Below, piece by piece: positions 1-64,000 of a stretch of 64,000 bases of DNA; the stretch's first letter is position 1, and each line of letters opens with the position of its first letter. This stretch comes from Burkholderiales bacterium (GTDB taxonomy: Bacteria; Pseudomonadota; Gammaproteobacteria; Burkholderiales; SG8-39), in assembly GCA_014860445.1 (NCBI GenBank), contig JACZJT010000025.1, positions 1-64,000 on the forward strand. Direction: 5' to 3'. The translations under genes were made by a program, and so were the position numbers. Below the pieces are notes generated by a model, which saw only the letters and a program-made list of their open reading frames with translations, ran no database searches and was not told the DNA's origin.

Positions 1-20
1 CTCTCCGCGGGCGGGGAGAG
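1..20. repeat. GC-rich hairpin downstream of bamD
   Basis: Bases 1-6 (CTCTCC) pair with 15-20 (GGAGAG) around a GC-rich loop. It lies about 30 bases beyond the bamD stop codon on the minus strand. A related GGGGAGAGGG hairpin occurs at 17570-17598 between two convergent genes. There is no clear run of U for a classical terminator, so a role in ending bamD transcription is only a guess. Confidence 0.35.
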
Positions 21-52
21 GGTAGGGGTGAGGGGAAGGCGCGAGTAACCGC

Positions 53-850
53 CTACCAGTTGCTTCCCCAAAGCATCCACCAGGGATCTTTCTTCCCTGC
101 GGTGCCATTGAAATAGGCGCTCTTGGGGAAATTCTTGTGCATGACCCGGTCTGCGTCGTCGCGCAGGACGGTCATGCCCAGTGCATCGTAGGCTTTCACC
201 ATGACGAACAGCGCTTCCTCGATCGCGGGGGCCTCGGGGTAGTTCAGCAGCGCGTACTGCGCGCGATTCGCCGCCGCGATGTAGGCGCCGCGCTTCATGT
301 AGTAGTGCGCCACGTGGACTTCGTGCGAGGCCAGCGCATTCACCAGATAGCGCATGCGCTCGATCGCGTCCGGCGTATATTTGCTGTCCGGGAACCGGTT
401 GGCCAGTTCCTTGAACGAATCGAATGACTCGCGGGCGGCCTTCGGGTCGCGTTCAGTCAGATCCTGATTGCTGAGTTTGCCGAGCAATCCGCGGTCCTCA
501 TTGAAATTGACCAGACCCTTCAGATAGAACACGTAATCGACATTGGGATGGTTTGGATGCAGCTTGATGAAGCGATCTGCAGCCGCGAGCGACGAGGCCT
601 GTTCGCCGTCCTTGAAGTAGGCGTAGGCCAGTTCGATCTGCGCCTGCTGCGCGTAGCGGCCGTAGGGATAACGCGCTTCTATTTTTTCCAGATACTTGAT
701 CGCTGTGGTGTAGTTGCCCCCCGACATCTCATCCTTGGCCTCGGCGTAAAGCTTGTCGGCAGACCAGCCCGCGGTTTCGTCTTTTACCTCGGGGAGCAAG
801 CCGCAGGCGCTCAACAGCAGGATAAGGATTACCGCTAAACTACGTTTCAT
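53..850 (-). CDS. bamD: Outer membrane assembly lipoprotein BamD
   Basis: BamD is the essential lipoprotein of the BAM complex, which folds beta-barrel proteins into the outer membrane; it sits at the periplasmic face and binds BamA. The protein of about 265 residues begins with a lipoprotein signal peptide and lipobox (LSAC, lipidated Cys near residue 16), followed by TPR-like helices with repeated AxxxY patterns such as YPYGRYAQQAQIELAYAYFK, as in the ComL/BamD family. Length is usual. I take the ATG at 850 as start because it puts the signal peptide at the N-terminus (MKRSLAVIL); an ATG at 862 would add four residues. The start codon overlaps the divergent start of rluD by three bases, so the two genes must have promoters inside each other. 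Confidence 0.93.
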   Translation of the reverse strand: MKRSLAVILILLLSACGLLPEVKDETAGWSADKLYAEAKDEMSGGNYTTAIKYLEKIEARYPYGRYAQQAQIELAYAYFKDGEQASSLAAADRFIKLHPNHPNVDYVFYLKGLVNFNEDRGLLGKLSNQDLTERDPKAARESFDSFKELANRFPDSKYTPDAIERMRYLVNALASHEVHVAHYYMKRGAYIAAANRAQYALLNYPEAPAIEEALFVMVKAYDALGMTVLRDDADRVMHKNFPKSAYFNGTAGKKDPWWMLWGSNW

Positions 851-1808
851 GGTGGCTGGCACAGAAATTTTGGAAACACAAAATTATAACGCACTCGAAG
901 CTCTGGAGCGGGATGTTCCGGCCGATTGCGCCGGAATGCGCTTCGACCAGGCTCTGGCGCGCATGTTTCCCGAGCATTCGCGCAGCCGTCTCGCCGCCTG
1001 GGTCAGGCAGGGCCAGGTGACACTCGATCACGCCGCGGTCGATGCCAAGCACAAGGTCTGGGGCGGGGAGCGCGTATCGCTGGCGCTTCCGGCCGAAGCG
1101 CGCGAAGGCTCCGACGCAGCCGAGGTGATGACCTTCGAAATCGTGCACGAAGACGCCGCCTTGTTGGTGCTCAACAAGCCCGCAGGCCTGGTGGTGCATC
1201 CGGGCAGCGGCAATTGGCAGGGGACGATGCTCAACGGGCTGTTGCACCATCATCCGCCACTTGCGGCCATTCCGCGCGCAGGCATCGTGCATCGACTGGA
1301 CAAGGACACAAGCGGTCTCCTGGTGGTGGCGAAGACCTTGCCCGCGCAGACCGACCTGGTGCGTCAGTTGCAGGCACGCACCGTGGCGCGCCAGTACCTC
1401 GCGCTGGTGCATGGCGTGGTGGCGCGCGACGGCCTGGTCGACGCGCCCATAGGCCGACATCCGACCCAGCGCACGCGCATGGCCGTGACCGAGCACGGCA
1501 GGGCGGCGCGCACCCATTATCGCGTGCTCGAACGCTTTGCGCGCGCCACGCTTCTCGAGTGCAGCCTGGACACAGGGCGTACGCACCAGATCCGCGTGCA
1601 CCTGCAATCGATCAGTCATCCGCTGGTGGGTGACCCGGTCTATCGCGCCGGGCGCGGGGCAGCGCCCGGACCGCTGGCGAGTTTCAAGCGTCAGGCACTG
1701 CACGCCTACCGCCTCGGCCTGGTGCATCCGGACAGCGGAAAGGCCATGCAATGGGACGCGACTATGCCTGCGGACCTGCGCGGCTTGCTCAGCGAGATTG
1801 CTGAATGA
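849..1808 (+). CDS. rluD: 23S rRNA pseudouridine synthase RluD
   Basis: RluD isomerises three uridines of helix 69 in 23S rRNA to pseudouridine during 50S assembly. The product of about 319 residues has an N-terminal S4 RNA-binding domain (RFDQALARMFPEHSRSRL, about residues 30-80) and then the RluA-family catalytic domain with the HRLDKDTSG motif near residues 147-155, whose Asp is the catalytic nucleophile, and the later GRTHQIRVH motif. The ATG at 849 is the first in frame that does not run far into bamD; an upstream in-frame ATG at 753 would lie entirely within bamD on the other strand and is unlikely. The gene overlaps pgeF by four bases (ATGA), so the two are probably translated together. 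Confidence 0.93.
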   Translation: MVAGTEILETQNYNALEALERDVPADCAGMRFDQALARMFPEHSRSRLAAWVRQGQVTLDHAAVDAKHKVWGGERVSLALPAEAREGSDAAEVMTFEIVHEDAALLVLNKPAGLVVHPGSGNWQGTMLNGLLHHHPPLAAIPRAGIVHRLDKDTSGLLVVAKTLPAQTDLVRQLQARTVARQYLALVHGVVARDGLVDAPIGRHPTQRTRMAVTEHGRAARTHYRVLERFARATLLECSLDTGRTHQIRVHLQSISHPLVGDPVYRAGRGAAPGPLASFKRQALHAYRLGLVHPDSGKAMQWDATMPADLRGLLSEIAE

Positions 1809-2545
1809 ACGGCAGCGACTGGATCGTGCCCGACTGGCCCGCGCCGGCCAAGGTGCGCGCGCTCATTACCACGCGCGCGGGCGGCGCCAGCCGCGGCGCC
1901 CACGCAGGACTCAATCTGGGCATGAACTGCGGCGACGACATGGATGCCGTTGCGCAAAACCGCGCCAGCCTGCGACGCTCCCTCCCGGCCGAGCCGCTTT
2001 GGCTGCGCCAGGTGCATGGAACGAGGGTGGTCGACGCCGAGGCCACGGAAGGCGCGCCCGAAGCGGACGCGGCGGTCGCGCGCAGGCCGGACAGTGTCTG
2101 CGCCGTGCTCACTGCGGACTGTCTGCCGCTGTTGCTGTGCGACGAAGCGGGAACCACCGTTGCCGCCGTGCACGCGGGCTGGCGCGGTCTTTGCGCCGGT
2201 GTGATTGAACAGGCGCTGAGCGCCATGGATCTGCCGCCGCAGAACTTGCTCGCCTACCTCGGACCCGCGATCGGGCCCGAAGCCTACGAGGTCGGCGCCG
2301 AGGTGCGTGCGGCTTTTGTCGCGGCCGATCCCGAGGGCGACGCGGGCTCCGCGTTTGTACCAGGGAAGCCGGGCAAGTTTTATGCAGACCTCTATGCGCT
2401 CGCGCGCCGGCGCCTTGCGCGAGGCGGTGTCGCAAGGATCCACGGCGGCGGCTTTTGCACTTACACTGAACGCGAGCGCTTTTACTCTTATCGCCGCGAC
2501 AGCGTCACCGGGCGCATGGCGAGCCTGATCTGGATGGAACCCTGA
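1805..2545 (+). CDS. pgeF: Purine nucleoside phosphorylase / multicopper-like YfiH family protein
   Basis: This 246-residue protein belongs to the DUF152/YfiH family, described both as a laccase-domain polyphenol oxidase and as a purine nucleoside phosphorylase, and as PgeF, which edits peptidoglycan by removing wrongly added amino acids from UDP-MurNAc. The family's metal-site motifs are present in order: LRQVHGTRVVDA, LTADCLPLLLCD, AVHAGWRGL and GPAIGPEAYEVG, giving the conserved His, Cys and His ligands. Length is typical. The start overlaps the rluD stop (ATGA), and the next gene follows after two bases, a common rluD-pgeF arrangement in proteobacteria. Confidence 0.88.
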   Translation: MNGSDWIVPDWPAPAKVRALITTRAGGASRGAHAGLNLGMNCGDDMDAVAQNRASLRRSLPAEPLWLRQVHGTRVVDAEATEGAPEADAAVARRPDSVCAVLTADCLPLLLCDEAGTTVAAVHAGWRGLCAGVIEQALSAMDLPPQNLLAYLGPAIGPEAYEVGAEVRAAFVAADPEGDAGSAFVPGKPGKFYADLYALARRRLARGGVARIHGGGFCTYTERERFYSYRRDSVTGRMASLIWMEP

Positions 2546-2547
2546 AT

Positions 2548-3327
2548 ATGTCGGTGCTGGAATGGATCATCGCGGCGAGCCTGCTGGGCGGCGTCTTGTC
2601 GGTCGCTTGCGCGGCCCTGTTCGCCCTGAGCGCGCGCGCGGCCTGGGTACCGATGTTGGTCAGCTACGCGATCGGTGCATTGCTCGGAGCGGCCTTTCTC
2701 GAATTGCTGCCGCATGCTTTCGAGGGCGCAAGCAGCGTGCGCAGCGTTGCAGCCACCATCCTTGGCGGCATTTTCGGATTTTTTGTCCTGGAAAAACTGG
2801 TGCTGTGGCGCCACTGCCACATCGAGGACTGCGATGCGCACGACCCGCACGCCGATGCCCACGATCACGGACGCAGCGGCCTGCTGATCCTCATCGGCGA
2901 CAGCTTTCACAATTTCGTCGACGGCATCCTGGTCGCCGCTGCATTCATGGAAAACACCCAACTCGGCATCGTCACCGCGCTCGCGATCATCGCGCACGAA
3001 ATTCCACAGGAAGTGGGCGATTTTCTGATATTGCTGCACTCGGGTTACAGCCGCACACGCGCGTTCATGCTCAATCTGCTGTCGAGCTTCGCCATGCTCG
3101 CAGGCGGGGTGCTAGCGTATTACTTTCTGCAGTCCATGCAGGAATGGGTGCCGAGTTTTGTCGCCCTGGCCGCGGCGAGCATGATCTACGTCGCCGTAGC
3201 CGACCTGATTCCCGGGCTGCACAAGCGTCCCGAACTGCGCGCGACCCTGTCCCAGTCGGTGCTCATCGCGCTCGGGGTTGCCTCGATCTGGCTGGTCGGT
3301 TATCTCACGCGCAATTACACCGCATGA
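2548..3327 (+). CDS. ZIP family divalent metal transporter
   Basis: A polytopic inner membrane protein of 259 residues with about eight hydrophobic segments. The ZIP family signatures are visible: GALLGAAFLELLPHAFEG in TM2, the GDSFHNFVDGI motif in TM4 and the IAHEIPQEVGDF motif in TM5, which together form the binuclear metal site. Between TM3 and TM4 is a His/Asp-rich cytoplasmic loop (HIEDCDAHDPHADAHDHGR) typical of zinc transporters. It probably takes up zinc or a similar divalent cation. The start lies two bases after pgeF, so it is likely cotranscribed with rluD and pgeF although the functions are unrelated. Confidence 0.9.
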   Translation: MSVLEWIIAASLLGGVLSVACAALFALSARAAWVPMLVSYAIGALLGAAFLELLPHAFEGASSVRSVAATILGGIFGFFVLEKLVLWRHCHIEDCDAHDPHADAHDHGRSGLLILIGDSFHNFVDGILVAAAFMENTQLGIVTALAIIAHEIPQEVGDFLILLHSGYSRTRAFMLNLLSSFAMLAGGVLAYYFLQSMQEWVPSFVALAAASMIYVAVADLIPGLHKRPELRATLSQSVLIALGVASIWLVGYLTRNYTA

Positions 3328-3346
3328 AAACAGGCGCATCTGCCGG

Positions 3347-3376
3347 GATCGTCGGCATTGGGCGAACGCTATAATG
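3347..3376 (+). promoter_or_regulatory. Putative promoter of the rml operon
   Basis: A perfect sigma-70 -10 hexamer TATAAT lies at 3370-3375, about 30 bases before the rmlB GTG start, in the 77-base gap after the ZIP gene. The matching -35 region (about 3347-3352) is poor. A Shine-Dalgarno sequence CGGAG precedes the GTG by six bases, which supports the chosen rmlB start. Confidence 0.45.
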
Positions 3377-3404
3377 TTGTTCGTCCACTCGCCCGGAGCA
3401 TGAG

Positions 3405-4472
3405 GTGATTCTGGTAACCGGCGGCGCCGGCTTCATCGGTTCCAATTTCGTATTGCAGTGGCTGGCATCGCAAGGCGAGCCTGTCGTTAATCTCGACAAG
3501 CTCACCTATGCAGGCAATCTGCGCAATCTGGAGATCGTGCGCGGCGACGCGCGGCACGTCTTTGTGCGCGGGGATATTGACGATCCTGAACTGGTGGCGC
3601 AGTTACTGCGCGATCACAAACCGCGCGCCGTACTTAATTTCGCCGCCGAAAGTCATGTGGACCGTTCCATCCTCGGGCCGGCGGAGTTCGTGCGCACCAA
3701 TATCCACGGCACGTTCAATCTGCTGGAAGCGGCGCGTGCTTACTGGGGCAAGCTGGCAGGCGAGGCGCAGCGCACATTTCGCTTTCTGCAGGTTTCTACC
3801 GACGAGGTCTACGGTTCGCTCGGAGCAAAGGACGCGCCGTTCAGTGAAACCACGGCCTACGCGCCGAACAGCCCCTACGCCGCCTCCAAGGCTTCGGCCG
3901 ATCACATGGTGCGGGCGTATCACCACACCTACGGCCTGCCTACGCTGATCACCAATTGCTCCAACAATTACGGGCCGTACCAGTTTCCGGAAAAACTCAT
4001 ACCGCTGGTGATCCTGAACGCGCTGGCGGGCAAGGCGATTCCCGTCTATGGCGACGGGCAGAACGTGCGCGACTGGCTGTACGTCGACGACCATTGCAGC
4101 GGCATCCGCAGGGTGCTGGAAGCGGGGCAGCCGGGTGAGGTCTACAACATCGGCGGCAACTGCGAGAAAGCCAATATCGACGTGGTGCAGACGCTTTGCG
4201 CCACGCTGAACGAGTTGCGCCCGGCGGCAAAGCCCTATGCCTCGCTGATCACTCACGTCAAGGACCGGCCGGGTCACGACCGGCGCTATGCCATCGACGC
4301 GAGCAAAATCCGTCGCGAACTCGGCTGGAAACACGCCCAGAATTTTGCGGGCGGCATACGCAGTACCGTCGGCTGGTATCTAGCCAATGCCGACTGGACC
4401 GAGTCGGTGACCTCAGGCGAATATCAGAAATGGATGAGCGCGAATTATCGGGAAAGGGGGGCGGCAGCATGA
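3405..4472 (+). CDS. rmlB: dTDP-glucose 4,6-dehydratase RmlB
   Basis: Second step of dTDP-L-rhamnose synthesis: conversion of dTDP-glucose to dTDP-4-keto-6-deoxyglucose with bound NAD. The 355-residue extended SDR protein has the Rossmann motif GGAGFIG (residues 6-12), the STDEVYG motif (131-137) that carries the catalytic Thr-Asp-Glu, and YAASK (158-162) for the Tyr/Lys pair; all are intact. The start is a GTG preceded by a Shine-Dalgarno sequence; no in-frame ATG gives the MILVTGG N-terminus. The stop overlaps the rmlA start (ATGA). The gene heads an rmlBACD operon. Confidence 0.96.
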
Positions 4473-5359
4473 AAGGAATCATCCTTGCCGGCGGCTCGGG
4501 CACGCGCCTCTATCCGGTGACGCACGCGGTGTCCAAGCAGATGCTGCCGATTTATGACAAGCCGATGATCTACTATCCGCTGTCTACCCTGATGCTCGCC
4601 GGAATACGCGATATCCTGGTGATTTCCACGCCTGAGGACACGCCGCGCTTCCAGCAACTGCTCGGCGACGGCTCGAAATGGGGGATAAGTCTCACGTACG
4701 CGGTGCAGCCGGCGCCCGAGGGCATTGCGCAGGCCTTCATCATCGGCGCCGATTTCATCGGTGACAGGCGCTCGGCGCTGATACTTGGCGACAATATTTA
4801 TCACGGCACCGACCTGGTCGCCAACCTGCGCGCTGCGGTCGACAAGCCGACCGGGGCCACCGTTTTCGCCTACGCGGTGCAGGATCCGGAGCGCTACGGC
4901 GTCGTCGAATTCGACGCGGTGCGCAAAGTGCTGTCCATCGAGGAAAAGCCCAAGCTGCCGAAATCGCGATACGCAGTGACGGGACTGTATTTTTACGATC
5001 AACAAGTGGTCGGGCTCGCGCGTGCGCTCAAGCCCTCGGCGCGCGGGGAACTCGAAATCACCGATCTGAACCGCCGCTATCTGGAAATGGGGCAGTTGAA
5101 CGTCGAAGTCATGGGCCGTGGCACGGCCTGGCTGGACACCGGCACGCACGAATCCCTGCTCGAGGCCTCGACTTTCATCCAGATCATCGAAAAGCGCCAG
5201 GGCTTGAAGGTTGCCTGCGTCGAGGAGATTGCCTACCGCCTGGGGTACATCGACTCTGCGCAGTTGCAGCGCCTCGCAGAACCGATGCGCAACAACGGCT
5301 ACGGCCAGTACCTGATGAGCGTGCTGAATGATCGCGTGTTCTCGAGGCGGGGGGAATAG
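4469..5359 (+). CDS. rmlA: Glucose-1-phosphate thymidylyltransferase RmlA
   Basis: First step of dTDP-L-rhamnose synthesis: dTTP plus glucose 1-phosphate to dTDP-glucose. The 296-residue protein starts [16 protein letters not shown], with the nucleotide-binding loop GGSGTRL at residues 8-14, followed by [17 protein letters not shown] and LGDNIYHG, all diagnostic of RmlA. An open frame extends upstream to 4196 inside rmlB, but the ATG at 4469 overlapping the rmlB stop is clearly the true start. The gene is separated from rmlC by a 170-base gap holding a dispersed repeat. Confidence 0.96.
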
Positions 5360-5391
5360 ACATGTTTTGTTCTTGTCGTCCCATCTCACGG

Positions 5392-5514
5392 TGTCATTCC
5401 GAGCGTAGCGAGGAATCTGCTTTTGAATTTCGAATATTAATCCACGCACAGCGAGGAATCTGCTTGCTGCAGAATCGAAAAGCAGATTCCTCGGGCTCTG
5501 CCCTCGGAATGACA
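5392..5514. repeat. Dispersed palindromic repeat, copy A
   Basis: Begins TGTCATTCCGAG and ends CTCGGAATGACA, a 12-base terminal inverted repeat. Inside, AGGAATCTGCTTTT and AAAAGCAGATTCCTCG form a second, inner inverted pair. This copy carries an extra internal half unit (GCGAGGAATCTGCTT). It fills most of the gap between rmlA and rmlC. Related copies lie at 15157, 19333, 20028 and 21366. Confidence 0.85.
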
Positions 5515-5531
5515 TTCTTATGTGGGCCCCG

Positions 5532-6077
5532 ATGAAAATCACGCCCACCGCCATCGCAGACGTGCTGTTAATCGAGCCCAGCGTCTTCGGCGACGAGCGC
5601 GGTTTCTTTTTCGAGAGCTTCAACGAACGCGTATTCGCCGAAGCAAGCGGAATCACGATGAAGTTCGTGCAGGACAATCACTCCCGCTCGGTCAGGAATA
5701 CGCTGCGCGGCCTGCACTACCAGATTAAGCAGCCGCAGGGCAAGCTCGTTCGCGTGGTGACGGGCGAGGTCTACGACGTGGTCGTGGATATCCGCCGCAG
5801 CTCGCCGAGCTTCGGAAAGTGGCTGGGACATCGCCTGTCCGCCGAGAACAAAATGATGGTCTGGATTCCGCCGGGATTCGCGCACGGCTTTGTCGTGCTA
5901 TCCGACTCTGCCGATTTCCTCTACAAGACCACGGACTACTGGGCGCCGCAGCACGAGCGCACCCTGCTGTGGAACGATCCGGAACTCGCCATCGCCTGGC
6001 CGCTTGCAGGAGAGCCCATCCTTGCGGCCAAGGACCGAGCCGGCACGCCGCTGGCCGCGGCCGAGGTGTTCGATTGA
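5532..6077 (+). CDS. rmlC: dTDP-4-dehydrorhamnose 3,5-epimerase RmlC
   Basis: Third step of dTDP-L-rhamnose synthesis: double epimerisation at C3 and C5 of dTDP-4-keto-6-deoxyglucose. The cupin protein of 181 residues has GDERGFFFESFN near the N-terminus, the catalytic-His motif RGLHYQ (59-64) and IPPGFAHGF, all standard for RmlC. The ATG at 5532 gives the usual MKITPTAI N-terminus; an in-frame GTG-like extension to 5520 would add four residues overlapping the repeat region. The stop overlaps the TTG start of rmlD (TTGA). Confidence 0.95.
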   Translation: MKITPTAIADVLLIEPSVFGDERGFFFESFNERVFAEASGITMKFVQDNHSRSVRNTLRGLHYQIKQPQGKLVRVVTGEVYDVVVDIRRSSPSFGKWLGHRLSAENKMMVWIPPGFAHGFVVLSDSADFLYKTTDYWAPQHERTLLWNDPELAIAWPLAGEPILAAKDRAGTPLAAAEVFD

Positions 6078-6994
6078 GCCGTATCCTTCTCACCGGGAAG
6101 AACGGGCAAGTCGGCTTCGAACTGCAGCGGCGCTTGGCTCGTCTCGGGCGGGTGACAGCGACAGGCAGGGAAGAGATGGACCTCGCCAATCCCGATTCGA
6201 TTCGCAACATGGTGCGCAATATTGCGCCGAACCTGATCGTCAACGCGGCAGCTTACACTGCGGTAGACCAGGCCGAGTCCGAACCCGAACGTGCGCTCGC
6301 GATCAACGGCGTCGCCCCCGGCATCCTCGCCGAGGAAGCGAAACGCCTGGGGGCGGTGCTGATTCACTACTCCACAGACTACGTGTTCGATGGCACGAAG
6401 GCCGTGCCGTACGCGGAAGACGACGAACCGCGGCCGCTCAGCGCCTATGGCCGCAGCAAGCTCGCGGGCGAGCAGGCGATCCAGGCCGTGGACCTGCCGC
6501 ACCTGATCCTGCGCACCAGCTGGGTCTACGGCGCGCGCGGCAAGAATTTCATGCTAACCATCCTGCGACTGGCGAAGGATCGGGAGGAACTCACAGTCGT
6601 GAATGACCAAGTCGGCTCTCCGACCTGGTGCCAGGTGATCGCCGCGGCCACCGGCGGCGTCCTCGAAAGCCTGCGCTACGGACAAGCGGAGTTTCGCGAA
6701 GCCTGCGCCGCGAAACGCGGCATCTACCATCTGACTGCCTCGGGGCAAACTTCCTGGCACGGTTTCGCGGCAGCGATCCTCGCCAATGCGGCAATCGCAG
6801 CGCCGGGAAAATCCGGCTTCGCGCTCGCGCGCGTGCCCAAACTCAAGCCGATTACCACGGAGCAATTTCCACTGCCCGCCCAGCGGCCGCGCAACTCGCT
6901 ACTGTCCAACACCAAAATTCAAACCGTGTTCGGCCTCGCCATGCCTGGATGGGAATCCAGTTTGGCGGATTGCATGCGCAGCGACAAACCATAG
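6074..6994 (+). CDS. rmlD: dTDP-4-dehydrorhamnose reductase RmlD
   Basis: Last step of dTDP-L-rhamnose synthesis: NAD(P)H-dependent reduction at C4. The 306-residue SDR protein has GKNGQVG (8-14), the STDYVFDG motif and YGRSK with the catalytic Tyr and Lys. There is no ATG at the expected N-terminus; a TTG at 6074 overlapping the rmlC stop gives the standard SRILLTGKNGQ beginning, and longer open frame upstream merely runs through rmlC. The end of the rml operon is followed by a 153-base gap before the secretion genes. Confidence 0.94.
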   Translation: MSRILLTGKNGQVGFELQRRLARLGRVTATGREEMDLANPDSIRNMVRNIAPNLIVNAAAYTAVDQAESEPERALAINGVAPGILAEEAKRLGAVLIHYSTDYVFDGTKAVPYAEDDEPRPLSAYGRSKLAGEQAIQAVDLPHLILRTSWVYGARGKNFMLTILRLAKDREELTVVNDQVGSPTWCQVIAAATGGVLESLRYGQAEFREACAAKRGIYHLTASGQTSWHGFAAAILANAAIAAPGKSGFALARVPKLKPITTEQFPLPAQRPRNSLLSNTKIQTVFGLAMPGWESSLADCMRSDKP

Positions 6995-7147
6995 TCTGCG
7001 AAGGCACATAAAACAATAAAAACATACAGTTACAATGTTTCCCTGATTCCGGGTTTGGGGTTGGGCCGAACGGTCAATTGTCTCCGGAGATTTTTCTTGC
7101 TAGCCTGATCGCCCACAGTTCGGCCATAGACCGGCAAGAGGGCGCCC

Positions 7148-9286
7148 ATGTCGCTCCACATGCCTTTGGCAAGCGTGCATTTCGTCTGGGCTCTCGGCGC
7201 CATCAGCCGGCTCAAGCGCATTCCATTTGCTCCGGAACTCGTAGCACAGCAATTCCCGCCGCCGCATTCCGCCGCCACCTTGCTCGAGGCAGCCGCAGCA
7301 CTGGGCTTCGCCGCGCAGCGGCAGGTCAGCGCCGCGATCGAAATACAGCGCGTGCCTCTACCCTGCGTGGTTTTGCTCAGGCCGCCCGAGAAGACCGTGG
7401 TAGGTGCAATGGAAAGTGGAGCAGGGCGGGGGCAAGGAGATGACGACAACGAGTCTGCGCACGCGTTGGCAATAGTCCTCAAGGCCGACAGCGAAAAAAT
7501 CACGATGATCGAGCCCGGTGCTGCGAGCGGGGCGGCGCTCACCGCTGCTGATTTCGACAAGCGCTACGCGGGGGAACTGATACTGTTTACGCCGCAGTCA
7601 AAGCCGCTGACCGACGCGGATGCGGCGTCCGTTCGTAATCAATCCTTTGGTTTCAACTGGTTCGTGCCCGAGCTGCTTAAACACAAAAAGATTTGGCGCG
7701 ACGTTTTGCTCGCATCCCTTGCCATTCAGCTCATCGCGCTTGCCACACCTCTATTCACGCAGGTGGTTTTGGACAAAGTCGTGGTCCATCAGGCCTTGAA
7801 TACGCTGACGGTCATCGGCATTGCCCTTGGGGTGTTCCTGGTGTTCAACGCCGGCATGAGCTGGATCCGGCAGTATCTGGTTTTGCATACCGGAACGCGC
7901 GTCGATGCCGTGCTGGGCACCCAGGTATTCGATCATTTGCTCAAACTGCCGCCGCGCTATTACGACTACCGGCCCACCGGCGTGGTCGTCGCGCGCTTAC
8001 ATGGCGTCGAGACCATACGCGAGTTCGTTTCCGGCGCCGCAGTCACGCTATTGCTTGACCTGCCGTTCATGGTGATATTTCTGGCCGTGATGTTTTACTA
8101 CAGCTGGGTCCTGTCGCTGATCACGCTCGCGATCCTCGCCGCCATCATGCTGCTGAGCCTCGCTGTCGTGCCGTTGATCCGCAAGCGCGTGAACGAGCAA
8201 TTTATGCTCGGCGCACGCAACCAGGCTTTTGTTACCGAATACATTGCCGGTATGGAGACGGTGAAGTCGCTGCAGATGGAGCCGCAGCTCAAGGCGCGCT
8301 ACGGAGAATTTCTGTCTAGCTATCTGCGCGCCGGTTTTAACACGCGCCAGCTTTCCAATACCTACAATGCGGCCGCCACCACGCTGGAACAATTGCTCAC
8401 GCTATTGATCCTAGTCGTCGGCGCGTCGATCGTGATGAAGAACGACGGTTTCACTATCGGTATGCTGGTCGCGTTCCAGATGTTCGCCGGACGCATGTCG
8501 CAGCCTTTGCTGCGTCTAGTGGGCCTGTGGCAGGAATTCCAGCAATCTGCAATTGCCGTCAAGCGCCTGGGCGACATCATGAATGCGCCAGTCGAACCGT
8601 ACTCGGCAGTTCCTGCGCGCGACGGTGCTGGGCTGGGCGCGATAGAAATCTGCGACCTAAGTTTTCGCTACGGAGACAACTTGCCCTATCTGTACCGGCA
8701 CCTGAATGCAGGATTGCGCCCGGGCACCTGCGTCGCCCTCATGGGCCCTTCGGGCAGCGGCAAGAGCACGCTCGCCAAACTGCTTCAAAGCTTCTACCTT
8801 CCCACTGAAGGACAGATCAAAATTGACGGGCACGACATCCGACATCTCGCGGCCAATGAACTACGCAACTACTTCGGCGTGGTGCCGCAGGAGACCGTGC
8901 TGTTCTCTGGCAGCATCTACGACAATCTGATCATCGCTAATCCCAGCGCCACCTTCGATCAGATGATGCAGGCCTGCAGGTGGGCTGAAATTCACGACAC
9001 CATCGAGCAGCTGCCAGAAGGCTATCAGACGCAAATCGGCGAGCACGGAGCCGGCCTGTCCGGCGGGCAGAAACAGCGCCTCGCCATAGCGCGGGCGCTG
9101 CTCAAGCGGCCGAAAATCCTCATATTCGACGAAGCCGCGAGCAATCTGGACCGCCCGACGGCGGAACAATTCGCGCGCACCATCAACCAGCTCAAGGGAA
9201 AGGTGACGATGCTCTACATCACGCATCAGCTACCGAAGGGCTTGGAGGTGGATGAAATCGTGAATCTGGAATCGAGGGAAAACTAG
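7148..9286 (+). CDS. Type I secretion ABC exporter, HlyB/RtxB type
   Basis: Inner membrane ABC exporter that energises type I secretion, almost certainly of the RTX protein encoded downstream. The 712 residues comprise an N-terminal C39-peptidase-like domain (about 1-150), a six-helix transmembrane domain (about 170-440) and a C-terminal ATPase with Walker A GPSGSGKST (near 532-540), signature LSGGQ (near 637) and Walker B ILIFDEAASNLD (near 657). The position of the catalytic Cys in true C39 domains is occupied by a non-Cys residue (FVWALGAISRL), as in HlyB, so it should bind rather than cleave its substrate. The stop directly abuts the next gene's GTG start. Confidence 0.93.
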   Translation: MSLHMPLASVHFVWALGAISRLKRIPFAPELVAQQFPPPHSAATLLEAAAALGFAAQRQVSAAIEIQRVPLPCVVLLRPPEKTVVGAMESGAGRGQGDDDNESAHALAIVLKADSEKITMIEPGAASGAALTAADFDKRYAGELILFTPQSKPLTDADAASVRNQSFGFNWFVPELLKHKKIWRDVLLASLAIQLIALATPLFTQVVLDKVVVHQALNTLTVIGIALGVFLVFNAGMSWIRQYLVLHTGTRVDAVLGTQVFDHLLKLPPRYYDYRPTGVVVARLHGVETIREFVSGAAVTLLLDLPFMVIFLAVMFYYSWVLSLITLAILAAIMLLSLAVVPLIRKRVNEQFMLGARNQAFVTEYIAGMETVKSLQMEPQLKARYGEFLSSYLRAGFNTRQLSNTYNAAATTLEQLLTLLILVVGASIVMKNDGFTIGMLVAFQMFAGRMSQPLLRLVGLWQEFQQSAIAVKRLGDIMNAPVEPYSAVPARDGAGLGAIEICDLSFRYGDNLPYLYRHLNAGLRPGTCVALMGPSGSGKSTLAKLLQSFYLPTEGQIKIDGHDIRHLAANELRNYFGVVPQETVLFSGSIYDNLIIANPSATFDQMMQACRWAEIHDTIEQLPEGYQTQIGEHGAGLSGGQKQRLAIARALLKRPKILIFDEAASNLDRPTAEQFARTINQLKGKVTMLYITHQLPKGLEVDEIVNLESREN

Positions 9287-9784
9287 GTGGGAACGGCTAT
9301 TTCCAGCATCCTCAAGCGGTCGCTCTTGTGCGCTGCGCTCTTCGCAAGTGCTCTCGGAGGTTGCACACGGGAAAAGGACCGGTTGGACGATGAGGTGCGA
9401 CGGCTATGCGCAAAAGACGGTGGGATAAAGGTTTTCGAGCGGGTGTGGTTGCAAGGAGACAAATTTGACGAAACTGGATTCATAAACTTTTATCACAGGA
9501 TGTCCAGTGACCCACTTGGGCCAGATTTCGCGTTTGACGTGCATGTTGATTACTACCAAAAGGGAAATCCAGAGATGTGGCGGAACTACTATCGTGTAGT
9601 TCGTCGAGTAGATGGAAAAGTCCTAGGGGAGTCTATCGCCTACAGTCGAAGGGGTGGTGATTGGCCTGGGCCTTGGCATGAATCGTCGTTTGGATGTCCT
9701 GCAATCGCCGGTGATGCCGCTTTGTTAAGAGCGGTCTTCGTCAACTTGAGCTTGCCTTCAGAAAACAATGCCCGCCATAAGTGA
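9287..9784 (+). CDS. Small putative lipoprotein within the type I secretion locus
   Basis: A 165-residue protein I do not recognise. It starts at a GTG immediately after the exporter stop codon, with a hydrophobic signal and a lipobox (ALGGC, Cys about residue 26), then a mature domain rich in aromatic and charged residues and with two further Cys. It overlaps the start of the RTX gene by 17 bases. Being wedged between exporter and substrate suggests a function tied to the RTX protein, for instance an immunity-like or folding partner for its lipase domain, or a surface tether; none of this can be shown from the sequence alone. Confidence 0.7.
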   Translation: MGTAISSILKRSLLCAALFASALGGCTREKDRLDDEVRRLCAKDGGIKVFERVWLQGDKFDETGFINFYHRMSSDPLGPDFAFDVHVDYYQKGNPEMWRNYYRVVRRVDGKVLGESIAYSRRGGDWPGPWHESSFGCPAIAGDAALLRAVFVNLSLPSENNARHK

Positions 9785-12700
9785 CTACTTCAAGCAAGCT
9801 CAACTAGCGCTAGCAGCCTATGCTGATCTGCTGCCGGGCTTGGCTAATGCTGCCGAATTGCAACGTGCGGGTTTCTCATTTAGTCAAGCCAATCAATACC
9901 TAGACAACTGGCGCGTCGTCGATCAATTCCGAGACTCGAATTCTGGATTGTCCGCCACAGTTTTTCATGAGATCTCGACAGGGAGGAGATATCTCGCGAT
10001 TAGAGGCACCAACGACCTACTTGATCTGGCAACGGACATAATAAGTGTGGCCTTAGTAGGGACGACGGTGCTCCAGCGGCAATACCTGACGCTACGCGCC
10101 ACGGTTAGGACGTGGATAGACAACGGTATTCTGCCCGGGAGCTTTACGGTTACCGGGCATTCGCTCGGCGGTTTTCTCGCTGTCGGTATTGCGGCGGAGT
10201 TTTCAGCCCATGTCGAGCATGCCTATCTGTACAACGCGCCTGGATTAAATGGCGTGCTCGGCATAGTTACCGCGCCCATTTTGCGAGCGTTGGGAATTGC
10301 TGCTCCCGTTGCATCAGCCAAGCTGGCGAACGTCAGAGCCGATACGGGGATCTCCCCGATTGCCGGGCTTGGCGCGCAATTGGCATTGCCAATCCGCATC
10401 GTGATCGAAGATCAGTTCAATTCCGATGTAGTGAATCCCCCCGCAGCAAGGAACCACAGCCAAGAGCCCCTGACCGATACGCTAGAGCTGTATGCGCTCT
10501 TCGGCGCAGTCGATCCAGCAATTGGCGTTAGCCAGATCGGTGAATTGCTCAAAGCAGCAAGCGCGCAAAACAACCGATCGCTCGAGGACAGCCTGGATGC
10601 ATTGAGGCGAATCTTTGGTTTCGATCAGACGACTGAGACTGGGCTAAGAGAATCGTTTTTCAGCAATCTCTATGATCTGCAGGCGAATCCGATATTTCGA
10701 AGCATTGCAAATACTGAGTCGGGCTTAAACGCGTCGGCTGGACGAATCGCGTCGCTCGTTGGCATGGATGTGATGCAAATAGCGTCTCATGCAAAAAGCG
10801 ATTTTGGCTACCTGTATGCGCTTAGTACTTTGAGCCCGTTTGCGGTACGCCGGGCAGATAGTGTTTTTGAAGCAACCCACGGTGATCTTTACGGCCACTG
10901 GCGGGCCGACCAAACCTTGACCTCCGCAGATTTGGCCGCAGGACGGGGAAACTTTAGCAACGCATATTTGCAGGACCGCGCCCAGTTCCTCGCCTGGAAG
11001 AATCAGAAAAATCTCAAGGATATCGCCGACGGCGTTTCGATCGCGCGCACGGACGGCGGTGCGCAGAGCTATCTTTTTTCCGACAAGACGCTCAAGGACT
11101 CGCAGGGTCAGGACTACAGCATCTTTGTTGCGGGCAGCAGTCTTCTGCAACGGCCCGATCCCATCCATATCAGCTTCGCCAGCGACCTTGGCAATACATT
11201 GCAGGGCGGTAACTACGCCGATCATCTGTACGGCGGCGCGGGGCAGGATACGCTCGCCGGCGGCGGCGGCGACGATTATCTCGAAGGCGGCGCTGGCGGT
11301 GATGTGCTCCGGGGCGACGCAGGTGATGATACATTGATCGGCGGAGGCGGCGCGGACACGCTGATCGGTGGCGCCGGCAACGATATTCTTCAGGGCGGCA
11401 AAGGCGACGACATTCTGCAAGGCGGCGCCGGTAACGATGTCTATCTCATTCGCGCAGGCGATGGTCTCGATACCATCAACGACCACGAAGGGCGCAACAC
11501 CATCATCTATACGGATGCCAGCGGTAAGCGCTCAACACTAGGCGCGCCTGCGTTCGCTGTCGCAGGACAATCCAATACCTGGACCAGCTACCTCGCCGGC
11601 GGGGAGTCGATAAGCTTTACGCGGAACTCGCCCCTGACTGCGACCCTGCCGGACGGTTCGCAAATCGTGTTCGACGACTACCAGGACGGCGACTTCGGCA
11701 TCCAGTTGAGAGATCTTGCGCAAGCTGAGCCGGAAACCACCGGCCTCACGCTGCTCGGCGATCTCGAACCGGCGCTGTCTCCGATCTACGACGGGCAGGG
11801 CCAGGTGGTGGGTTGGGACTACGACGAGGATGAATTCGGAAATGCTATTACGGACCCGTCGACGCAGGCACCGGACAGGCAGGACCGGCTGTACGGAACA
11901 GACGGCAACGATTTCATCGCGGGATTTGGCGGCGCGGACTGGATTCATGGGGGCAATGGCGCGGATCGTCTACAGGGCGGCGCCGGCGCCGATTACATCT
12001 ATGGTGAAGACGGGGACGATGTTATCGAGGCGCAGGTCGATCCTTCGACGAACACGGGATACGACCGCGTCTCGGGCGGCGCGGGCGACGATTGGATATT
12101 CGCGACAACAGAGTGCAGCATCGACGATGCATTGGCGCATGCGAATGACGCGGGACTCGAGAACTGGGGCGCCTTCATGATGGGCGAGGCCGGCGATGAC
12201 GTCATCGTCGGATCGCCGGGCATGGACCGGATCGCCGGTGGTGCAGGGAACGACGTATTGATAGGCGGAGATGGCGACGACCTAATCTTGGGAGACGCGG
12301 ATCTGATACCGGCCTTCAACGGCGGTTACGGGCCAGACCAGGGAGAGGCGGCCGATGACGCGGATGTAATCTACGGAGGCGGCGGCAGCGATACAATTCG
12401 CGCGGGCCTCGGCGACGACTATGTAGATGGCGGCGATGGTGACGATTTTATATTCGGCGAAGGCGGCACGGATATCCTGTTCGGGGGAGACGGAGACGAC
12501 AATATCTTTGCCTACGTCAATGAAGTAAACCTCATCACTTTCGACGACGGCAGCGACTACATTGATGGCGGTGCCGGAAACGACTGGATCGCCGGCAGCG
12601 CCGGAGACAATTTTCTGTTCGGCGGGGACGGCGACGACGGGATCGACGGCGGTGGTGGAAACGACTTCATCGACGGAGGAGCGGGAAACGACCGGATTCA

Positions 12701-15125
12701 GGGCCGCGAGGCGCATGGTGGCGCGGGTATCGATGTTGTCGCCGGCACTGCAGGTGCGGATACCTTGTACGGCGACGATGGAGACGACGTGCTTGCCGGT
12801 TGGACCTATTTGTGGAACGAGCCCAATGACATCAGCGCAAGCGCTGGTGATGACTGGCTCTACGGCGGCGCCGGGAACGACACTTATCTGTTCAAGCTTG
12901 GCACCGGCACCAGCCATATCGTCGATGAAGCCGGCGTCAACACCATTGTACTAATGTCCTATGAATTCGACTTCCCCGAAGCGGGCGCCTTGAACCCGTT
13001 TGCACCGATCGCGCGCGAAACCATCCACGTCGAAATGCGGGGTGGCTCGTATTTTTTGATGTATGGAGATGCCGGCGACAGCATAGATTTGGGTGCCCTA
13101 TATGGCAGCACCCTGCCCGTCGTGAAATTGAAGCATTTCGGACCGGTCCCGGAATTCGACGAATACGCTTATCCCGGACTACTCGACCCGCCGCCGTTCA
13201 GCAGATCCACCCCCGAAGAACTGTCTTGGTTGGACTTCCATGTAGACCAAACCAGCCCGTCAGAGGGCGGCACACTGATCGCGGCCGAGGGCTTATCGAA
13301 TACGCTTGTTGGCAAGGAGGGCGATGACATCATCATCGGTGCTTCGCTCGACGATGTGCTCACCGGCGGGCCGGGCGACGACTTCCTCGACGGCGGCGAA
13401 GGAGGCGATCGCTATGTGTTTAACCCGGGGGATGGCGTCGACGTCATTTCCGATAGCGGTGTGCAAGGCGACGACACGCTCGCATTCGGTGCAGGTATCA
13501 CCGCCGACGCGTTGTCTCTGGGCATCGGTTCCCTGCTGCTCCGGATCGGCGACTCCGGCGACGCCATTCATATCGATGGCTTCGATGCAGACGACGCAGC
13601 CGCGGCCGGAGCGATCGAGCGATTCGAGTTCGCCGATGGAACGGTGCTATCGCTTGCGCAACTGCTCAGCCGCGGATTCGACCTCTACGGAACCGATGCG
13701 GCGGACACGATCTTCGGAACCAATCTCGTCGACCGGTTTCACTCGAGCGCAGGAGATGACACGCTGATTGGCGGCGCCGGCGACGATGTCTACTATTTCG
13801 GCTTGGGCTCCGGTCGCGATTTCGTAATCGATCAGGACGTGACGCCGAACAATCTGGACAGCGTCGTGCTCGGCATCGGCATCGCGCCGGAAAATGTCGT
13901 CGTTCAGTCCAGTCCCGGTGTGCTGACCCTTGCGGTGGCGGGCACCGATGACAGGCTGGCCATTCAGTGGCAAACGCAGGCAGGGTATGCAATAGAGCGC
14001 GTTCAGTTTGCCGATGGCACGGTCTGGGATAGTGCCATGTTGGAAAGCCTGGCGGTGCCTGCGCCGGTGACCGACATAGGATCCGAACCTGTCGAAGCGG
14101 AGACAGAGCCACCGATAGAGCCAGAGCCGATAACGGTGGTGATCGTTACGCCGGCTGAAAGCTCGGGCGATTCAGTCAGCGAGCTTGCAGTGTTTTTCTC
14201 GGAAGGTGTAACCACCGTCGTGGTTGCTACTGCGCCGCCAGCAGATATTGGTTCTGCAACTAGCGAATGGGACGCAGAGCAACCGATAGAGCCGGAGTCG
14301 ACATCTGCGGTAACTGTCACGCCGGCTGCAAGTGGGAGCGATTTAACCAGCGACGTCGGATCACTTGCCTCGGAAGACGGGACTCCCGGCAGTCTCGTCG
14401 CTGCGCCGTCGGCTAGTGGTGCTGCAGTGTCATCCGATAGCAGTTCATCCCTGTCCGCGGCCGACGCGACGCCGGCGCGCGATCGTCCGACTGATATTGG
14501 AAGTCAGGCTATAAAAATTGGTGGCGGCGTCGTTGTATTGCCAAATTTACAATCGGATGCAATCGAGCCATTGCGCAATAGCGCGAAAGCGACAGAATCT
14601 TCTAGCGCGCAAATCGCTGGTGAGCAAACTGCGTACAATCGCGACCCAGCTTCCTTCTTCACCGCGCTGCAGGCGTCCAAACCCAATATGCAGTCATGGC
14701 TGGATAACTGGCTGGGACCCAGCGCAAGGGCAGGCGCCGGTTCGTCCGAGCAACGTTCGGCGTTGTCGATCGACGATGATCAGTCGTCATCCGAACAAGA
14801 ACTCATACCGCCAGACCCGGATAGCGAACTGCAGCAAGCTGAGCCCGAGGCCGAGCTTACGCCGGAAGAAATCGCGCAAAGCTATGACGACATCCGAGCC
14901 TGGCTCGATGCCCATCCGGGCGTAGGCGCTGGCATCGCGGGCGCAGGTGGGTCTCCGCCGGTGAAAAACCCGTTTGTCTTCGCCGGGGTTGGTATAGCGA
15001 ACGAGGGTGGAACCGCGTCGATGGCGGTGTTCGGACTCTCCCCTGGTATGGCCGCAATCGGCGGTCACGCGCTGCAGCCTCTGCGCGGCATAAATGAGGG
15101 CTACCTTCCGCTCGGTATGGTGTGA
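9768..15125 (+). CDS. Giant RTX protein with N-terminal lipase-like domain
   Basis: A 1785-residue secreted protein, the likely substrate of the flanking exporter and adaptor. The N-terminal 250 residues form an alpha/beta-hydrolase of lipase class 3 type: AIRGT (77-81) near the oxyanion hole and the nucleophile elbow GHSLGG with Ser132. No Sec signal is present. From about residue 480 on there are several blocks of calcium-binding RTX nonapeptides (GGAGNDxLxGG and variants; about residues 480-570, 705-770, 805-850, 865-1050, 1185-1225 and 1325-1345) separated by beta-rich spacers ending in YxFxxGxGxD-type units. A Ser/Thr/Pro/Glu linker (about 1435-1580) contains imperfect repeats. Start and translation seem coupled to the preceding lipoprotein gene. 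Lipase activity is inferred from the motif only. Confidence 0.9.
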   Translation: MPAISDYFKQAQLALAAYADLLPGLANAAELQRAGFSFSQANQYLDNWRVVDQFRDSNSGLSATVFHEISTGRRYLAIRGTNDLLDLATDIISVALVGTTVLQRQYLTLRATVRTWIDNGILPGSFTVTGHSLGGFLAVGIAAEFSAHVEHAYLYNAPGLNGVLGIVTAPILRALGIAAPVASAKLANVRADTGISPIAGLGAQLALPIRIVIEDQFNSDVVNPPAARNHSQEPLTDTLELYALFGAVDPAIGVSQIGELLKAASAQNNRSLEDSLDALRRIFGFDQTTETGLRESFFSNLYDLQANPIFRSIANTESGLNASAGRIASLVGMDVMQIASHAKSDFGYLYALSTLSPFAVRRADSVFEATHGDLYGHWRADQTLTSADLAAGRGNFSNAYLQDRAQFLAWKNQKNLKDIADGVSIARTDGGAQSYLFSDKTLKDSQGQDYSIFVAGSSLLQRPDPIHISFASDLGNTLQGGNYADHLYGGAGQDTLAGGGGDDYLEGGAGGDVLRGDAGDDTLIGGGGADTLIGGAGNDILQGGKGDDILQGGAGNDVYLIRAGDGLDTINDHEGRNTIIYTDASGKRSTLGAPAFAVAGQSNTWTSYLAGGESISFTRNSPLTATLPDGSQIVFDDYQDGDFGIQLRDLAQAEPETTGLTLLGDLEPALSPIYDGQGQVVGWDYDEDEFGNAITDPSTQAPDRQDRLYGTDGNDFIAGFGGADWIHGGNGADRLQGGAGADYIYGEDGDDVIEAQVDPSTNTGYDRVSGGAGDDWIFATTECSIDDALAHANDAGLENWGAFMMGEAGDDVIVGSPGMDRIAGGAGNDVLIGGDGDDLILGDADLIPAFNGGYGPDQGEAADDADVIYGGGGSDTIRAGLGDDYVDGGDGDDFIFGEGGTDILFGGDGDDNIFAYVNEVNLITFDDGSDYIDGGAGNDWIAGSAGDNFLFGGDGDDGIDGGGGNDFIDGGAGNDRIQGREAHGGAGIDVVAGTAGADTLYGDDGDDVLAGWTYLWNEPNDISASAGDDWLYGGAGNDTYLFKLGTGTSHIVDEAGVNTIVLMSYEFDFPEAGALNPFAPIARETIHVEMRGGSYFLMYGDAGDSIDLGALYGSTLPVVKLKHFGPVPEFDEYAYPGLLDPPPFSRSTPEELSWLDFHVDQTSPSEGGTLIAAEGLSNTLVGKEGDDIIIGASLDDVLTGGPGDDFLDGGEGGDRYVFNPGDGVDVISDSGVQGDDTLAFGAGITADALSLGIGSLLLRIGDSGDAIHIDGFDADDAAAAGAIERFEFADGTVLSLAQLLSRGFDLYGTDAADTIFGTNLVDRFHSSAGDDTLIGGAGDDVYYFGLGSGRDFVIDQDVTPNNLDSVVLGIGIAPENVVVQSSPGVLTLAVAGTDDRLAIQWQTQAGYAIERVQFADGTVWDSAMLESLAVPAPVTDIGSEPVEAETEPPIEPEPITVVIVTPAESSGDSVSELAVFFSEGVTTVVVATAPPADIGSATSEWDAEQPIEPESTSAVTVTPAASGSDLTSDVGSLASEDGTPGSLVAAPSASGAAVSSDSSSSLSAADATPARDRPTDIGSQAIKIGGGVVVLPNLQSDAIEPLRNSAKATESSSAQIAGEQTAYNRDPASFFTALQASKPNMQSWLDNWLGPSARAGAGSSEQRSALSIDDDQSSSEQELIPPDPDSELQQAEPEAELTPEEIAQSYDDIRAWLDAHPGVGAGIAGAGGSPPVKNPFVFAGVGIANEGGTASMAVFGLSPGMAAIGGHALQPLRGINEGYLPLGMV
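14073..14492 (+). repeat. Imperfect internal repeat in the RTX protein linker
   Basis: The linker of the RTX protein contains two related units beginning DIGS at 14073 and 14244, a spacing of 171 bases (57 residues). Both share a PIEPE segment followed by V-TPA and end with APPA or APSA; a third DIGS marks the end at 14493. The units have low identity but the same order of motifs, suggesting an old in-frame duplication. Confidence 0.6.
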
Positions 15126-15156
15126 GAACCCGTTGCAAAATGACGATTTCGAAAAA

Positions 15157-15237
15157 TGTCATTCCGAGCGAAGCGAGGAATCTGCTTTTCGTAGGACGCA
15201 AAAAAGCAGATTCCTCGGCCGTTGGCCTCGGAATGAC
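15157..15237. repeat. Dispersed palindromic repeat, copy B
   Basis: The simplest copy of the family, 81 bases: TGTCATTCCGAGCG at one end, CTCGGAATGAC at the other, with inner arms AGGAATCTGCTTTT and AAAAGCAGATTCCTCGG separated by about ten bases. The whole could fold into one long hairpin. It lies in the gap between the RTX gene and the HlyD-like adaptor. Confidence 0.88.
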
Positions 15238-15277
15238 CGTTCATTCTGAGTTAGGTTATAAGCGGGACTGGTGAAAC

Positions 15278-16615
15278 ATGGCTGCATCGACCCGATATGC
15301 TTTGAACTCCCCGCAGATACGCGACGCGGAGCCCGCACCGCTGTCACGCGCAGTGCTTTACGCGTTACTTGGCCTGCTGGCCAGCCTGCTGCTCTGGGCC
15401 TACTTTGCGCCGCTGGACATCATCGCCATTGCGCCGGGCAAAATCATTCCTCAGGGTTACCTGCAGATTGTGCAGCCCAGCGAGTCCGGTGTGATCACGG
15501 AAATTCTCGTTGCCGAAGGCGCCCGGGTCAAAGCCGGCCAGGTTCTCGCGCGCATGGACGCGCGTGCGTCCGACGCCGATAGCCGGCAGCTGCAGAACGA
15601 GCTGAAACTCAAGCGCCTGCAATTGCGGCGCATCGACGCCGAGTTGGGCGGCGCGCCCTGGCGGCGGCTCGCGGACGACCCGCCCGAATTGTTTTCGCAG
15701 GTTGAGGCGCAGCTACATGCGCGCCGTCAGGCGCATCTGGGCGCGCTCGAAATCGAACGTGCCGTCCTGGTCAAGGCCGAGCAGGACTTGAGCAGCGCCG
15801 GGGAGGTCGAAGCGAAACTGCAGAAGACCATTCCTTTGTTCAAACAACAGGAGGCGGCCTACGATCAGCTCGTGAAGGACGGCTTTGCCGGCAAGTTCAT
15901 GCACCTTGAAAAACAGCGCGATCGCATAGAAAAGGAACAGGACCTGCGCGCACAGCAATTCAACATTGCCAGCCTCAAGGCGACGATCAGCCAGGTGAAA
16001 AAGCGCATTACGCAGATTACCTCGAGCTATCACCAGCAGCTGCAGAACGAAAGAATCGATGCCGAGGCGCAATTTCACAAGTTGCGGCAAGACTGGGACA
16101 AACAAGCGCGCCGGCATGCTTTGCTCGAACTGAAGTCGCCGCAGGACGGGATCGTGAAGGACCTCGCCACGCACACGCTGGGGAGCGTCGTTGCGCCGGG
16201 CACGGTAGTCATGACCTTGGTGCCCGGCGGCGCAGGCGTATTGGCGGAAGTCTGGGTGAGCCACCTGGATGCTGGAATGGTGGAGGCCGGGCAGCTTGCC
16301 CGATTGAAGTTCACTGCCTATCCATTTCAGCACTACGGCATGCTGAACGGTCGCGTCAGGCACATCAGTCCGGATGCGGGAGAGCCAGCCGAGCAGAAAA
16401 GCGCGAAAAACGTTGGCATCCAGGACCAGACGGCTTCGGGCTTTCGCGCCCTGATCGAACTCCCCGAGCATTTCCTGCAGGCGCAGGGCAAGCGCTACAA
16501 GCTGTCACCGGGCATGCAGGTCAGCGCAGAGATCAAGCTCGGCACGCGGACTGTGATGGAATACTTGCTTTCGCCCGTGCAAAAGACATTGCAGGAGGCG
16601 GGGCGCGAACTATAG
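15278..16615 (+). CDS. Type I secretion membrane fusion protein, HlyD family
   Basis: Periplasmic adaptor that links the ABC exporter to an outer membrane TolC channel. The 445-residue protein has a short cytoplasmic N-terminus, one transmembrane helix (about residues 27-50), a biotinyl-lipoyl half motif (PSESGVITEILVAEGARVKAGQVL), long coiled-coil arms (about 95-275, rich in Q, E, K and R), and a C-terminal beta-barrel with the HlyD signature around LVPGGAGVLAEVWVSHLDAG. Size and order match HlyD/LapC. No TolC-like gene follows; the channel must be encoded elsewhere. A repeat copy precedes the gene. Confidence 0.93.
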   Translation: MAASTRYALNSPQIRDAEPAPLSRAVLYALLGLLASLLLWAYFAPLDIIAIAPGKIIPQGYLQIVQPSESGVITEILVAEGARVKAGQVLARMDARASDADSRQLQNELKLKRLQLRRIDAELGGAPWRRLADDPPELFSQVEAQLHARRQAHLGALEIERAVLVKAEQDLSSAGEVEAKLQKTIPLFKQQEAAYDQLVKDGFAGKFMHLEKQRDRIEKEQDLRAQQFNIASLKATISQVKKRITQITSSYHQQLQNERIDAEAQFHKLRQDWDKQARRHALLELKSPQDGIVKDLATHTLGSVVAPGTVVMTLVPGGAGVLAEVWVSHLDAGMVEAGQLARLKFTAYPFQHYGMLNGRVRHISPDAGEPAEQKSAKNVGIQDQTASGFRALIELPEHFLQAQGKRYKLSPGMQVSAEIKLGTRTVMEYLLSPVQKTLQEAGREL

Positions 16616-16672
16616 TAGCGTCGCGCCCCGGGCCGGGCGGCGTTCAATCTGCAGCTCACCGCGACGATGGTG

Positions 16673-16705
16673 TTGCAACTCCTGACGTATATGCTCATAA
16701 TATAC
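16673..16705 (+). promoter_or_regulatory. Promoter and inverted-repeat operator of brnTA
   Basis: TTGCAA (16673-16678) and CATAAT (16696-16701) are spaced by 17 bases, a good sigma-70 promoter. Overlapping the -10 is the inverted repeat GTATAT (16687-16692) and ATATAC (16700-16705). BrnA-type antitoxins repress their own promoters, so this is a plausible operator. The -10 ends only nine bases before the brnT ATG and no Shine-Dalgarno sequence is visible, so the transcript may be almost leaderless. Confidence 0.55.
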
Positions 16706-16710
16706 ACGAA

Positions 16711-17010
16711 ATGATCAACTTTGAGCTTGTCGATGGGTTTGACTGGGATGCCGGCAATGCTCGCAAGAATGAGCGGCACGGTGTTTCCCAGGCTGAGGCG
16801 GAGCAGGTTTTTTTCGACGCGCGACTTTTGCTGGTGGCAGATGAGGGGCACTCGCAAGCTGAACCCAGGTTTCATGGCCTCGGCGCGACCCTGGCGGGCA
16901 GGGTTCTGCACGTAACTTTCACTTTGCGTTTGGACGGAAGGAAGATACGTGTCATTTCTGCGCGCGACATGAGCCGAAAGGAAAGGGCTTACTATGAACA
17001 AGAAACCTAA
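16711..17010 (+). CDS. brnT: BrnT family type II toxin
   Basis: BrnT toxins are RelE-fold ribonucleases that inhibit translation. The 99-residue product shows the family pattern: FDWDAGNARKNERHGVSQAEAEQVF in the first half, with the F-x-W-D-x-x-K/R-x-x-x-N-x-x-K/R-H-G-V signature, and the C-terminal RVISARDMSRKERAYYEQ motif. It overlaps the antitoxin gene by 17 bases and comes first, the usual brnTA order. The gene lacks an evident ribosome binding site, which would keep toxin synthesis low. Confidence 0.9.
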   Translation: MINFELVDGFDWDAGNARKNERHGVSQAEAEQVFFDARLLLVADEGHSQAEPRFHGLGATLAGRVLHVTFTLRLDGRKIRVISARDMSRKERAYYEQET

Positions 17011-17263
17011 AGCAGTCCCGCAATTCAAATCCGAGGCCGCCGAGCGCTCGTTTTGGGAAGCGCACGATAGTGCGGAATTGGTCGATTGGTCGAAGGCGGA
17101 GCGCGTTGTTCTCTCCAAGCTAAAACCGACCACGCAAAGCATCTCGTTGCGATTGCCGCTCCACCTGCTCGAGCGCATTAAATCGGCAGCCAATGCACGC
17201 GATGTTCCTTACCAGTCGCTGATAAAGGTCTGGCTAGAGGAAAAAGCAAAGAAATCCGCGTGA
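16994..17263 (+). CDS. brnA: BrnA family antitoxin
   Basis: The 89-residue partner of BrnT. The central segment FKSEAAERSFWEAHDSAELVDWSKAE is the toxin-binding part typical of BrnA, and the C-terminal half (SISLRLPLHLLERIKSAANARDVPYQSLIKVWL) is a ribbon-helix-helix DNA-binding domain. It neutralises the toxin and should repress the operon through the inverted repeat upstream of brnT. It starts inside the end of brnT and is followed without a gap by a gene relic. Confidence 0.9.
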   Translation: MNKKPKAVPQFKSEAAERSFWEAHDSAELVDWSKAERVVLSKLKPTTQSISLRLPLHLLERIKSAANARDVPYQSLIKVWLEEKAKKSA

Positions 17264-17567
17264 CCGACGTCGCCGCCGTGCTGTGTGAAGCCGCGAGCGA
17301 AAAACTTGATTACACATCGGCATGCTGCCGGGCGAGAAGCTTGCCGAAATCCTGGTGTTCGAAGAGGAATTGCTGCGAGTTGAAACGCAGGGCGACTATT
17401 ACAAGATCCTACCCTGGTGGGATAAGCGCACGCCGCATCAGCTCGAGCGCGAATACAGCTCGGACGAGCATCTCATCGACAACGCCGCCATCGCCGGCCT
17501 CGTAGAGCGCGCAGACCGCGAATTCGAAGCGCTGGAGATCGCCGGCGGGGAGTACGCCAAGTTCTGA
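17260..17567 (+). pseudogene. Frameshifted C-terminal remnant of a CapD/PseB-like sugar-nucleotide dehydratase
   Basis: Two reading frames together encode about 100 residues resembling the end of UDP-GlcNAc 4,6-dehydratase-type SDR proteins. Frame one (17260-17313) gives MTDVAAVLCEAASEKLDY; a one-base shift then leads to HIGMLPGEKLAEIL and a tail with DYYKILPWWDK. The intact PseB-like protein at 29034 has the matching order MTDVARAIS, then VGIRPGEKLHEQM, then HYKILP. Everything upstream, including the NAD-binding domain, is missing and replaced by brnTA. The second segment alone (17322-17567) could be read as an 81-residue protein, but the homology makes a relic far more likely. Confidence 0.75.
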
Positions 17568-17569
17568 TT

Positions 17570-17605
17570 CCCCCTCGCCGCGTGCGGGGAGAGGGGGCGC
17601 TTTTC
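17570..17605. terminator. Hairpin terminator between convergent genes
   Basis: CCCCCTC (17570-17576) pairs with GAGGGGG (17591-17597), extended inward by CC/GG and CG pairs around a short loop, followed by GCGCTTTT. It sits between the plus-strand relic and the end of galE on the minus strand, so it may end transcription from both sides. Confidence 0.6.
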
Positions 17606-17627
17606 ATCGCAGGCCATCGCCGCACCC

Positions 17628-18632
17628 TTATAGCTGCTCCGCCGCCCAGCGCTGCCAGCGCCACGTATCTGCGCACATTGCCTCGATGCCGAGTTCGGCA
17701 CGCCAGCCCAGAGTCTTGCGCGCGAGCGATGTATCGGCATAGCACTGTGCGATGTCTCCCGCGCGTCGCGGCGCGATGCGATAGGGCACCGCTCTGGCGC
17801 TCGCCACCTCGAATGCTCGAACCATCTCCAGCACGCTGTAGCCGCGTCCAGTTCCCAGATTGACGGTTAATACGCCTGCACTCCCACGCAGTGCCTCCAG
17901 CGCTGCCAAGTGGCCGCGCGCAAGATCGACCACGTGAATGTAGTCGCGCACCCCGGTGCCGTCCGGGGTCGGATAATCGTTGCCATAGACCAGCAGCTCC
18001 TTGAGCTTTCCTGCCGCCACCTGCGCGATGTAGGGCACCAGGTTGTTGGGAATGCCATTAGGATCTTCCCCAATCATGCCAGAGGCGTGCGCTCCGACTG
18101 GGTTGAAGTAGCGTAAGCGCGCGATGCGCCAGGACGGGTCCGATAGTGCGAGATCACGCAACATCTCTTCGATAATGAGCTTGGAGTTGCCGTAGGGGTT
18201 GGTTGCAGACAATGGAAAATCCTCGCGGATTGGCACCGAGGCGGGCTCGCCATACACCGTGGCCGAGGAGGAGAACACCATCGTCTTTATCCCGGCCTCG
18301 ACCATGCATTCCAGGAGCGCCACACTGCCGCAGACGTTATTGTCGTAGTAGGCGAGCGGCTCTTGCACCGATTCCCCAACCGCTTTTAGACCGGCGAAAT
18401 GCATCACGGCATCGAAGCGTTGTTGTGCGAACAGTCTGCGCAGTGCCGCGCGATCCCGCACATCGATCTGCGCGAAACCCGGCCGCCGCCCGGCGATGCG
18501 CGCGACGCGCTCAAGGACCGAGAGTTTGCTATTGCAAAGATTGTCGATGACGAAGGTGTCGTGCCCCGCCGCCAACAACTCCACCACCGTGTGCGATGCG
18601 ATATAACCTGTGCCGCCTGTGACCAATATCAT
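17628..18632 (-). CDS. galE: UDP-glucose 4-epimerase GalE
   Basis: Interconverts UDP-glucose and UDP-galactose (possibly also the N-acetyl forms), supplying galactose units for surface polysaccharide. The protein of about 334 residues has GGTGYIASH near the N-terminus (the usual GYIGSH with Ala for Gly), SSSATVYGEP, YGNSK with the catalytic Tyr and Lys, RYFNPVGAH, and the GTGVRDYIHVVDLA motif typical of GalE. I prefer the start giving MILVTGGTGY at 18632; an ATG at 18644 adds four residues. It is the only gene besides bamD on the minus strand and is transcribed away from the EPS regulator. Confidence 0.94.
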   Translation of the reverse strand: MILVTGGTGYIASHTVVELLAAGHDTFVIDNLCNSKLSVLERVARIAGRRPGFAQIDVRDRAALRRLFAQQRFDAVMHFAGLKAVGESVQEPLAYYDNNVCGSVALLECMVEAGIKTMVFSSSATVYGEPASVPIREDFPLSATNPYGNSKLIIEEMLRDLALSDPSWRIARLRYFNPVGAHASGMIGEDPNGIPNNLVPYIAQVAAGKLKELLVYGNDYPTPDGTGVRDYIHVVDLARGHLAALEALRGSAGVLTVNLGTGRGYSVLEMVRAFEVASARAVPYRIAPRRAGDIAQCYADTSLARKTLGWRAELGIEAMCADTWRWQRWAAEQL

Positions 18633-18832
18633 GACGCTCTGCATTTCCTCGGATCGATGACGCGGAGCATAGCGGTATTCGAAACTGTGTGCATAGTGCT
18701 AGCGGGCGTGGCGGTGGCTGCGCTCGTTCAGGCAGCAATGCCCATGTCGCGCACGCTGCTGTCAGCAAGACGTAATTTCCGCGCGAACGATCGCCACGGA
18801 GCCAAGCTCCCCAGAGGTCCAAAAAATGCAAT

Positions 18833-18861
18833 TTGCGCCCTTTCCCTCTGCTGTGTACAAT
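18833..18861 (+). promoter_or_regulatory. Putative promoter of the EPS-type MarR regulator
   Basis: TTGCGC (18833-18838) and TACAAT (18856-18861) separated by exactly 17 bases form a reasonable sigma-70 promoter, 50 bases before the regulator's ATG. It lies in the 280-base gap between galE and the regulator; the rest of this gap holds no feature I can support, apart from an open frame judged unlikely to be a gene. Confidence 0.5.
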
Positions 18862-18911
18862 CCGCTCACGTTTTTTGAACACAGCCGAACGTACTCGGGG
18901 AATCGACTGGC

Positions 18912-19286
18912 ATGCCGGGACTAACCGATCCGCAACGCTTGGAATTGCTCAAGCTGCTGCAAGAGCAGCCGCAGATGAGCCAACGCGATTTGGCGCAGGC
19001 CATGGGCGTGAGCCTGGGCAAGGCCAACTACTGCCTGAACGCGCTCATGGAGAAAGGGCTGGTTAAGCTGGAACGATTTCGCGCGAACCCGGACAAGCGG
19101 CAATACGCATATCTGCTCACGCCGGCGGGCATGAAGGAGAAAACGCGTATCACCATGGCCTTCCTGCGGCACAAGGTTGCGGAATACGAGGCGCTGGAAA
19201 AGGAAATCGAACAACTGCGCGGCGACCTGGAAAACCGCAGAACACAATCCGTCGCGCAGCCCGAACGGCAATCGGAAAATCGATGA
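18912..19286 (+). CDS. MarR-type EPS-associated transcriptional regulator
   Basis: A 124-residue winged-helix DNA-binding protein. The N-terminal part (LELLKLLQEQPQMSQRDLAQAMGVSLGKANYCLNALMEKGLVKLERF) is a compact helix-turn-helix plus wing, and the protein ends in a short coiled coil (EYEALEKEIEQLRGDLENR). This matches the small MarR-like regulators that regularly sit at the head of exopolysaccharide clusters in proteobacteria. It likely controls the rfaH-wza-wzz region or the long downstream operon; no effector is known to me. Confidence 0.85.
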   Translation: MPGLTDPQRLELLKLLQEQPQMSQRDLAQAMGVSLGKANYCLNALMEKGLVKLERFRANPDKRQYAYLLTPAGMKEKTRITMAFLRHKVAEYEALEKEIEQLRGDLENRRTQSVAQPERQSENR

Positions 19287-19332
19287 TGAACAGATCTACA
19301 CATTCCACGCTAGTCACGCGGCTTCCCGATCC

Positions 19333-19477
19333 TGTCATTCCGAGGGCGAAGCCCGAGGAATCTGCTTTTTGCTTGGTTCAAGTTCAAAAGCAGATTTCTC
19401 GCTTCGCGCCCCGAAGGAAGTCCTCTTGGGGGACTCGAAATGACAGGTGTCTGGGTTCTCGCTTCGCTCGAAATGAC
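19333..19477. repeat. Dispersed palindromic repeat, copy C
   Basis: Starts TGTCATTCCGAGGGCG, has the inner pair GAGGAATCTGCTTTTTG and CAAAAGCAGATTTCTCGC, then a longer arm with the segment AGTCCTCTTGGGGGACTCG and ends GAAATGACA at 19445; a further partial end (CTCGCTTCGCTCGAAATGAC) follows to 19477. Copy E shares the same longer arm. It fills the gap between the MarR-type gene and rfaH. Confidence 0.82.
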
Positions 19478-19497
19478 GATTGTCTGGAGCGTGGCTG

Positions 19498-20013
19498 ATG
19501 AAAGCCGGCATCGAGCGTTGGTACGCCGTGTGCTGCAAGCCGCGGCAGGAGATGGTGGCCGAAGAGAACCTCCTGCGCCAGGGCTTTCAGGTGTATCTGC
19601 CGCGCATCCGCATTCGGCTACGCCGGCGCGGCCAATGGATCGATGCCGTCGAGGTGCTGTTTCCGCGCTACATATTCATTCGCGTCGATACACTAAAGCG
19701 CAGCACGGCTACAGTGCGCTCCACCCGCGGCGCGGTCGGCTTGGTGAGATTCGGCGGGCAACCGGCCGTGGTCCCGGACGCGATCATGGACGCGTTACGC
19801 GAGCGCGAAGACGCCGCCTCAGGCATGCACGAGGACAAGCGCCCCCTGTTTAACTCGGGCGACATGGTCAAACTGGTGGAAGGGCCGCTGGCCGGCATGG
19901 AAGCCATATTCACCGAGCAGGACGGCGACAAGCGCGTGATCGTGCTGCTGGAATTGTTGGGCAAGGCGAACAAGGTAACCGTAAGCCGCGACTGGATCGA
20001 ACGGGCCGCTTAA
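19498..20013 (+). CDS. rfaH: RfaH-like transcription antiterminator (NusG family)
   Basis: Specialised NusG paralogue that binds paused RNA polymerase and allows long surface-polysaccharide operons to be read through. The 171-residue protein has the NGN domain (WYAVCCKPRQEMVAEENLLRQGFQVYLPR, then LFPRYIFIRVD) and a C-terminal KOW domain (NSGDMVKLVEGPLAGMEAIF). The ATG at 19498 is preceded by GGAG and gives the typical short N-terminus; the in-frame TTG at 19480 lies in the repeat's edge. The position, just ahead of a cluster of more than 35 kb in one direction, fits this role. I did not find a convincing ops element. Confidence 0.88.
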   Translation: MKAGIERWYAVCCKPRQEMVAEENLLRQGFQVYLPRIRIRLRRRGQWIDAVEVLFPRYIFIRVDTLKRSTATVRSTRGAVGLVRFGGQPAVVPDAIMDALREREDAASGMHEDKRPLFNSGDMVKLVEGPLAGMEAIFTEQDGDKRVIVLLELLGKANKVTVSRDWIERAA

Positions 20014-20027
20014 ACAAATCCAAAAAC

Positions 20028-20060
20028 TGTCATTCCGAGCAAAGCGAGGAATCTGCTTTT
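20028..20060. repeat. Dispersed palindromic repeat, half copy D
   Basis: TGTCATTCCGAGCAAAGCGAGGAATCTGCTTTTCTT only: the left arm of the repeat family, without the returning right arm. It begins 15 bases after the rfaH stop. Confidence 0.75.
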
Positions 20061-20326
20061 CTTGAAGTGGCGCAAGCCCCGGCTGAGTTGCGGGGACAGA
20101 GTAAGGCGTTGTTGTAACAACCATTATGCGAAACACGAACGTGTCTTGCAGGGCGGTAGCGTGCCTGAAAGCTTGTGAAGGCGCTGCCCCCGCCGAGGCG
20201 GGAGAAGGATTGCTCCCTTTCCGCTGGAAACGGGGCAGAGGGCGGGGTAACGGGGTGACCTTAAGCGGGCTTTACAGCTATCCATAATATGGAAATTGTA
20301 TGGACATCATTTAGCAATGAGGTCGA
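20061..20326. other. Intergenic stretch with a hairpin and a possible parD operator
   Basis: No gene is visible. A perfect GC hairpin CCCGCC-GA-GGCGGG lies at 20189-20202 without a following T run. The palindrome TCCAT-AAT-ATGGA at 20281-20293, 34 bases before the parD start, is a candidate operator for the ParD antitoxin. Confidence 0.45.
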
Positions 20327-20329
20327 ATG

Positions 20330-20617
20330 ATGACAATGCACGTCAATCTCTCCACGGAGATGGAGAACTACATCAAAGGCAAGGTTGGCAGCGGGTTTTA
20401 CGGCAATGCCACGGAAGTGATTCGGGATGCCATTCGGCGTATGCAGGCCGAAGAATACAGAATTTCCGCTTTCCGTGCGGCGGTAGCAAAAGGCGATGCC
20501 GAACTTGACCGGGGCGAGGGCAGCGCCTACACCGCTAACTTGATGGAGAGCATCACGCAGACGGCATTAAAGGACATGCACAGCGACAAGCCGATCGACC
20601 CGGATGTCCTCCCCTGA
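20330..20617 (+). CDS. parD: ParD-like antitoxin
   Basis: A 95-residue protein of the ParD/CopG type: an N-terminal ribbon-helix-helix (MHVNLSTEMENYIKGKVGSGFYGNATEVIRDAIRRMQAEE) that should bind operator DNA, then a toxin-binding tail (FRAAVAKGDAELDRGEG). The tail is somewhat longer than in most ParD proteins. Two adjacent ATG codons at 20327 and 20330 are possible starts. The toxin gene that follows is cut short, so this antitoxin seems to have lost its partner. Confidence 0.85.
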   Translation: MTMHVNLSTEMENYIKGKVGSGFYGNATEVIRDAIRRMQAEEYRISAFRAAVAKGDAELDRGEGSAYTANLMESITQTALKDMHSDKPIDPDVLP

Positions 20618-20750
20618 ATATCGTCTGTTTGTCTCAGCGCAAGCCCAGCAGGACATTGCCAGCATCCTTCGCTACACCGGCAGAGCTTGGTGCCGAATCG
20701 AAGTCCGATCGGCCCCGAGGGCGGATCGTCCAACAGTGGCGGGTCGCTAG
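20604..20750 (+). pseudogene. Truncated ParE-like toxin gene
   Basis: The frame overlapping the end of parD by 14 bases starts MSSPEYRLFVSAQAQQDIAS and continues ILRYTGRAW, which is the N-terminal helix of ParE/RelE-type toxins (the family continues with G-E-x-Q-x-x-x-Y). After residue 28 the sequence becomes unrelated (CRIEVRSAPRAD) and stops at residue 48, against about 95-100 for a full toxin. The core beta-sheet that forms the active fold is missing. Confidence 0.7.
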
Positions 20751-20822
20751 CTCCGCCCGCCGCTCAGGCGTGAGATTCGAAAATGAGCGACAATTGGATC
20801 GTTTCTTTTGCGAGGTTCAATC

Positions 20823-21029
20823 ATGGAACTGACTGCTGTTCTTACACCCGCTGATGAGGGCGGATACATTGCGTTGAACCCCGAAACCGGCACCACTACA
20901 CAGGGTGAAACGGTCGAAGAAGCTGTCGCCAACCTGAAAGAGGCGACGGCACTCTATCTGTCCGAGTTCCCATTACCCGCTCCAGGGCATCCTGTAGTAA
21001 CCATGTTCAGCCTTCCGGCGAATGCCTAG
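20823..21029 (+). CDS. hicB: HicB-like antitoxin
   Basis: A 68-residue protein with the HicB fold: LTAVLTPADEGGYIALNPETGTTTQGETVEEAVANLKEATALYL, in which the G-Y-I-A-x-x-P and G-x-T-x-x-E-A-x-x-N-x-x-E-A signatures are clear. It is the short form without a C-terminal DNA-binding domain. It overlaps the toxin gene by eight bases and comes first, the reverse of the classical hicAB order but common. The start at 20823 (MELTAV) is preferred over an in-frame codon at 20808. Confidence 0.88.
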   Translation: MELTAVLTPADEGGYIALNPETGTTTQGETVEEAVANLKEATALYLSEFPLPAPGHPVVTMFSLPANA

Positions 21030-21237
21030 GCTGCCTCGTACTACTGGGGCGGCCATCGTCAAAGCACTGGAGCGTCTGGGTTTCGCAAAAGTTAGACAAT
21101 CCGGCAGCCACGTCATCATGCGGCGTGGGACTAAAGGATGCGTGGTACCGATGCATAGCGAGGTCAAAGTCGGAACGCTTGCGGGAATTCTGCGTCAAGC
21201 TGAAGTTTCTCAAGACGATTTCATTGATGCAGCGTGA
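21022..21237 (+). CDS. hicA: HicA-like mRNA interferase toxin
   Basis: A 71-residue double-stranded-RNA-binding-fold toxin that cleaves mRNA. It shows the HicA pattern: GAAIVKALERLGFAKVRQSGSHVIMRRG, with the catalytic His in GSHVIM, then VVPMHSEVKVGTLAGILRQAEVSQDDF. It is full length and appears intact, with the antitoxin gene directly upstream and overlapping. Confidence 0.9.
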   Translation: MPRLPRTTGAAIVKALERLGFAKVRQSGSHVIMRRGTKGCVVPMHSEVKVGTLAGILRQAEVSQDDFIDAA

Positions 21238-21365
21238 GAACGGATCTGCCGCTCAGGCGTATAGTCCCAATAGACGCCGAAGTCTAAAAACGCTATGATT
21301 CCACGGGTTTTTAGGCACTCAAGAAACGTTTTCCCGACTGTTGCGTTGTTGGGAACCTCCAAAAC

Positions 21366-21515
21366 TGTCATTCCGAGGCCTTTGGCCGAGGAATCTGTTT
21401 TTTGTGCTTCAGCAAAAGTAGATTCCTCGCGCTGCGCCCCGAAGGTCTCGATCCCGCTTCCTCGGTCCCGCTTGACGGGAGACGGGAAAGTCCTCTTGGG
21501 GGACTCGGAATGACA
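21366..21515. repeat. Dispersed palindromic repeat, copy E
   Basis: Starts TGTCATTCCGAGGCC and ends GACTCGGAATGACA. It has the inner pair GAGGAATCTG and AGATTCCTCGC, the AGTCCTCTTGGGGGACTCG arm also seen in copy C, and an additional CCGCTTGACGGGAGACGGG segment. It lies between hicA and the export gene; this is the last copy seen in the window. Confidence 0.82.
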
Positions 21516-21579
21516 GGCTTGGGACTCTTGTTGATGCTTTTTTCGCATACAGACGTCGTACACTAAGGGATCAATCTGC

Positions 21580-24132
21580 ATGGTTTTTCGCTTGCGTAGT
21601 TTTTTGATTTTGGTATTTCTCGGCCTGTTGCCCTTGGCAGCACATGCACAGGGCATGCTGCAACCGCAGCAGGGCGCTGGAACCGCTGGAACCGCTGGAA
21701 CCGGCGCACCTGCCACACAGCCTGGAATCCCCGGTCAGCCCGGCACCGGACTGACTTCGCCTGCGATAGGTAATACCTTGCTGCAACGCCAGCAGCGCAC
21801 CGGTCGCCAAACAGATCAGGTCCTCGATCCGCGCACCGGCTTGCCCATCGATCCGCGAACGCAGCAAATTATCCAGGACCTGCAGCCGCCGCCGGAGCGC
21901 ATCGAATTTCAGGACTTCGTGGCCCAGTCCACCGGACGCGACCTGCCGATCTTCGGCGCCGATCTGTTCAAGAATGTCCCATCCACTTTCGCGCCGGTGG
22001 ACAACATCCCGGTCACCAATGACTACCTCATCGGACCGGGCGACGAGATCATGATCCGCGCCTGGGGGCAGCTCGACGTCGACTTCGCCGCGGTAGTGGA
22101 CCGCACCGGCACGATCAACATCCCCAAAGTCGGCACCATCAGCGTCGCCGGGATCAAATACCAGGACCTGCAGTCTCATCTCAAAACCGCGATCGGCCGC
22201 GTGTTCCGCAATTTTGACTTGAGTGTGAGCCTGGGTCAGTTGCGTGCGATTCAGGTGTTCGTTGTGGGCCAAGCGCGCCGTCCCGGCTCTTACACCGTCG
22301 GCTCCATGAGTACCTTGGTCAACGCGATATTCGCCGCCGGCGGTCCTTCGGCAAAGGGCTCGATGCGTGGTATCCAGTTGAAGCGCGGCAACAAGGTGGT
22401 GGCCGAACTCGACATGTACGACTTGCTGATCAACGGTGACAAGTCCAAAGACGCGAAGCTGCTGCCGGGCGACGTGATCTACATCCCGCCGGTCGGCGCG
22501 ATGGTGGCGATATCCGGCAGTGTCAACATGCCGGCAATATTCGAACTCAAGCAAGACGGCAGCTTGGCCGATCTGCTTGCCTGGGCCGGCGGGCTGGCAA
22601 GCACCGCTTCGGGCCAAAAAGCCACGGTCGAGCGCATCGACGACCACAGGACGCGCAAGCTCGCCGAGTTCAAGTTGGACGCGGCCGGAATGCAGGCCAA
22701 GCTGCGCAATGGAGACGTGGTGACCATTTACGCGATTGTGCCGCGCATCGACAATGCGGTCACCCTGCGCGGCAACGTCGCGCAGCCGGGTCGCTTCCCT
22801 TGGTACCAGGGCATGCGCGTCAAAGACCTGATCCCACGAGTGGAAGCACTCCTCTCGCGCCATTATTGGCTGCGAAAAAACCAAACGGTCGGTCTGGACA
22901 ACGCCGTGACCGAAGTTCTGCGACGCAATAGCGCGGTTGGGGTGGATATTCCGATTGCCGAATTGCTAAAGAAGAAACAGCAGCGCGAGGCCGACCTGAC
23001 CGTAGCCGAGTCGATGCAAAGCACGCAGCTCAGTGCTGACATAGTGACAGCCAATGAGAAAGCACTGAAAAAGCTGACGGCGTCGACGGGGCTTGGTGTC
23101 GGCCAGGGTACGCAGGCGGGGGAGCGGGATGCCGCGCCGGGCGCGAAGCTTTCCGACGAGATCAAGCGCAACCTCAGCGAAGTCAACTGGAACTACGCCG
23201 TCATCGAGCGCATGAACCCCAGGGATCTGAGCACGACGCTGGTGCCTTTCAATCTAGGCAAAGCGATCCTCGATGGCGACCCGGCGCAAAACCTCTTGCT
23301 GCAGCCGGGCGACGTGGTGACCATATTCTCGGTTGACGACATCCAGGAGCCCATCGCCAAACAGACCAAGTATGTGCGGCTGGAAGGCGAGTTCGCCAAC
23401 CCCGGCATTTATCGGGTCGAGCCGGGCGAAACCTTGCGCCAGCTGGTTGCGCGAGTCGGCGGCCTGAGCGCGAACGCCTATCTGTTCGGCGCGGAATTCA
23501 CGCGCGAGTCAAACCGGATCTACCAGCAGAAAAAACTGGATGAAGCGGTCAATCGCCTGGAGCGCGAAATCCAGGCCGCCGCGGTCAGCGCATCCAAGAA
23601 CATCATCAGCGCCGAAGACGCAGCCGGCATAGGGCGGGATGCGCAGGCGCAGCAAAACCTGATTACCAAATTGCGCCTGGTCAAGGCCACCGGCCGCATC
23701 GTGCTCGAATTGCCGACAGAGGACGCAAGCCTGAAGGACCTGCCAGAGATTTCACTGGAAGACAGCGATCGCTTCATCGTGCCATCCAGGCCGTCGATGA
23801 TCAACGTCATCGGCGCGGTCTACAACGAGAACGCGTTCGTGTTCAAACCGGAAAAGCGTCTGACCGATTACCTACGTCAGGCAGGCGGCGTGTCCCGGAC
23901 CGGCGACAAAGGCGACGTGTACCTGCTGCGCGTAGACGGCTCGGTAATCAGCAAGCGCCAATCCGGATGGGCGATGAGCAGCTTCGAGGGCGAGCGCCTG
24001 ATGCCCGGCGACACCATAGTCGTGCCTGAAGATTTCGAACGCGTAAGTTGGACGAAGACGCTGAAGGACTGGGGATCGATACTGTATCAATTTGGGTTGG
24101 GTGCGGCGGCGATCAAGGTGCTGCAGCAGTAA
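21580..24132 (+). CDS. SLBB-domain polysaccharide export outer membrane protein (Wza-like)
   Basis: Forms the outer membrane exit channel for capsule or exopolysaccharide. The 850-residue protein has a Sec signal peptide (cleavage near AHA-QG, residue 23), a proline/glutamine/glycine-rich low-complexity stretch (25-70), the Poly_export domain (NDYLIGPGDEIMIRAWG, then VDRTGTINIPKVGTISVAG) and several SLBB domains (around VFVVGQARRPGSYTVG, VTLRGNVAQPGRFPW, VRLEGEFANPGIYRVEPGE and VIGAVYNENAFVF). It is over twice as long as E. coli Wza and resembles the larger multi-SLBB proteins. No lipobox is present. It pairs with the Wzz gene that follows. Confidence 0.92.
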   Translation: MVFRLRSFLILVFLGLLPLAAHAQGMLQPQQGAGTAGTAGTGAPATQPGIPGQPGTGLTSPAIGNTLLQRQQRTGRQTDQVLDPRTGLPIDPRTQQIIQDLQPPPERIEFQDFVAQSTGRDLPIFGADLFKNVPSTFAPVDNIPVTNDYLIGPGDEIMIRAWGQLDVDFAAVVDRTGTINIPKVGTISVAGIKYQDLQSHLKTAIGRVFRNFDLSVSLGQLRAIQVFVVGQARRPGSYTVGSMSTLVNAIFAAGGPSAKGSMRGIQLKRGNKVVAELDMYDLLINGDKSKDAKLLPGDVIYIPPVGAMVAISGSVNMPAIFELKQDGSLADLLAWAGGLASTASGQKATVERIDDHRTRKLAEFKLDAAGMQAKLRNGDVVTIYAIVPRIDNAVTLRGNVAQPGRFPWYQGMRVKDLIPRVEALLSRHYWLRKNQTVGLDNAVTEVLRRNSAVGVDIPIAELLKKKQQREADLTVAESMQSTQLSADIVTANEKALKKLTASTGLGVGQGTQAGERDAAPGAKLSDEIKRNLSEVNWNYAVIERMNPRDLSTTLVPFNLGKAILDGDPAQNLLLQPGDVVTIFSVDDIQEPIAKQTKYVRLEGEFANPGIYRVEPGETLRQLVARVGGLSANAYLFGAEFTRESNRIYQQKKLDEAVNRLEREIQAAAVSASKNIISAEDAAGIGRDAQAQQNLITKLRLVKATGRIVLELPTEDASLKDLPEISLEDSDRFIVPSRPSMINVIGAVYNENAFVFKPEKRLTDYLRQAGGVSRTGDKGDVYLLRVDGSVISKRQSGWAMSSFEGERLMPGDTIVVPEDFERVSWTKTLKDWGSILYQFGLGAAAIKVLQQ

Positions 24133-24258
24133 AAAATCGTAGGAAAAATACCCCCGCATTGACCGAAAGACTCGTTCGACCCGCTTGAGGCGCGACAACT
24201 TTGGTGAGAGTGCTTTCGCTCAGTTGTATATTTAAAAATAACTTTCGCAAACAATCAC

Positions 24259-25455
24259 ATGACCGAATCCCCCAAGCCACCAGAAACCCGATCGACCGCT
24301 GATGAAGAAGAAATCAGCATGCTCGATTTGGCGATTGTCCTCGCCAAGCACAAGAAACTGATTCTCGGGCTGCCGTTTGTAGTCGCGGTCATGGCCGCTG
24401 GATACAGCCTTACGTTGCCTAATATCTACACCGCAAATACCAAGATCCTTTCACCTCAGAAAAGCCAGTCAGCTGCTTCGGCGATGCTAGCGCAACTTGG
24501 CGGTGGCATTGCTGGGTTGGTGGGCGGAGCGGTGTCGAATCCAAATGGCGTATACGTCGCTATGCTGAAGAGCCGTACAGTGGCAGATAATTTGATCCAG
24601 CGTTTCGGACTAATGAAACACTGGAATATCGATAGCAAGCACACGTCTGTCGCATACAATCGGCTCGCTGGAGTCACCAATATTACATTAGGCAAGGACA
24701 CCCTCATTGTTATTGATGTCGAAGACGAAGATCCAAAGCGTGCTGCGGACCTTGCCAACGCCTATGTCGACGAACTCGTAAAATTAACAAGCGTGCTCGC
24801 AGTGACCGAAGCGTCCCATCGCCGTCTTTTCTTCGAGCGCCAATTTGCATTGGCAAAAGAAAACTTGGCCAAGGCTGAAGCCGCTGCAAGGCAAGCATTG
24901 CAGACGGGTGGGCTCGTGAAGGTGGATGAACAGGGCCGAGCGATGGTCGAAGCCGCTGCCAGCCTGCGCGGTCAGATCACGGTGAAGGAGGTGCAAATCG
25001 GCGCCATGCGCACCTTCGCCGCCGACAATAACCCGGACCTGCGACTGGCCCAGCAGGAAATTGAATCGATGAAACGTGAACTCGACAAAATCGAGGGTGC
25101 TGGTGCCGGTAGGGTTTCGACCAACGATCCGGTCGCTCAAGGCGGCGACAGCCTTCGTTTGCTGCGTGATGTCAAATACCACGAAGTAATTTTTGATATG
25201 CTTGCCAGGCAATATGAGCTAGCGAAAATTGACGAAGCCAAAGATAGTTCGATCATTCAGATATTGGACAAAGCGATTGAACCTGATCAAAAATCCAAGC
25301 CAAAGCGGAGCCAGATTGTGCTGCTATCGGCATTCGCCGCGTTCTTCCTTGGCATCATCGTAGCATTTTTTCGCAGTGGCATGGACAAAGCCAAAGTCGA
25401 TCCGAAACAGGCACGCCGCCTCATCGATCTAAAGCGCTATTTAGCCTGGAAGTAG
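24259..25455 (+). CDS. Wzz-type polysaccharide chain-length determinant
   Basis: Polysaccharide co-polymerase of the inner membrane that sets chain length and contacts the Wza-like channel. The 398-residue protein has a Wzz domain with a first transmembrane helix (about 36-55, LILGLPFVVAVMAAGYSL), a long periplasmic coiled-coil region (about 170-275) and a second helix near the C-terminus (about 352-372). There is no cytoplasmic tyrosine kinase domain, so control by phosphorylation would need another protein. Base composition begins to fall from the high-GC level here. Confidence 0.9.
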   Translation: MTESPKPPETRSTADEEEISMLDLAIVLAKHKKLILGLPFVVAVMAAGYSLTLPNIYTANTKILSPQKSQSAASAMLAQLGGGIAGLVGGAVSNPNGVYVAMLKSRTVADNLIQRFGLMKHWNIDSKHTSVAYNRLAGVTNITLGKDTLIVIDVEDEDPKRAADLANAYVDELVKLTSVLAVTEASHRRLFFERQFALAKENLAKAEAAARQALQTGGLVKVDEQGRAMVEAAASLRGQITVKEVQIGAMRTFAADNNPDLRLAQQEIESMKRELDKIEGAGAGRVSTNDPVAQGGDSLRLLRDVKYHEVIFDMLARQYELAKIDEAKDSSIIQILDKAIEPDQKSKPKRSQIVLLSAFAAFFLGIIVAFFRSGMDKAKVDPKQARRLIDLKRYLAWK

Positions 25456-25640
25456 GCACGAGTCGCTCGGGGATGGAGTTGTTGGAAGCGAGTATGCCCG
25501 CGAACTGACCTTCACGGTTGCGCCGCAATGGTAGGCATGGAACGATCTTTCCCTTAGGGCCTTTTGACATTCAGCATAGCGAGGCGAAGATACCGAGGTA
25601 GGTTAAAAAATAAGGAGTCCGACGGATCGTGTAATTCTAC
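25456..25640. other. Gap after wzz with no recognisable feature
   Basis: About 185 bases with no gene, repeat or clear promoter. It marks the boundary between the export genes and transposon remains. Confidence 0.5.
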
Positions 25641-26130
25641 GATACGGAGGACACAGGTGGAACGGATACCGTGGGGGGCTACACGCCAGAATTCCGGGTG
25701 GAGGCAGTGAAGATGGTGGAAGCGGAAGGGCTTTCAATTGATCGGGCGGCGCACCGAATATCGGTGTGGAGGAGCAGCATGATTAACTGGGGCCGAGCAT
25801 CGCGGGCAGAAATACCGGCCGAGATGGGTTAAGGCCGGAGGCCACCAGCAGAGATGGAACTTGAGTTGGCGCGGTTGCGCAAGGAACTTGTAGAGGTCAA
25901 GTTGGACCGTGAACTGCTAATGAAGTTCCGGCGTATTTCGCGAAGGCGTCGCGGTGAGATATGTTTGGATCGAGGAATTGCGACACCGGTACCCCGCGCG
26001 ACGCTGATGTGCCGCGTGCTCGATGTGTAGGAGAGCGCCAATCACGCCTGGCGCGAGCGGCCGTTTTCGACGCGTGCTCAAGAGAATGTAAGGTCGTATC
26101 GTCTGCGCGGTTCCCGTATCTGCACCTCAG
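25641..26130 (+). pseudogene. Decayed IS3-family transposase
   Basis: Translated fragments in shifting frames match IS3-family orfA and orfB. From 25680: YTPEFRVEAVKMVEAEGLSI, then an interrupted helix-turn-helix, then a stop; from 25851: MELELARLRKELVEVKLDRE, the leucine-zipper part of orfA; from about 25952: VRYVWIEELRHRYP, then LMCRVLDV, HAWRERP and STRAQENVRSYRL, the start of orfB. Stops and frameshifts interrupt each part, and the catalytic DDE region is missing. No clear terminal inverted repeats remain. Confidence 0.8.
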
Positions 26131-26186
26131 GAGATTTCGCTTCGCGCAGAATCCGGATGATCTGTTCCTCAGTAAAGCTTGTCTTC
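26103..26186 (-). pseudogene. Fragment of a second IS3-type orfA
   Basis: On the minus strand from 26186 the frame reads MKTSFTEEQIIRILREAKSP, the N-terminus of the helix-turn-helix protein (orfA) of IS3-family elements. It is cut off after roughly 28 residues where the oppositely oriented IS fragment begins, so one element may have landed in the other or the two were joined by deletion. Confidence 0.65.
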
Positions 26187-26312
26187 ATCTGTAAGTTCCC
26201 CATAAAAAGTCACCATAGCACTCACAGTCTTGTTGGTCACACGTTTCGTACCCAAGTCACCGATCTCGAATGCAGCATTGCTGCAAAATAGGCAGTTGCT
26301 CAGCTGGAAACG

Positions 26313-28109
26313 TTGAAATTGATCCCACCGCATAATACTTACCCCAGTATCACAGCCCTTCTGGTCCAGCTTTATCGACATACCAGTCGTCGCCGCCGCC
26401 GCCAATTTATGTTCTTGCTTTGCCTGACGGTGATCAGTTCCTTCGCCGAAGTCGTTAGTCTGAGTGCAGTCTTGCCATTCATTGGTATCCTCACGCAGCC
26501 GGAAAAAGTTTTCGATTCCCCCTTAATGGAGGAGGTAGTTCGAACACTGGGGATCACATCGGGTTCGGACTTGGTGGTACCACTGACCATCGCATTTGCC
26601 GTAGCCGCCTTGGTTGCGGGTGGGTTGCGTCTGCTTTTGCTTTGGGTCAGTATTCGGCTCGGCAATGCTACGGGTGCTGATCTTAGCATTGAGGTCTATC
26701 GTCGAACGCTCTATCAACCCTACAGTGTGCATGTAGCCCGCAGCAGCAGCGAGATCATCAGTGGGATTACGCAAAAGGTTGCAATTGCGACCGGTGTGCT
26801 GATATCAGGGGTGACCGTCATCACCTCAACGGCGCTCTTCGCAGCCATCATGATGACCCTAGTTGCTGTTGATCCAATCATAGCAATCCTAGCAGCAGCC
26901 AGTTTTGGATCTGCTTACGGAATTATTGCGTGGCAAACCCGCCAGCGCTTGGTGCGTAACAGCCAATGTATCGCGCAGGAGCAGACCCGCGTTATCAAAG
27001 TCCTGCAGGAAGGTCTTGGTGCCATTCGGGATGTGCTTTTGGATGGCACCCAGGCTGTCTATTGCGACGTTTACAGCACGGCGATCCTGCGACTTCGGCG
27101 AGCAGCAGGCGAGAACACGTTCATCAATGAAGCCCCTCGCTATGCTATGGAGGCATTGGGGATGGCGTTGATTGCTGTTTTCGTTTTAGCCATGAGTTAT
27201 CGCCCCGGCGGCGTGGGTACAGCGTTGCCAATATTGGGAATGCTGGCCCTTGGTGCACAAAGGCTGCTTCCTCTAATGCAGCAACTCTATGGTAATTGGT
27301 CGGTGGTGGCCGGAAGCAAGGCTGCCCTGATTGACGTGCTTCGCTTGCTTGATCAGCCTTTACCAGCAGACGCCGGTGATCCGGCGCCTGCGCCTCTCGC
27401 GCTCAGGGACGCGATCAAGTTCGATAATGTTCGTTTTCGTTACGATAATGCCGGTCCTTGGGTGCTCGATGGAATTGATCTGGCGATACCCAAAGGAGCA
27501 CGAGTTGGCTTTGTCGGCAGCACCGGAAGCGGCAAGAGCACGGCGCTTGACCTGTTGATGGGACTCCTCGAACCCGTGCACGGGAACATTCTTGTGGACG
27601 GGCAACCGCTCACCCGTGAGTGTCAGCGCGCATGGCAGCGAACAATCGCCCACGTCCCTCAAAGTATATTTCTGGCGGATGCCACCGTTGCCGAGAATAT
27701 CGCGTTTGGGATCCCACCAGAACACATTGACCTAGCACGAGTTCGTAAGGCGGCCGCAAAAGCTCAGATCGCCGATTTTATCGAAAGACGTCCTGAAGGG
27801 TACGGCGCCATTGTCGGGGAACGTGGTGTGCGGCTTAGTGGCGGCCAGCGCCAGCGCATCGGCATTGCCAGAGCGCTCTACAAGCAGGCGAGTGTCCTGA
27901 TCTTTGACGAAGCCACTAGTGCACTTGACAACGATACGGAGTTGGTGGTGATGGAAACCATTAAGAACCTCGATATTGGTCTAACCATCCTGATCATCGC
28001 CCACCGACTCACCACACTTAAGAATTGTGACACGGTCATTCGGATAGACCACGGGAAAATAGTAGCACAACATACCTATGAACAGCTTATGAACAGTAAT
28101 CTAAACTGA
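26313..28109 (+). CDS. ABC transporter, PglK/MsbA-like lipid-linked oligosaccharide flippase
   Basis: A 598-residue half-transporter with a six-helix domain (about 30-320) and a C-terminal ATPase: Walker A GSTGSGKST (near 400), signature LSGGQRQR (near 507), Walker B VLIFDEATSALD (near 528) and H-loop IAHRLTT. In glycan clusters such proteins flip undecaprenyl-linked oligosaccharides (as PglK does in protein glycosylation). As no Wzx or Wzm/Wzt is visible in the window, this is the best flippase candidate. The start appears to be a TTG at 26313; the first ATG in frame (26406) would remove part of the cytoplasmic N-terminus. It opens the large cluster. Confidence 0.85.
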   Translation: MKLIPPHNTYPSITALLVQLYRHTSRRRRRQFMFLLCLTVISSFAEVVSLSAVLPFIGILTQPEKVFDSPLMEEVVRTLGITSGSDLVVPLTIAFAVAALVAGGLRLLLLWVSIRLGNATGADLSIEVYRRTLYQPYSVHVARSSSEIISGITQKVAIATGVLISGVTVITSTALFAAIMMTLVAVDPIIAILAAASFGSAYGIIAWQTRQRLVRNSQCIAQEQTRVIKVLQEGLGAIRDVLLDGTQAVYCDVYSTAILRLRRAAGENTFINEAPRYAMEALGMALIAVFVLAMSYRPGGVGTALPILGMLALGAQRLLPLMQQLYGNWSVVAGSKAALIDVLRLLDQPLPADAGDPAPAPLALRDAIKFDNVRFRYDNAGPWVLDGIDLAIPKGARVGFVGSTGSGKSTALDLLMGLLEPVHGNILVDGQPLTRECQRAWQRTIAHVPQSIFLADATVAENIAFGIPPEHIDLARVRKAAAKAQIADFIERRPEGYGAIVGERGVRLSGGQRQRIGIARALYKQASVLIFDEATSALDNDTELVVMETIKNLDIGLTILIIAHRLTTLKNCDTVIRIDHGKIVAQHTYEQLMNSNLN

Positions 28110-28111
28110 GA

Positions 28112-28921
28112 ATGATTGACGAACTAAAAAATCTGCTATTGCCCTTTGCAAAACCAATCCTTTCAAAAATTCATCGATACAAGGATCTGCATCGTGGGGA
28201 AGATTGTTATCTCATCGGTGATGGTGTATCGATCAAATGGTTTGATCTGGCTAGCTTCAGCGACAAAACCGCCATTCCTTGCGGGTTAATACCGTTTCAC
28301 GATGACTTCGAAAAATTAGATGTAAAGTACTTAACTGTGGCAGAACCGTGGTGGTTTTATCCGACAAATTGGACAACCAGTCCGCCGAAGAAAATCATAA
28401 GAAACAGTATACAAAAAGCGTATAGAGAAACCATCAGCAAATACCCGGAAAAGGAATTCTTTCTTAACCTGAGCAATTATCCGGTCTTGCGACAAGAAAA
28501 TATCACCTATTTGTTCAGAGATATTTACGATGCTAGGCTACCTGCGGATTTCATTACGCATCGCATCAATGCATTTCATGGCTCATTGAGAACCTCTATC
28601 CTGTTGGCGATATATATGGGTTTTGACCGATGCTACCTCGTGGGCTACGACTATACGCATGTGCCGAGCAGAAGTCGTCACTGGTATGAAAAAGGGCAAG
28701 GGGTGTTTTATCCACTTGAGAACTTTAACAAGGATTTTTTTGAAATCGCGAAAGAGTTTATTGACATCACAACAATCACGCTCGATGGCACCAGCGATTT
28801 TATTGATGCGATGACTTACAAGGAACACACCGGCCGCGATCCTGTGTTTAGGGAAAACACAGAAATTGTTGATCAACGGTACTTGAAGGTGCTGGCCACT
28901 TGGCCTGGCTATTCAATATAG
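28112..28921 (+). CDS. Uncharacterised protein, possibly a DUF115/GT42-like transferase
   Basis: A 269-residue soluble-looking protein I cannot name firmly. Its middle contains DCYLIGDGVSIKWFDLASF near residues 31-50 and, around 155-180, SLRTSILLAIYMGFDRCYLVGYDYTH, an arrangement reminiscent of the DUF115/MptE-like and GT42 sialyltransferase families (a G-x-S/T-x-x-x-x-L-A-x-x-x-G-F-x-x-x-Y-L-x-G-x-D motif). It lies two bases after the flippase gene and just before nonulosonic-acid genes, so a role as a nonulosonate transferase is possible but unproven. It is markedly AT-rich relative to the rml genes. Confidence 0.6.
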   Translation: MIDELKNLLLPFAKPILSKIHRYKDLHRGEDCYLIGDGVSIKWFDLASFSDKTAIPCGLIPFHDDFEKLDVKYLTVAEPWWFYPTNWTTSPPKKIIRNSIQKAYRETISKYPEKEFFLNLSNYPVLRQENITYLFRDIYDARLPADFITHRINAFHGSLRTSILLAIYMGFDRCYLVGYDYTHVPSRSRHWYEKGQGVFYPLENFNKDFFEIAKEFIDITTITLDGTSDFIDAMTYKEHTGRDPVFRENTEIVDQRYLKVLATWPGYSI

Positions 28922-29033
28922 CATGCCCCAGAAGCAAAGCCGCGCTATCGGGCTTGCCATTACTTGCCAGCGGCACGTCTCCCTGTGCTTTAGACACCGT
29001 ATGAATAATCCGGGATAGCGTAAGAGTACCCTT

Positions 29034-30032
29034 ATGCTAAGCAATTCATCTATCCTCATTACCGGCGGAACAGGATCCTTCGGCCATACTTTTGTGCCTT
29101 TAACGCTGGCTAAATACAAGCCGCGTCGTTTGGTAATCTACTCGCGCGATGAGATGAAACAGTGGGAGATGGCCAAGGTCTATGGGAACGACGAGCGGGT
29201 GCGGTTTTTCATCGGAGATGTGCGCGACAAGGACCGCCTGTCGCGTGCGCTTAACGGCATCGATTTTGTTGTTCATGCGGCCGCCACCAAGATCGTACCG
29301 ACGGCGGAATATAACCCTTTCGAATGCGTGAAGACCAATGTGATCGGTGCTATGAATCTGATCGATGCCTGCATCGACCAAGGAGTAAAACGGGTAGTTG
29401 CGCTCTCGACCGACAAAGCCAGCAGCCCGGCGAACCTGTATGGCGCCACTAAACTGGCCTCGGATAAGCTGTTTATCGCCGGCAATTCATATGCGGGCGG
29501 CAACGACACTCGTTTTGCCGTAGTGCGCTATGGCAATGTCATGGGTTCGCGCGGCTCTGTGATCCCGTTCTTCCTGTCGCTTGCCAACAAGGGCTCGTTA
29601 CCGATTACCGATGATCGCATGACCCGCTTCATGATCACCCTGGAACAAGGAGTGGACCTCGTCTGGCATGCCTTCGAGGATATGGTCGGCGGCGAGATCT
29701 ATGTAAAAAAAATCCCCTCCATGAAAATGACCGATGTTGCGCGGGCTATTTCACCCGATGCGGTTCACGATATCGTCGGCATCCGCCCGGGGGAAAAGCT
29801 TCACGAGCAGATGATCGGGCCAGAGGATGCACCGCACACCTATGAATACGCGGAGCACTACAAAATCCTGCCGGCAATCCATCAGTGGAGTGATGATCCG
29901 TTGCGTATCAACCATGGCAAGAAAGTGTCGCCGGATTTCACCTACTGTTCGGACAACAACCCCGACTGGATGAGTATTGGTACATTGCGCGAATGGATCG
30001 ACCAAAATCGCGAGAGGATTGGCAAGATTTGA
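29034..30032 (+). CDS. UDP-N-acetylglucosamine 4,6-dehydratase, PseB-like
   Basis: Membership in the PseB branch is clear: GGTGSFG (11-17), SRDEMKQWEM, HAAATKIVPTAEYNPFECVKTNVIG, ALSTDKASSPANLYGATK and RYGNVMGSRGSVIPFF are all standard. PseB removes water and inverts C5 of UDP-GlcNAc to start pseudaminic acid synthesis; the related legionaminic enzymes retain it. The 332-residue length is usual. The following genes (aldo/keto reductase, SpsF, aminotransferase, NeuB) support a nonulosonic acid product, but PseC and PseH are not recognisable, so the end product is uncertain. A 112-base gap separates it from the previous gene. Confidence 0.88.
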   Translation: MLSNSSILITGGTGSFGHTFVPLTLAKYKPRRLVIYSRDEMKQWEMAKVYGNDERVRFFIGDVRDKDRLSRALNGIDFVVHAAATKIVPTAEYNPFECVKTNVIGAMNLIDACIDQGVKRVVALSTDKASSPANLYGATKLASDKLFIAGNSYAGGNDTRFAVVRYGNVMGSRGSVIPFFLSLANKGSLPITDDRMTRFMITLEQGVDLVWHAFEDMVGGEIYVKKIPSMKMTDVARAISPDAVHDIVGIRPGEKLHEQMIGPEDAPHTYEYAEHYKILPAIHQWSDDPLRINHGKKVSPDFTYCSDNNPDWMSIGTLREWIDQNRERIGKI

Positions 30033-30919
30033 CCCGGGATGGTACTAGATCGGCGAAGCTCGCTCTCGGCACGGTGCAATTTGGGCTGTCCTACGGCATT
30101 GCCAATCGGGCCGGCCAAGTCTCTAGGTCTGAAGCAAAGAGGATGTTGCAACTGGCGGCAACTAATGGCATTGACACGCTCGATACCGCGATCCCCTATG
30201 GTGAAAGCGAGGCCTGTTTGGGTGAGCTTGGGGTCCAAAGCTTCAAGTTGGTGACTAAACTGCCCGCGGTGCCGGATGGTTGTACTGCCGTGAGCAATTG
30301 GGTTCAAGATCAGATAGCCGCATCTATGGCCCGGTTAGGGGTAAGCCAGCTATACGGCCTGTTATTGCATCGCCCGGAACAATTGCTTGGCCCAACGGGA
30401 AGGGAGCTCTATCAAGCATTGCAAGGTTTGAAAGACAGCGGACGGGTGCAAAAGATTGGAGTATCCATCTATGCTCCAAGCGAATTGGACAAAATAACCA
30501 AACTAGTTTGCCTTGACCTTGTTCAGGCCCCCTTCAACCTTGTCGATCGTCGCCTCCACACCACCGGCTGGTTGCAACGGTTGAAAGATAACGGCATTGA
30601 AATCCATACTCGTTCTGTGTTTTTGCAGGGCTTGCTGCTAATGCCGCGCGAAGCTATCCCGACAAAATTTGCAGCATGGAGTTCTCTGTGGGAAAAATGG
30701 CACAGATGGCTCTCCGAACATGACGCATCCGCTGTCCGGGCCTGCCTAGCGTTTCCGCTCGGCTTCGATGAGATTGATCGTGTGGTGGTAGGCGCTGACA
30801 GCGCGATTCAGTTGGCGAAAATTATAGAAGAAGTTAGCGCGACCTTATCGGTGGACGTGCCTGAACTTCAGTGTGATGCAGAGTCTCTAATCAATCCGTC
30901 CCGTTGGGCGGCTCTATGA
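30029..30919 (+). CDS. Aldo/keto reductase
   Basis: An NAD(P)H-dependent TIM-barrel reductase of about 296 residues. It shows LALGTVQFGLSYGIANRAGQVS at the N-terminus, the DTAIPYGESE segment (normally D-T-A-x-x-Y-G with catalytic Asp and Tyr) and GLLLHRPEQLL, in which the His is conserved. Such reductases recur next to PseB-like and SpsF genes in nonulosonic acid clusters and may reduce a keto sugar. A TTG at 30029 overlapping the previous stop (TTGA) is a likely start; an ATG at 29993 would overlap by 40 bases. Confidence 0.82.
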   Translation: MTRDGTRSAKLALGTVQFGLSYGIANRAGQVSRSEAKRMLQLAATNGIDTLDTAIPYGESEACLGELGVQSFKLVTKLPAVPDGCTAVSNWVQDQIAASMARLGVSQLYGLLLHRPEQLLGPTGRELYQALQGLKDSGRVQKIGVSIYAPSELDKITKLVCLDLVQAPFNLVDRRLHTTGWLQRLKDNGIEIHTRSVFLQGLLLMPREAIPTKFAAWSSLWEKWHRWLSEHDASAVRACLAFPLGFDEIDRVVVGADSAIQLAKIIEEVSATLSVDVPELQCDAESLINPSRWAAL

Positions 30920-31674
30920 AAGCAATTGCAATCGTTCAAGCCCGAATGGCGTCAACTCGCTTGCCCGGCAAAGTACTCGCAGATATTGCTGGAAAACCAA
31001 TGCTGGCGTGGCTAATTCAGCGAGTCTCTGCAACGCCAGGAATTGAGAAGATCATCGTGGCGACAACAGATAATGCCGATGACGATGTGTTGGCAGATTG
31101 GGTCACTAATGTTGCTGGATTGGCGTGTTACCGCGGTAGCGAACAGGATGTGTTAGATCGCTATTATCGATGCGCAAGACTGTATCGGAGCGATTTGATC
31201 GTAAGAGTTACTGCCGATGACCCATTAAAAGACCCAACGATCATCCAGAAAGCGATCGATTCCTTTGATGCCACGCCAACTTTGGATTATTGCTCCAACA
31301 CAATCAAGCCTACATATCCAGAAGGATTAGACATTGAGGTGTTTCGCCATGCTTCACTTGAGCGAGCATGGCGTGAATCGACATTACCCTCAGAGCGAGA
31401 GCATGTAACACCATATATCTGGAAAAATGCAAGCCTATTTAGTGTCGAGAATTTTGAATATGGCAGAGATTTGAGTAGCTGGCGTTGGACCGTCGATAAA
31501 CCGAATGATATCGAATTCATGAATAAAGTACTTGGGCATTTTAAGAATGATCCATTGGTCAATTTTGAGGCTGTAATTCGCTATTTAGAGCTTGACCCGG
31601 CGTTAGCAAGAATTAATGCGGGAACGATCAGGAATGAAGGATATTTGAAGTCAATGAATGAGGAAATGCGATGA
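30916..31674 (+). CDS. SpsF-like cytidylyltransferase, first copy
   Basis: A 252-residue nucleotidyltransferase-fold protein beginning AIAIVQARMASTRLPGKVLADIAGKPML, the NTP-binding signature of the SpsF/KdsB/NeuA superfamily, and with RVTADDPLKDPTII in place of the LQPTSP-type motif. SpsF proteins are frequent in spore-coat and nonulosonic acid clusters; they are thought to activate the sugar with CMP. The start is the ATG at 30916, four bases inside the end of the reductase gene; its stop overlaps the next gene (ATGA). Confidence 0.85.
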   Translation: MKAIAIVQARMASTRLPGKVLADIAGKPMLAWLIQRVSATPGIEKIIVATTDNADDDVLADWVTNVAGLACYRGSEQDVLDRYYRCARLYRSDLIVRVTADDPLKDPTIIQKAIDSFDATPTLDYCSNTIKPTYPEGLDIEVFRHASLERAWRESTLPSEREHVTPYIWKNASLFSVENFEYGRDLSSWRWTVDKPNDIEFMNKVLGHFKNDPLVNFEAVIRYLELDPALARINAGTIRNEGYLKSMNEEMR

Positions 31675-32876
31675 GCGACAATGCAGGTACCCGAATATAC
31701 GGCAATGAACTGAAATATCTAAAAGAGGTACTTGACTCAGAGTTTCGCAGTTCAAGGGGATCCACGATGATGCGGCGCTTCGAGGAGGCGTTTTCGGAGC
31801 GTTTCGGTACGAAATACGCGATATCGTTTGTCAATGGGACCACAACCTTGCATGCGGCGCTGGAGGCGTGGGGCATTGGCCCGGGGGACGAGGTGATAGT
31901 GCCGCCGTTGACTATGTCGGCGACGACCTTTGCAGTGCTGCAGGCTAATGCAACCCCAGTATTTGCCGATGTTGATCCGGAAACGTTTCAGATAGCCCCG
32001 GATTCGATTGAGGCGAAAATAACGTCGAAAACACGGGCAATAATTACAGTTGCGCTCTATGGCCTAAGTCCTGATATGGATCCGATAATGGATCTGGCGC
32101 GGAAGCATGACTTATTGGTGATAGAAGACAATGCACAGTGTTTTCTGGGGACTTACAAAGGGCGTATCGCAGGCACTCTAGGCCACTGTGCCAGCTTTAG
32201 CTTGCAAAGCTCCAAGCACCTCACCAGTGGGGAAGGCGGAATCGTGATAACTAATGACCTCGAGCTAGCCGAGCAAATGCGGAGGGTTCAGTCGCTCGGT
32301 TATGCTGGGGTAAGTGCTACTAAAGGCAAGATTACCAAACGCGATATTCAAGATCCAGATTATTCTAGACATGTAACATTGGGATGGAATTATCGTATGG
32401 GGGAGCTTTGCTGCGCCGTCGCCCTTGCACAAGTTGAAAACATAGATAGCTTAGTCGGAAAGCGGATCGAGGTTGCGCGTCTTTTCAATCAGGCGATTGA
32501 AGGGTACGAGGATTGGTTTATTCCCCAAAAAGTCGGAAATGATTATGCACATTCTTATTACACGTGGGTCGCCAGGCTTGAAAAACCAGACATTGCGTGG
32601 CATCAGTTTCGTGACCGATTCGTGGAATTGGGGGGCGACGGGATTTACGCAGCCTGGCAGTTAACCTATCTAGAACCTATGTTTAAAGAGATGAGACTCT
32701 TGGGTAGAGAAAACTTCATTTCCATAGAAAATAAATCTAACTACCGCGAGGGCATCTGCCCAGTTGCGGAGAGATTGCAGCCGCGGCTCGCACAGTTTAA
32801 GACGAATTATTGGAATATTGATGATGCGAAGCGGCAGGCAGAGGTTCTCTCGAAAACGCTCGCGAGCTTTGCATGA
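31671..32876 (+). CDS. DegT/DnrJ/EryC1/StrS sugar aminotransferase, first copy
   Basis: A PLP-dependent aminotransferase of 401 residues that places an amino group on a keto sugar. The family motifs are intact: FVNGTTTLHAALEAWGIGPGDEVIVPPLT, the VIEDNAQC motif with the PLP-ring Asp, and SSKHLTSGEGG with the Schiff-base Lys. In a pathway with the PseB-like enzyme it would act at C4. It does not look like a typical PseC; it is nearer general StrS-type proteins. It overlaps the preceding gene (ATGA). Confidence 0.88.
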   Translation: MSDNAGTRIYGNELKYLKEVLDSEFRSSRGSTMMRRFEEAFSERFGTKYAISFVNGTTTLHAALEAWGIGPGDEVIVPPLTMSATTFAVLQANATPVFADVDPETFQIAPDSIEAKITSKTRAIITVALYGLSPDMDPIMDLARKHDLLVIEDNAQCFLGTYKGRIAGTLGHCASFSLQSSKHLTSGEGGIVITNDLELAEQMRRVQSLGYAGVSATKGKITKRDIQDPDYSRHVTLGWNYRMGELCCAVALAQVENIDSLVGKRIEVARLFNQAIEGYEDWFIPQKVGNDYAHSYYTWVARLEKPDIAWHQFRDRFVELGGDGIYAAWQLTYLEPMFKEMRLLGRENFISIENKSNYREGICPVAERLQPRLAQFKTNYWNIDDAKRQAEVLSKTLASFA

Positions 32877-32883
32877 CGTCCTG

Positions 32884-33759
32884 ATGGACAAGGTGCTAAT
32901 CACAGGCGCTACAGGGCTGCTTGGCACGACTTTGGTTCCATATCTAAAGAAGTGTGAGAACTGCGTTGTTACGCATGCCAGGCGAGCGGGGGCGGATTTC
33001 TTGGTCGATCTCGACAATCGCGACCGATCGTTTGAATTTTTGACCCAGGTTCAACCAAGCGTAATAGTCAATCTTGCGGGTTTGACGAGCGTAGAACTCT
33101 GCCAGGAGGAGCCGAATTCAGCATACCTGGCCAATACACGAACTGTCGAGAATCTTGCCGAGTGGCTTTTGCAGAGCGGAGCAGCGTGCCATCTAATTCA
33201 AATTTCTACGGACCAGGTGTATGACGGGGTGGGACCACATGCGGAAGACCAGGTCACATTGACCAATTATTATGCGTTCTCAAAGTATGCGGGCGAGTTG
33301 GCCGCAGACCGAGTGCCCAGCACGATTCTTCGGACTAATTTTATCGGGCGTAGCAAGTTAAGTAATAGAGAGAGCCTTACGGACTGGGTCTACGCTTCGC
33401 TTACTAGCAGAAAAAGTGTTCAAGTGTTGAGAGATGTATTGTTTAGTCCGCTTTCTATGAATACGTTGGGTGAGATGATTCAACTGGTTATTGCGAAAAG
33501 GCCTACCGGCGTTTTCAATCTTGGATCGCAAGATGGAATGAGTAAAGCCGATTTCGACTTTGCTTTTGCGGAGCGTTTAGGGTTAGCAACAAGTACCATG
33601 TCTCGTATCGATTCCGGACAAGCGACATTCCTGAAAGCTTATCGGCCAAAAGACATGCGGATGGACTGTTCCAAGTTTGAAAATGTTCTCGGTGTCAAAC
33701 TACCACTTTTAAGCGATGAACTTAACAGAGTAGCGAAGGAATATCATGAATTCACCTAG
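32884..33759 (+). CDS. RmlD-like NAD(P)-dependent sugar reductase
   Basis: A short-chain dehydrogenase of 291 residues with GATGLLG near the N-terminus, VNLAGLTSVELCQEEP, STDQVYDG and YAFSKYAGE, matching the RmlD/StrL branch of extended SDRs. It is not needed for rhamnose, since a complete rml operon lies at 3.4-7.0 kb; here it probably reduces an intermediate of the amino or ulosonic sugar. The ATG at 32884 follows the aminotransferase by eight bases; the end overlaps the next gene by 14 bases. Confidence 0.82.
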   Translation: MDKVLITGATGLLGTTLVPYLKKCENCVVTHARRAGADFLVDLDNRDRSFEFLTQVQPSVIVNLAGLTSVELCQEEPNSAYLANTRTVENLAEWLLQSGAACHLIQISTDQVYDGVGPHAEDQVTLTNYYAFSKYAGELAADRVPSTILRTNFIGRSKLSNRESLTDWVYASLTSRKSVQVLRDVLFSPLSMNTLGEMIQLVIAKRPTGVFNLGSQDGMSKADFDFAFAERLGLATSTMSRIDSGQATFLKAYRPKDMRMDCSKFENVLGVKLPLLSDELNRVAKEYHEFT

Positions 33760-34825
33760 TTCTATATTGGAAATTCAGGGAAAAACAATAGGGCGCGACT
33801 ACCCGGTCTATTTTATTGCGGACATCGCAGCCAATCACGATGGCGATCTTGGGCGCGCCAAAGATCTCATCTATCTGGCAGCGGAGGCGGGTGCGGACGC
33901 TGCAAAATTCCAGCACTTTAGAGCAGAGACAATTGTAAGTGATCAAGGTTTCAGGACTTTGGGCGGTCAGCAGTCGCATCAGGCAAATTGGAAGAAATCT
34001 GTATTTGAGGTCTACAAGGATGCAAGTGTCAGCTTAGATTGGACTGAGAGCCTGCAGCAGACCTGCGACAAAGCCGGTATCGTTTTCTTTACGAGTCCTT
34101 ATGCCATAGATCTCGTTGACCATATTGATCCGTTTGTGCCTGCCTACAAGATTGGTTCTGGCGATATCACTTGGATTGATCTGGTGAAATACATCGCTAC
34201 AAAGGGGAAGCCCGTCATCATGGCGACCGGAGCGTCCGCAATGGACGATGTTCATCGTGCAGTATGTGCCGCACTGGAAATCAATCCGATGCTTTGTTTG
34301 ATGCAATGCAATACAAACTATACCGCCAGTCTGGAGAATTTCAAATACATTCACCTTAACGTGATAAGAGCTTATCGCGAGATGTATCCCGATATGGTGC
34401 TGGGCTTGAGTGACCACACGCCTGGACATGCAACCGTGCTTGGCGCGGTAGCGCTAGGTGCTCGGATGATTGAAAAGCACTTTACGGATGACACAAAGCG
34501 GGTCGGTCCGGATCATGCATTCGCAATGGACCCAAAATCTTGGCGTGATATGGTCGATCGTACACGCGAACTGGAAAACGCACTCGGCGTCGGTATTAAA
34601 CGTGTCGAGGACAATGAAAGAGAGACGGTGGTCTTGCAGCGGCGCGCCATTTATATGGGCGTCGATCTTGCTGCGGGGAAAACTTTAACGCGGGAGCATC
34701 TGACTGTGTTGCGACCTTGTCCTTCGGATGGGCTGCCTCCCTATCGAATCGAGGAGCTAATTGGAATGCGCGTTAGGCGAAATATCAGCGCAGGGGAGCG
34801 ACTACGATGGATCGATCTCGAGTAG
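33746..34825 (+). CDS. NeuB-family nonulosonic acid synthase, first copy
   Basis: Condenses phosphoenolpyruvate with an N-acetylated hexose to give a nine-carbon sialic-acid-like sugar. The 359-residue protein has the NeuB TIM barrel: FIADIAANHDGDLGRAKDLI, AGADAAKFQHF, FFTSPYAIDLVD, KIGSGDITWIDLV, MATGAS, LGLSDHTPGHATVLGAVALGA and MIEKHFT, plus a C-terminal SAF/antifreeze-like domain (about 300-355). The IAANHDGD segment is slightly unlike the usual EIGxNHNGD. It overlaps the next gene by 19 bases. Confidence 0.9.
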   Translation: MNSPSSILEIQGKTIGRDYPVYFIADIAANHDGDLGRAKDLIYLAAEAGADAAKFQHFRAETIVSDQGFRTLGGQQSHQANWKKSVFEVYKDASVSLDWTESLQQTCDKAGIVFFTSPYAIDLVDHIDPFVPAYKIGSGDITWIDLVKYIATKGKPVIMATGASAMDDVHRAVCAALEINPMLCLMQCNTNYTASLENFKYIHLNVIRAYREMYPDMVLGLSDHTPGHATVLGAVALGARMIEKHFTDDTKRVGPDHAFAMDPKSWRDMVDRTRELENALGVGIKRVEDNERETVVLQRRAIYMGVDLAAGKTLTREHLTVLRPCPSDGLPPYRIEELIGMRVRRNISAGERLRWIDLE

Positions 34826-35451
34826 GAATTGTCATCCCAGCTCTCAACGAATCAGCAACCATATTAAGTATCGTTAAGGCCGTTGGAATCTACGGCGTGC
34901 CGATCGTTGTCGACGACGGGTCGACAGATACTACGGCGGAACTTGCTTTTCGCGGGGGCGCGGTCGTCGTGTCTCACGAAAACAATCGCGGTTATGATGT
35001 GGCGCTAGATTCAGGCTTCAAAAAAGCGGCCGAGTTGGGAAGTGAAATCATTATTACGGTGGATGCAGATGGTCAGCATGATCCGGCGCTTATCCAGAAA
35101 TTCATGGATGCTATTGATGCCGGCGCCGATGTCGTAGTGGGTATTCGCAGTCGGCGACAGCGGTTTGCTGAGCATTGCTTTGCGTGGTATGCAAATCATC
35201 GTTTTGGGATAAAAGACCCATTGTGCGGAATGAAATCGTATCGCACCGCGGTCTATAGGGAGCTGGGGCACTTCGATTCCTATGGGTCCATTGGCACCGA
35301 ATTGATGACTTTTGCGGCCAAGAAAGGTTACCGGCTTAGTCAGATATCGTTTGATGTACGAGAGAGAAACGGACGGCCTCGATTTGGTAAAGTGCTTGCC
35401 GGGAATTATAAAATTATCCGCGCAATGATGCTCTCAATGTGGCGGCAGTGA
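34807..35451 (+). CDS. Family 2 glycosyltransferase
   Basis: A 214-residue GT-A fold enzyme resembling dolichol-phosphate mannosyltransferase-type proteins: GIVIPALNESATI, VVDDGSTDTTAELA and TVDADGQHDPALI (the D-x-D motif). There are no transmembrane helices at the C-terminus, so it is the soluble form that uses a lipid or nucleotide-sugar acceptor. It begins inside the end of the NeuB gene and is followed by a 57-base gap. Confidence 0.86.
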   Translation: MDRSRVGIVIPALNESATILSIVKAVGIYGVPIVVDDGSTDTTAELAFRGGAVVVSHENNRGYDVALDSGFKKAAELGSEIIITVDADGQHDPALIQKFMDAIDAGADVVVGIRSRRQRFAEHCFAWYANHRFGIKDPLCGMKSYRTAVYRELGHFDSYGSIGTELMTFAAKKGYRLSQISFDVRERNGRPRFGKVLAGNYKIIRAMMLSMWRQ

Positions 35452-35508
35452 CGCAGCAAATGCACAGCCCGAATTCTTCATCAAGAATACTTTTCAAGTG
35501 AGATCGCT

Positions 35509-36621
35509 ATGAGCACAGGTACAACCCTTACTACCGGTATCCGAAACGCCCGCAATGTCTTGCGCTATCTTTATGGTCAAGGTGCTATCGCGGATTTGGC
35601 CGACATCCTTGCGCCGCGCCGCGGAGCAGAGTCACGGCGGGCGGTCTTTTTTATTGACAGCTTTTTCCAAAAGAACGGCCTTCCGCAACGCCTAAATGCG
35701 ATAACGCCAGATGATCAGGTGATCTATGTCGATACCACTAACGAACCGACGACAGCGCTGATTAACGGAATGTACGAAAAGGTTATCGATGAATCCAATG
35801 CGCTGCCCTGTGCGGTTGTAGGCATAGGCGGTGGGATTACCATGGATGTGGCGAAGGCGATATCCAACCTGCTAACAAACAAGGGACGCGCTGAGGACTA
35901 CCAAGGTTGGGATCTTCTTAAGGTCCCAGGAGTCTTCAAGGTGGCCGTACCATCCATATCCGGTACCGGTGCAGAATCCACCCGGACCTGCGTGATGACC
36001 AATCCTGCCACCGGATTGAAGCTCGGCATGAATAGCGACTTCACAGTTTACGACCAGATCATCCTTGACCCCGATCTGACGCGCACGGTGCCGCGCAACC
36101 AGTATTTCTACACCGGCATGGACGCGTACCTCCACTGCATGGAAGCGCTGGGAGGCTCATACCGCAACGCGATTGGAGATGCGTATTCGGACCAGACGAT
36201 TCGGCTCTGCCGCGACGTCTTTCTCGGCGAGGACATGATGTCTGAGGAGAATCGCGCCAAACTCATGGTGGCGTCTTATCTAGGCGGGAGTGCCATCGCA
36301 ACGAGCTATGTAGGTGTCGTGCATCCGTTTTCCGCGGGGCTCAGTGTCGTGCTGGGTATCCATCATTGCGTAGGTAACTGCATCGTTATGCGAGCCATGG
36401 AAGAGTTTTATCCGGAAGGCCATCGTGAATATTGGCAAATGGTGCAGCGCCAGGGCGTGAAAATTCCAGAAGGGATTTGTCGTGACCTGACGCACGAGCA
36501 ATACGAGCGTCTCTATGCATCGACGGTTATTCATCAAAAGCCACTTACTAATGCTTTGGGTGAGAATTACAAAGAGATTCTAACGCCGGAGAAAGTGAAA
36601 CAGCTCTTTCGCAAATTGTGA
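35509..36621 (+). CDS. KdnB-like iron-containing alcohol dehydrogenase
   Basis: A 370-residue group III alcohol dehydrogenase. Its sequence closely follows KdnB, which in Shewanella oxidises C8 of Kdo before amination by KdnA: GGGITMDVAKAISNLLTNKGRAEDYQGWDL is split here as GGGITMDVAKAI and YQGWDLLKVPGV, then PSISGTGAES, GMNSDFTVYDQII, YTGMDAYLHCMEAL, and HPFSAGLSVVLGIHHCVGNC, with the metal ligands Asp and His present. An aminotransferase gene follows with a GTGA overlap, as expected for a kdnB-kdnA pair. The substrate here could be Kdo or a nonulosonic acid. Confidence 0.85.
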   Translation: MSTGTTLTTGIRNARNVLRYLYGQGAIADLADILAPRRGAESRRAVFFIDSFFQKNGLPQRLNAITPDDQVIYVDTTNEPTTALINGMYEKVIDESNALPCAVVGIGGGITMDVAKAISNLLTNKGRAEDYQGWDLLKVPGVFKVAVPSISGTGAESTRTCVMTNPATGLKLGMNSDFTVYDQIILDPDLTRTVPRNQYFYTGMDAYLHCMEALGGSYRNAIGDAYSDQTIRLCRDVFLGEDMMSEENRAKLMVASYLGGSAIATSYVGVVHPFSAGLSVVLGIHHCVGNCIVMRAMEEFYPEGHREYWQMVQRQGVKIPEGICRDLTHEQYERLYASTVIHQKPLTNALGENYKEILTPEKVKQLFRKL

Positions 36622-37805
36622 CCGATATGAACTTCAAAATACCTTTTAGTGGACGCGCCCACGCTTACACGGCAGAAGAACTTGAGACGATAGTCGAGAC
36701 GGCGAAAAGTGCTGCTCCGTTGACGCAAGGGCGGCATCGCAATGAGTTCGAGGCTGCATTCAAGGCTTATGCCGGAGTCGAGCATTGCTTCGCGGTCTGT
36801 AACGCCGCATCGGCGCTGGAGCTTACTGCACAGTTGTGTTGCTTCAAACCTGGCGATGAGGTCATTATCCCTTCACATACCTATACGGCCTCGGCCTATC
36901 CTTACTTGAAAAAGGGCGCAAAGATCGTGTGGGCCGATATCGACCCGGCTACGCGAGTTGTGACGGCCGATACCCTGCGCGCGTGCATTACCCCACGAAC
37001 CAGGGCAATTGTGGTCGTCCATCTCTATGGGTATGGCGCCGACATGCCGGCCATCATGGCGCTTGCGAAGGAAAACCAACTGCTCGTAGTCGAGGATGTG
37101 GCCCAGGCCTTGGGCGTCGAGATTGAAGGCCAAAAAGCAGGCAGCTTTGGTGACTTTGGCGTGTTTTCATTTCACTCGCACAAGAACGTCAGCACGCTTG
37201 GCGAGGGTGGCATGCTAACTGTGCGCGATCCCGCACGCGCAGCGATTGTGCCGATGCTGCGACACAACGGGCACGCCGATTATCCGGAACCACGCAAGGA
37301 CTACTGGCGGCCCGCGATGGGCAATGTCGATCTGCCCATGTTGGGTGAGGAAATCCTCATGCCCAATAATTACTGTTTAGGCGAAGTGGAATGCGCGTTG
37401 GGCGTCAAGCTTCTCCAGCGCATCGATGCCTCGAACGCCGAGAAGCGTGCGCGCGCGATACGCTGTATCGATGCCTTGGCGGCGCATCCCGAGCTGCAAT
37501 TCCATCGCGTCACGACCACGAGGCACAACTATCACCTCCTCGTCGCGCGAATCGCGAACAGCTGGCGTGATGGGTTTATCCGTCGGATGGCGCAAGAGCA
37601 TGGAGTGCAGTGCGTGGTGCAGTACTACCCTCTGAACCGTTACCCGTTCTACCAGAAACTCGGTTACGGGGTGGCCAACAGTCCGAATGTCGATGATTTT
37701 TTCGACAACATGGTGTCGTTCCCGTTCCAGCACAGCCTCACCGAGGGGGAACTGGATTACATGGTTGGCGCGGCCAGAACGGTATTGAAGAAGCTGGCTG
37801 TTTGA
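36618..37805 (+). CDS. DegT-family aminotransferase, second copy (KdnA-like role)
   Basis: A PLP-dependent sugar aminotransferase of 395 residues. Motifs: AVCNAASALELTAQLCCFKPGDEVIIPSHTY, VVEDVAQALGVE with the PLP Asp, and FSFHSHKNVSTLGEGGM with the Schiff-base Lys; all are intact. It follows the KdnB-like dehydrogenase with an overlapping GTG start (ATG at 36627 is an alternative), so it probably aminates the aldehyde or ketone that enzyme makes. By sequence it is not an obvious close relative of Shewanella KdnA, so the shared role is inferred from position. Confidence 0.85.
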   Translation: MTDMNFKIPFSGRAHAYTAEELETIVETAKSAAPLTQGRHRNEFEAAFKAYAGVEHCFAVCNAASALELTAQLCCFKPGDEVIIPSHTYTASAYPYLKKGAKIVWADIDPATRVVTADTLRACITPRTRAIVVVHLYGYGADMPAIMALAKENQLLVVEDVAQALGVEIEGQKAGSFGDFGVFSFHSHKNVSTLGEGGMLTVRDPARAAIVPMLRHNGHADYPEPRKDYWRPAMGNVDLPMLGEEILMPNNYCLGEVECALGVKLLQRIDASNAEKRARAIRCIDALAAHPELQFHRVTTTRHNYHLLVARIANSWRDGFIRRMAQEHGVQCVVQYYPLNRYPFYQKLGYGVANSPNVDDFFDNMVSFPFQHSLTEGELDYMVGAARTVLKKLAV

Positions 37806-39428
37806 GTGGAAGCATTGCTTATCGTCATCCCGGCCATCAAGAAGAGCGTTGCCTTTCCGGATGACCTGGTCAAGAAGCTGGCAGGAGTAACGCTAATTCA
37901 GCGTGCTATCGCTATCGCCACTGACGCGGTACCGAAATTGCAGGTTCTGGTGGTAACCGATTCAGCAGAGATCGACCTGATCTGCCGCCGCCAGGATGTG
38001 GCCACACATCTCGACCCGGCCCTGCAGTTACCCCGGCGGGCCATTTCGGCGCTTGACGTTGCGCCTTACCTTGAAGGCCATAAAGAACAGTGGGAGGACC
38101 TGCTGCTGCTTTCGCCCTATGTGCCGTTGCTAAGTGCGGCGACACTTAGATCGGCGTATGAATACTATTGTTCCGCCAATGCGAGGTTCCTGGTCCCGGT
38201 CATACGCCTTCATGCCAACCCATTTACGCCTTGGCCTGATACCCTGCGGGACCGGGCGCAGGCAGCGGGTCAGGTGTCGACCGTCGAATCCGCAGCCTTT
38301 TCGATCACCAGTCGTACTTTGCTCGAAGCCAAGGAAGAGGCCAAAGTTCAGGCGCTGGCCTTCCCGCTTGAAGACGAGCTGATTGAGATCTGCGATTATC
38401 AGGATTGGTGGCTATGCGAAAAATTGCTCAACCGCCGTCGCATTGTTTTTCGGGTCATTGGGCACAAGGCGGTGGGCATGGGGCACCTATACCGCTGCCT
38501 GGCTTTGGCCCACGAAATATCCGATCACGAGGTGTATTTCGTCTGCGATACGGAAAGCGTTGCCGCCGCAAACAAGTTGGCAGGATACGACTACTGGTTG
38601 GGCGCGTACGACCCTGGGGCCATCGAACAGGCCATCCTAGATCTTAAGCCCGATCTAGTCGTCAATGACATTTTGAATACCGACGCCAATTACGTTCACC
38701 GTTTGCGGGCAGCCGGCGTTCGTGTTGTCAATTTCGAAGACTTGGGTAGCGGGGCGGCCGAGGCCGATCTCACCATCAACGACCTCTACGATGAACCGCA
38801 ATTGTCTGGAGCGAGGATTCTGTGGGGACAGGGCTGGTTTATTCTGCGCGACGAATTCAGTGACGCCCTTCCCCAACCGTTTCAGGACAGGGTTGCGCGT
38901 TTGCTGATTACTTTCGGCGGCACCGACCCGAGTGATTTCACTCGCCGTGTATTACCTCTTATCGCGCCGTATTGTGCTGACCAGGAAATTGGCATTGATG
39001 TGGTGACGGGCGACGGCTACGGCCATGTTGAAGCGTTGGAGACTCTCATTGCCGGATTACCAGCAGAGATAACCTACACTCACGCCACCGGCGTCATCTC
39101 GCAAATCATGGAAACAGCGCAACTGGCAATTTGCTCTAACGGTCGGACTGTTTATGAACTGGCGCAAATGCATATCCCGGCCTTGGTGCTCTCACACCAC
39201 GCCCGCGAATTGTCTCACCGGTTTGCCTGCGAGCAAAACGGCTTTTCCCCGGTCGATATCCCGAACGGACCTGAGCATGATCCAAAGATCCTGCAGGTGC
39301 TTCATCGGCTCGTCGAAGATGTTGCCTATCGTCGAAAACTGTTCGATAGCATGCAACATCATAGCTTTTCCGGAAACAAACGCAAAGTCGTGGAACGGCT
39401 GCAGAGTTTGCTGAAAGAGGCGCGATGA
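37806..39428 (+). CDS. Fusion of a cytidylyltransferase-like domain and a PseG-like sugar hydrolase
   Basis: A 540-residue two-domain protein. Residues 1-205 resemble the NeuA/PseF CMP-sugar synthetase fold but with altered motifs: VIPAIKKSVAFPDDLVKKLAG where NeuA has an R-G-G-S-K loop, and LLLLSPYVPLLSAATLR where LQPTSP is expected. Residues 212-540 match PseG, the UDP-sugar hydrolase of pseudaminic acid synthesis (GT-B fold): GMGHLYRCLALAHE near 224, LITFGGTDPSDFT and CSNGRTVYELAQMHIPAL. The GTG start directly follows the previous stop. The fusion suggests coupling of UDP removal with activation; whether the N-terminal half is active is doubtful. Confidence 0.82.
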   Translation: MEALLIVIPAIKKSVAFPDDLVKKLAGVTLIQRAIAIATDAVPKLQVLVVTDSAEIDLICRRQDVATHLDPALQLPRRAISALDVAPYLEGHKEQWEDLLLLSPYVPLLSAATLRSAYEYYCSANARFLVPVIRLHANPFTPWPDTLRDRAQAAGQVSTVESAAFSITSRTLLEAKEEAKVQALAFPLEDELIEICDYQDWWLCEKLLNRRRIVFRVIGHKAVGMGHLYRCLALAHEISDHEVYFVCDTESVAAANKLAGYDYWLGAYDPGAIEQAILDLKPDLVVNDILNTDANYVHRLRAAGVRVVNFEDLGSGAAEADLTINDLYDEPQLSGARILWGQGWFILRDEFSDALPQPFQDRVARLLITFGGTDPSDFTRRVLPLIAPYCADQEIGIDVVTGDGYGHVEALETLIAGLPAEITYTHATGVISQIMETAQLAICSNGRTVYELAQMHIPALVLSHHARELSHRFACEQNGFSPVDIPNGPEHDPKILQVLHRLVEDVAYRRKLFDSMQHHSFSGNKRKVVERLQSLLKEAR

Positions 39429-40120
39429 AGGCGCCTGTTGTTGCAGTTATCCAGGCTCGCATGGGGTCATCCCGATTACCCAACAAGATGATGCTGTGGC
39501 TCCACGGTATGCCTGTTGTCGAATGGGTGTGGCGCCGGGTGGCGATGACAAAACAAATCGATCGCACGGTATTTGCGATTCCGGATACGCCGGCTGATCA
39601 GGTGCTGGCGGACTACCTCCTGCGTATCGGCGCGGCAGTCTTCAGAGGGAGCGAAAGCGATGTCCTGGGCCGTATGACTGAAGCAGCGCGCAGGCAAGGT
39701 ACACAGACCGTGATCCGGGTTTGTGCCGATAATCCGCTGATATGCGGATCGGAAATCGATCGCCTGATCGACTACTACCAGGAAGGCGATTATGACTACG
39801 CGTACAACCACATTCCGCGCGGCAATACCTATCCAGACGGCCTGGGTGCGGAGATTGCCTCTATGGACCTGTTTGAACTGATGTTTAGAGAAGCCGTTAC
39901 GCCTGACCAGAGGCAGCACGCCTTTAACTATGTGTGGGATCACCCAGAGCGATTCCGCATCGGTACCTGCGATCCGCTCGATGAATTCCTTGCGCATCCC
40001 GAACTGAAACTAGATCTCGATACGTCAGCCGACTACGCAGCCTTGCTCAAGCTTAATATTCACCCGGAAATGGGTGCGAGCGAGGTCGTCACCACCGCTT
40101 TGCAATGCTCACGGAGTTAA
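39425..40120 (+). CDS. SpsF-like cytidylyltransferase, second copy
   Basis: A 231-residue protein of the SpsF type: VVAVIQARMGSSRLPNKMMLWLHGMPVVEWVWRRV with the intact NTP-binding R-x-x-S-x-R-L-P loop, then FRGSESDVLGRM and RVCADNPLICGSEI. It could supply the CMP-transferring activity that the neighbouring fusion protein seems to have lost. The start overlaps the fusion gene stop (ATGA), and it lies directly before the second NeuB. Confidence 0.86.
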   Translation: MKAPVVAVIQARMGSSRLPNKMMLWLHGMPVVEWVWRRVAMTKQIDRTVFAIPDTPADQVLADYLLRIGAAVFRGSESDVLGRMTEAARRQGTQTVIRVCADNPLICGSEIDRLIDYYQEGDYDYAYNHIPRGNTYPDGLGAEIASMDLFELMFREAVTPDQRQHAFNYVWDHPERFRIGTCDPLDEFLAHPELKLDLDTSADYAALLKLNIHPEMGASEVVTTALQCSRS

Positions 40121-40121
40121 T

Positions 40122-41192
40122 ATGAACTTGCGCCAACTCATCGAAAGCCCTCTTACCGGCAAGCTTGATACTCAATCGAAACCGCGCCCTCATCTGATCG
40201 CCGAGGCTGGGGTCAACCACGAAGGAGATATGGATCTTGCGAAGCGCCTGATTGACGAAGCCAAAGAGGGTGGGGCCGATGCCATCAAGTTCCAGACCTA
40301 CAAGGCAGAATCCATTGCTTCGAAAGATTCGCCATCTTACTGGGATCTGAGCAAGGAGCCGACGGACAGCCAGTACCGGTTATTCAAAAAGTATGACAAG
40401 TTTTGGAAGTCGGAATTTGAGGTGCTCGCCCGTTATTGCGAGGATGCGGGTATCGAATTCATCAGCACACCATTTGACGTGGAGTCCGCCGCTTTCCTCA
40501 ACGACCTGATGGGGGTGTTCAAGATTTCATCGTCGGATCTCAACAACAAGCCCTTCATCGACATCCTGTGCAGTTACGGAAAACCAGTCATCCTCTCCAC
40601 TGGCGCCGCATGGATGTGGGAAGTTGAGCAGACCGTCGGCTGGATTCAACACCATGGCAACTCAGTCGCGCTGCTGCAGTGCGTGCTCAACTATCCGACA
40701 GCGGATGAAAACGCCAATTTGGCCGTAATCCCGGAACTGACGCGCAAGTTTCCCGATTTGATAATCGGCTATTCAGACCATACCCTGCCCAAGGATATGA
40801 AAACGCTCGAAGTGGCGACTCTGCTGGGGGCTCGAATCATCGAAAAGCACTTCACGCACGACAAGACACTGCCGGGCAATGATCACTACCACGCGATGGA
40901 CAAGGAGGACATCAAGCGATTCCATCGGCGACTGGATGCCTTGGGCCAACTGCTCGGAGACCGTCGCAAGCACCCGCTGGAGAGCGAGAATCTGTCGCGA
41001 GCCAACGCTCGGCGCAGCTTAGTGGCAGCGCGTGCCATCCCCGCAGGTAAGGCCGTTGAAGCGGCGGACATTACATGGAAGCGGCCAGGCCGCGGAATTG
41101 ATCCACGTGACTTCGATCGGCTGATTGGAAGCAAGGCACAGCAGGAAATCATCGAAGACACCGTATTGCAGTGGGGAATGTTTGGTGTCTAA
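40122..41192 (+). CDS. NeuB-family nonulosonic acid synthase, second copy
   Basis: A 356-residue NeuB homologue: LIAEAGVNHEGDMDLAKRLI, GGADAIKFQTYKAE, FISTPFDVESAAFL, FKISSSDLNNKPFIDIL, LSTGAAWMWE, IIGYSDHTLPKDM and IIEKHFTHDKTLPGNDHYHAMD, then a C-terminal SAF domain. It is nearer to standard sialic/legionaminic acid synthases than the first copy (NHEGD against NHDGD; longer loop KDSPSYWDLSKEPTDSQYRLF). The ATG at 40122 gives the normal N-terminus; an upstream in-frame start at 40074 would run within the SpsF gene. Confidence 0.92.
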   Translation: MNLRQLIESPLTGKLDTQSKPRPHLIAEAGVNHEGDMDLAKRLIDEAKEGGADAIKFQTYKAESIASKDSPSYWDLSKEPTDSQYRLFKKYDKFWKSEFEVLARYCEDAGIEFISTPFDVESAAFLNDLMGVFKISSSDLNNKPFIDILCSYGKPVILSTGAAWMWEVEQTVGWIQHHGNSVALLQCVLNYPTADENANLAVIPELTRKFPDLIIGYSDHTLPKDMKTLEVATLLGARIIEKHFTHDKTLPGNDHYHAMDKEDIKRFHRRLDALGQLLGDRRKHPLESENLSRANARRSLVAARAIPAGKAVEAADITWKRPGRGIDPRDFDRLIGSKAQQEIIEDTVLQWGMFGV

Positions 41193-41252
41193 TCGGTTTG
41201 TGAGAGAGCTAGGTTCTCGACCGCAAGCCAATCGCATGAATTTACCAACCCT

Positions 41253-43064
41253 ATGCTATTAGTCACTACCGCAGTTGAGGAGACTTGGGGAGACGGCGGT
41301 GAAGTCCTGTTCCTCGGCGAATGGTGCAAGCTTTATGACAGAAAACACATATGGGGGACTCTAAGACACGAGACTTTGCCTTATCACTGGGATGATCGAT
41401 TGAAGTTGAGAAGAGATTTCGAGCGCCTGCAGAGCTTTAATGATGAATTACTGGTTGATCTAACTGAAGCGCTCAACCGGTTGCATGGCGTTGATCATTC
41501 AATTCGGTACTGGCGACTCGTGCTTGGCTACTGGTTGAACTTATTCACCGCCGTCTTGTTCGATCGCTGGGAAATGATCCATCTGGCATTGGAAACGGGG
41601 CGGGCAAAAAGAGCGAATGGGCTGTTAATGTCGCCAGAGGATTTGGCGGCAAACGATTCGAACGGGTTTGTTGAGTCAATTCTGAGCGACTATTGGAATC
41701 AGTATATCTACCAAAGAATATTGCAGCAGCACGGTGGTGCCTTAAGCATAGATTATCTCTCAGGCGAGATGACTACGGGTTTGAACATGCGTGCCCGGAC
41801 TAAGCCTGCTATTCATCCCCGTCAGCAGCTGAAGCGCCTAGCACGAAATGCCTTGAACCGCCTCGCTCGCATCGCCGGCCGGGCAACGGATCCGCTTTTG
41901 ATCAATACTTATCTGTCAAATTGGGCGCAAGCCGAATTGCAGGTGGCGCTAGGATGCGTGCCGCAATTTCCGGCTGCCATCGACATACCTGAAATCAAAT
42001 ACAACGCTGGTATGCGGAAATGGGCGCTTTCTCGCATGGGAACTGCCGATAGTTTTGAAATTTTCGTGCGTTCGATGATCCCTGAGCAACTTCCAAGAGT
42101 ATTTGTTGAGGGTTTTGAAACCCTCAAGGCAAGTATTGCGGCCGCCGGGTGGCCTAGACGTCCGCGATTTATCTTTACCGCATGTAGTCATTACACCGAC
42201 GATGCTTTCAAAGTATGGGCCGGAGCTAAGGTCGATGCCGGTACGCCGTTTATTGCCGTCGAGCATGGGGGCTTCGGATCGAATGCCTTTAGCGGAGCAA
42301 TAAATTACCAACTGGAAGTATCAGACCGCTCCCTATCTTGGGGCTGGGAGGATCCTGGGCACCCTCAGGTCAAGCCGTTCGCCATAGTAAAGGCCATTGG
42401 TAAGCGTCAGAAATGGGACTCCACAGGCGACGCACTAATGGTTCAAGTCGCCATGCCGAGATATAGTTTTGATATACGCGCGATGGCGATATCTGGACAA
42501 ATGCTGGACTACTTTGAAGATCAATTTCGGTTTTACGAAGCGTTGCCCGAGGCGATCCAAAGCAAATTGCTTGTTCGCCTGGCTCAGCAAGACCTCGGAT
42601 GGTGTCAAAAGCGCCGTTGGCAAGATAGATTGCCCGATGTGCGACTAGATGACGGGGTAGTGCCTATGGCAACCCTTATCGAAAAGTCGCGGCTTTATAT
42701 CTCCACCTACAACGCAACTACATATCTGGAATCGCTCTCGCTTAATGTTCCGACAATCATGTTTTGGAACCCTAATCACTGGGAACTCCGTGACGAAGCG
42801 ATTCCGCATTTCAGTCGACTTAAGGAAGTCGGTATTTTTCACGAGACGCCTGAATCTGCCGCCGCCAAAGTCGCCGCAATCTGGGGCAATGTACCTGGGT
42901 GGTGGAGCCAGTTGGAGATACAAGAAGCTAGGGAATTGTTCTGCCATCATTTTGCGCGGCAGGTAGAAAATCCTATAGCAGTTCTGAAAGACATCCTGGA
43001 AGCGGTTGAGGGCAAGCGGTCCGCGCCCGGTCGATTGAGCAAGTTGCTTGAAATGATTTTGTGA
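41253..43064 (+). CDS. LIC12162-type putative surface carbohydrate transferase
   Basis: A 603-residue protein of the family named after Leptospira LIC12162, annotated as a putative transferase of O-antigen clusters. The N-terminus is typical: LVTTAVEETWGDGGEVLFLGEWCKLY, with WRLVLGYWLNLF about residue 88 and, late in the protein, AVEHGGFGSNAF near 330 and STYNATTYLESLSLNVPTIMFWN near 485, which looks like the nucleotide-sugar-binding end of a GT-B enzyme. It directly follows NeuB and could use the CMP-nonulosonate. No Shine-Dalgarno sequence is obvious before the ATG. Confidence 0.8.
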   Translation: MLLVTTAVEETWGDGGEVLFLGEWCKLYDRKHIWGTLRHETLPYHWDDRLKLRRDFERLQSFNDELLVDLTEALNRLHGVDHSIRYWRLVLGYWLNLFTAVLFDRWEMIHLALETGRAKRANGLLMSPEDLAANDSNGFVESILSDYWNQYIYQRILQQHGGALSIDYLSGEMTTGLNMRARTKPAIHPRQQLKRLARNALNRLARIAGRATDPLLINTYLSNWAQAELQVALGCVPQFPAAIDIPEIKYNAGMRKWALSRMGTADSFEIFVRSMIPEQLPRVFVEGFETLKASIAAAGWPRRPRFIFTACSHYTDDAFKVWAGAKVDAGTPFIAVEHGGFGSNAFSGAINYQLEVSDRSLSWGWEDPGHPQVKPFAIVKAIGKRQKWDSTGDALMVQVAMPRYSFDIRAMAISGQMLDYFEDQFRFYEALPEAIQSKLLVRLAQQDLGWCQKRRWQDRLPDVRLDDGVVPMATLIEKSRLYISTYNATTYLESLSLNVPTIMFWNPNHWELRDEAIPHFSRLKEVGIFHETPESAAAKVAAIWGNVPGWWSQLEIQEARELFCHHFARQVENPIAVLKDILEAVEGKRSAPGRLSKLLEMIL

Positions 43065-43143
43065 TTGAACTCACTGTGATCGCAGGCGCGCTCATCCGCC
43101 TGCCGACCCGATTCCGTCAGAATTTCACTGGAAGTACATTGAA

Positions 43144-44037
43144 ATGAAATCAACATGGAAAGAACGATTAAAGTCCTACCTTAAGTGGGCAATTGATTCA
43201 CTTGTTATTCTCGCAAGACGAACACCTGCGGGTCGATACGCATACGCTAGAATCGTAAATCACGCGATGGAGTACACACAAGAGGTTAATCATTCTGGTA
43301 CAAAGCTAAGTTTCTCCATACCGAATGCGATAAATGAATATCGTGTTGATAGTTTTTCTACCAAGGAGCCCGAGACGCTGGAGTGGATTGACGCAATGCA
43401 AGAAGGCTCTATTGTTTGGGACATTGGAGCTAATGTTGGTCTTTATTCTTGCTACGCTGCAAAGAAGCGGGGTTGTAAGGTGTTTGCATTTGAGCCCTCT
43501 GTGTTTAATCTCGAATTGCTAGCGCGCAATATTTTCAACAATGGATTGTTGGAGTTGGTAACTATTGTTCCGCTGCCACTTTCTGATGAATTGTCTATCA
43601 ACACGCTCAATATGACGACTACAGAATGGGGTGGAGCACTATCCACCTTCGGACAGAATTACGGTCACGATGGTCAAATAATGCAAAGGGTTTTCGCGTT
43701 CCCAACAATTGGTGTAACCATGATGGATGCGGTTGAGCTTCTCAAGATTCCACAGCCAGACTATATCAAGATGGATGTGGATGGAATTGAGCATTTGATA
43801 CTCAAAGAAGGAATCCAGGTTTTGTCCGGAACAAAAAGTGTTTTGATTGAAATCAATGACAGCTTTTCGTTACAGTCAGAGGATGCGGCGATGTACTTAA
43901 GAAACGCTGGCCTTAGTTTGATCGCGAAGAGACACTCTCAAGATGTTGAAGAAAGTAGAGAATTCAAGAATGCCTTCAATCAAATTTGGTTGCGCACGGA
44001 AGCGCATAATAATCCCAAGAAAGGGTCTAGGCTTTGA
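43144..44037 (+). CDS. FkbM family methyltransferase, first copy
   Basis: A 297-residue SAM-dependent methyltransferase: IVWDIGANVGLYSCYAAK (SAM motif I, near residue 93), VFAFEPSVFNLELLARNI, and the FkbM hallmark YIKMDVDGIEHLILKEG followed by LIEINDSF. FkbM proteins O-methylate sugars and other small molecules. An extended AT-rich N-terminus precedes the fold. The stop overlaps the TTG start of the next methyltransferase. The gene is among the most AT-rich of the cluster. Confidence 0.86.
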   Translation: MKSTWKERLKSYLKWAIDSLVILARRTPAGRYAYARIVNHAMEYTQEVNHSGTKLSFSIPNAINEYRVDSFSTKEPETLEWIDAMQEGSIVWDIGANVGLYSCYAAKKRGCKVFAFEPSVFNLELLARNIFNNGLLELVTIVPLPLSDELSINTLNMTTTEWGGALSTFGQNYGHDGQIMQRVFAFPTIGVTMMDAVELLKIPQPDYIKMDVDGIEHLILKEGIQVLSGTKSVLIEINDSFSLQSEDAAMYLRNAGLSLIAKRHSQDVEESREFKNAFNQIWLRTEAHNNPKKGSRL

Positions 44038-44810
44038 AAAATTACCCGACGAATCAGGAGCGAACGGCGGAGTATCTTGAGAAATTTGACCGAGAGAGAA
44101 CTCTAAAATATTTGATTGAATGCAACCGCCCAGTCATTTTTGATGTCGGGGCAAATGTTGGATCCACGTTAGATGAATTCAAATTATGGTGGCCTGACTC
44201 GGAGGTCCACTGTTTTGAACCTCAGCAGGAATGTTGGGAATCGCTTGAGCAGCGAGCCGGCAAGTACGCTCCGGCGGATGTTGTAATAAACAGATTTGCT
44301 GCAGGAAGTGCCCCCAACGATCAGGCTCCCTTTTATTCGCACGACATCAGCAGCGGAATATCGGGGTTTAACAGGATTAATCTGCAGAGCCGAGATTCGG
44401 TCCACCTGAATCGGTTGATAGAGTCGGACCCGCGGGGTTTGCCAGAATATGAGCAATCTCTGAACCACGAAAGAAGTGTGAAAATTGTTCGTCTTAACGA
44501 CTACCTAAATACATCGGGGATTCAGCGAGTACATCTTCTTAAGATAGATACACAAGGGTATGAACCTGAGGTGCTTGAGGGTTTCGGGGCAAGGTTAGCC
44601 GATGTGGATGTAGTCATTACCGAACTGATGTTTTATGACTACTACGAGCGCAGCTTATCGTTCTCAGATATTGAACGCTTCTTGCTGCCCGCGGGATTCC
44701 ATTTATACGACATTAGCCATATCGCGAAGAATCCCATGAATGGCCGAACTGACTGGGTCGATGTTATCTATGTTAATAATCGGATAAGAACCGGGGGGCG
44801 GCGTGCTTAA
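44034..44810 (+). CDS. FkbM family methyltransferase, second copy
   Basis: A 258-residue FkbM protein with IFDVGANVGSTLDEFKLWWP (motif I, near residue 37), VHCFEPQQECWESLEQ, HLLKIDTQGYEPEVLEGFG and VITELMFYDYY. It shares the fold but little direct sequence with the preceding gene, so this is not a recent duplication. It starts at TTG overlapping the previous stop (TTGA), and its end overlaps the aldolase gene by eight bases. Confidence 0.86.
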   Translation: MKNYPTNQERTAEYLEKFDRERTLKYLIECNRPVIFDVGANVGSTLDEFKLWWPDSEVHCFEPQQECWESLEQRAGKYAPADVVINRFAAGSAPNDQAPFYSHDISSGISGFNRINLQSRDSVHLNRLIESDPRGLPEYEQSLNHERSVKIVRLNDYLNTSGIQRVHLLKIDTQGYEPEVLEGFGARLADVDVVITELMFYDYYERSLSFSDIERFLLPAGFHLYDISHIAKNPMNGRTDWVDVIYVNNRIRTGGRRA

Positions 44811-45564
44811 GGAGAAATTGCGCAAAAATGAAATAGCGCTAGGGTCCTGGATAACGCTTGGTAATCCGGCAATAGCGGAAATCATGGCTAGGGCGGGTTT
44901 CGACTGGTTGGTGGTAGATTTGGAGCACAGCGTCATCGGCATCGATGTCGCCGGGGACTTGATACGCATCATCGATCTGTGCGGCGTTGCTCCACTGGTG
45001 CGGCTTACGTCGAACGACGCGAACCAGATCAAGCGTGTGATGGACGTCGGAGCCCATGGCATCGTCGTGCCTTCTGTAAATTCCCCGGCGGAGGCAGCGC
45101 GGGCGGTGGCGGCCACGCGCTATGCGCCCCGCGGGTCGCGGGGTGTCGGCTTGGGCCGGGCCCAAGGGTACGGTATCAGTTTCCAGGACTATCTTAAATG
45201 GCAGAGCGAAGGGCCGGTGGTGATTGTGATGATCGAGCATAAGGAGGCAATTGACCAATTGGAGGAGATTCTGACGGTCCCGGGCGTAGACGGCTTTCTC
45301 ATCGGACCCTATGACCTGTCTTGCTCATTGGGGATTCCGGGGCAGTTTGAAAAAGCCGAGTTCACTAGCGCGCTTGCGCGCATCCGCGAGACCGGCAAGC
45401 GCCTCGGCTGCCCGGCAGGACTGCACATTGTCGAACCCGACACGCAACGGCTCGAACAGACCATTCGCGAAGGCTACACTTTCATTGCCTACGGCGTTGA
45501 TATGCGCATGCTCGATGTCGGCGCGCGGCAAGGGGTCTCAAAACTGAAAGAGATACAACGATGA
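44803..45564 (+). CDS. HpcH/HpaI family aldolase
   Basis: A class II, metal-dependent pyruvate aldolase of 253 residues: GSWITLGNPAIAEIMARAGFDWLVVDLEHS, the GAHGIVVPSVNSPAEA loop, GVGLGRAQGYG, VMIEHKEAIDQLEEIL with the metal-binding Glu, and GPYDLSCSLGIPGQF with the metal-binding Asp. Known members cleave or form 2-keto-3-deoxy acids from pyruvate and an aldehyde. Immediately upstream of a KdsB-like gene, it is a strong candidate for building a 3-deoxy-2-ulosonic acid without PEP. Starts at GTG; the stop overlaps the KdsB-like gene (ATGA). Confidence 0.86.
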   Translation: MLKEKLRKNEIALGSWITLGNPAIAEIMARAGFDWLVVDLEHSVIGIDVAGDLIRIIDLCGVAPLVRLTSNDANQIKRVMDVGAHGIVVPSVNSPAEAARAVAATRYAPRGSRGVGLGRAQGYGISFQDYLKWQSEGPVVIVMIEHKEAIDQLEEILTVPGVDGFLIGPYDLSCSLGIPGQFEKAEFTSALARIRETGKRLGCPAGLHIVEPDTQRLEQTIREGYTFIAYGVDMRMLDVGARQGVSKLKEIQR

Positions 45565-46331
45565 AAGCAATCGGCATCATTCCCGCCCGCCTGGGCGCAA
45601 CCCGCTACCCAAACAAGCCCATGGCCACCATTCATGGCATGCCCATGGTGGGACATTGCTACCACCGTACCCGTCTGGCCCCCGGCCTCGCTGCGGCTTA
45701 TGTAGCGACCTGCGATGAAGAAATTGTCCGGTATGTGCGCAGCATCGGTGGATCGGCGGTCATGACGGCGACGAGCCATACCAGGGCCACGACGCGCACT
45801 GCCGAAGCGATGGAGCACATCGAGGCCGCAACGGGTGAGCGTGCAGATGTGGTGGTCATGGTGCAGGGGGATGAACCGCTGATCCTGCCTGAGACGATAG
45901 CCGAGACTCTTGTCCACTTCCGGGATCCGGCGGTAGAGATTGTCAACATCATGTCGCGCCTGCGTACGTATGAGCAGTTTGTCGACAAGAACAATGTCAA
46001 GGTGGTCGTGAGCCAGGATAACAATGCACTCTATTTTTCCCGCGAACCGATCCCCTCGCCTTGGAGGGGGGTGGAGGGGGTGCCGATGTATATGCAGACC
46101 GGCATCATCGCGTTTCGCCGTGACGTGCTCCTTCGCTTTAACCGTATGGCGGAGACCCGGCTTGAGCAGATCGAATCGGTGGACATGAATCGGGTGCTCG
46201 AATCCGGCGGTCGGATCCGCATGATTCTGACCGAAGCCGTCACCATCGGTGTCGATACGCCACAAGAGCTCAAAGATGCGGAGGAACTGATGAAGAACGA
46301 TCCAGTCCTGTCACAATATCTGACGCTATGA
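45561..46331 (+). CDS. KdsB-like cytidylyltransferase, divergent subfamily
   Basis: A 256-residue member of the CMP-Kdo synthetase family: IGIIPARLGATRYPNKPMATIHGMPMVGH, VVMVQGDEPLILPETI with the metal-binding Asp, YFSREPIPSPWRG and GVDTPQELKDAEEL with the second Asp. The substrate-binding region that reads S-G-T-D-R-x-A-E in ordinary KdsB is RATTRTAEAM here, so the conserved Asp is replaced by Thr. The enzyme therefore likely activates something other than standard Kdo. It is separate from the housekeeping kdsB expected elsewhere, and sits in an operon with the aldolase. Confidence 0.83.
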   Translation: MKAIGIIPARLGATRYPNKPMATIHGMPMVGHCYHRTRLAPGLAAAYVATCDEEIVRYVRSIGGSAVMTATSHTRATTRTAEAMEHIEAATGERADVVVMVQGDEPLILPETIAETLVHFRDPAVEIVNIMSRLRTYEQFVDKNNVKVVVSQDNNALYFSREPIPSPWRGVEGVPMYMQTGIIAFRRDVLLRFNRMAETRLEQIESVDMNRVLESGGRIRMILTEAVTIGVDTPQELKDAEELMKNDPVLSQYLTL

Positions 46332-46757
46332 AAGACCATGAAATTCGACCGGAAGCGCTACTGAATCGATACATCGAATTGAGCAGCCAAGACGACGAAC
46401 GCCATTTTAGAGATATAGGCCTGAGGCTTTCATCCCAGCCATGGCCTAGATTCGCCGTGAGAAGATATTGCGCCAAAAGATCAACGTTCTAGCAGGCCTT
46501 TGCGGGCGGCATGTTGGCTGGTTTCTAGAGATTTTTTAACGGGTCAGCTCGGTAGATAGCATCGTGACTACGCCGGGGCAGTTGGATCGATCTTATGCGC
46601 AAAACCATACTGCGCTACACGATGGGCAGCGCTTTCTCCACAACCGTATGGCAGAACACAGCAAGCCCTTGACATCGTACCGATTTCCGACCGAGCGGTG
46701 GCTGAGTTCCTATGTCTGGATCATTGGTCGAAAAACATTAGACAAAGAAATCGCACA
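46328..46757 (+). pseudogene. Relic coding region between the KdsB-like and Gfo/Idh genes
   Basis: Two coding-like pieces remain. The first, 46328-46492, would encode 54 residues starting MKDHEIRPEALLNRYIELSS, which resembles the extreme N-terminus of SAM-dependent methyltransferases found in similar clusters. The second is open from 46560 through 46757 in the frame of the following gene and reads AALSPQPYGRTQQALDIV and EFLCLDHWSKNIRQ; I do not recognise it. Stops separate the two. The simplest view is that one gene, or the ends of two, were lost by deletion. Confidence 0.5.
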
Positions 46758-47804
46758 ATGACTGAACAAAGAGTCGGAATCGCCGGATTCGGTGTGGTTG
46801 GCAAGCGTCGCAAAGAATGTTTGGATCGTCATCCGCTTCTGCGTGTGGTCGCAGTGTGTGACCAGACCTTTGGCGGAGAGGGTGTGCTCCATGACGGTAT
46901 TCGCCATTACAACGATTACCGTCGTTTGCTGACCGAAAAATTGGATATTCTGATTGTTTGCATGACCAACGACATTGCAGCGGAGGTGACCATTGCCGGC
47001 CTGGAATCTGGCTTGCATGTCTTTTGCGAAAAGCCACCAGGCCGTAGTGTGGAAGACATAGAGCGGGTTATAGGCCATGAGCGCAATCATCCAGAACTCA
47101 AGCTGATGTACGGCTTTAACCATCGTTATCATGACTCGGTTAAGGACGCACTGCGTATTCTTAATTCCGGGGAACTCGGCCGTGTAATCAATATGCGCGG
47201 CGTCTATGGCAAGGCGAAACTGATTACCTTTAATCAACCGGACTGGCGGACCAAGCGGGCGATCGCAGGGGGGGGGGTATTGCTCGATCAAGGTATTCAC
47301 ATGGTCGATCTCATGCGGCTGTTCGGTGGTGAATTCACCGAGGTGCGTAGTTTCATTTCCAATAGTCACTGGGGCTACGATGTGGAAGACAATGCGTATG
47401 CGTTGATGCGCAATGCCGATGGTGTAGTGGGTATGCTCAATTCTTCGGCCACTCAATGGCGACATCGCTTTAATTTGGACATCAATCTTGAGCGGGGCAG
47501 CCTCATTTTGGGTGGGCTATTGACGGGAACCAAGAGTTACGGCGCGGAGACGCTAACTGTCGTGCAAGCCGACCCGGATAACGATCGTGGCGATCCGAAA
47601 GAGCAAGTTACTCGCTACAACCGGGACCCTTCGTGGGACGAAGAAATCGCCGCTTTCGCGGATAGCGTTTTGCACGATAAGCCGGTGCAGAGCGGTACCT
47701 CCGACGATGCGTTGCGTACGATGCAACTTGTTTTTAAGATTTACTACGCAGATGCTGCGTGGCGTTCAACCTATAACATCCCCAATCCGGAGTCCGATGA
47801 ATAA
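46758..47804 (+). CDS. Gfo/Idh/MocA family oxidoreductase
   Basis: A 348-residue NAD(P)-dependent sugar dehydrogenase: GIAGFGVVGKRRKECLD (Rossmann motif), VFCEKPPGRSVEDIE, with the E-K-P motif carrying the catalytic Lys, and GVLLDQGIHMVDLMRLFGG. The three glycine codons 171-173 and the first base of 174 form a run of ten G residues (47268-47277), which is prone to slippage. Members of this family oxidise or reduce sugars and sugar nucleotides. The ATG at 46758 is the start; open frame upstream belongs to a relic. Overlaps the next gene by eight bases. Confidence 0.88.
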   Translation: MTEQRVGIAGFGVVGKRRKECLDRHPLLRVVAVCDQTFGGEGVLHDGIRHYNDYRRLLTEKLDILIVCMTNDIAAEVTIAGLESGLHVFCEKPPGRSVEDIERVIGHERNHPELKLMYGFNHRYHDSVKDALRILNSGELGRVINMRGVYGKAKLITFNQPDWRTKRAIAGGGVLLDQGIHMVDLMRLFGGEFTEVRSFISNSHWGYDVEDNAYALMRNADGVVGMLNSSATQWRHRFNLDINLERGSLILGGLLTGTKSYGAETLTVVQADPDNDRGDPKEQVTRYNRDPSWDEEIAAFADSVLHDKPVQSGTSDDALRTMQLVFKIYYADAAWRSTYNIPNPESDE

Positions 47805-48399
47805 TATTGACCGCATTTTTACACCCGACCCAGCTGCCTTCGCCACAGCCTATATCAAGTATCTGCAATCAGTCATGCTGCATGTCGATGCGGCAGAGAT
47901 CGGCCGCTTCATTGAAACGCTGCTCGATGCGCGCCATCGGGGTGCCACGGTATTTTTCATCGGTAACGGAGGCAGTGCCGCTACGGCTAGCCATTTTGCC
48001 AATGACTTGGCATATGGCACCAATGATTACAAACAGCCGTTTCGCGTCCTCAGCCTGACCGATAATGTGGCCGTCCTAACGGCATTGGGGAATGATTTTG
48101 GCTATGAGGAAATATTTGTCAGGCAACTGCGCGTGCTAAGCAAACAAGGAGATGTGCTGGTCGCCATTTCGGCTTCTGGCAATTCACCGAACTTGATCAA
48201 GACCATGGAGCATGCGAAATCAGTCGGGATCAAGACCGTGGCAATCACCGCCTTCGATGGTGGCAAGATGAAGGCGATGGCTGACGAGGGGATTCATGTA
48301 CCTACCGAGCCCAAGGAATACGGCCCGGCCGAGGATGTCCATATGATGTTGGATCACCTTGTGGGCGCGTATTTGATGCGAATTGTCAAACGGGCCTGA
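47797..48399 (+). CDS. SIS-domain sugar phosphate isomerase (GmhA-like)
   Basis: A 200-residue protein of the phosphosugar isomerase fold: VFFIGNGGSAATASHFANDLAYG and VLVAISASGNSPNLIKTMEHAKSVG are the phosphate-binding loops, and ITAFDGGKMKAMADEGIHVPT ends the fold. It is nearest to GmhA-type (sedoheptulose 7-phosphate isomerase) and KdsD-type proteins but lacks the usual acidic residue after S-A-A. It may make a phosphosugar that is then dephosphorylated by the next gene product and condensed by the aldolase. Confidence 0.82.
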   Translation: MNNIDRIFTPDPAAFATAYIKYLQSVMLHVDAAEIGRFIETLLDARHRGATVFFIGNGGSAATASHFANDLAYGTNDYKQPFRVLSLTDNVAVLTALGNDFGYEEIFVRQLRVLSKQGDVLVAISASGNSPNLIKTMEHAKSVGIKTVAITAFDGGKMKAMADEGIHVPTEPKEYGPAEDVHMMLDHLVGAYLMRIVKRA

Positions 48400-49156
48400 A
48401 TTGATCGAACTTCTCGATCTATGCAAATCGCTCGCAACCCAAGCGGGGTTGCGGTTGCTCGAGGACGCGAGCCCCGATGATAGGAGCTATGCTCATTCTA
48501 GTGAATTGCCTAAAGAGATCAAGGCTATTGCCGACGGTGTCCTGGAAGAGCACATCCTGCGTGCTCTTGTCCCTACCGGACTGTCGGTTCTAAGTGAGGA
48601 ATCCGGCTATATATCTGGCCAAGAAAATTCGAAATTGCTCTTTATCGTCGATCCACTCGACGGCACGTTTAATTTTGTTAAGGGGCTGGGACCAAGCGCT
48701 GTTTCCATCGCCTTATGGCAAGATCGAACGCCGGTATTTGGTGTAATTTTCAATCTTTCGAACCGTCAGCTCGTCTGGGGTGGCGCTGGGCTGGGTTCTT
48801 ACTCGGATGGTATCCGTATATCGGTTTCGGCGACTAGCGATCGTTCCAAAGCCTCAATCTGCACCGGGTTTCCTGTGCGGTTTGATCCAACGGGTGACAA
48901 CGCAATGCAAAACTTCTGGCGCATGGTCACACCTTTCGCCAAAGTCAGAATGCTTGGCTCCGCAGCAATATCGTTGTTGCATGTAGCAAACGGTTCCGCT
49001 GATGTCTATTCAGAGCAAGACATTATGCTTTGGGATGTAGCGGCGGGCCTTGCCATAGTAGAGGGGGCAGGCGGGCGCGTCTATTATGCTTCCGGGTTAG
49101 TCAACGAACCGTTAGATGTTTATGCAACTAATGGGATTATTGGTGGGCCGGTTTGA
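48383..49156 (+). CDS. Inositol monophosphatase family sugar phosphatase
   Basis: A protein of about 251-257 residues with the metal-dependent phosphatase motifs: LSEESGY (first metal-binding Glu), IVDPLDGTFNFVKGLG (Asp-Pro-Leu-Asp-Gly core) and IMLWDVAAGLAIVEGAGG (C-terminal Asp). It hydrolyses phosphate from a sugar or inositol. Start codons are uncertain: TTG at 48383 or TTG at 48401, both overlapping or touching the isomerase gene. The neighbouring isomerase suggests a sugar phosphate as substrate. Confidence 0.82.
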   Translation: MSNGPELIELLDLCKSLATQAGLRLLEDASPDDRSYAHSSELPKEIKAIADGVLEEHILRALVPTGLSVLSEESGYISGQENSKLLFIVDPLDGTFNFVKGLGPSAVSIALWQDRTPVFGVIFNLSNRQLVWGGAGLGSYSDGIRISVSATSDRSKASICTGFPVRFDPTGDNAMQNFWRMVTPFAKVRMLGSAAISLLHVANGSADVYSEQDIMLWDVAAGLAIVEGAGGRVYYASGLVNEPLDVYATNGIIGGPV

Positions 49157-49164
49157 GAATATCT

Positions 49165-50115
49165 ATGAACGTGAAAGATAAAGTGGCTGTTTGTTCTCGT
49201 TCATTTTCAGGCAACTCGATCTTGCGTGCCGAATTGCTCGCGCGGTATCAGCATGTTACTTTTAACGATGCAGGCATCCAGTTAAAGGGCGATAGCTTGG
49301 TCGAATTTTTGAGAGGGCATAAGAAGGCAATAACTGCGCTTGAAATTCTAGACGAATCCGTTATTGCTCGTCTGCCTGAGCTTGAGGTTGTCGGAAAATA
49401 TGGCGTTGGCCTAGACATGATTGACATGAAGGCAATGCGCGCTCATGGGAAACGTATAGGCTGGACTGGTGGGGTAAACCGCCGCTCGGTTTCCGAACTA
49501 GTTGTCTCGTTTGCTATTGCGATGCTTCGCCATGTGCCGTTAGCGAATCGTGAAGTTCTATCCGGTACATGGCGTCAGCATGTTGGAGGGTATTTGACTG
49601 GTCGCACCGTCGGTATTGTCGGTTGTGGGCACGTAGGCAAGGATCTGGTGACTCTGTTACGCGCGTTCGATTGCCCAATCTTGGCTAACGATATCCGCGA
49701 TTATTCTGACTTCTATGCGGTGAATGGGATCAAGGCGGTTGCGTTGGACGAGCTGCTGATGCAATCCGATATTGTTTCCCTGCACGTGCCACTCGATGAA
49801 AGTACGAGCAACCTACTGAATGCAAAACGACTTGCTTTGCTGAAACCTGCTGCGGTACTAATCAATGCAGCTAGAGGTGGGATTGTTGACGAGATGGCGC
49901 TAAAAGAAATGCTGCAGACCAAGCGCTTGGCAGCGGCGGCATTCGATGTGTTTTCGGTAGAGCCTCCGCGGGACATGGAACTGCTGTCGCTACCTAATTT
50001 CCTCGTCACGCCTCACATCGGTGGAAGTGCTCACGAGGCAATACTTGCAATGGGGCGAGCCGCAATAATCGGATTAGATGAGAATCAAGTTCCGTCTATC
50101 GATTTTGCGAACTGA
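49165..50115 (+). CDS. D-isomer-specific 2-hydroxyacid dehydrogenase
   Basis: An NAD-dependent dehydrogenase of about 316 residues resembling D-3-phosphoglycerate dehydrogenase without its regulatory domain: VVGKYGVGLDMIDMKAM, TVGIVGCGHVGKDLV (Rossmann motif), LHVPLDESTSNLLN, LINAARGGIVDEMAL and VTPHIGGSA with the catalytic Arg, Glu and His of the family. It might produce or use a 2-keto acid that feeds the aldolase, or modify the ulosonic acid itself. ATG at 49165 preferred over TTG at 49153. Confidence 0.84.
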   Translation: MNVKDKVAVCSRSFSGNSILRAELLARYQHVTFNDAGIQLKGDSLVEFLRGHKKAITALEILDESVIARLPELEVVGKYGVGLDMIDMKAMRAHGKRIGWTGGVNRRSVSELVVSFAIAMLRHVPLANREVLSGTWRQHVGGYLTGRTVGIVGCGHVGKDLVTLLRAFDCPILANDIRDYSDFYAVNGIKAVALDELLMQSDIVSLHVPLDESTSNLLNAKRLALLKPAAVLINAARGGIVDEMALKEMLQTKRLAAAAFDVFSVEPPRDMELLSLPNFLVTPHIGGSAHEAILAMGRAAIIGLDENQVPSIDFAN

Positions 50116-50158
50116 AGTTTAGGCATTTGTGGATACGGGTGAGTGCGGAGGTGTTGCT

Positions 50159-52036
50159 GTGCGTACCTTGCTTGTATGGGATGCGCCAGGTTCGCCTCCC
50201 CCCGGCGATTGGACTGTCATGCTTTGGCGTGGCTTTGATGAAAGCGCCTTCTCGGATGTCATTTCGATCCCAAAGCTGGTGGAAGCGGGCGCCGAGGAAC
50301 TAAGGGCGCGTTACTTGGCGTGGATTTACGAGCTGGGTGAGATGCCCATCAGCGGTAAGCGCGTGGTCGATCATTTAGAGTTTCGAATTGGACTGAGCTA
50401 TTGGTGGATGACGCTATTTGCAGAGAAGTGCAACTTCGACAAATCGCCCCAGATCGACGATGCCATTCGTCTGATGGCCTTTGAGGACTGGGCAACCGGC
50501 CGTTCTCTTGGCCGCGTCGTACTGGACAGTTGTAATGCTCCTCTTGCTGAGTGCATGCGTTCCTGGTGCGCAGGTTCAGGGATTGGGTTCGAACGGCAGA
50601 TCACGGTGGCGGAGAAGGAGCGCCGGTCGTCGCTTAAACGTTTGTATCAGTCGATGCCCCATCCTGTGCAGGCCTTGGCATGGCTGGTTGGTCATCTGGT
50701 GCGATTTTGGCCGTTGAGGAATTTGGGTGTTCGGGAATGGCGCCAAACAAAGGGGCGGGTTACCTTTATTTCTTACCTGTTCAATTTGGTTCCCGGTTCC
50801 GCAAAGGAAGGGAGATTCGAAAGTCGCTATTGGGCGCATTTGCCGGATGAACTACAACGGGAGGGTTGCAAGACCAATTGGCTCCATTTGTACGTGGAGG
50901 ATGCTTTATTGCACACGCCTGAGAAGGCGGCCGATGTCATTCGCCAATTCAACACAACTGGCCGAGATGGGCAGACCCATGTAACGCTGGACGCGTTTTT
51001 GAGCGCCAAGGTTGTTTTCAGGACGCTGCGCGACTGGTTCAGGCTTGCTTGGATAGGCGGGCGTTTGCGGCGAGCGATTGCCTCGCCACATGCGGCGGCG
51101 CTTAATCTCTGGCCCTTGTTCCAGGATGACTGGCAGCGGACGATGTCTGGCCAGACCGCATTAAGCGGTCTGCTCAATTACAATCTATTCGAGTCGGCAC
51201 TGAAGGCCTTGCCAAAACAAAGGGTGGGTGTGTATTTGCAGGAAAATCAGGGGTGGGAGTTCGCGCTCATTCATGCATGGAGGACAGCGGGGCATGGCCG
51301 GTTAATCGGGTCGCCGCATTCGACCGTTCGGTACTGGGACCTGCGTTACTTTTTTGACCCGCGCAGTTACTCGCAGAAGGGCCGAAACAACATGCTGTTG
51401 CCAGATCAAGTCGCGATGAACGGCCCGGCTGCTCGTGATGCCTACGTTACGAGCGGGTATCCGGTGGGCGATTTGGTGGACGTCGAAGCATTGCGCTACC
51501 TCTATCTTGTCGATATCAAAGCCGATGCGGATATCGTTTTGGCGCGACCGACGGGGAGCCCTTTACGCGTGCTGGTACTTGGAGAATATTTGTTGAGTAG
51601 TACGGAGAAGCAAATGCGCTTGCTGGAGAAGGCGGCCGGGTTTTTGCCGAAAGATATGAAGATTACCGTCAAACCTCATCCCAACTGCCCGGTACAAGTT
51701 GCGGATTACCCCGGTCTCAGGCTGGAAGTGACAATGAGCCCCATATCGACATTGGTGCAGGCGTGCGACGTCGCCTACACAGGCAGTATAACATCGGCGG
51801 CTGTTGATGCCTTTTGTGCGGGTGTGCCAGTCGTTTCGGTGCTAGATCCAGATATTCTCAATCTGAGCCCGCTGCGAGGCCAGGCGGGCGTCTTGTTTGC
51901 CAGTACACCAGAAGAACTGGCACATGCAATGATTGCCTCAGTCTCCGGCCGCCGTGCGACAAAGGGACAAGACTTCTTCACACTTGACCCCAACCTGCCT
52001 CGTTGGCGGAAACTGCTGCTGGAGTCGATCGAATGA
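50159..52036 (+). CDS. LIC13510-type (TIGR04326-like) surface carbohydrate biosynthesis protein
   Basis: A protein of about 625 residues belonging to the large, poorly characterised family of O-antigen cluster proteins with the N-terminal pattern RTLLVWDAPGSPPPGDWTVMLWRGF. The second half looks like a GT-B or capsule-transferase fold: VKPHPNCPVQV near 510 and AYTGSITSAAVDAFCAGVPVVSVLDP near 545. It probably transfers a nucleotide-activated ulosonic acid. The GTG at 50159 is preceded by GGAGG at ideal spacing; a GTG at 50129 would give ten more residues but has no ribosome binding site. Confidence 0.8.
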   Translation: MRTLLVWDAPGSPPPGDWTVMLWRGFDESAFSDVISIPKLVEAGAEELRARYLAWIYELGEMPISGKRVVDHLEFRIGLSYWWMTLFAEKCNFDKSPQIDDAIRLMAFEDWATGRSLGRVVLDSCNAPLAECMRSWCAGSGIGFERQITVAEKERRSSLKRLYQSMPHPVQALAWLVGHLVRFWPLRNLGVREWRQTKGRVTFISYLFNLVPGSAKEGRFESRYWAHLPDELQREGCKTNWLHLYVEDALLHTPEKAADVIRQFNTTGRDGQTHVTLDAFLSAKVVFRTLRDWFRLAWIGGRLRRAIASPHAAALNLWPLFQDDWQRTMSGQTALSGLLNYNLFESALKALPKQRVGVYLQENQGWEFALIHAWRTAGHGRLIGSPHSTVRYWDLRYFFDPRSYSQKGRNNMLLPDQVAMNGPAARDAYVTSGYPVGDLVDVEALRYLYLVDIKADADIVLARPTGSPLRVLVLGEYLLSSTEKQMRLLEKAAGFLPKDMKITVKPHPNCPVQVADYPGLRLEVTMSPISTLVQACDVAYTGSITSAAVDAFCAGVPVVSVLDPDILNLSPLRGQAGVLFASTPEELAHAMIASVSGRRATKGQDFFTLDPNLPRWRKLLLESIE

Positions 52037-52100
52037 GATGGCATGTAGATCCGGGCGGAGCAATCCGTAGATCAGGTATTGAAACCGTAAAGACTCACCA

Positions 52101-53198
52101 ATGACGATCCAGAGTGCATTTCACGGAAAAACTGTCCTCATTACCGGCCACACCGGCTTCAAGGGCGCGTGGCTCACTGCTTGGCTCAAACAACTTGGAG
52201 CCAATGTGGTGGGCATCGCCCTAGACCCACCGACCAATCCGTCTCATTTTGAGGTCGCGGGTCTGGCGGACGGGATGACCGACTTGCGTATCGACATCCG
52301 CGATCGGGTGGCAGTGGAAGACGCCATTGTCTCTGCTCAACCCGATTTTGTGCTCCACCTCGCTGCACAGGCTCTAGTGCGGCGTTCTTACGATGACCCT
52401 GTTGAAACCTGGCAGACCAATGTGTTGGGTACTCTGCATGTGCTTGAAGCGCTGCGTAAGCTGCACAAGCCCTGTGCGGCTGTGATTATCACCAGCGACA
52501 AGTGCTACGATAATGTGGAGTGGGTGTGGGGCTACCGTGAGACCGATACCATGGGTGGGCCGGATCCGTACAGCGCTTCCAAAGGCGCGGCAGAACTGGT
52601 CATTCGCTCACATATCAAGTCGTATTTCCCAAAAGCGACGAGTAAAGTGCGTATCGCTTCGGCACGGGCAGGAAATGTGATGGGCGGAGGTGATTGGGCT
52701 GCGGATCGTATCGTGCCGGATTGCGTGAAAGCGTGGTCAGCTGGTAGTGCAGTCGAATTGCGCAATCCCCATTCCACGCGTCCTTGGCAGCATGTGCTGG
52801 AGCCGTTGAGTGGTTACTTGAGTCTTGCCCTTGCCTTGTCAAAAAAACCTGAATTGCATGGTGAGCCATTTAACTTCGGGCCGCCAGCGCAGCAAAATCA
52901 CAGCGTCCTGGAGTTGGTGCAGCAGATGGCGCTGCACTGGGATCAGGTGCGTTGGCAGGATGTGTCAAGGTCGGTGGCGGGGCCGTACGAGTCGGGCCTC
53001 CTCAAACTGAACTGCGACAAGGCGCTGCATCATTTGCGTTGGCACGCCGTGATGGGTTTTAAAGATACTGTGCGTATGACCGCTGACTGGTATCGCGCGT
53101 ATTACCAACAGCCTGCGCAGATTGCCGCTACAACCCGATCGCAGATTGAGGCATATACGGCGATTGCCGAACAACAAGGATTGGCGTGGACACAATGA
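52101..53198 (+). CDS. rfbG: CDP-glucose 4,6-dehydratase
   Basis: Converts CDP-glucose to CDP-4-keto-6-deoxyglucose with bound NAD. The 365-residue SDR shows ITGHTGFKGAWLTAWLKQLGA at the N-terminus, LHLAAQALVRRSYDDPVETWQTNVLGTLH, ITSDKCYDNVEWVWGYRE and YSASKGAAELV, all diagnostic for RfbG/AscB. A glucose-1-phosphate cytidylyltransferase gene lies two genes downstream. Overlaps the next gene by four bases. Confidence 0.94.
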   Translation: MTIQSAFHGKTVLITGHTGFKGAWLTAWLKQLGANVVGIALDPPTNPSHFEVAGLADGMTDLRIDIRDRVAVEDAIVSAQPDFVLHLAAQALVRRSYDDPVETWQTNVLGTLHVLEALRKLHKPCAAVIITSDKCYDNVEWVWGYRETDTMGGPDPYSASKGAAELVIRSHIKSYFPKATSKVRIASARAGNVMGGGDWAADRIVPDCVKAWSAGSAVELRNPHSTRPWQHVLEPLSGYLSLALALSKKPELHGEPFNFGPPAQQNHSVLELVQQMALHWDQVRWQDVSRSVAGPYESGLLKLNCDKALHHLRWHAVMGFKDTVRMTADWYRAYYQQPAQIAATTRSQIEAYTAIAEQQGLAWTQ

Positions 53199-53614
53199 GC
53201 CTGTACGATATTTTGGTTACCCCGCTGGCGCGTATCGCGACAGCGGGCGGAGATGTGCTGCACGGCATGAAGCAGATCGACGCTGGCTATGCTGGATTTG
53301 GTGAGGCGTACTTTTCCTGGGTGATCGGGGGTGGCGTCAAAGCGTGGAAGCGTCATACTCGGATGACCATGAATATCCTGGTACCCGTGGGTCGGGTCAA
53401 ATTTGTGTTTCGCTTACCTGATGCTGACGCTTTTCGGGTCGAGGAGATTGGAGTTGATCACTATGTACGCCTCACCGTACCACCCGGGGTTTGGTTCGGC
53501 TTTCAGGGACTGGCGGAGCCACAAAGCTTAGTGTTGAACATCGCGAACATCCCACATGAGCACAATGAAGTTGAGCGCCTTGCGTTATCAGAAATTGAAT
53601 ATGACTGGAAATAA
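53195..53614 (+). CDS. Cupin-fold epimerase, dTDP-4-dehydrorhamnose 3,5-epimerase family
   Basis: A compact 139-residue cupin related to RmlC but about 40 residues shorter: LYDILVTPLARIATAGGDVLHGMK, SWVIGGGVKAWKRHTRMTMN, ILVPVGRVKFVF and RLTVPPGVWFGFQGL, the last corresponding to IPPGFAHGF of RmlC. Set between rfbG and rfbF, it probably epimerises CDP-4-keto-6-deoxyglucose at C3 and/or C5. The ATG at 53195 overlaps the rfbG stop; a GTG at 53186 is also in frame. Confidence 0.8.
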   Translation: MSLYDILVTPLARIATAGGDVLHGMKQIDAGYAGFGEAYFSWVIGGGVKAWKRHTRMTMNILVPVGRVKFVFRLPDADAFRVEEIGVDHYVRLTVPPGVWFGFQGLAEPQSLVLNIANIPHEHNEVERLALSEIEYDWK

Positions 53615-53617
53615 GCT

Positions 53618-54379
53618 ATGAAGGTAATCCTCCTGGCCGGCGGATTCGGCACGCGCCTCGCCGAATACACCGATGTCATCCCGAAACCGATGGTGCCGGT
53701 AGGTGGAAAGCCGATCCTCTGGCACATCATGCAGACCTATGCGCGATTTGGCCATAAGGATTTTTATGTCGCATTGGGTTACAAGGCTGAGGTAATCAAG
53801 GAGTATTTCCTCAACTACCGTGCGCTCAATGCCGATTTTACCGTGGAGCTCGCCACGGGCGCTGTTACACCACACCACGTAGATCCCGTGGAGTGGCGGG
53901 TGACACTGGTAAATACGGGTGATAAATCCATGACCGGCGGGCGCGTCAAGCGCATGCAGCCATTTATTGGTAATGAAACCTGCATGTTAACCTACGGTGA
54001 CGGTGTGGCCGATATCAATCTTGATGCCCTCCTGACCTTTCACCGCAACCACGGAAAGTTGGTTACCTTGTCTGCAGTTCGCCCAGCCGCCCGCTTTGGA
54101 GAACTGGAGCTGGATGGCGCTCGTGTGGCCAAGTTTCAGGAAAAGCCACAGTTGCATGAAGGCTGGATCAATGGCGGCTTTTTCATTTTCGAGCCTGGAT
54201 TTTTTGACCTAATCGCCGGGGATAGCACAATGCTGGAGCGTGAGCCTTTTGAGCGGGCGGCCGAGGCAGGCGAGTTGATGGCATATCGCCACGATGGCTT
54301 TTGGCATTGCATGGATACCAAACGCGACCATGAATTGCTGGAGTCGTTGTGGGTCAAAGGTGCTCCCTGGGCACTGTAG
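53618..54379 (+). CDS. rfbF: Glucose-1-phosphate cytidylyltransferase
   Basis: Makes CDP-glucose from CTP and glucose 1-phosphate. The 253-residue protein begins VILLAGGFGTRLAEYTDVIPKPMVPVGGKPILWHIM, followed by KEYFLNYRALNADFTVEL, TYGDGVADINLDAL and INGGFFIFEPGFFD, matching RfbF/AscA closely and at normal length. Order here is rfbG, epimerase, rfbF, reductase rather than the more common rfbF, rfbG. Confidence 0.94.
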   Translation: MKVILLAGGFGTRLAEYTDVIPKPMVPVGGKPILWHIMQTYARFGHKDFYVALGYKAEVIKEYFLNYRALNADFTVELATGAVTPHHVDPVEWRVTLVNTGDKSMTGGRVKRMQPFIGNETCMLTYGDGVADINLDALLTFHRNHGKLVTLSAVRPAARFGELELDGARVAKFQEKPQLHEGWINGGFFIFEPGFFDLIAGDSTMLEREPFERAAEAGELMAYRHDGFWHCMDTKRDHELLESLWVKGAPWAL

Positions 54380-54388
54380 CTTGATGCC

Positions 54389-55354
54389 GTGCGCATACTG
54401 ATTACCGGCGGGTTCGCGTTTATTGGTGGGCGCGTAGCTCGACATCTGCAGCATGCTGGGCATCAAATCATTCTCGGTTCACGGAAGGCTGTTGTTAGCC
54501 CACCCGACTGGCTCCCTCAAGCTCAAGTAGTGCGGATCGACTGGAATGATGTTCACGCCCTGGAGAAAATCTGTACCGGGATCGATGTAGTGATTCAAGC
54601 GGCCGGGATGAACGCACAGGACTCTGCCGCGGATCCTGTGGCTGCGTTGGAAGCGAACGGCCTGGGAACAGCGCGTTTAGTTAGTGCCGCAAGCCGGGTA
54701 AGAGTAAAACGGTTTATTTACCTATCCACCGCCCATGTCTATGCCAGTCCGCTCGTTGGAATCGTTACCGAGGACACCTGCGCGCGCAACCTGCACCCCT
54801 ATGCTACGTCGCACTTCGCGGGGGAGAATGCCGTTTTAGGCGCCAGCCAATGCCTGCAAATTGAAGGTATTGTGCTGCGTTTGTCCAACGCTTTTGGCGT
54901 ACCAGCGCATAAAGACGTGAATTGTTGGCTGTTGCTGGTGAACGATTTGTGCAGACAGGCTGTTCAAACGCGTGAGTTGGTCCTGCGTTCTAATGGTTTG
55001 CAGCGGCGTGACTTTGTTGCAATGCCCGAAGTTTGCTGCGCTATTGACGACCTGTGTTCCTTCAACTTCGGGTCAGATGTGCCTGGCATTTTTAACGTAG
55101 GTTCTGGAATGTCACAAACCGTTCTCGAAATGGCACATTTGATTCAGCAGCGATGCAAGCTAGCATTGGGTTATGAGCCGGCATTACGGCGGTGCGAGGC
55201 CAACGGTGATCAGAAACATGAAATGCTAGTGTATCGATCAGATAAATTAGCGAGAATGGGCGTAAGGATTGGTGTTGACAAAAGCGGGGAGATCGATCGA
55301 TTGTTAACGTTCTGCCAAGATACGTATGGGACAATTTCGAGCGGGCGCGAATGA
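54389..55354 (+). CDS. NAD-dependent epimerase/reductase of the CDP-6-deoxyhexose set
   Basis: An extended SDR of 321 residues: ILITGGFAFIGGRVARHL (Rossmann motif with Ala-Phe), IQAAGMNAQDSAADPVAAL, YLSTAHVYASPLVG and HPYATSHFAGE, in which the Tyr-x-x-x-Lys pair is replaced by Tyr-x-x-x-His (YATSH). By position it should reduce the 4-keto group of the CDP-sugar. The changed catalytic residue is unusual and may mean altered activity. Starts at GTG nine bases after rfbF; the stop overlaps the next gene. Confidence 0.8.
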   Translation: MRILITGGFAFIGGRVARHLQHAGHQIILGSRKAVVSPPDWLPQAQVVRIDWNDVHALEKICTGIDVVIQAAGMNAQDSAADPVAALEANGLGTARLVSAASRVRVKRFIYLSTAHVYASPLVGIVTEDTCARNLHPYATSHFAGENAVLGASQCLQIEGIVLRLSNAFGVPAHKDVNCWLLLVNDLCRQAVQTRELVLRSNGLQRRDFVAMPEVCCAIDDLCSFNFGSDVPGIFNVGSGMSQTVLEMAHLIQQRCKLALGYEPALRRCEANGDQKHEMLVYRSDKLARMGVRIGVDKSGEIDRLLTFCQDTYGTISSGRE

Positions 55355-56247
55355 ATGCCGGGACACGCCCTCTTGTCTCCGTAATTATTCCCACCTACAA
55401 CCACGCCCATTTTCTGGGCCGCGCCATGCAATCGGTGCTTGATCAAACCTATACGAACTGGGAAGCCATTGTTATCGACAACCACTCTAGAGATCACACG
55501 GAAGAGGTGGTGCGTAGTTTTGCAGATCCACGTATTACCCTGATCAAAAACCACAACAATGGTGTCATAGCGGTATCACGTAATATGGGGATTCGCGCCG
55601 CCAAGGGAGACTGGATAGCGTTCCTGGATTCAGATGACAGCTGGATGCGCAATAAACTTGCAGTTTGTTTAGAACACAGTGGCGACGGGGTCGGCCTTAT
55701 CTACCACGACCTGGACATTCTCAGAGATCACGCTACCCATTTGCAACGAAGAAAGATAAAGACTAGGCAGGTACAGAGCCCCGTGCTATTTGATCTCCTG
55801 ATTAATGGCAACCAAATCGCCAATTCGTCTGTGGTCGTGCGGAAAAGTCTGATAGATCAAGTCGGCGGCATTGATGAAAACCCGAAAATGGTTGCAAGCG
55901 AAGACTACAATACGTGGTTGCGAATTGCACAATTTACAGACGCGTTTCTTTATATACCGCAAACTCTCGGGTCTTACAGGATTCACGAGGCTGCCGTTTC
56001 AAATAGGAATACATCTTTCTCGGACAAAGGTGCGATTGCTCCATTTCTCAATCTGCTAAGTGATTCTCAGCACCGCAGGATTGATGCGAGGCTGGCGTAC
56101 ATAAGCGGATCTTTTCACTATGGTCATCGTAACTATTTGGCGGCAACCAAAGAGCTCAAGGTTTCTCTCAGATGGGGCCATTGGCCCATTAAACTAAAAT
56201 CTCTTTATATGATAGTGGGTGCGTTAGCGAAGCGCGTCTCAATATAA
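55351..56247 (+). CDS. Family 2 glycosyltransferase
   Basis: A 298-residue inverting transferase: VSVIIPTYNHAHFLGRAMQSVLDQTY, NHSRDHTEEVV, GDWIAFLDSDDSWM (D-x-D motif with the usual following acidic residues) and ASEDYNTWLRIA (the catalytic-base region). This is a standard GT2 enzyme that extends the repeat unit, perhaps using the CDP-6-deoxyhexose made by the preceding genes. It abuts the Wzy-like gene. Confidence 0.9.
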   Translation: MNAGTRPLVSVIIPTYNHAHFLGRAMQSVLDQTYTNWEAIVIDNHSRDHTEEVVRSFADPRITLIKNHNNGVIAVSRNMGIRAAKGDWIAFLDSDDSWMRNKLAVCLEHSGDGVGLIYHDLDILRDHATHLQRRKIKTRQVQSPVLFDLLINGNQIANSSVVVRKSLIDQVGGIDENPKMVASEDYNTWLRIAQFTDAFLYIPQTLGSYRIHEAAVSNRNTSFSDKGAIAPFLNLLSDSQHRRIDARLAYISGSFHYGHRNYLAATKELKVSLRWGHWPIKLKSLYMIVGALAKRVSI

Positions 56248-57521
56248 TGATATCTCCTTTGGCTACAGTAACGGACAAAAAAATGCTTCGCGCACGAGAT
56301 TACGTAAGTCGTAGCGCCGCTTTACCAAAGATGGATCTAAGCGGGATATTCCTAGCAGTATTGTTTACCGCGTTTCTAATGCCCTTCTCCATCGGAATCG
56401 GTGGAGAAGGGATCTCCGCTAACTATTCCTTTTTGTTGCTTCCAGCAGTTATTGCACTTGCTACGGGCAAACTCCAGTTGCCCAGCAAGAAATATCGCCA
56501 GATTATGATCATTTACGTCGCGATATTCATGCTGGCGACCATATTCCAACCTTCATATATTGGGCTATTCGATAGGAGAGTCGCAAGTTTTGTTATTTTC
56601 ATGAGCGCTTTTGCCTACATGTTTATTAAGATTGAACTGGACATGGTGCGGTCTTTTAAGGTTGCGATTGTCGTAATATCTGTGCTTTTAACATTCCACC
56701 AACTGTTCCGGTACTTTTCATTGGACGTGGCTACCCTTGGCGATGCAGGTAAAGATGCCGTTGGTACGCAGCGGATTGGTTTTATCTATATTTTAGGTTT
56801 TTGGTTGCTGTTGCAATTCTTTCCTAAAGGCAAAATACTTCTTACTCTTAAATTTATTTGCTTGGCAATTGTGCTAGCGGGTCTCCTATTGACCTTTTCT
56901 CGAAGTAGCATCGTCGCGCTAATCGGAAGCGTAGGACTGTACGTTGCCTACGAGGTATTGAAATGGTTAAAGCGGCCGAAGCCGCTAAAAAAAAGAGCGA
57001 TTCTTGGCGCAGCTTCATTGATTATCGCATTCTTGCCAATTACAGTATTGCTGGTCGATTATGTGCCTACTACATTCGAGTTCTTTGCGGATCGACTTTT
57101 TTCAACTCACACAGCAAGTGGTGCGGAAACCTTTGATTTCGATAACCCAGAAGCATCGGAAGGCTACCGAATATTTATTTTTAAGAAGATAGTGGAGTAT
57201 GTCGCTTTTAATCCGTTTACGGGGTCGGGTTATTTGGGGGTGTGGATAATGTTCGAAAACGCTGCTGGCTCGGCACACAGTCAATACACGGATGTCTTAT
57301 TTCGGACAGGGGTGTTCGGGTTCTTGGCCTACGCCTTCCTGATCATTAAGTTACTCAATTTTCTCCGCCCTAGGGAGCCAGGGCTGTTTTGGGGGGTCGT
57401 CGGCATTCTTATCTATGGTTTGTTTCATGAGACTTTTAAGGAAAGTCAAGGTGGCGTCATATTGGCATTTCTTCTAGGTATGATGGCTTCTTTTGAGAAA
57501 AAGAGTAGTAAGTCCACATGA
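56247..57521 (+). CDS. Wzy-type O-antigen polymerase or ligase-like membrane protein
   Basis: A 424-residue polytopic inner membrane protein with about ten to eleven hydrophobic helices. A segment with LLTFSRSSIVALIGS and a periplasmic loop ending in GSGYLGVWIM and AHSQYTDVLFRTGVFGFLAY carries the Arg and His residues typical of the O-antigen ligase/Wzy superfamily. In this cluster a polymerase of repeat units is more likely than the lipid A ligase WaaL. It is AT-rich. The stop overlaps the next gene by four bases. Confidence 0.82.
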   Translation: MISPLATVTDKKMLRARDYVSRSAALPKMDLSGIFLAVLFTAFLMPFSIGIGGEGISANYSFLLLPAVIALATGKLQLPSKKYRQIMIIYVAIFMLATIFQPSYIGLFDRRVASFVIFMSAFAYMFIKIELDMVRSFKVAIVVISVLLTFHQLFRYFSLDVATLGDAGKDAVGTQRIGFIYILGFWLLLQFFPKGKILLTLKFICLAIVLAGLLLTFSRSSIVALIGSVGLYVAYEVLKWLKRPKPLKKRAILGAASLIIAFLPITVLLVDYVPTTFEFFADRLFSTHTASGAETFDFDNPEASEGYRIFIFKKIVEYVAFNPFTGSGYLGVWIMFENAAGSAHSQYTDVLFRTGVFGFLAYAFLIIKLLNFLRPREPGLFWGVVGILIYGLFHETFKESQGGVILAFLLGMMASFEKKSSKST

Positions 57522-58654
57522 TCCTAGGTATCGATGCATCCCGTAATCGTTCGGGAGGCGCGAGGGCTCATGTAATCGGGATTCTTACGGACGGCGACCC
57601 TCGTCAACACGGAATTCAGGTAGTGCATTTATGGGCGCCCCGATCGTTGCTTGATTCCGTTCCAGATCAAACGTGGCTGGTCAAGCATAGCCCAAAGGAA
57701 CTTGAGGAATCGCTTTTGCACCAAGTTTGGTGGCAGGCGACTCGGCTGTCTCTTGAGATCGCTAAGAATGGGTGTGATATCTTATTCACGACCGACGCAA
57801 GTACGTTTTGTCGCTTTAGCCCGACGGTTGTGTTAAGCCAAGACATGCTGTCATATGAGCCGGGAGTGATGAGGTCCTTCGGGTACACAAAGGCCCGATT
57901 GCGATTACTGTTGATCTTGTTAATTCAAAACCGTGCGTTTCGCTTCGCGCATGGTGTGATATTTCTAACGCAATACGCGTCCAAGATTATCCAACTGTCT
58001 TGCGGCCCTCTTCAACGAATTGTTCACATTCCCCACGGGGTGGGGGAGGAATTCAAGCGGGCGGAGAGGCCCCAAGGATGGCCGAGCGCCGGAGAGCGGC
58101 CTATCCGGTGTGTGTATGTTTCGAATGCCGAGATGTACAAGCATCAATGGGTGGTGGTTTGCGCCATCGCCGCGCTGCGCAAACGCGGCCACAATATCGC
58201 GCTCACGCTCGTTGGTGGCGGTGCTGGTCGGGCGCAACGGATATTGGATGCGCAGCGCGCAGCTTCGGACCCCGACGGGTCCTTCGTCGAGCAAATTGAC
58301 TTCGTATCGCAGGCGGAGTTGCTAAAACACCTAATCTCTGCGGACCTTTTCGTATTTGCGTCAAGCTGTGAAAACATGCCGGTCACTCTTGTCGAGGCGA
58401 TGGCAGTGGGCTTGCCAATAGCATGTTCAATTCGTGGCCCTATGCCGGAGGTACTCCAGGATGGTGGTGTTTACTTCAATCCGGAAGATGCCGAGTCGAT
58501 CGCGGGTGCCGTAGAACAGATCGTCAAAGACCCTGCGCTTCGACTTAAAATTGCTGGGCGTGCGAAGACTGTTTCAGAGCAATATTCCTGGTTACGATGT
58601 TCGGATGAAACTTGGAGATTTATAGTGGAAACCTACAACAGTCTTAACAGATGA
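57518..58654 (+). CDS. Family 4 glycosyltransferase
   Basis: A retaining GT-B enzyme of 378 residues: IDASRNRSGGARAHVIG at the N-terminus, VSNAEMYKHQWVVVCAIAAL about 200, LVGGGAGRAQRI, and ASSCENMPVTLVEAMAVGLPIACS, the E-x(7)-E nucleotide-sugar-binding motif, around 290. It adds one residue of the repeat unit. Overlaps both neighbours by four bases (ATGA). Confidence 0.89.
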   Translation: MILGIDASRNRSGGARAHVIGILTDGDPRQHGIQVVHLWAPRSLLDSVPDQTWLVKHSPKELEESLLHQVWWQATRLSLEIAKNGCDILFTTDASTFCRFSPTVVLSQDMLSYEPGVMRSFGYTKARLRLLLILLIQNRAFRFAHGVIFLTQYASKIIQLSCGPLQRIVHIPHGVGEEFKRAERPQGWPSAGERPIRCVYVSNAEMYKHQWVVVCAIAALRKRGHNIALTLVGGGAGRAQRILDAQRAASDPDGSFVEQIDFVSQAELLKHLISADLFVFASSCENMPVTLVEAMAVGLPIACSIRGPMPEVLQDGGVYFNPEDAESIAGAVEQIVKDPALRLKIAGRAKTVSEQYSWLRCSDETWRFIVETYNSLNR

Positions 58655-59787
58655 AAAAAAGACAATATCAAGTCTGCACGAACTGCGCCATGGATACTAC
58701 CGATTCCATGATCCAGTTTGACGCAAATGGCGTGTGCGAGTATTGCAGGAATTACTACGCAAATATTCTGCCAAATTGGCATCCGGATGAACGTGGTCGA
58801 CGTGAGTTAATGTCAATTGTTGAAAAGATCAAGCGGGAAGGGAGCGGTAGGGATCACGACTGCATAATTGGTCTAAGTGGCGGCGTCGACAGCTCTTACG
58901 TTGCCTATCTTGCAAAGCAATACGGCCTGCGTGCGCTTCTGTTTCACGTAGATGCGGGCTGGAATTCCCAGCAGGCCGTGAATAATATTGAGAAGTTGGT
59001 GGACGGCCTAGGATTTGATTTGCATACCGAAGTTGTGAATTGGAAAGAAATGCAAGACCTGCAGCTGGCATTTTTTAGGGCTCAGGTTCCGCACATCGAT
59101 ACCCCACAAGATCATGTATTTTTTGCGTCACTGTATAACTTTGCAGCGAAAAACGGATTTAAATACATTCTGACGGGAGCCAACTACTCTACCGAATGCG
59201 TCCGTGAGCCGCTGGAGTGGCACTATCATGCTTCTGATTTGCGCCAACTGAGGGATATACACCGGCATTTCGGGACCCGTCCACTGAAATCGTTCCCGCT
59301 GTGCAGTATCTTCACTTTCAAGATCTATTTTCGTTTCGTGAAAGGCATCAGGGTAGTCAAACCTTTGAACTTGGTTCCGTACATCAAGGAACTGGCGATG
59401 CAGGAGCTCGTGGAAAGTTTTGGATGGCAGCGGTATGCACACAAGCATTATGAGTCGCGGTTTACACGGTTTTATGAAGGCTACTGGTTGCCCACGAAAT
59501 TCGGATTCGATAAGCGCCGTGCACATTTTTCCAGTCTGATTCTGACCGGGCAGATGTCGCGTGCAGAGGCGATTGAGAAGCTTTCGGGGACGGCCTACGA
59601 TCAGGAAACGGTAGCGCAGGACTTCGAATACGTTGCAACCAAACTCGGACTCTCGATTGCCGAGTTGAAGGGAATTATGGCAGGTGAAAACAAGAGTTAC
59701 CGGGACTACAAGTCGAGCATGTTCTTGATTGATTTGGGGACAAGGGCTCTGCGGGCCGTGGGGACGCAGAGGGCGATTATCCGGTGA
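58651..59787 (+). CDS. N-acetyl sugar amidotransferase (WbpG/PseA type)
   Basis: Converts an acetamido group of a sugar nucleotide or nonulosonic acid to an acetamidino group with ammonia delivered by a HisH/HisF-like pair. The 378-residue protein has an N-terminal Cys motif (CTNCAMDTTDS, CEYCRNY) likely to bind zinc, and the PP-loop ATP pyrophosphatase motif LSGGVDSSYVAYLAKQ (near 74-80), then FHVDAGWNS and ILTGANYSTEC. This matches P. aeruginosa WbpG and Campylobacter PseA. It overlaps the hisH-like gene. Confidence 0.92.
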   Translation: MKKRQYQVCTNCAMDTTDSMIQFDANGVCEYCRNYYANILPNWHPDERGRRELMSIVEKIKREGSGRDHDCIIGLSGGVDSSYVAYLAKQYGLRALLFHVDAGWNSQQAVNNIEKLVDGLGFDLHTEVVNWKEMQDLQLAFFRAQVPHIDTPQDHVFFASLYNFAAKNGFKYILTGANYSTECVREPLEWHYHASDLRQLRDIHRHFGTRPLKSFPLCSIFTFKIYFRFVKGIRVVKPLNLVPYIKELAMQELVESFGWQRYAHKHYESRFTRFYEGYWLPTKFGFDKRRAHFSSLILTGQMSRAEAIEKLSGTAYDQETVAQDFEYVATKLGLSIAELKGIMAGENKSYRDYKSSMFLIDLGTRALRAVGTQRAIIR

Positions 59788-60398
59788 TCAAGATAGTCGA
59801 TTACGGGTTGGGGAATGTCTGCGCCTTCTCGAACATGTATAGGCGATTGAATATTCCGGTCGTAGGGGCGAGGTGCGCAGCTGAATTGGAGGGCGCTACC
59901 AAGATAGTTCTCCCTGGTGTCGGCGCGTTCGATAGAGCAATGGAAATGCTCGATGCATCAGGCATGCGAAGTGCGCTTGAGCGGCTTGTGATGAACCACA
60001 AGGTACCAGTGCTGGGGGTTTGCGTTGGTATGCAGATACTTGCCAAGAATAGCGATGAAGGCAGGCGTCAGGGTTTGGGCTGGGTGTCAGGCAGCGTGCG
60101 GGCATTTAAGATGGAAAAGATGTCTGCACACCTTCCGCTTCCGCACATGGGCTGGAACGATGTGACGCCATTAGCGGGATCTGGACTATTTAATGGCCTG
60201 GAGGGTGACGCCCGATTCTATTTTCTGCATTCGTACTATTTTGAATGTGAGCAGCAAGAAAGTGTCGCCGCCAGATGCAGTTACGGTATCGATTTCAGTT
60301 GTGCCGTCCGGTCCGGCAATGTCTACGGGGTCCAGTTTCACCCGGAGAAGAGTCATCATTATGGTGCCCTGCTCCTGAAGAATTTCGCGGACTTGTGA
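59784..60398 (+). CDS. hisH: HisH-like glutamine amidotransferase
   Basis: The glutaminase subunit of imidazole glycerol phosphate synthase type, here probably feeding ammonia to the sugar amidotransferase through the HisF-like partner. The 204-residue protein has IVDYGLGNVCAFSNMYRRL, VLPGVGAFDRAME, the catalytic Cys in LGVCVGMQIL (Cys about residue 80) and VQFHPEKSH with the His/Glu of the triad, all intact. The clustering with wbpG argues for the accessory (HisH2-type) role rather than histidine synthesis. Confidence 0.92.
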   Translation: MIKIVDYGLGNVCAFSNMYRRLNIPVVGARCAAELEGATKIVLPGVGAFDRAMEMLDASGMRSALERLVMNHKVPVLGVCVGMQILAKNSDEGRRQGLGWVSGSVRAFKMEKMSAHLPLPHMGWNDVTPLAGSGLFNGLEGDARFYFLHSYYFECEQQESVAARCSYGIDFSCAVRSGNVYGVQFHPEKSHHYGALLLKNFADL

Positions 60399-60399
60399 G

Positions 60400-61176
60400 A
60401 TGTTGAGACCGCGCATTATTCCGTGTCTGTTGGTGCATGAAGGTGGTTTGGTCAAGACCGTGGCTTTTAGAAATCCAAAGTATGTTGGCGATCCGATCAA
60501 CGCAGTCAAGATATTCAATGAAAAGGAAACGGACGAACTCATCGTTCTGGATATTGACGCCACCGTCAACGGCGTTGAGCCTGACTATAAAATGATTGCC
60601 GACCTGGCTGCAGAATGTCGAATGCCGCTTTGCTATGGCGGAGGAATCAAGTCTACTGAGCAAGCCAAAACAATTATTGGATTGGGGGTTGAAAAGGTTG
60701 CTTTGAGCGCTGCAGCAATCGAAGATCCGAAATTGATAACGCAGATTGCCAGCGAAATTGGCAGCCAGAGCGTCGTCGTCGTGCTTGACGTGAAGAAACG
60801 AATGATGAGTAAGGATTACGATGTCTTTATTCATAACGGCAAGAAGAACACCAAACGTAACGTGTTTGAAGCGGCCACTCAAGCCGAGGCACTGGGTGCT
60901 GGGGAAATTGTACTCAATTCCATCGACAATGATGGTCATATGAAAGGCTATGACCTCACCTTAGCGCGGAAGATGCGTGACACGGTTAGCGTCCCACTCA
61001 CGGTCTTGGGTGGCGCTGGCTCTCTTGCTGACATCGGTGCATTGGTTCGCGCTTGTGGTGTCGTTGGCGCTTCGGCTGGAAGCCTGTTTGTCTTTAAAGG
61101 GGCATACAAGGCGGTACTGATTAATTATCCAAGTGTTTCGCAGCGAGATGACATGATTCGAGCGGCTTTGGTCTAG
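60400..61176 (+). CDS. hisF: HisF-like cyclase / ammonia-channel protein
   Basis: A 258-residue TIM barrel of the HisF family: RIIPCLLVHEGGLVKTV (normally RIIPCLDV; the Asp that acts in cyclisation is replaced by Leu-Val), CYGGGIKSTEQAKTII, VGVEKVALSAAA-type phosphate loops, and VLDVKKRM. In WbpG systems HisF2 no longer needs cyclase activity and serves to channel ammonia; the altered N-terminal motif fits that. It follows hisH by one base. Confidence 0.9.
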   Translation: MLRPRIIPCLLVHEGGLVKTVAFRNPKYVGDPINAVKIFNEKETDELIVLDIDATVNGVEPDYKMIADLAAECRMPLCYGGGIKSTEQAKTIIGLGVEKVALSAAAIEDPKLITQIASEIGSQSVVVVLDVKKRMMSKDYDVFIHNGKKNTKRNVFEAATQAEALGAGEIVLNSIDNDGHMKGYDLTLARKMRDTVSVPLTVLGGAGSLADIGALVRACGVVGASAGSLFVFKGAYKAVLINYPSVSQRDDMIRAALV

Positions 61177-61274
61177 ATGGAGCGTAATGGTTTTCCTGTT
61201 TTGGGTGTTTGTCACTCGTGCGCTGGCAGAATGGGCGCAACGTAAATGATTTCACCGATTATTCAAGCCCATTG

Positions 61275-62432
61275 ATGCGCAAGAATCTACGCAAAGTGCT
61301 CCGCTTTGTCTCGATCTACGGGTTTGGTCGCGTGTTGTTTAAGGTAGCCGGGCGCTTACGGTGGGGTATTCCACTATTGAGCCTTCGAAAACCGGTGCAG
61401 GACATCGGGGTTGCTGGATGTGGGCAATTTGCGTTTGCAACGATCGGGTATTTCATCTCCCGTACGTTTGGTCGTCGCTTTGTGGCTTGTTTTGATGTCG
61501 ATCGGAATGCCCAGCAATCTTTCGAAAAAGCTTATGGAATTAGGCAACATATCTCTTCGTTTGGTGAATTGATCGCGTCTAGACGATTGCGGTTACTTTA
61601 CGTTGCCTCAAATCATGCGTCACACACACCATATGCAGTCGACGCAATGGGCCGCGGAATTGATGTCTACGTCGAAAAGCCTATCGCCGTGAGCACCGAT
61701 CAACTCGCGAATCTACTGGTTGCGCGGAATAGGTCTTCGGCTAGAATGTTTGCGGGCTATAACCGGCCATTTTCCGGGGCGATTCGCGACTTACGCAAGA
61801 TGATCCGAGTTGAGCCCGAGGGTGGTTTTTCAATGCAGTGCTATGTGTCAGGACACAAGATCCAGGCTGATCACTGGTATCGCCGCTTGGAGGAGGGAAC
61901 CCGGGTTTCTGGAAACCTTGGTCATTGGCTCGATCTATTCGTTCACGTTATCTCCTGGCGAGGACTTCCTGATAAGTTGCAAATTTGCTTGCTTTCTGCA
62001 TCGGACGTAGAACCAGACGACAATATGACAGTTAGTATCCGCAGCGATCGGCAGGATGTGTTTTCGGTAATGCTGACGTCACGCTGCGAACCGTTTGAAG
62101 GCATAAATGAGACGATCAATATTCAACATGGCCATACTATTTGCAAGATCGATGACTTTCGGAGAATGACGGTCTGGCAGGATGAGCGTTTGGTGAAGAA
62201 GCGCTACTGGCCGAAGGATGTGGGCCACAGGCGCGCGATCTTGCAGCCGTTTCAGAATGACGTTTGTCGTGATTGGAGCGAGGTCGTTGTTTCAACGCTA
62301 CTAATGCTCCGTATCGTAGATATGGTCCGATCTAACTCAAGGGATTTGACTTTTTCTATTGCCGATGGCCTGCGCCACCTTTCCGAGGAAATGGAACGGC
62401 GTATGCCTGTCAAAAGTGAGCACGCGGTCTGA
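61275..62432 (+). CDS. Gfo/Idh/MocA family oxidoreductase
   Basis: A protein of about 385 residues with a basic N-terminal extension (MRKNLRKVLRFVSIYGFGRVLFK), then the Rossmann domain (GVAGCGQFAFATIGYF), VASNHASHTPYAVDAM, VYVEKPIAVSTDQL with the catalytic Lys of the E-K-P motif and GNLGHWLDLFVH. Similar proteins occur next to bi-domain dehydrogenases such as the following gene, and act on sugar nucleotides or lipid-linked sugars. Open frame extends to 61209; the ATG at 61275 is the more natural start. Confidence 0.82.
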   Translation: MRKNLRKVLRFVSIYGFGRVLFKVAGRLRWGIPLLSLRKPVQDIGVAGCGQFAFATIGYFISRTFGRRFVACFDVDRNAQQSFEKAYGIRQHISSFGELIASRRLRLLYVASNHASHTPYAVDAMGRGIDVYVEKPIAVSTDQLANLLVARNRSSARMFAGYNRPFSGAIRDLRKMIRVEPEGGFSMQCYVSGHKIQADHWYRRLEEGTRVSGNLGHWLDLFVHVISWRGLPDKLQICLLSASDVEPDDNMTVSIRSDRQDVFSVMLTSRCEPFEGINETINIQHGHTICKIDDFRRMTVWQDERLVKKRYWPKDVGHRRAILQPFQNDVCRDWSEVVVSTLLMLRIVDMVRSNSRDLTFSIADGLRHLSEEMERRMPVKSEHAV

Positions 62433-62616
62433 TCGGGGCCGCGCGCCCGCCGTCATGCTCCACAGGTGCTCGCTGCTTACGGGGTGGCTCTCGGCGCCAA
62501 TCCGAGATAGCGAATACTAGCAAGCCTAATCTCATAACCTGCAACTCGTGATAGTTTGGGTCGGGGAATGAGTCCATATTCGATTGTTATCGCGCGATTA
62601 GATCGCAGGGCTAGAT
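62433..62616. other. Intergenic gap before the last gene
   Basis: About 184 bases. I see no gene, repeat or clear promoter here. It is the longest gap in the cluster apart from the relic at 46.3 kb, and may separate two transcription units. Confidence 0.45.
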
Positions 62617-64000
62617 ATGAAGCAGATTCTTCAAAGCCTCAAAACAGGTGCTACGGAAGTTAGCGAAGTCCCCTGTCCAGCCGTGGAGCGAGGGCAAGTG
62701 TTGATCGGGACGAGCCGGACGCTTGTTTCTGCGGGAACAGAGCGGATGCTTGTGCAATTCGGAAAGGCGAACTGGATTGCCAAAGCTCACCAGCAGCCGG
62801 ACAAGGTACGCATGGTGCTGGACAAGATCCGCACTGATGGCCTTCAACCGACCATCAAGGCGGTATTCAACAAATTGGATCAACCTCTGCCACTAGGTTA
62901 TTGCAACGTAGGGCAGGTGCTGAAAGTCGGTGCTGGCGTGACGTCGTTCGTGACAGGGGACCGTGTCGTTTCCAACGGCAGACACGCCGAGGTCGTGAGC
63001 GTGCCAGTAAACCTATGTGCCCGGGTACCGGACTCGGTGTCCGACGATGAGGCGGCACTTACGGTGCTTGGTGCCATCGCCCTGCAGGGGATTCGTCTTG
63101 CGCAGCCGACATTAGGCGAAGCCGTAGTCGTTACAGGACTGGGACTCATCGGACTGATTACGGTACAACTTCTGCGGGCTCATGGTTGCCGAGTGCTTGG
63201 CCTCGATTTGAATGCGGAAAAGCTCACACTTGCTCGTCAATTTGGGGCGGAGGTTGTGGACCTTGGGGCTGGCGGGGACCCATTCGCGGTAGCGCATAGG
63301 TTCTCTCGCGGGCGTGGGGTTGATGCCGTGATCATCACAGCATCCACCAAGAGTAGCGAACCGGTACACCAAGCTGCGCTGATGTGTCGCAAACGTGGGC
63401 GGATCGTGTTAGTCGGGGTCGCCGGCCTTGAATTGTCACGAGCGGACTTTTTTGAGAAGGAGCTAACGTTCCAAGTTTCATGCTCCTACGGCCCCGGACG
63501 ATACGATCCGAGCTACGAGGAAAAGGGCAATGATTACCCGGTCGGTTTCGTAAGGTGGACAGAACAGCGCAATTTCGAGGCGGTGCTGGACATGATGGCG
63601 GACAGGCGGTTGGACCTGAAGCCGCTTGTTTCCCATCGATTTCCAATCAACGAGGCTGAAAAGGCCTACGACTTGGTGGGGGGGGGGCGAGCATCGCTCG
63701 GAATTCTGCTTGAGTATCCGCAAGACGAAAAATCGGCGTTGGCGATACGGCGGCAGACAGTGGAATTGCGGCCGCTGTCCACCGTTGCGCCCGCCGTGGG
63801 GCGGGCTTCTGTAGCTTTTATCGGCGCCGGGAATTATGCTGCCTCCGTGCTGATTCCAGCTTTCAAAGCAACCGGGGCACGTTTGAAAACGGTGGCCTCC
63901 AGTGGTGGCGTGAGCGGACTCCACGCGGGGCGGAAGTTCGGTTTTGAAGCTACGACCACAGATACTGCGGCCGTTCTTTCGGATGCTGACGTAAACACGG
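62617..64000 (+). CDS. Bi-domain oxidoreductase: zinc-type alcohol dehydrogenase fused to Gfo/Idh domain (partial)
   Basis: The gene runs off the right edge; 461 codons are visible. Residues 1-365 form a medium-chain alcohol dehydrogenase domain: GTSRTLVSAGTERMLVQF, GYCNVGQVLKVGAGV, VTGLGLIGLITVQLLRAHG (Rossmann) and GILLEYP at its end. From about residue 390 a Gfo/Idh domain begins (ASVAFIGAGNYAASVLIPAF). Such fusions are common beside a separate Gfo/Idh gene in surface polysaccharide clusters. The glycine codons 355-357 and the last base of codon 354 form a ten-base G run (63678-63687). The catalytic zinc ligands of typical alcohol dehydrogenases are not evident in the usual places. Confidence 0.87.
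   Translation, partial: MKQILQSLKTGATEVSEVPCPAVERGQVLIGTSRTLVSAGTERMLVQFGKANWIAKAHQQPDKVRMVLDKIRTDGLQPTIKAVFNKLDQPLPLGYCNVGQVLKVGAGVTSFVTGDRVVSNGRHAEVVSVPVNLCARVPDSVSDDEAALTVLGAIALQGIRLAQPTLGEAVVVTGLGLIGLITVQLLRAHGCRVLGLDLNAEKLTLARQFGAEVVDLGAGGDPFAVAHRFSRGRGVDAVIITASTKSSEPVHQAALMCRKRGRIVLVGVAGLELSRADFFEKELTFQVSCSYGPGRYDPSYEEKGNDYPVGFVRWTEQRNFEAVLDMMADRRLDLKPLVSHRFPINEAEKAYDLVGGGRASLGILLEYPQDEKSALAIRRQTVELRPLSTVAPAVGRASVAFIGAGNYAASVLIPAFKATGARLKTVASSGGVSGLHAGRKFGFEATTTDTAAVLSDADVNT

What the first reader, a model, noticed from the sequence alone, without database searches (positions are those of the whole stretch)
44803..50115. Possible aldolase-based pathway to a CMP-activated 3-deoxy-2-ulosonic acid
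Six adjacent genes encode, in order, an HpcH/HpaI pyruvate aldolase, a KdsB-like cytidylyltransferase, a Gfo/Idh oxidoreductase, a SIS sugar-phosphate isomerase, an inositol-phosphatase-like phosphatase and a 2-hydroxyacid dehydrogenase. Known routes to Kdo and nonulosonic acids use PEP-dependent synthases (KdsA, NeuB) and KdsC. Here a pyruvate aldolase takes that place directly beside the activating enzyme, with an isomerase and phosphatase to prepare the aldehyde. Motifs in all six proteins appear intact. I know of no characterised pathway with this enzyme set; the chemistry is inferred from family roles.
Basis: partly seen in the sequence, partly recalled or inferred. Interest (0 to 1): 0.85.

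Follow-up and report, generated by a model that had tools for sequence, protein, structure and literature searches.

The report
Aldolase route to CMP-activated acidic sugar
A conserved set of sugar genes, found in bacteria of many phyla, probably builds an acidic surface sugar with a pyruvate aldolase and activates it with CTP, a route unlike the known ones to Kdo and sialic acids, though no enzyme has been tested and the sugar itself is unknown.

Summary
The six genes are real and at the stated place: HpcH/HpaI aldolase, KdsB-like cytidylyltransferase, Gfo/Idh oxidoreductase, GmhA-like SIS isomerase, IMPase-like phosphatase, D-2-hydroxyacid dehydrogenase. The genome has ordinary KdsA and KdsB elsewhere. 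Of 80 loci picked by KdsB-like similarity alone, 76 carry the aldolase; of 20 ordinary KdsB loci of module-bearing genomes, none do. KdsB-like proteins keep the CTP/Mg residues but differ from ordinary KdsB at near-fixed positions, including His and Tyr of a published substrate-binding motif. In 6 of 41 genomes the module copy is the only KdsB found, and none of the 6 has KdsA over cut-off. An aldolase-first search found the full six-gene set in two more genomes, at 28-54% identity. In most relatives the Gfo/SIS/phosphatase part is replaced by an SDR and a HAD phosphatase. Best reading: a PEP-independent, pyruvate-aldolase route to a CMP-activated 2-ulosonic acid other than Kdo. The aldehyde, chain length and redox steps are inferred. 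Ten paper searches listed none describing it.

The parts
44803..45564 (+). HpcH/HpaI-type pyruvate aldolase, module-specific subfamily
   Evidence: PF03328; E41 H42 R67 E145 D171 shared with other family members, F127 Y170 H208 module-specific; in 76 of 80 KdsB-like loci
45561..46331 (+). KdsB-like cytidylyltransferase, candidate CMP-ulosonate synthetase that is not an ordinary CMP-Kdo synthetase
   Evidence: PF02348, PRK13368 subfamily; CTP/Mg residues kept, sugar-site motif changed
46328..46740 (+). decayed remains of a methyltransferase that sits between the KdsB-like and Gfo/Idh genes in several relatives
   Evidence: tblastn pieces of the N-terminal, middle and C-terminal parts, best E 1e-11, with stops and deletions
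46758..47804 (+). Gfo/Idh/MocA oxidoreductase
   Evidence: PF01408 and PF22725; 45-79% identical to 12 relatives that I chose from type A loci
47797..48399 (+). SIS-domain sugar-phosphate isomerase, nearest to phosphoheptose isomerase GmhA
   Evidence: PF13580; gmhA model 124 of 209 bits; best PDB matches are phosphoheptose isomerases
48383..49156 (+). inositol-monophosphatase-family phosphatase
   Evidence: PF00459 149 bits
49165..50115 (+). D-2-hydroxyacid dehydrogenase of the SerA/GhrB group
   Evidence: PF02826 177 bits; in 46 of 80 loci, 35 of 38 outside Desulfovibrionaceae
50129..52036 (+). TIGR04326 surface-carbohydrate protein, candidate transferase for the product
   Evidence: 549 bits, cut-off 250; family found in 10 of 80 loci; no Pfam family, no significant PDB relative; fold not obtained

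Best explanation
The genes encode a PEP-independent route to a CMP-activated 2-ulosonic acid other than Kdo for a surface polysaccharide. Inferred order: the SIS enzyme turns a ketose phosphate into an aldose phosphate; the IMPase-like enzyme removes the phosphate; the HpcH/HpaI aldolase adds pyruvate (or a pyruvate analogue) to the free aldose, giving a 2-ulosonic acid; the KdsB-like enzyme joins it to CMP; a transferase, perhaps the adjacent TIGR04326 protein, attaches it. The Gfo/Idh and 2-hydroxyacid dehydrogenase do redox steps whose place is unknown. Shown by computation: the families, conserved clustering, changed sugar-site motif of the KdsB-like enzyme, and its occurrence where KdsA was not found. 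Inferred: every chemical step, the aldehyde, the chain length.
For: Aldolase in 76 of 80 KdsB-like loci, within 2 kb in 72 of the 76; 0 of 20 ordinary KdsB loci. Aldolase-first, in 398 genomes of the phylum: of 5 non-own matches at 49% identity or more, 3 have KdsB-like within about 1.5 kb and all 5 in wider reads; of the 22 other matches outside the window module, 1 has it within about 1.5 kb. KdsB-like proteins keep P8, R10, R15, K19, R79, G103, D104 and D232 in 89 of 89, but have Q for H, D for E and M for Q in 89 of 89 and I for Y in 86 of 89, where 21 of 21 ordinary KdsB have H, E, Q and Y. H and Y lie in the motif RHIGVYAYR called substrate-binding in PMC7717453 (passages). KdsA is over cut-off in 33 of 41 module genomes, and all 33 have a second KdsB outside the module; in 6 the module copy is the only KdsB at E 1e-30, and none of these 6 has KdsA over cut-off (Fisher p 6e-6). 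In one of the 6, the Desulfovibrio piger assembly, no NeuB was found either. The aldolase shares its catalytic residues with the rest of the family.
Against: No activity or product is known. The HpcH/HpaI enzymes whose roles are named in PMC7610986 are catabolic (passages). The accessory enzymes are swapped among relatives, so the six need not be one pathway; 31 of 64 SDR/HAD-type loci, all Desulfovibrionaceae, have no 2-hydroxyacid dehydrogenase. Module dehydrogenases do not form one clade against the genome's other members. Co-divergence of aldolase and KdsB-like is weak (rho 0.28, 3 of 2000 permutations as high; with ordinary KdsB 0.17, 293 of 2000). Absence of KdsA or NeuB rests on drafts and MAGs; G371 and G406 have a second KdsB but no KdsA over cut-off. 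Five of the six genomes with only the module KdsB do have NeuB, in L040 within the same locus, so there the KdsB-like enzyme could serve a NeuB product.
Confidence: 0.65

Rival explanations
1. The aldolase and KdsB-like enzyme do make a CMP-ulosonic acid, but Gfo/Idh, SIS, phosphatase and 2-hydroxyacid dehydrogenase make a different sugar of the same polysaccharide.
For: The accessory set is replaceable (SDR and HAD phosphatase in most relatives), and the locus holds other sugar pathways: the window also has two NeuB genes.
Against: Gfo and SDR/HAD sets are almost mutually exclusive around the same pair (both in 2 of 80; neither in 2, on contigs of 3.4 and 4.4 kb), as alternatives would be. 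The Gfo set sits with KdsB-like proteins on at least three separate branches of the tree and recurs with changed order in L147-L149.
Confidence: 0.22
2. The 2-hydroxyacid dehydrogenase makes hydroxypyruvate, which the aldolase uses as donor, so the product is a 3-hydroxylated ulosonic acid of the Ko type and not a 3-deoxy one.
For: The dehydrogenase is present in 35 of 38 loci outside Desulfovibrionaceae and is closest to phosphoglycerate dehydrogenase and glyoxylate reductase. In a screen of 571 class II aldolases, 19 of the HpcH/HpaI family accepted hydroxypyruvate (PMC7610986, passages). A solved hydroxyketoacid aldolase is among the nearest PDB relatives (6r62).
Against: 31 of 42 Desulfovibrionaceae loci (30 of them with the aldolase) have no such dehydrogenase in the stretch read. 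No residue test of donor choice was made.
Confidence: 0.15
3. The KdsB-like gene is simply a second CMP-Kdo synthetase for polysaccharide Kdo, as KpsU is, and the aldolase is an unrelated neighbour.
For: It belongs to the KdsB family, and the genome has KdsA.
Against: 1gq9 (KpsU, identity recalled) keeps the H, Y, E and Q in the alignment printed, whereas 89 of 89 KdsB-like proteins have changed H, E and Q. The aldolase is present in 76 of 80 loci. Genomes where KdsA was not found over cut-off have the module.
Confidence: 0.06
4. The aldolase acts in the cleaving direction, in recycling or breakdown of a sugar acid.
For: The family roles named in PMC7610986 (passages) are catabolic.
Against: Conserved setting among polysaccharide genes with a CTP-consuming partner. 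In a quick tree the 24 comparison aldolases lie apart from the module ones at weak support (78), except one row that was in a wrong reading frame.
Confidence: 0.05

Closest known systems
Kdo pathway (KdsD, KdsA, KdsC, KdsB)
   Same: An isomerase, a C3 addition to an aldose, a phosphatase, then CMP activation by a KdsB-family enzyme (pathway recalled).
   Different: C-C bond assigned to a metal-dependent pyruvate-aldolase family, not PEP-dependent KdsA; SIS is GmhA-like; IMPase-type phosphatase, not KdsC; KdsB sugar-site motif changed.
Nonulosonic acid pathways (NeuB/LegI/PseI with NeuA-type synthetases)
   Same: CMP-activated ulosonic acid in a polysaccharide locus.
   Different: Aldolase and KdsB-family synthetase in place of NeuB and NeuA; NeuB (150 bits or more) is in only 12 of 80 loci.
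HpcH/HpaI, GarL and RhmA (YfaU) aldolases
   Same: Same family; catalytic and metal residues kept (roles recalled).
   Different: Below every equivalog cut-off listed; module-specific F127, Y170, H208; setting is polysaccharide synthesis.
In vitro aldolase plus CMP-sialate synthetase cascades
   Same: Pyruvate aldolase coupled to a CMP-sugar synthetase (PMC7729866, passages).
   Different: That is a preparative method with sialic acid enzymes, not a conserved gene module.

Membership tests
CMP-Kdo synthetase KdsB | passes the curated kdsB equivalog model TIGR00466 | tested here: not met
   147.7 of 155.2 bits for the window protein; some module relatives pass just above the cut-off, the highest seen being 173.8
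CMP-Kdo synthetase KdsB | CTP and Mg residues | tested here: met
   P8 R10 R15 K19 D104 D232 kept in 89 of 89; roles from PMC3149649 sections 6 and 7
CMP-Kdo synthetase KdsB | substrate-binding motif of the RHIGVYAYR type | tested here: not met
   H is Q in 89 of 89, Y is I, M or F in 89 of 89 KdsB-like proteins; 21 of 21 ordinary ones have H and Y
CMP-Kdo synthetase KdsB | activity on Kdo | not testable with these tools
   needs enzyme assay
HpcH/HpaI aldolase family (PF03328) | family profile and metal/catalytic residues | tested here: met
   131 bits; E41 H42 R67 E145 D171 (role assignment recalled)
HpaI, GarL or RhmA as characterised enzymes | curated equivalog cut-offs | tested here: not met
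   178 of 369, 164 of 407, 144 of 441 bits
Phosphoheptose isomerase GmhA | curated equivalog cut-off | tested here: not met
   123.8 of 209.5 bits
Nonulosonic acid pathway | NeuB-type synthase as part of the unit | tested here: not met
   NeuB in 12 of 80 loci; none found in the Desulfovibrio piger assembly that has the module, though found in 5 of 6 such genomes tested

The most novel reading that the evidence does not exclude
This is a third natural way to make CMP-activated ulosonic acids, independent of PEP, present in at least 15 named phyla including monoderm lineages (recalled) where no Kdo pathway was found, and its products are sugars not yet described: for example 3-hydroxylated acids from hydroxypyruvate, or ten-carbon acids if the isomerase works on heptose phosphate as its nearest relatives do.
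Probability: 0.3. Interest if true: 0.9.

Novelty: new variant of a known kind. Interest (0 to 1): 0.74.

Why it matters
Kdo, sialic, legionaminic and pseudaminic acids are all built by PEP-dependent synthases (recalled). A widespread pyruvate-aldolase route would mean that surveys based on KdsA and NeuB miss a class of acidic surface sugars, and that module proteins now named 3-deoxy-manno-octulosonate cytidylyltransferase are probably misnamed: the window protein and all four module proteins I scanned pass models of that name, PRK13368 and PRK05450.1-5. The Desulfovibrionaceae carry a compact version, so their surface chemistry becomes directly testable.

Tried and rejected
Ordinary Kdo synthetase: rejected as unlikely. 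Mobile origin: no KdsB-like match in plasmids at E 1e-40, four phage matches at 31-37% identity, none in viral contigs with a single-protein query, which finds close relatives only, no DNA match of the aldolase-KdsB stretch in E. coli genomes. Kdo8N pathway (the Fe-ADH and DegT genes upstream resemble a KdnB/KdnA pair, recalled): not pursued; no NCBIfam equivalog cut-off was reached by either, and of ten papers listed none was opened. Literature: ten searches. In the titles and abstract starts listed I saw none that describes this gene set. Several lists were capped (20 of 21, 12 of 62, 25 of 48 and 15 of 373), and most subscription journals are not held. Passages were read in PMC12409901, PMC7610986, PMC7717453, PMC7729866 and PMC3354558, and sections 6 and 7 of PMC3149649. 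WaaA as a Kdo marker: uninformative (3 of 13 genomes). Fold of the TIGR04326 protein: every request met a full queue, so no structure was obtained. Comparing divergence of aldolase and KdsB-like gave only a weak signal.

Data faults: some rows were translated by a longest-frame rule and at least two came out in a wrong frame (L114 among the ordinary KdsB rows, own_L007 among the aldolases; both have branch length 10 in the trees). The KdsB position counts were redone with the true frame and only those are used. The aldolase counts (24 comparison rows, one of them wrong) and the trees were not redone. Rows dropped: two KdsB-like rows at 150-250 bits (second copies in L047 and L148), and five aldolase rows at 300 bits or less (L022, L149, L151, L152, L153) before (listed).
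Full report
What is there. Six genes lie head to tail at 44803-50115 inside a polysaccharide locus. NCBIfam puts none of them over an equivalog cut-off: the aldolase reaches 178 of the 368.8 bits required for HpaI, the isomerase 124 of 209 for GmhA, the KdsB-like protein 148 of 155 for KdsB. The genome (G000, window = contig C49:1-64000) has an ordinary KdsA on contig C41 (399 bits, over cut-off) and an ordinary KdsB on C56 (306 bits), so the window copy is an extra. It also has five other PF03328 proteins.

The gap. The stretch between the KdsB-like and Gfo/Idh genes holds decayed pieces of a methyltransferase (46328-46740) that stands after the KdsB-like gene in L025, L026, L030 and L031 among others. 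The window operon thus looks like a seven-gene arrangement that has lost one gene.

Co-occurrence, KdsB-first. A profile of three KdsB-like proteins (the window's and those of G323 and G338, found) was used to scan the 84,980-species collection; 432 relatives were found and the best 80 kept. Family models built from these loci were run over all reading frames. At 150 bits or more, 76 of the 80 loci have the aldolase, 46 the 2-hydroxyacid dehydrogenase, 16 the Gfo/Idh protein, 12 the SIS protein, 8 the IMPase, 62 an SDR and 61 a HAD phosphatase. The four without aldolase are L023, L029, L042 and L097; in the last three the contig begins within 1.3 kb of the KdsB-like gene. Aldolase and KdsB-like frames are within 2 kb in 72 of 76. 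The 80 loci fall in 15 named phyla plus one unranked record, but 42 are Desulfovibrionaceae; outside these, aldolase is in 36 of 38 and the dehydrogenase in 35 of 38.

Control. Of the 35 module genomes with a second KdsB, I took 20 and read up to about 10 kb on each side of that gene, less where contigs ended (5.8 to 19.7 kb in all). By the same models at E 1e-8, none of 20 has the aldolase, Gfo, SIS, IMPase, SDR or HAD; one has a 2-hydroxyacid dehydrogenase.

Co-occurrence, aldolase-first. In 398 genomes of the same phylum, 27 have an aldolase match at E 1e-40 or better, 28 matches in all including two in the window genome. Of the five non-own matches at 49% identity or more, three (L119, L122, L123) have a KdsB-like gene within about 1.5 kb, and wider reads show modules at all five. 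The other three are new: L147 and L149 carry all six families and L148 all but the IMPase, with aldolase, KdsB-like, Gfo and SIS at 41-56% identity to the window, IMPase 36-41% and dehydrogenase 28-32%; in L147 and L148 the aldolase is on the opposite strand. Of the 22 other matches outside the window module, one (L127, 35%) has a KdsB-like gene within about 1.5 kb. Four of the 22 were read wider: L124 has SDR, HAD and dehydrogenase but no KdsB-like gene in 10 kb, L125 and L126 have nothing, L127 has the KdsB-like gene. The remaining 18 were seen only to about 1.5 kb.

Two module types. Type A, as in the window: aldolase, KdsB-like, Gfo, with SIS, IMPase and dehydrogenase (all present in L020, L022, L024, L026, L031 and L079 of the 80, loosely so in L020 where the SIS gene is 8 kb away). 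In L021, L025, L027, L028 and L030 an AroB-like protein is found and no IMPase; the one of L025 passes TIGR04425, AroB-related putative sugar phosphate phospholyase (469 bits, cut-off 400). Type B: aldolase, KdsB-like, SDR and HAD phosphatase, often with the dehydrogenase; a compact form without it holds in 31 of 42 Desulfovibrionaceae. Gfo and SDR/HAD occur together in 2 of 80 and both are missing in 2 of 80, on contigs of 3.4 and 4.4 kb. I read this as two ways of preparing the acceptor for one common core.

The KdsB-like enzyme. Against 21 ordinary KdsB proteins (20 plus the window genome's own), 89 KdsB-like ones keep P8, R10, R15, K19, R79, G103, D104 and D232 without exception, and differ at near-fixed positions (ordinary to KdsB-like, window numbering): H to Q179, E to D208 and Q to M209 (each 21 of 21 against 89 of 89), Y to I183 (86 of 89), D to C51 (88), N to M100 (85), T to N129 (86; ordinary 20 of 21), L to V207 (84) and G to C or A76 (89). 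The 89 include the window itself and near-copies. PMC3149649 (sections 6 and 7) assigns the kept residues, R79 and G103 by their Aquifex counterparts, to CTP and Mg binding and the C-terminal domain to Kdo binding. PMC7717453 (passages) calls RHIGVYAYR and FSR substrate-binding motifs, in a docking and alignment study; FSR is kept here at S160 and R161. 1gq9, which I recall as the capsule enzyme KpsU, keeps H, Y, E and Q in the alignment. So the nucleotide half is intact and the sugar half is altered.

Independence from Kdo. In 41 module genomes, KdsA is over cut-off in 33, and all 33 have a second KdsB outside the module locus. In six (L040 Dehalococcoidia, L066 Syntrophomonas, L079 Geothermocultor, L091 D. 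piger, L056, L074) the module copy is the only KdsB at E 1e-30, and KdsA is not over cut-off; L066 and L079 show only matches of 133 bits or less against 314. In D. piger NeuB is not found either; the other five have NeuB, in L040 inside the same locus. WaaA (PF04413) was found in 3 of 13 genomes, missing also in some with a second KdsB, so that test is uninformative. Two genomes, G371 and G406, have a second KdsB but no KdsA over cut-off; drafts may be incomplete. A D. desulfuricans LPS has been reported to contain Kdo (PMC3354558, passages), which fits the presence of ordinary KdsB besides the module in part of the group.

The aldolase. 82 module aldolases share E41, H42, R67, E145 and D171 (over 95%) with 24 others (over 90%) and have F127, Y170 and H208 in all 82, where most of the 24 differ; at H208 23 of 24 have a gap. 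PMC7610986 (passages) reports that HpcH/HpaI enzymes take glycolaldehyde, glyceraldehyde, lactaldehyde and erythrose as acceptors, and that 19 of 571 class II aldolases screened accept hydroxypyruvate. Thus the chemistry asked of it is within the family's reach.

Trees. KdsB-like and ordinary KdsB separate with full support in a quick tree of 80 rows, with one divergent second copy (from L148) on the ordinary side; type A sets occur on at least three separate KdsB-like branches. Module aldolases lie apart from the 24 others at weak support (78), but for one wrong-frame row. Dehydrogenases of the modules do not form one clade against the genome's other members. Aldolase and KdsB-like identities correlate weakly over 20 rows.

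Reading. Most likely a free aldose is made from a ketose phosphate, condensed with pyruvate or an analogue, and activated with CTP. The acceptor cannot be named: the isomerase is nearest to phosphoheptose isomerases but far below their cut-off. The next gene, 50129-52036, is a TIGR04326 surface-carbohydrate protein whose family is also found in 10 of 80 loci, and is my candidate transferase; its fold could not be obtained.

Noticed in passing
46328-46740: Decayed methyltransferase remains between the KdsB-like and Gfo/Idh genes; intact homologues stand after the KdsB-like gene in several relatives.
   Followed up: yes
29034-41192: Two further ulosonic-type gene groups, each with a NeuB (33746-34825 and about 40122-41192) and a cytidylyltransferase-like gene (30904-31674 and 39425-40120); the second also has Fe-ADH, DegT aminotransferase and a PseG-like protein with a long N-terminal extension that weakly matches cytidylyltransferases.
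   Followed up: partly
41253-43064 and 50129-52036: Large proteins of families TIGR04331 and TIGR04326, whose names carry LIC tags (Leptospira, recalled), with no Pfam domain; possible transferases for CMP-activated sugars.
   Followed up: partly
L025:14837-15919 and L021, L027, L028, L030: AroB-like protein (TIGR04425 in L025) present and IMPase absent in five type A modules; its reaction is unknown.
   Followed up: partly
L091 (Desulfovibrio piger), L056, L074: No KdsA over cut-off and no second KdsB found in these Gram-negative sulfate reducers; whether their LPS lacks Kdo is worth asking.
   Followed up: partly
G408 contig C22 (genome of L068): Two KdsA and two KdsB genes outside the module, about 19 kb apart on one contig; duplication or assembly fault.
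   Followed up: no
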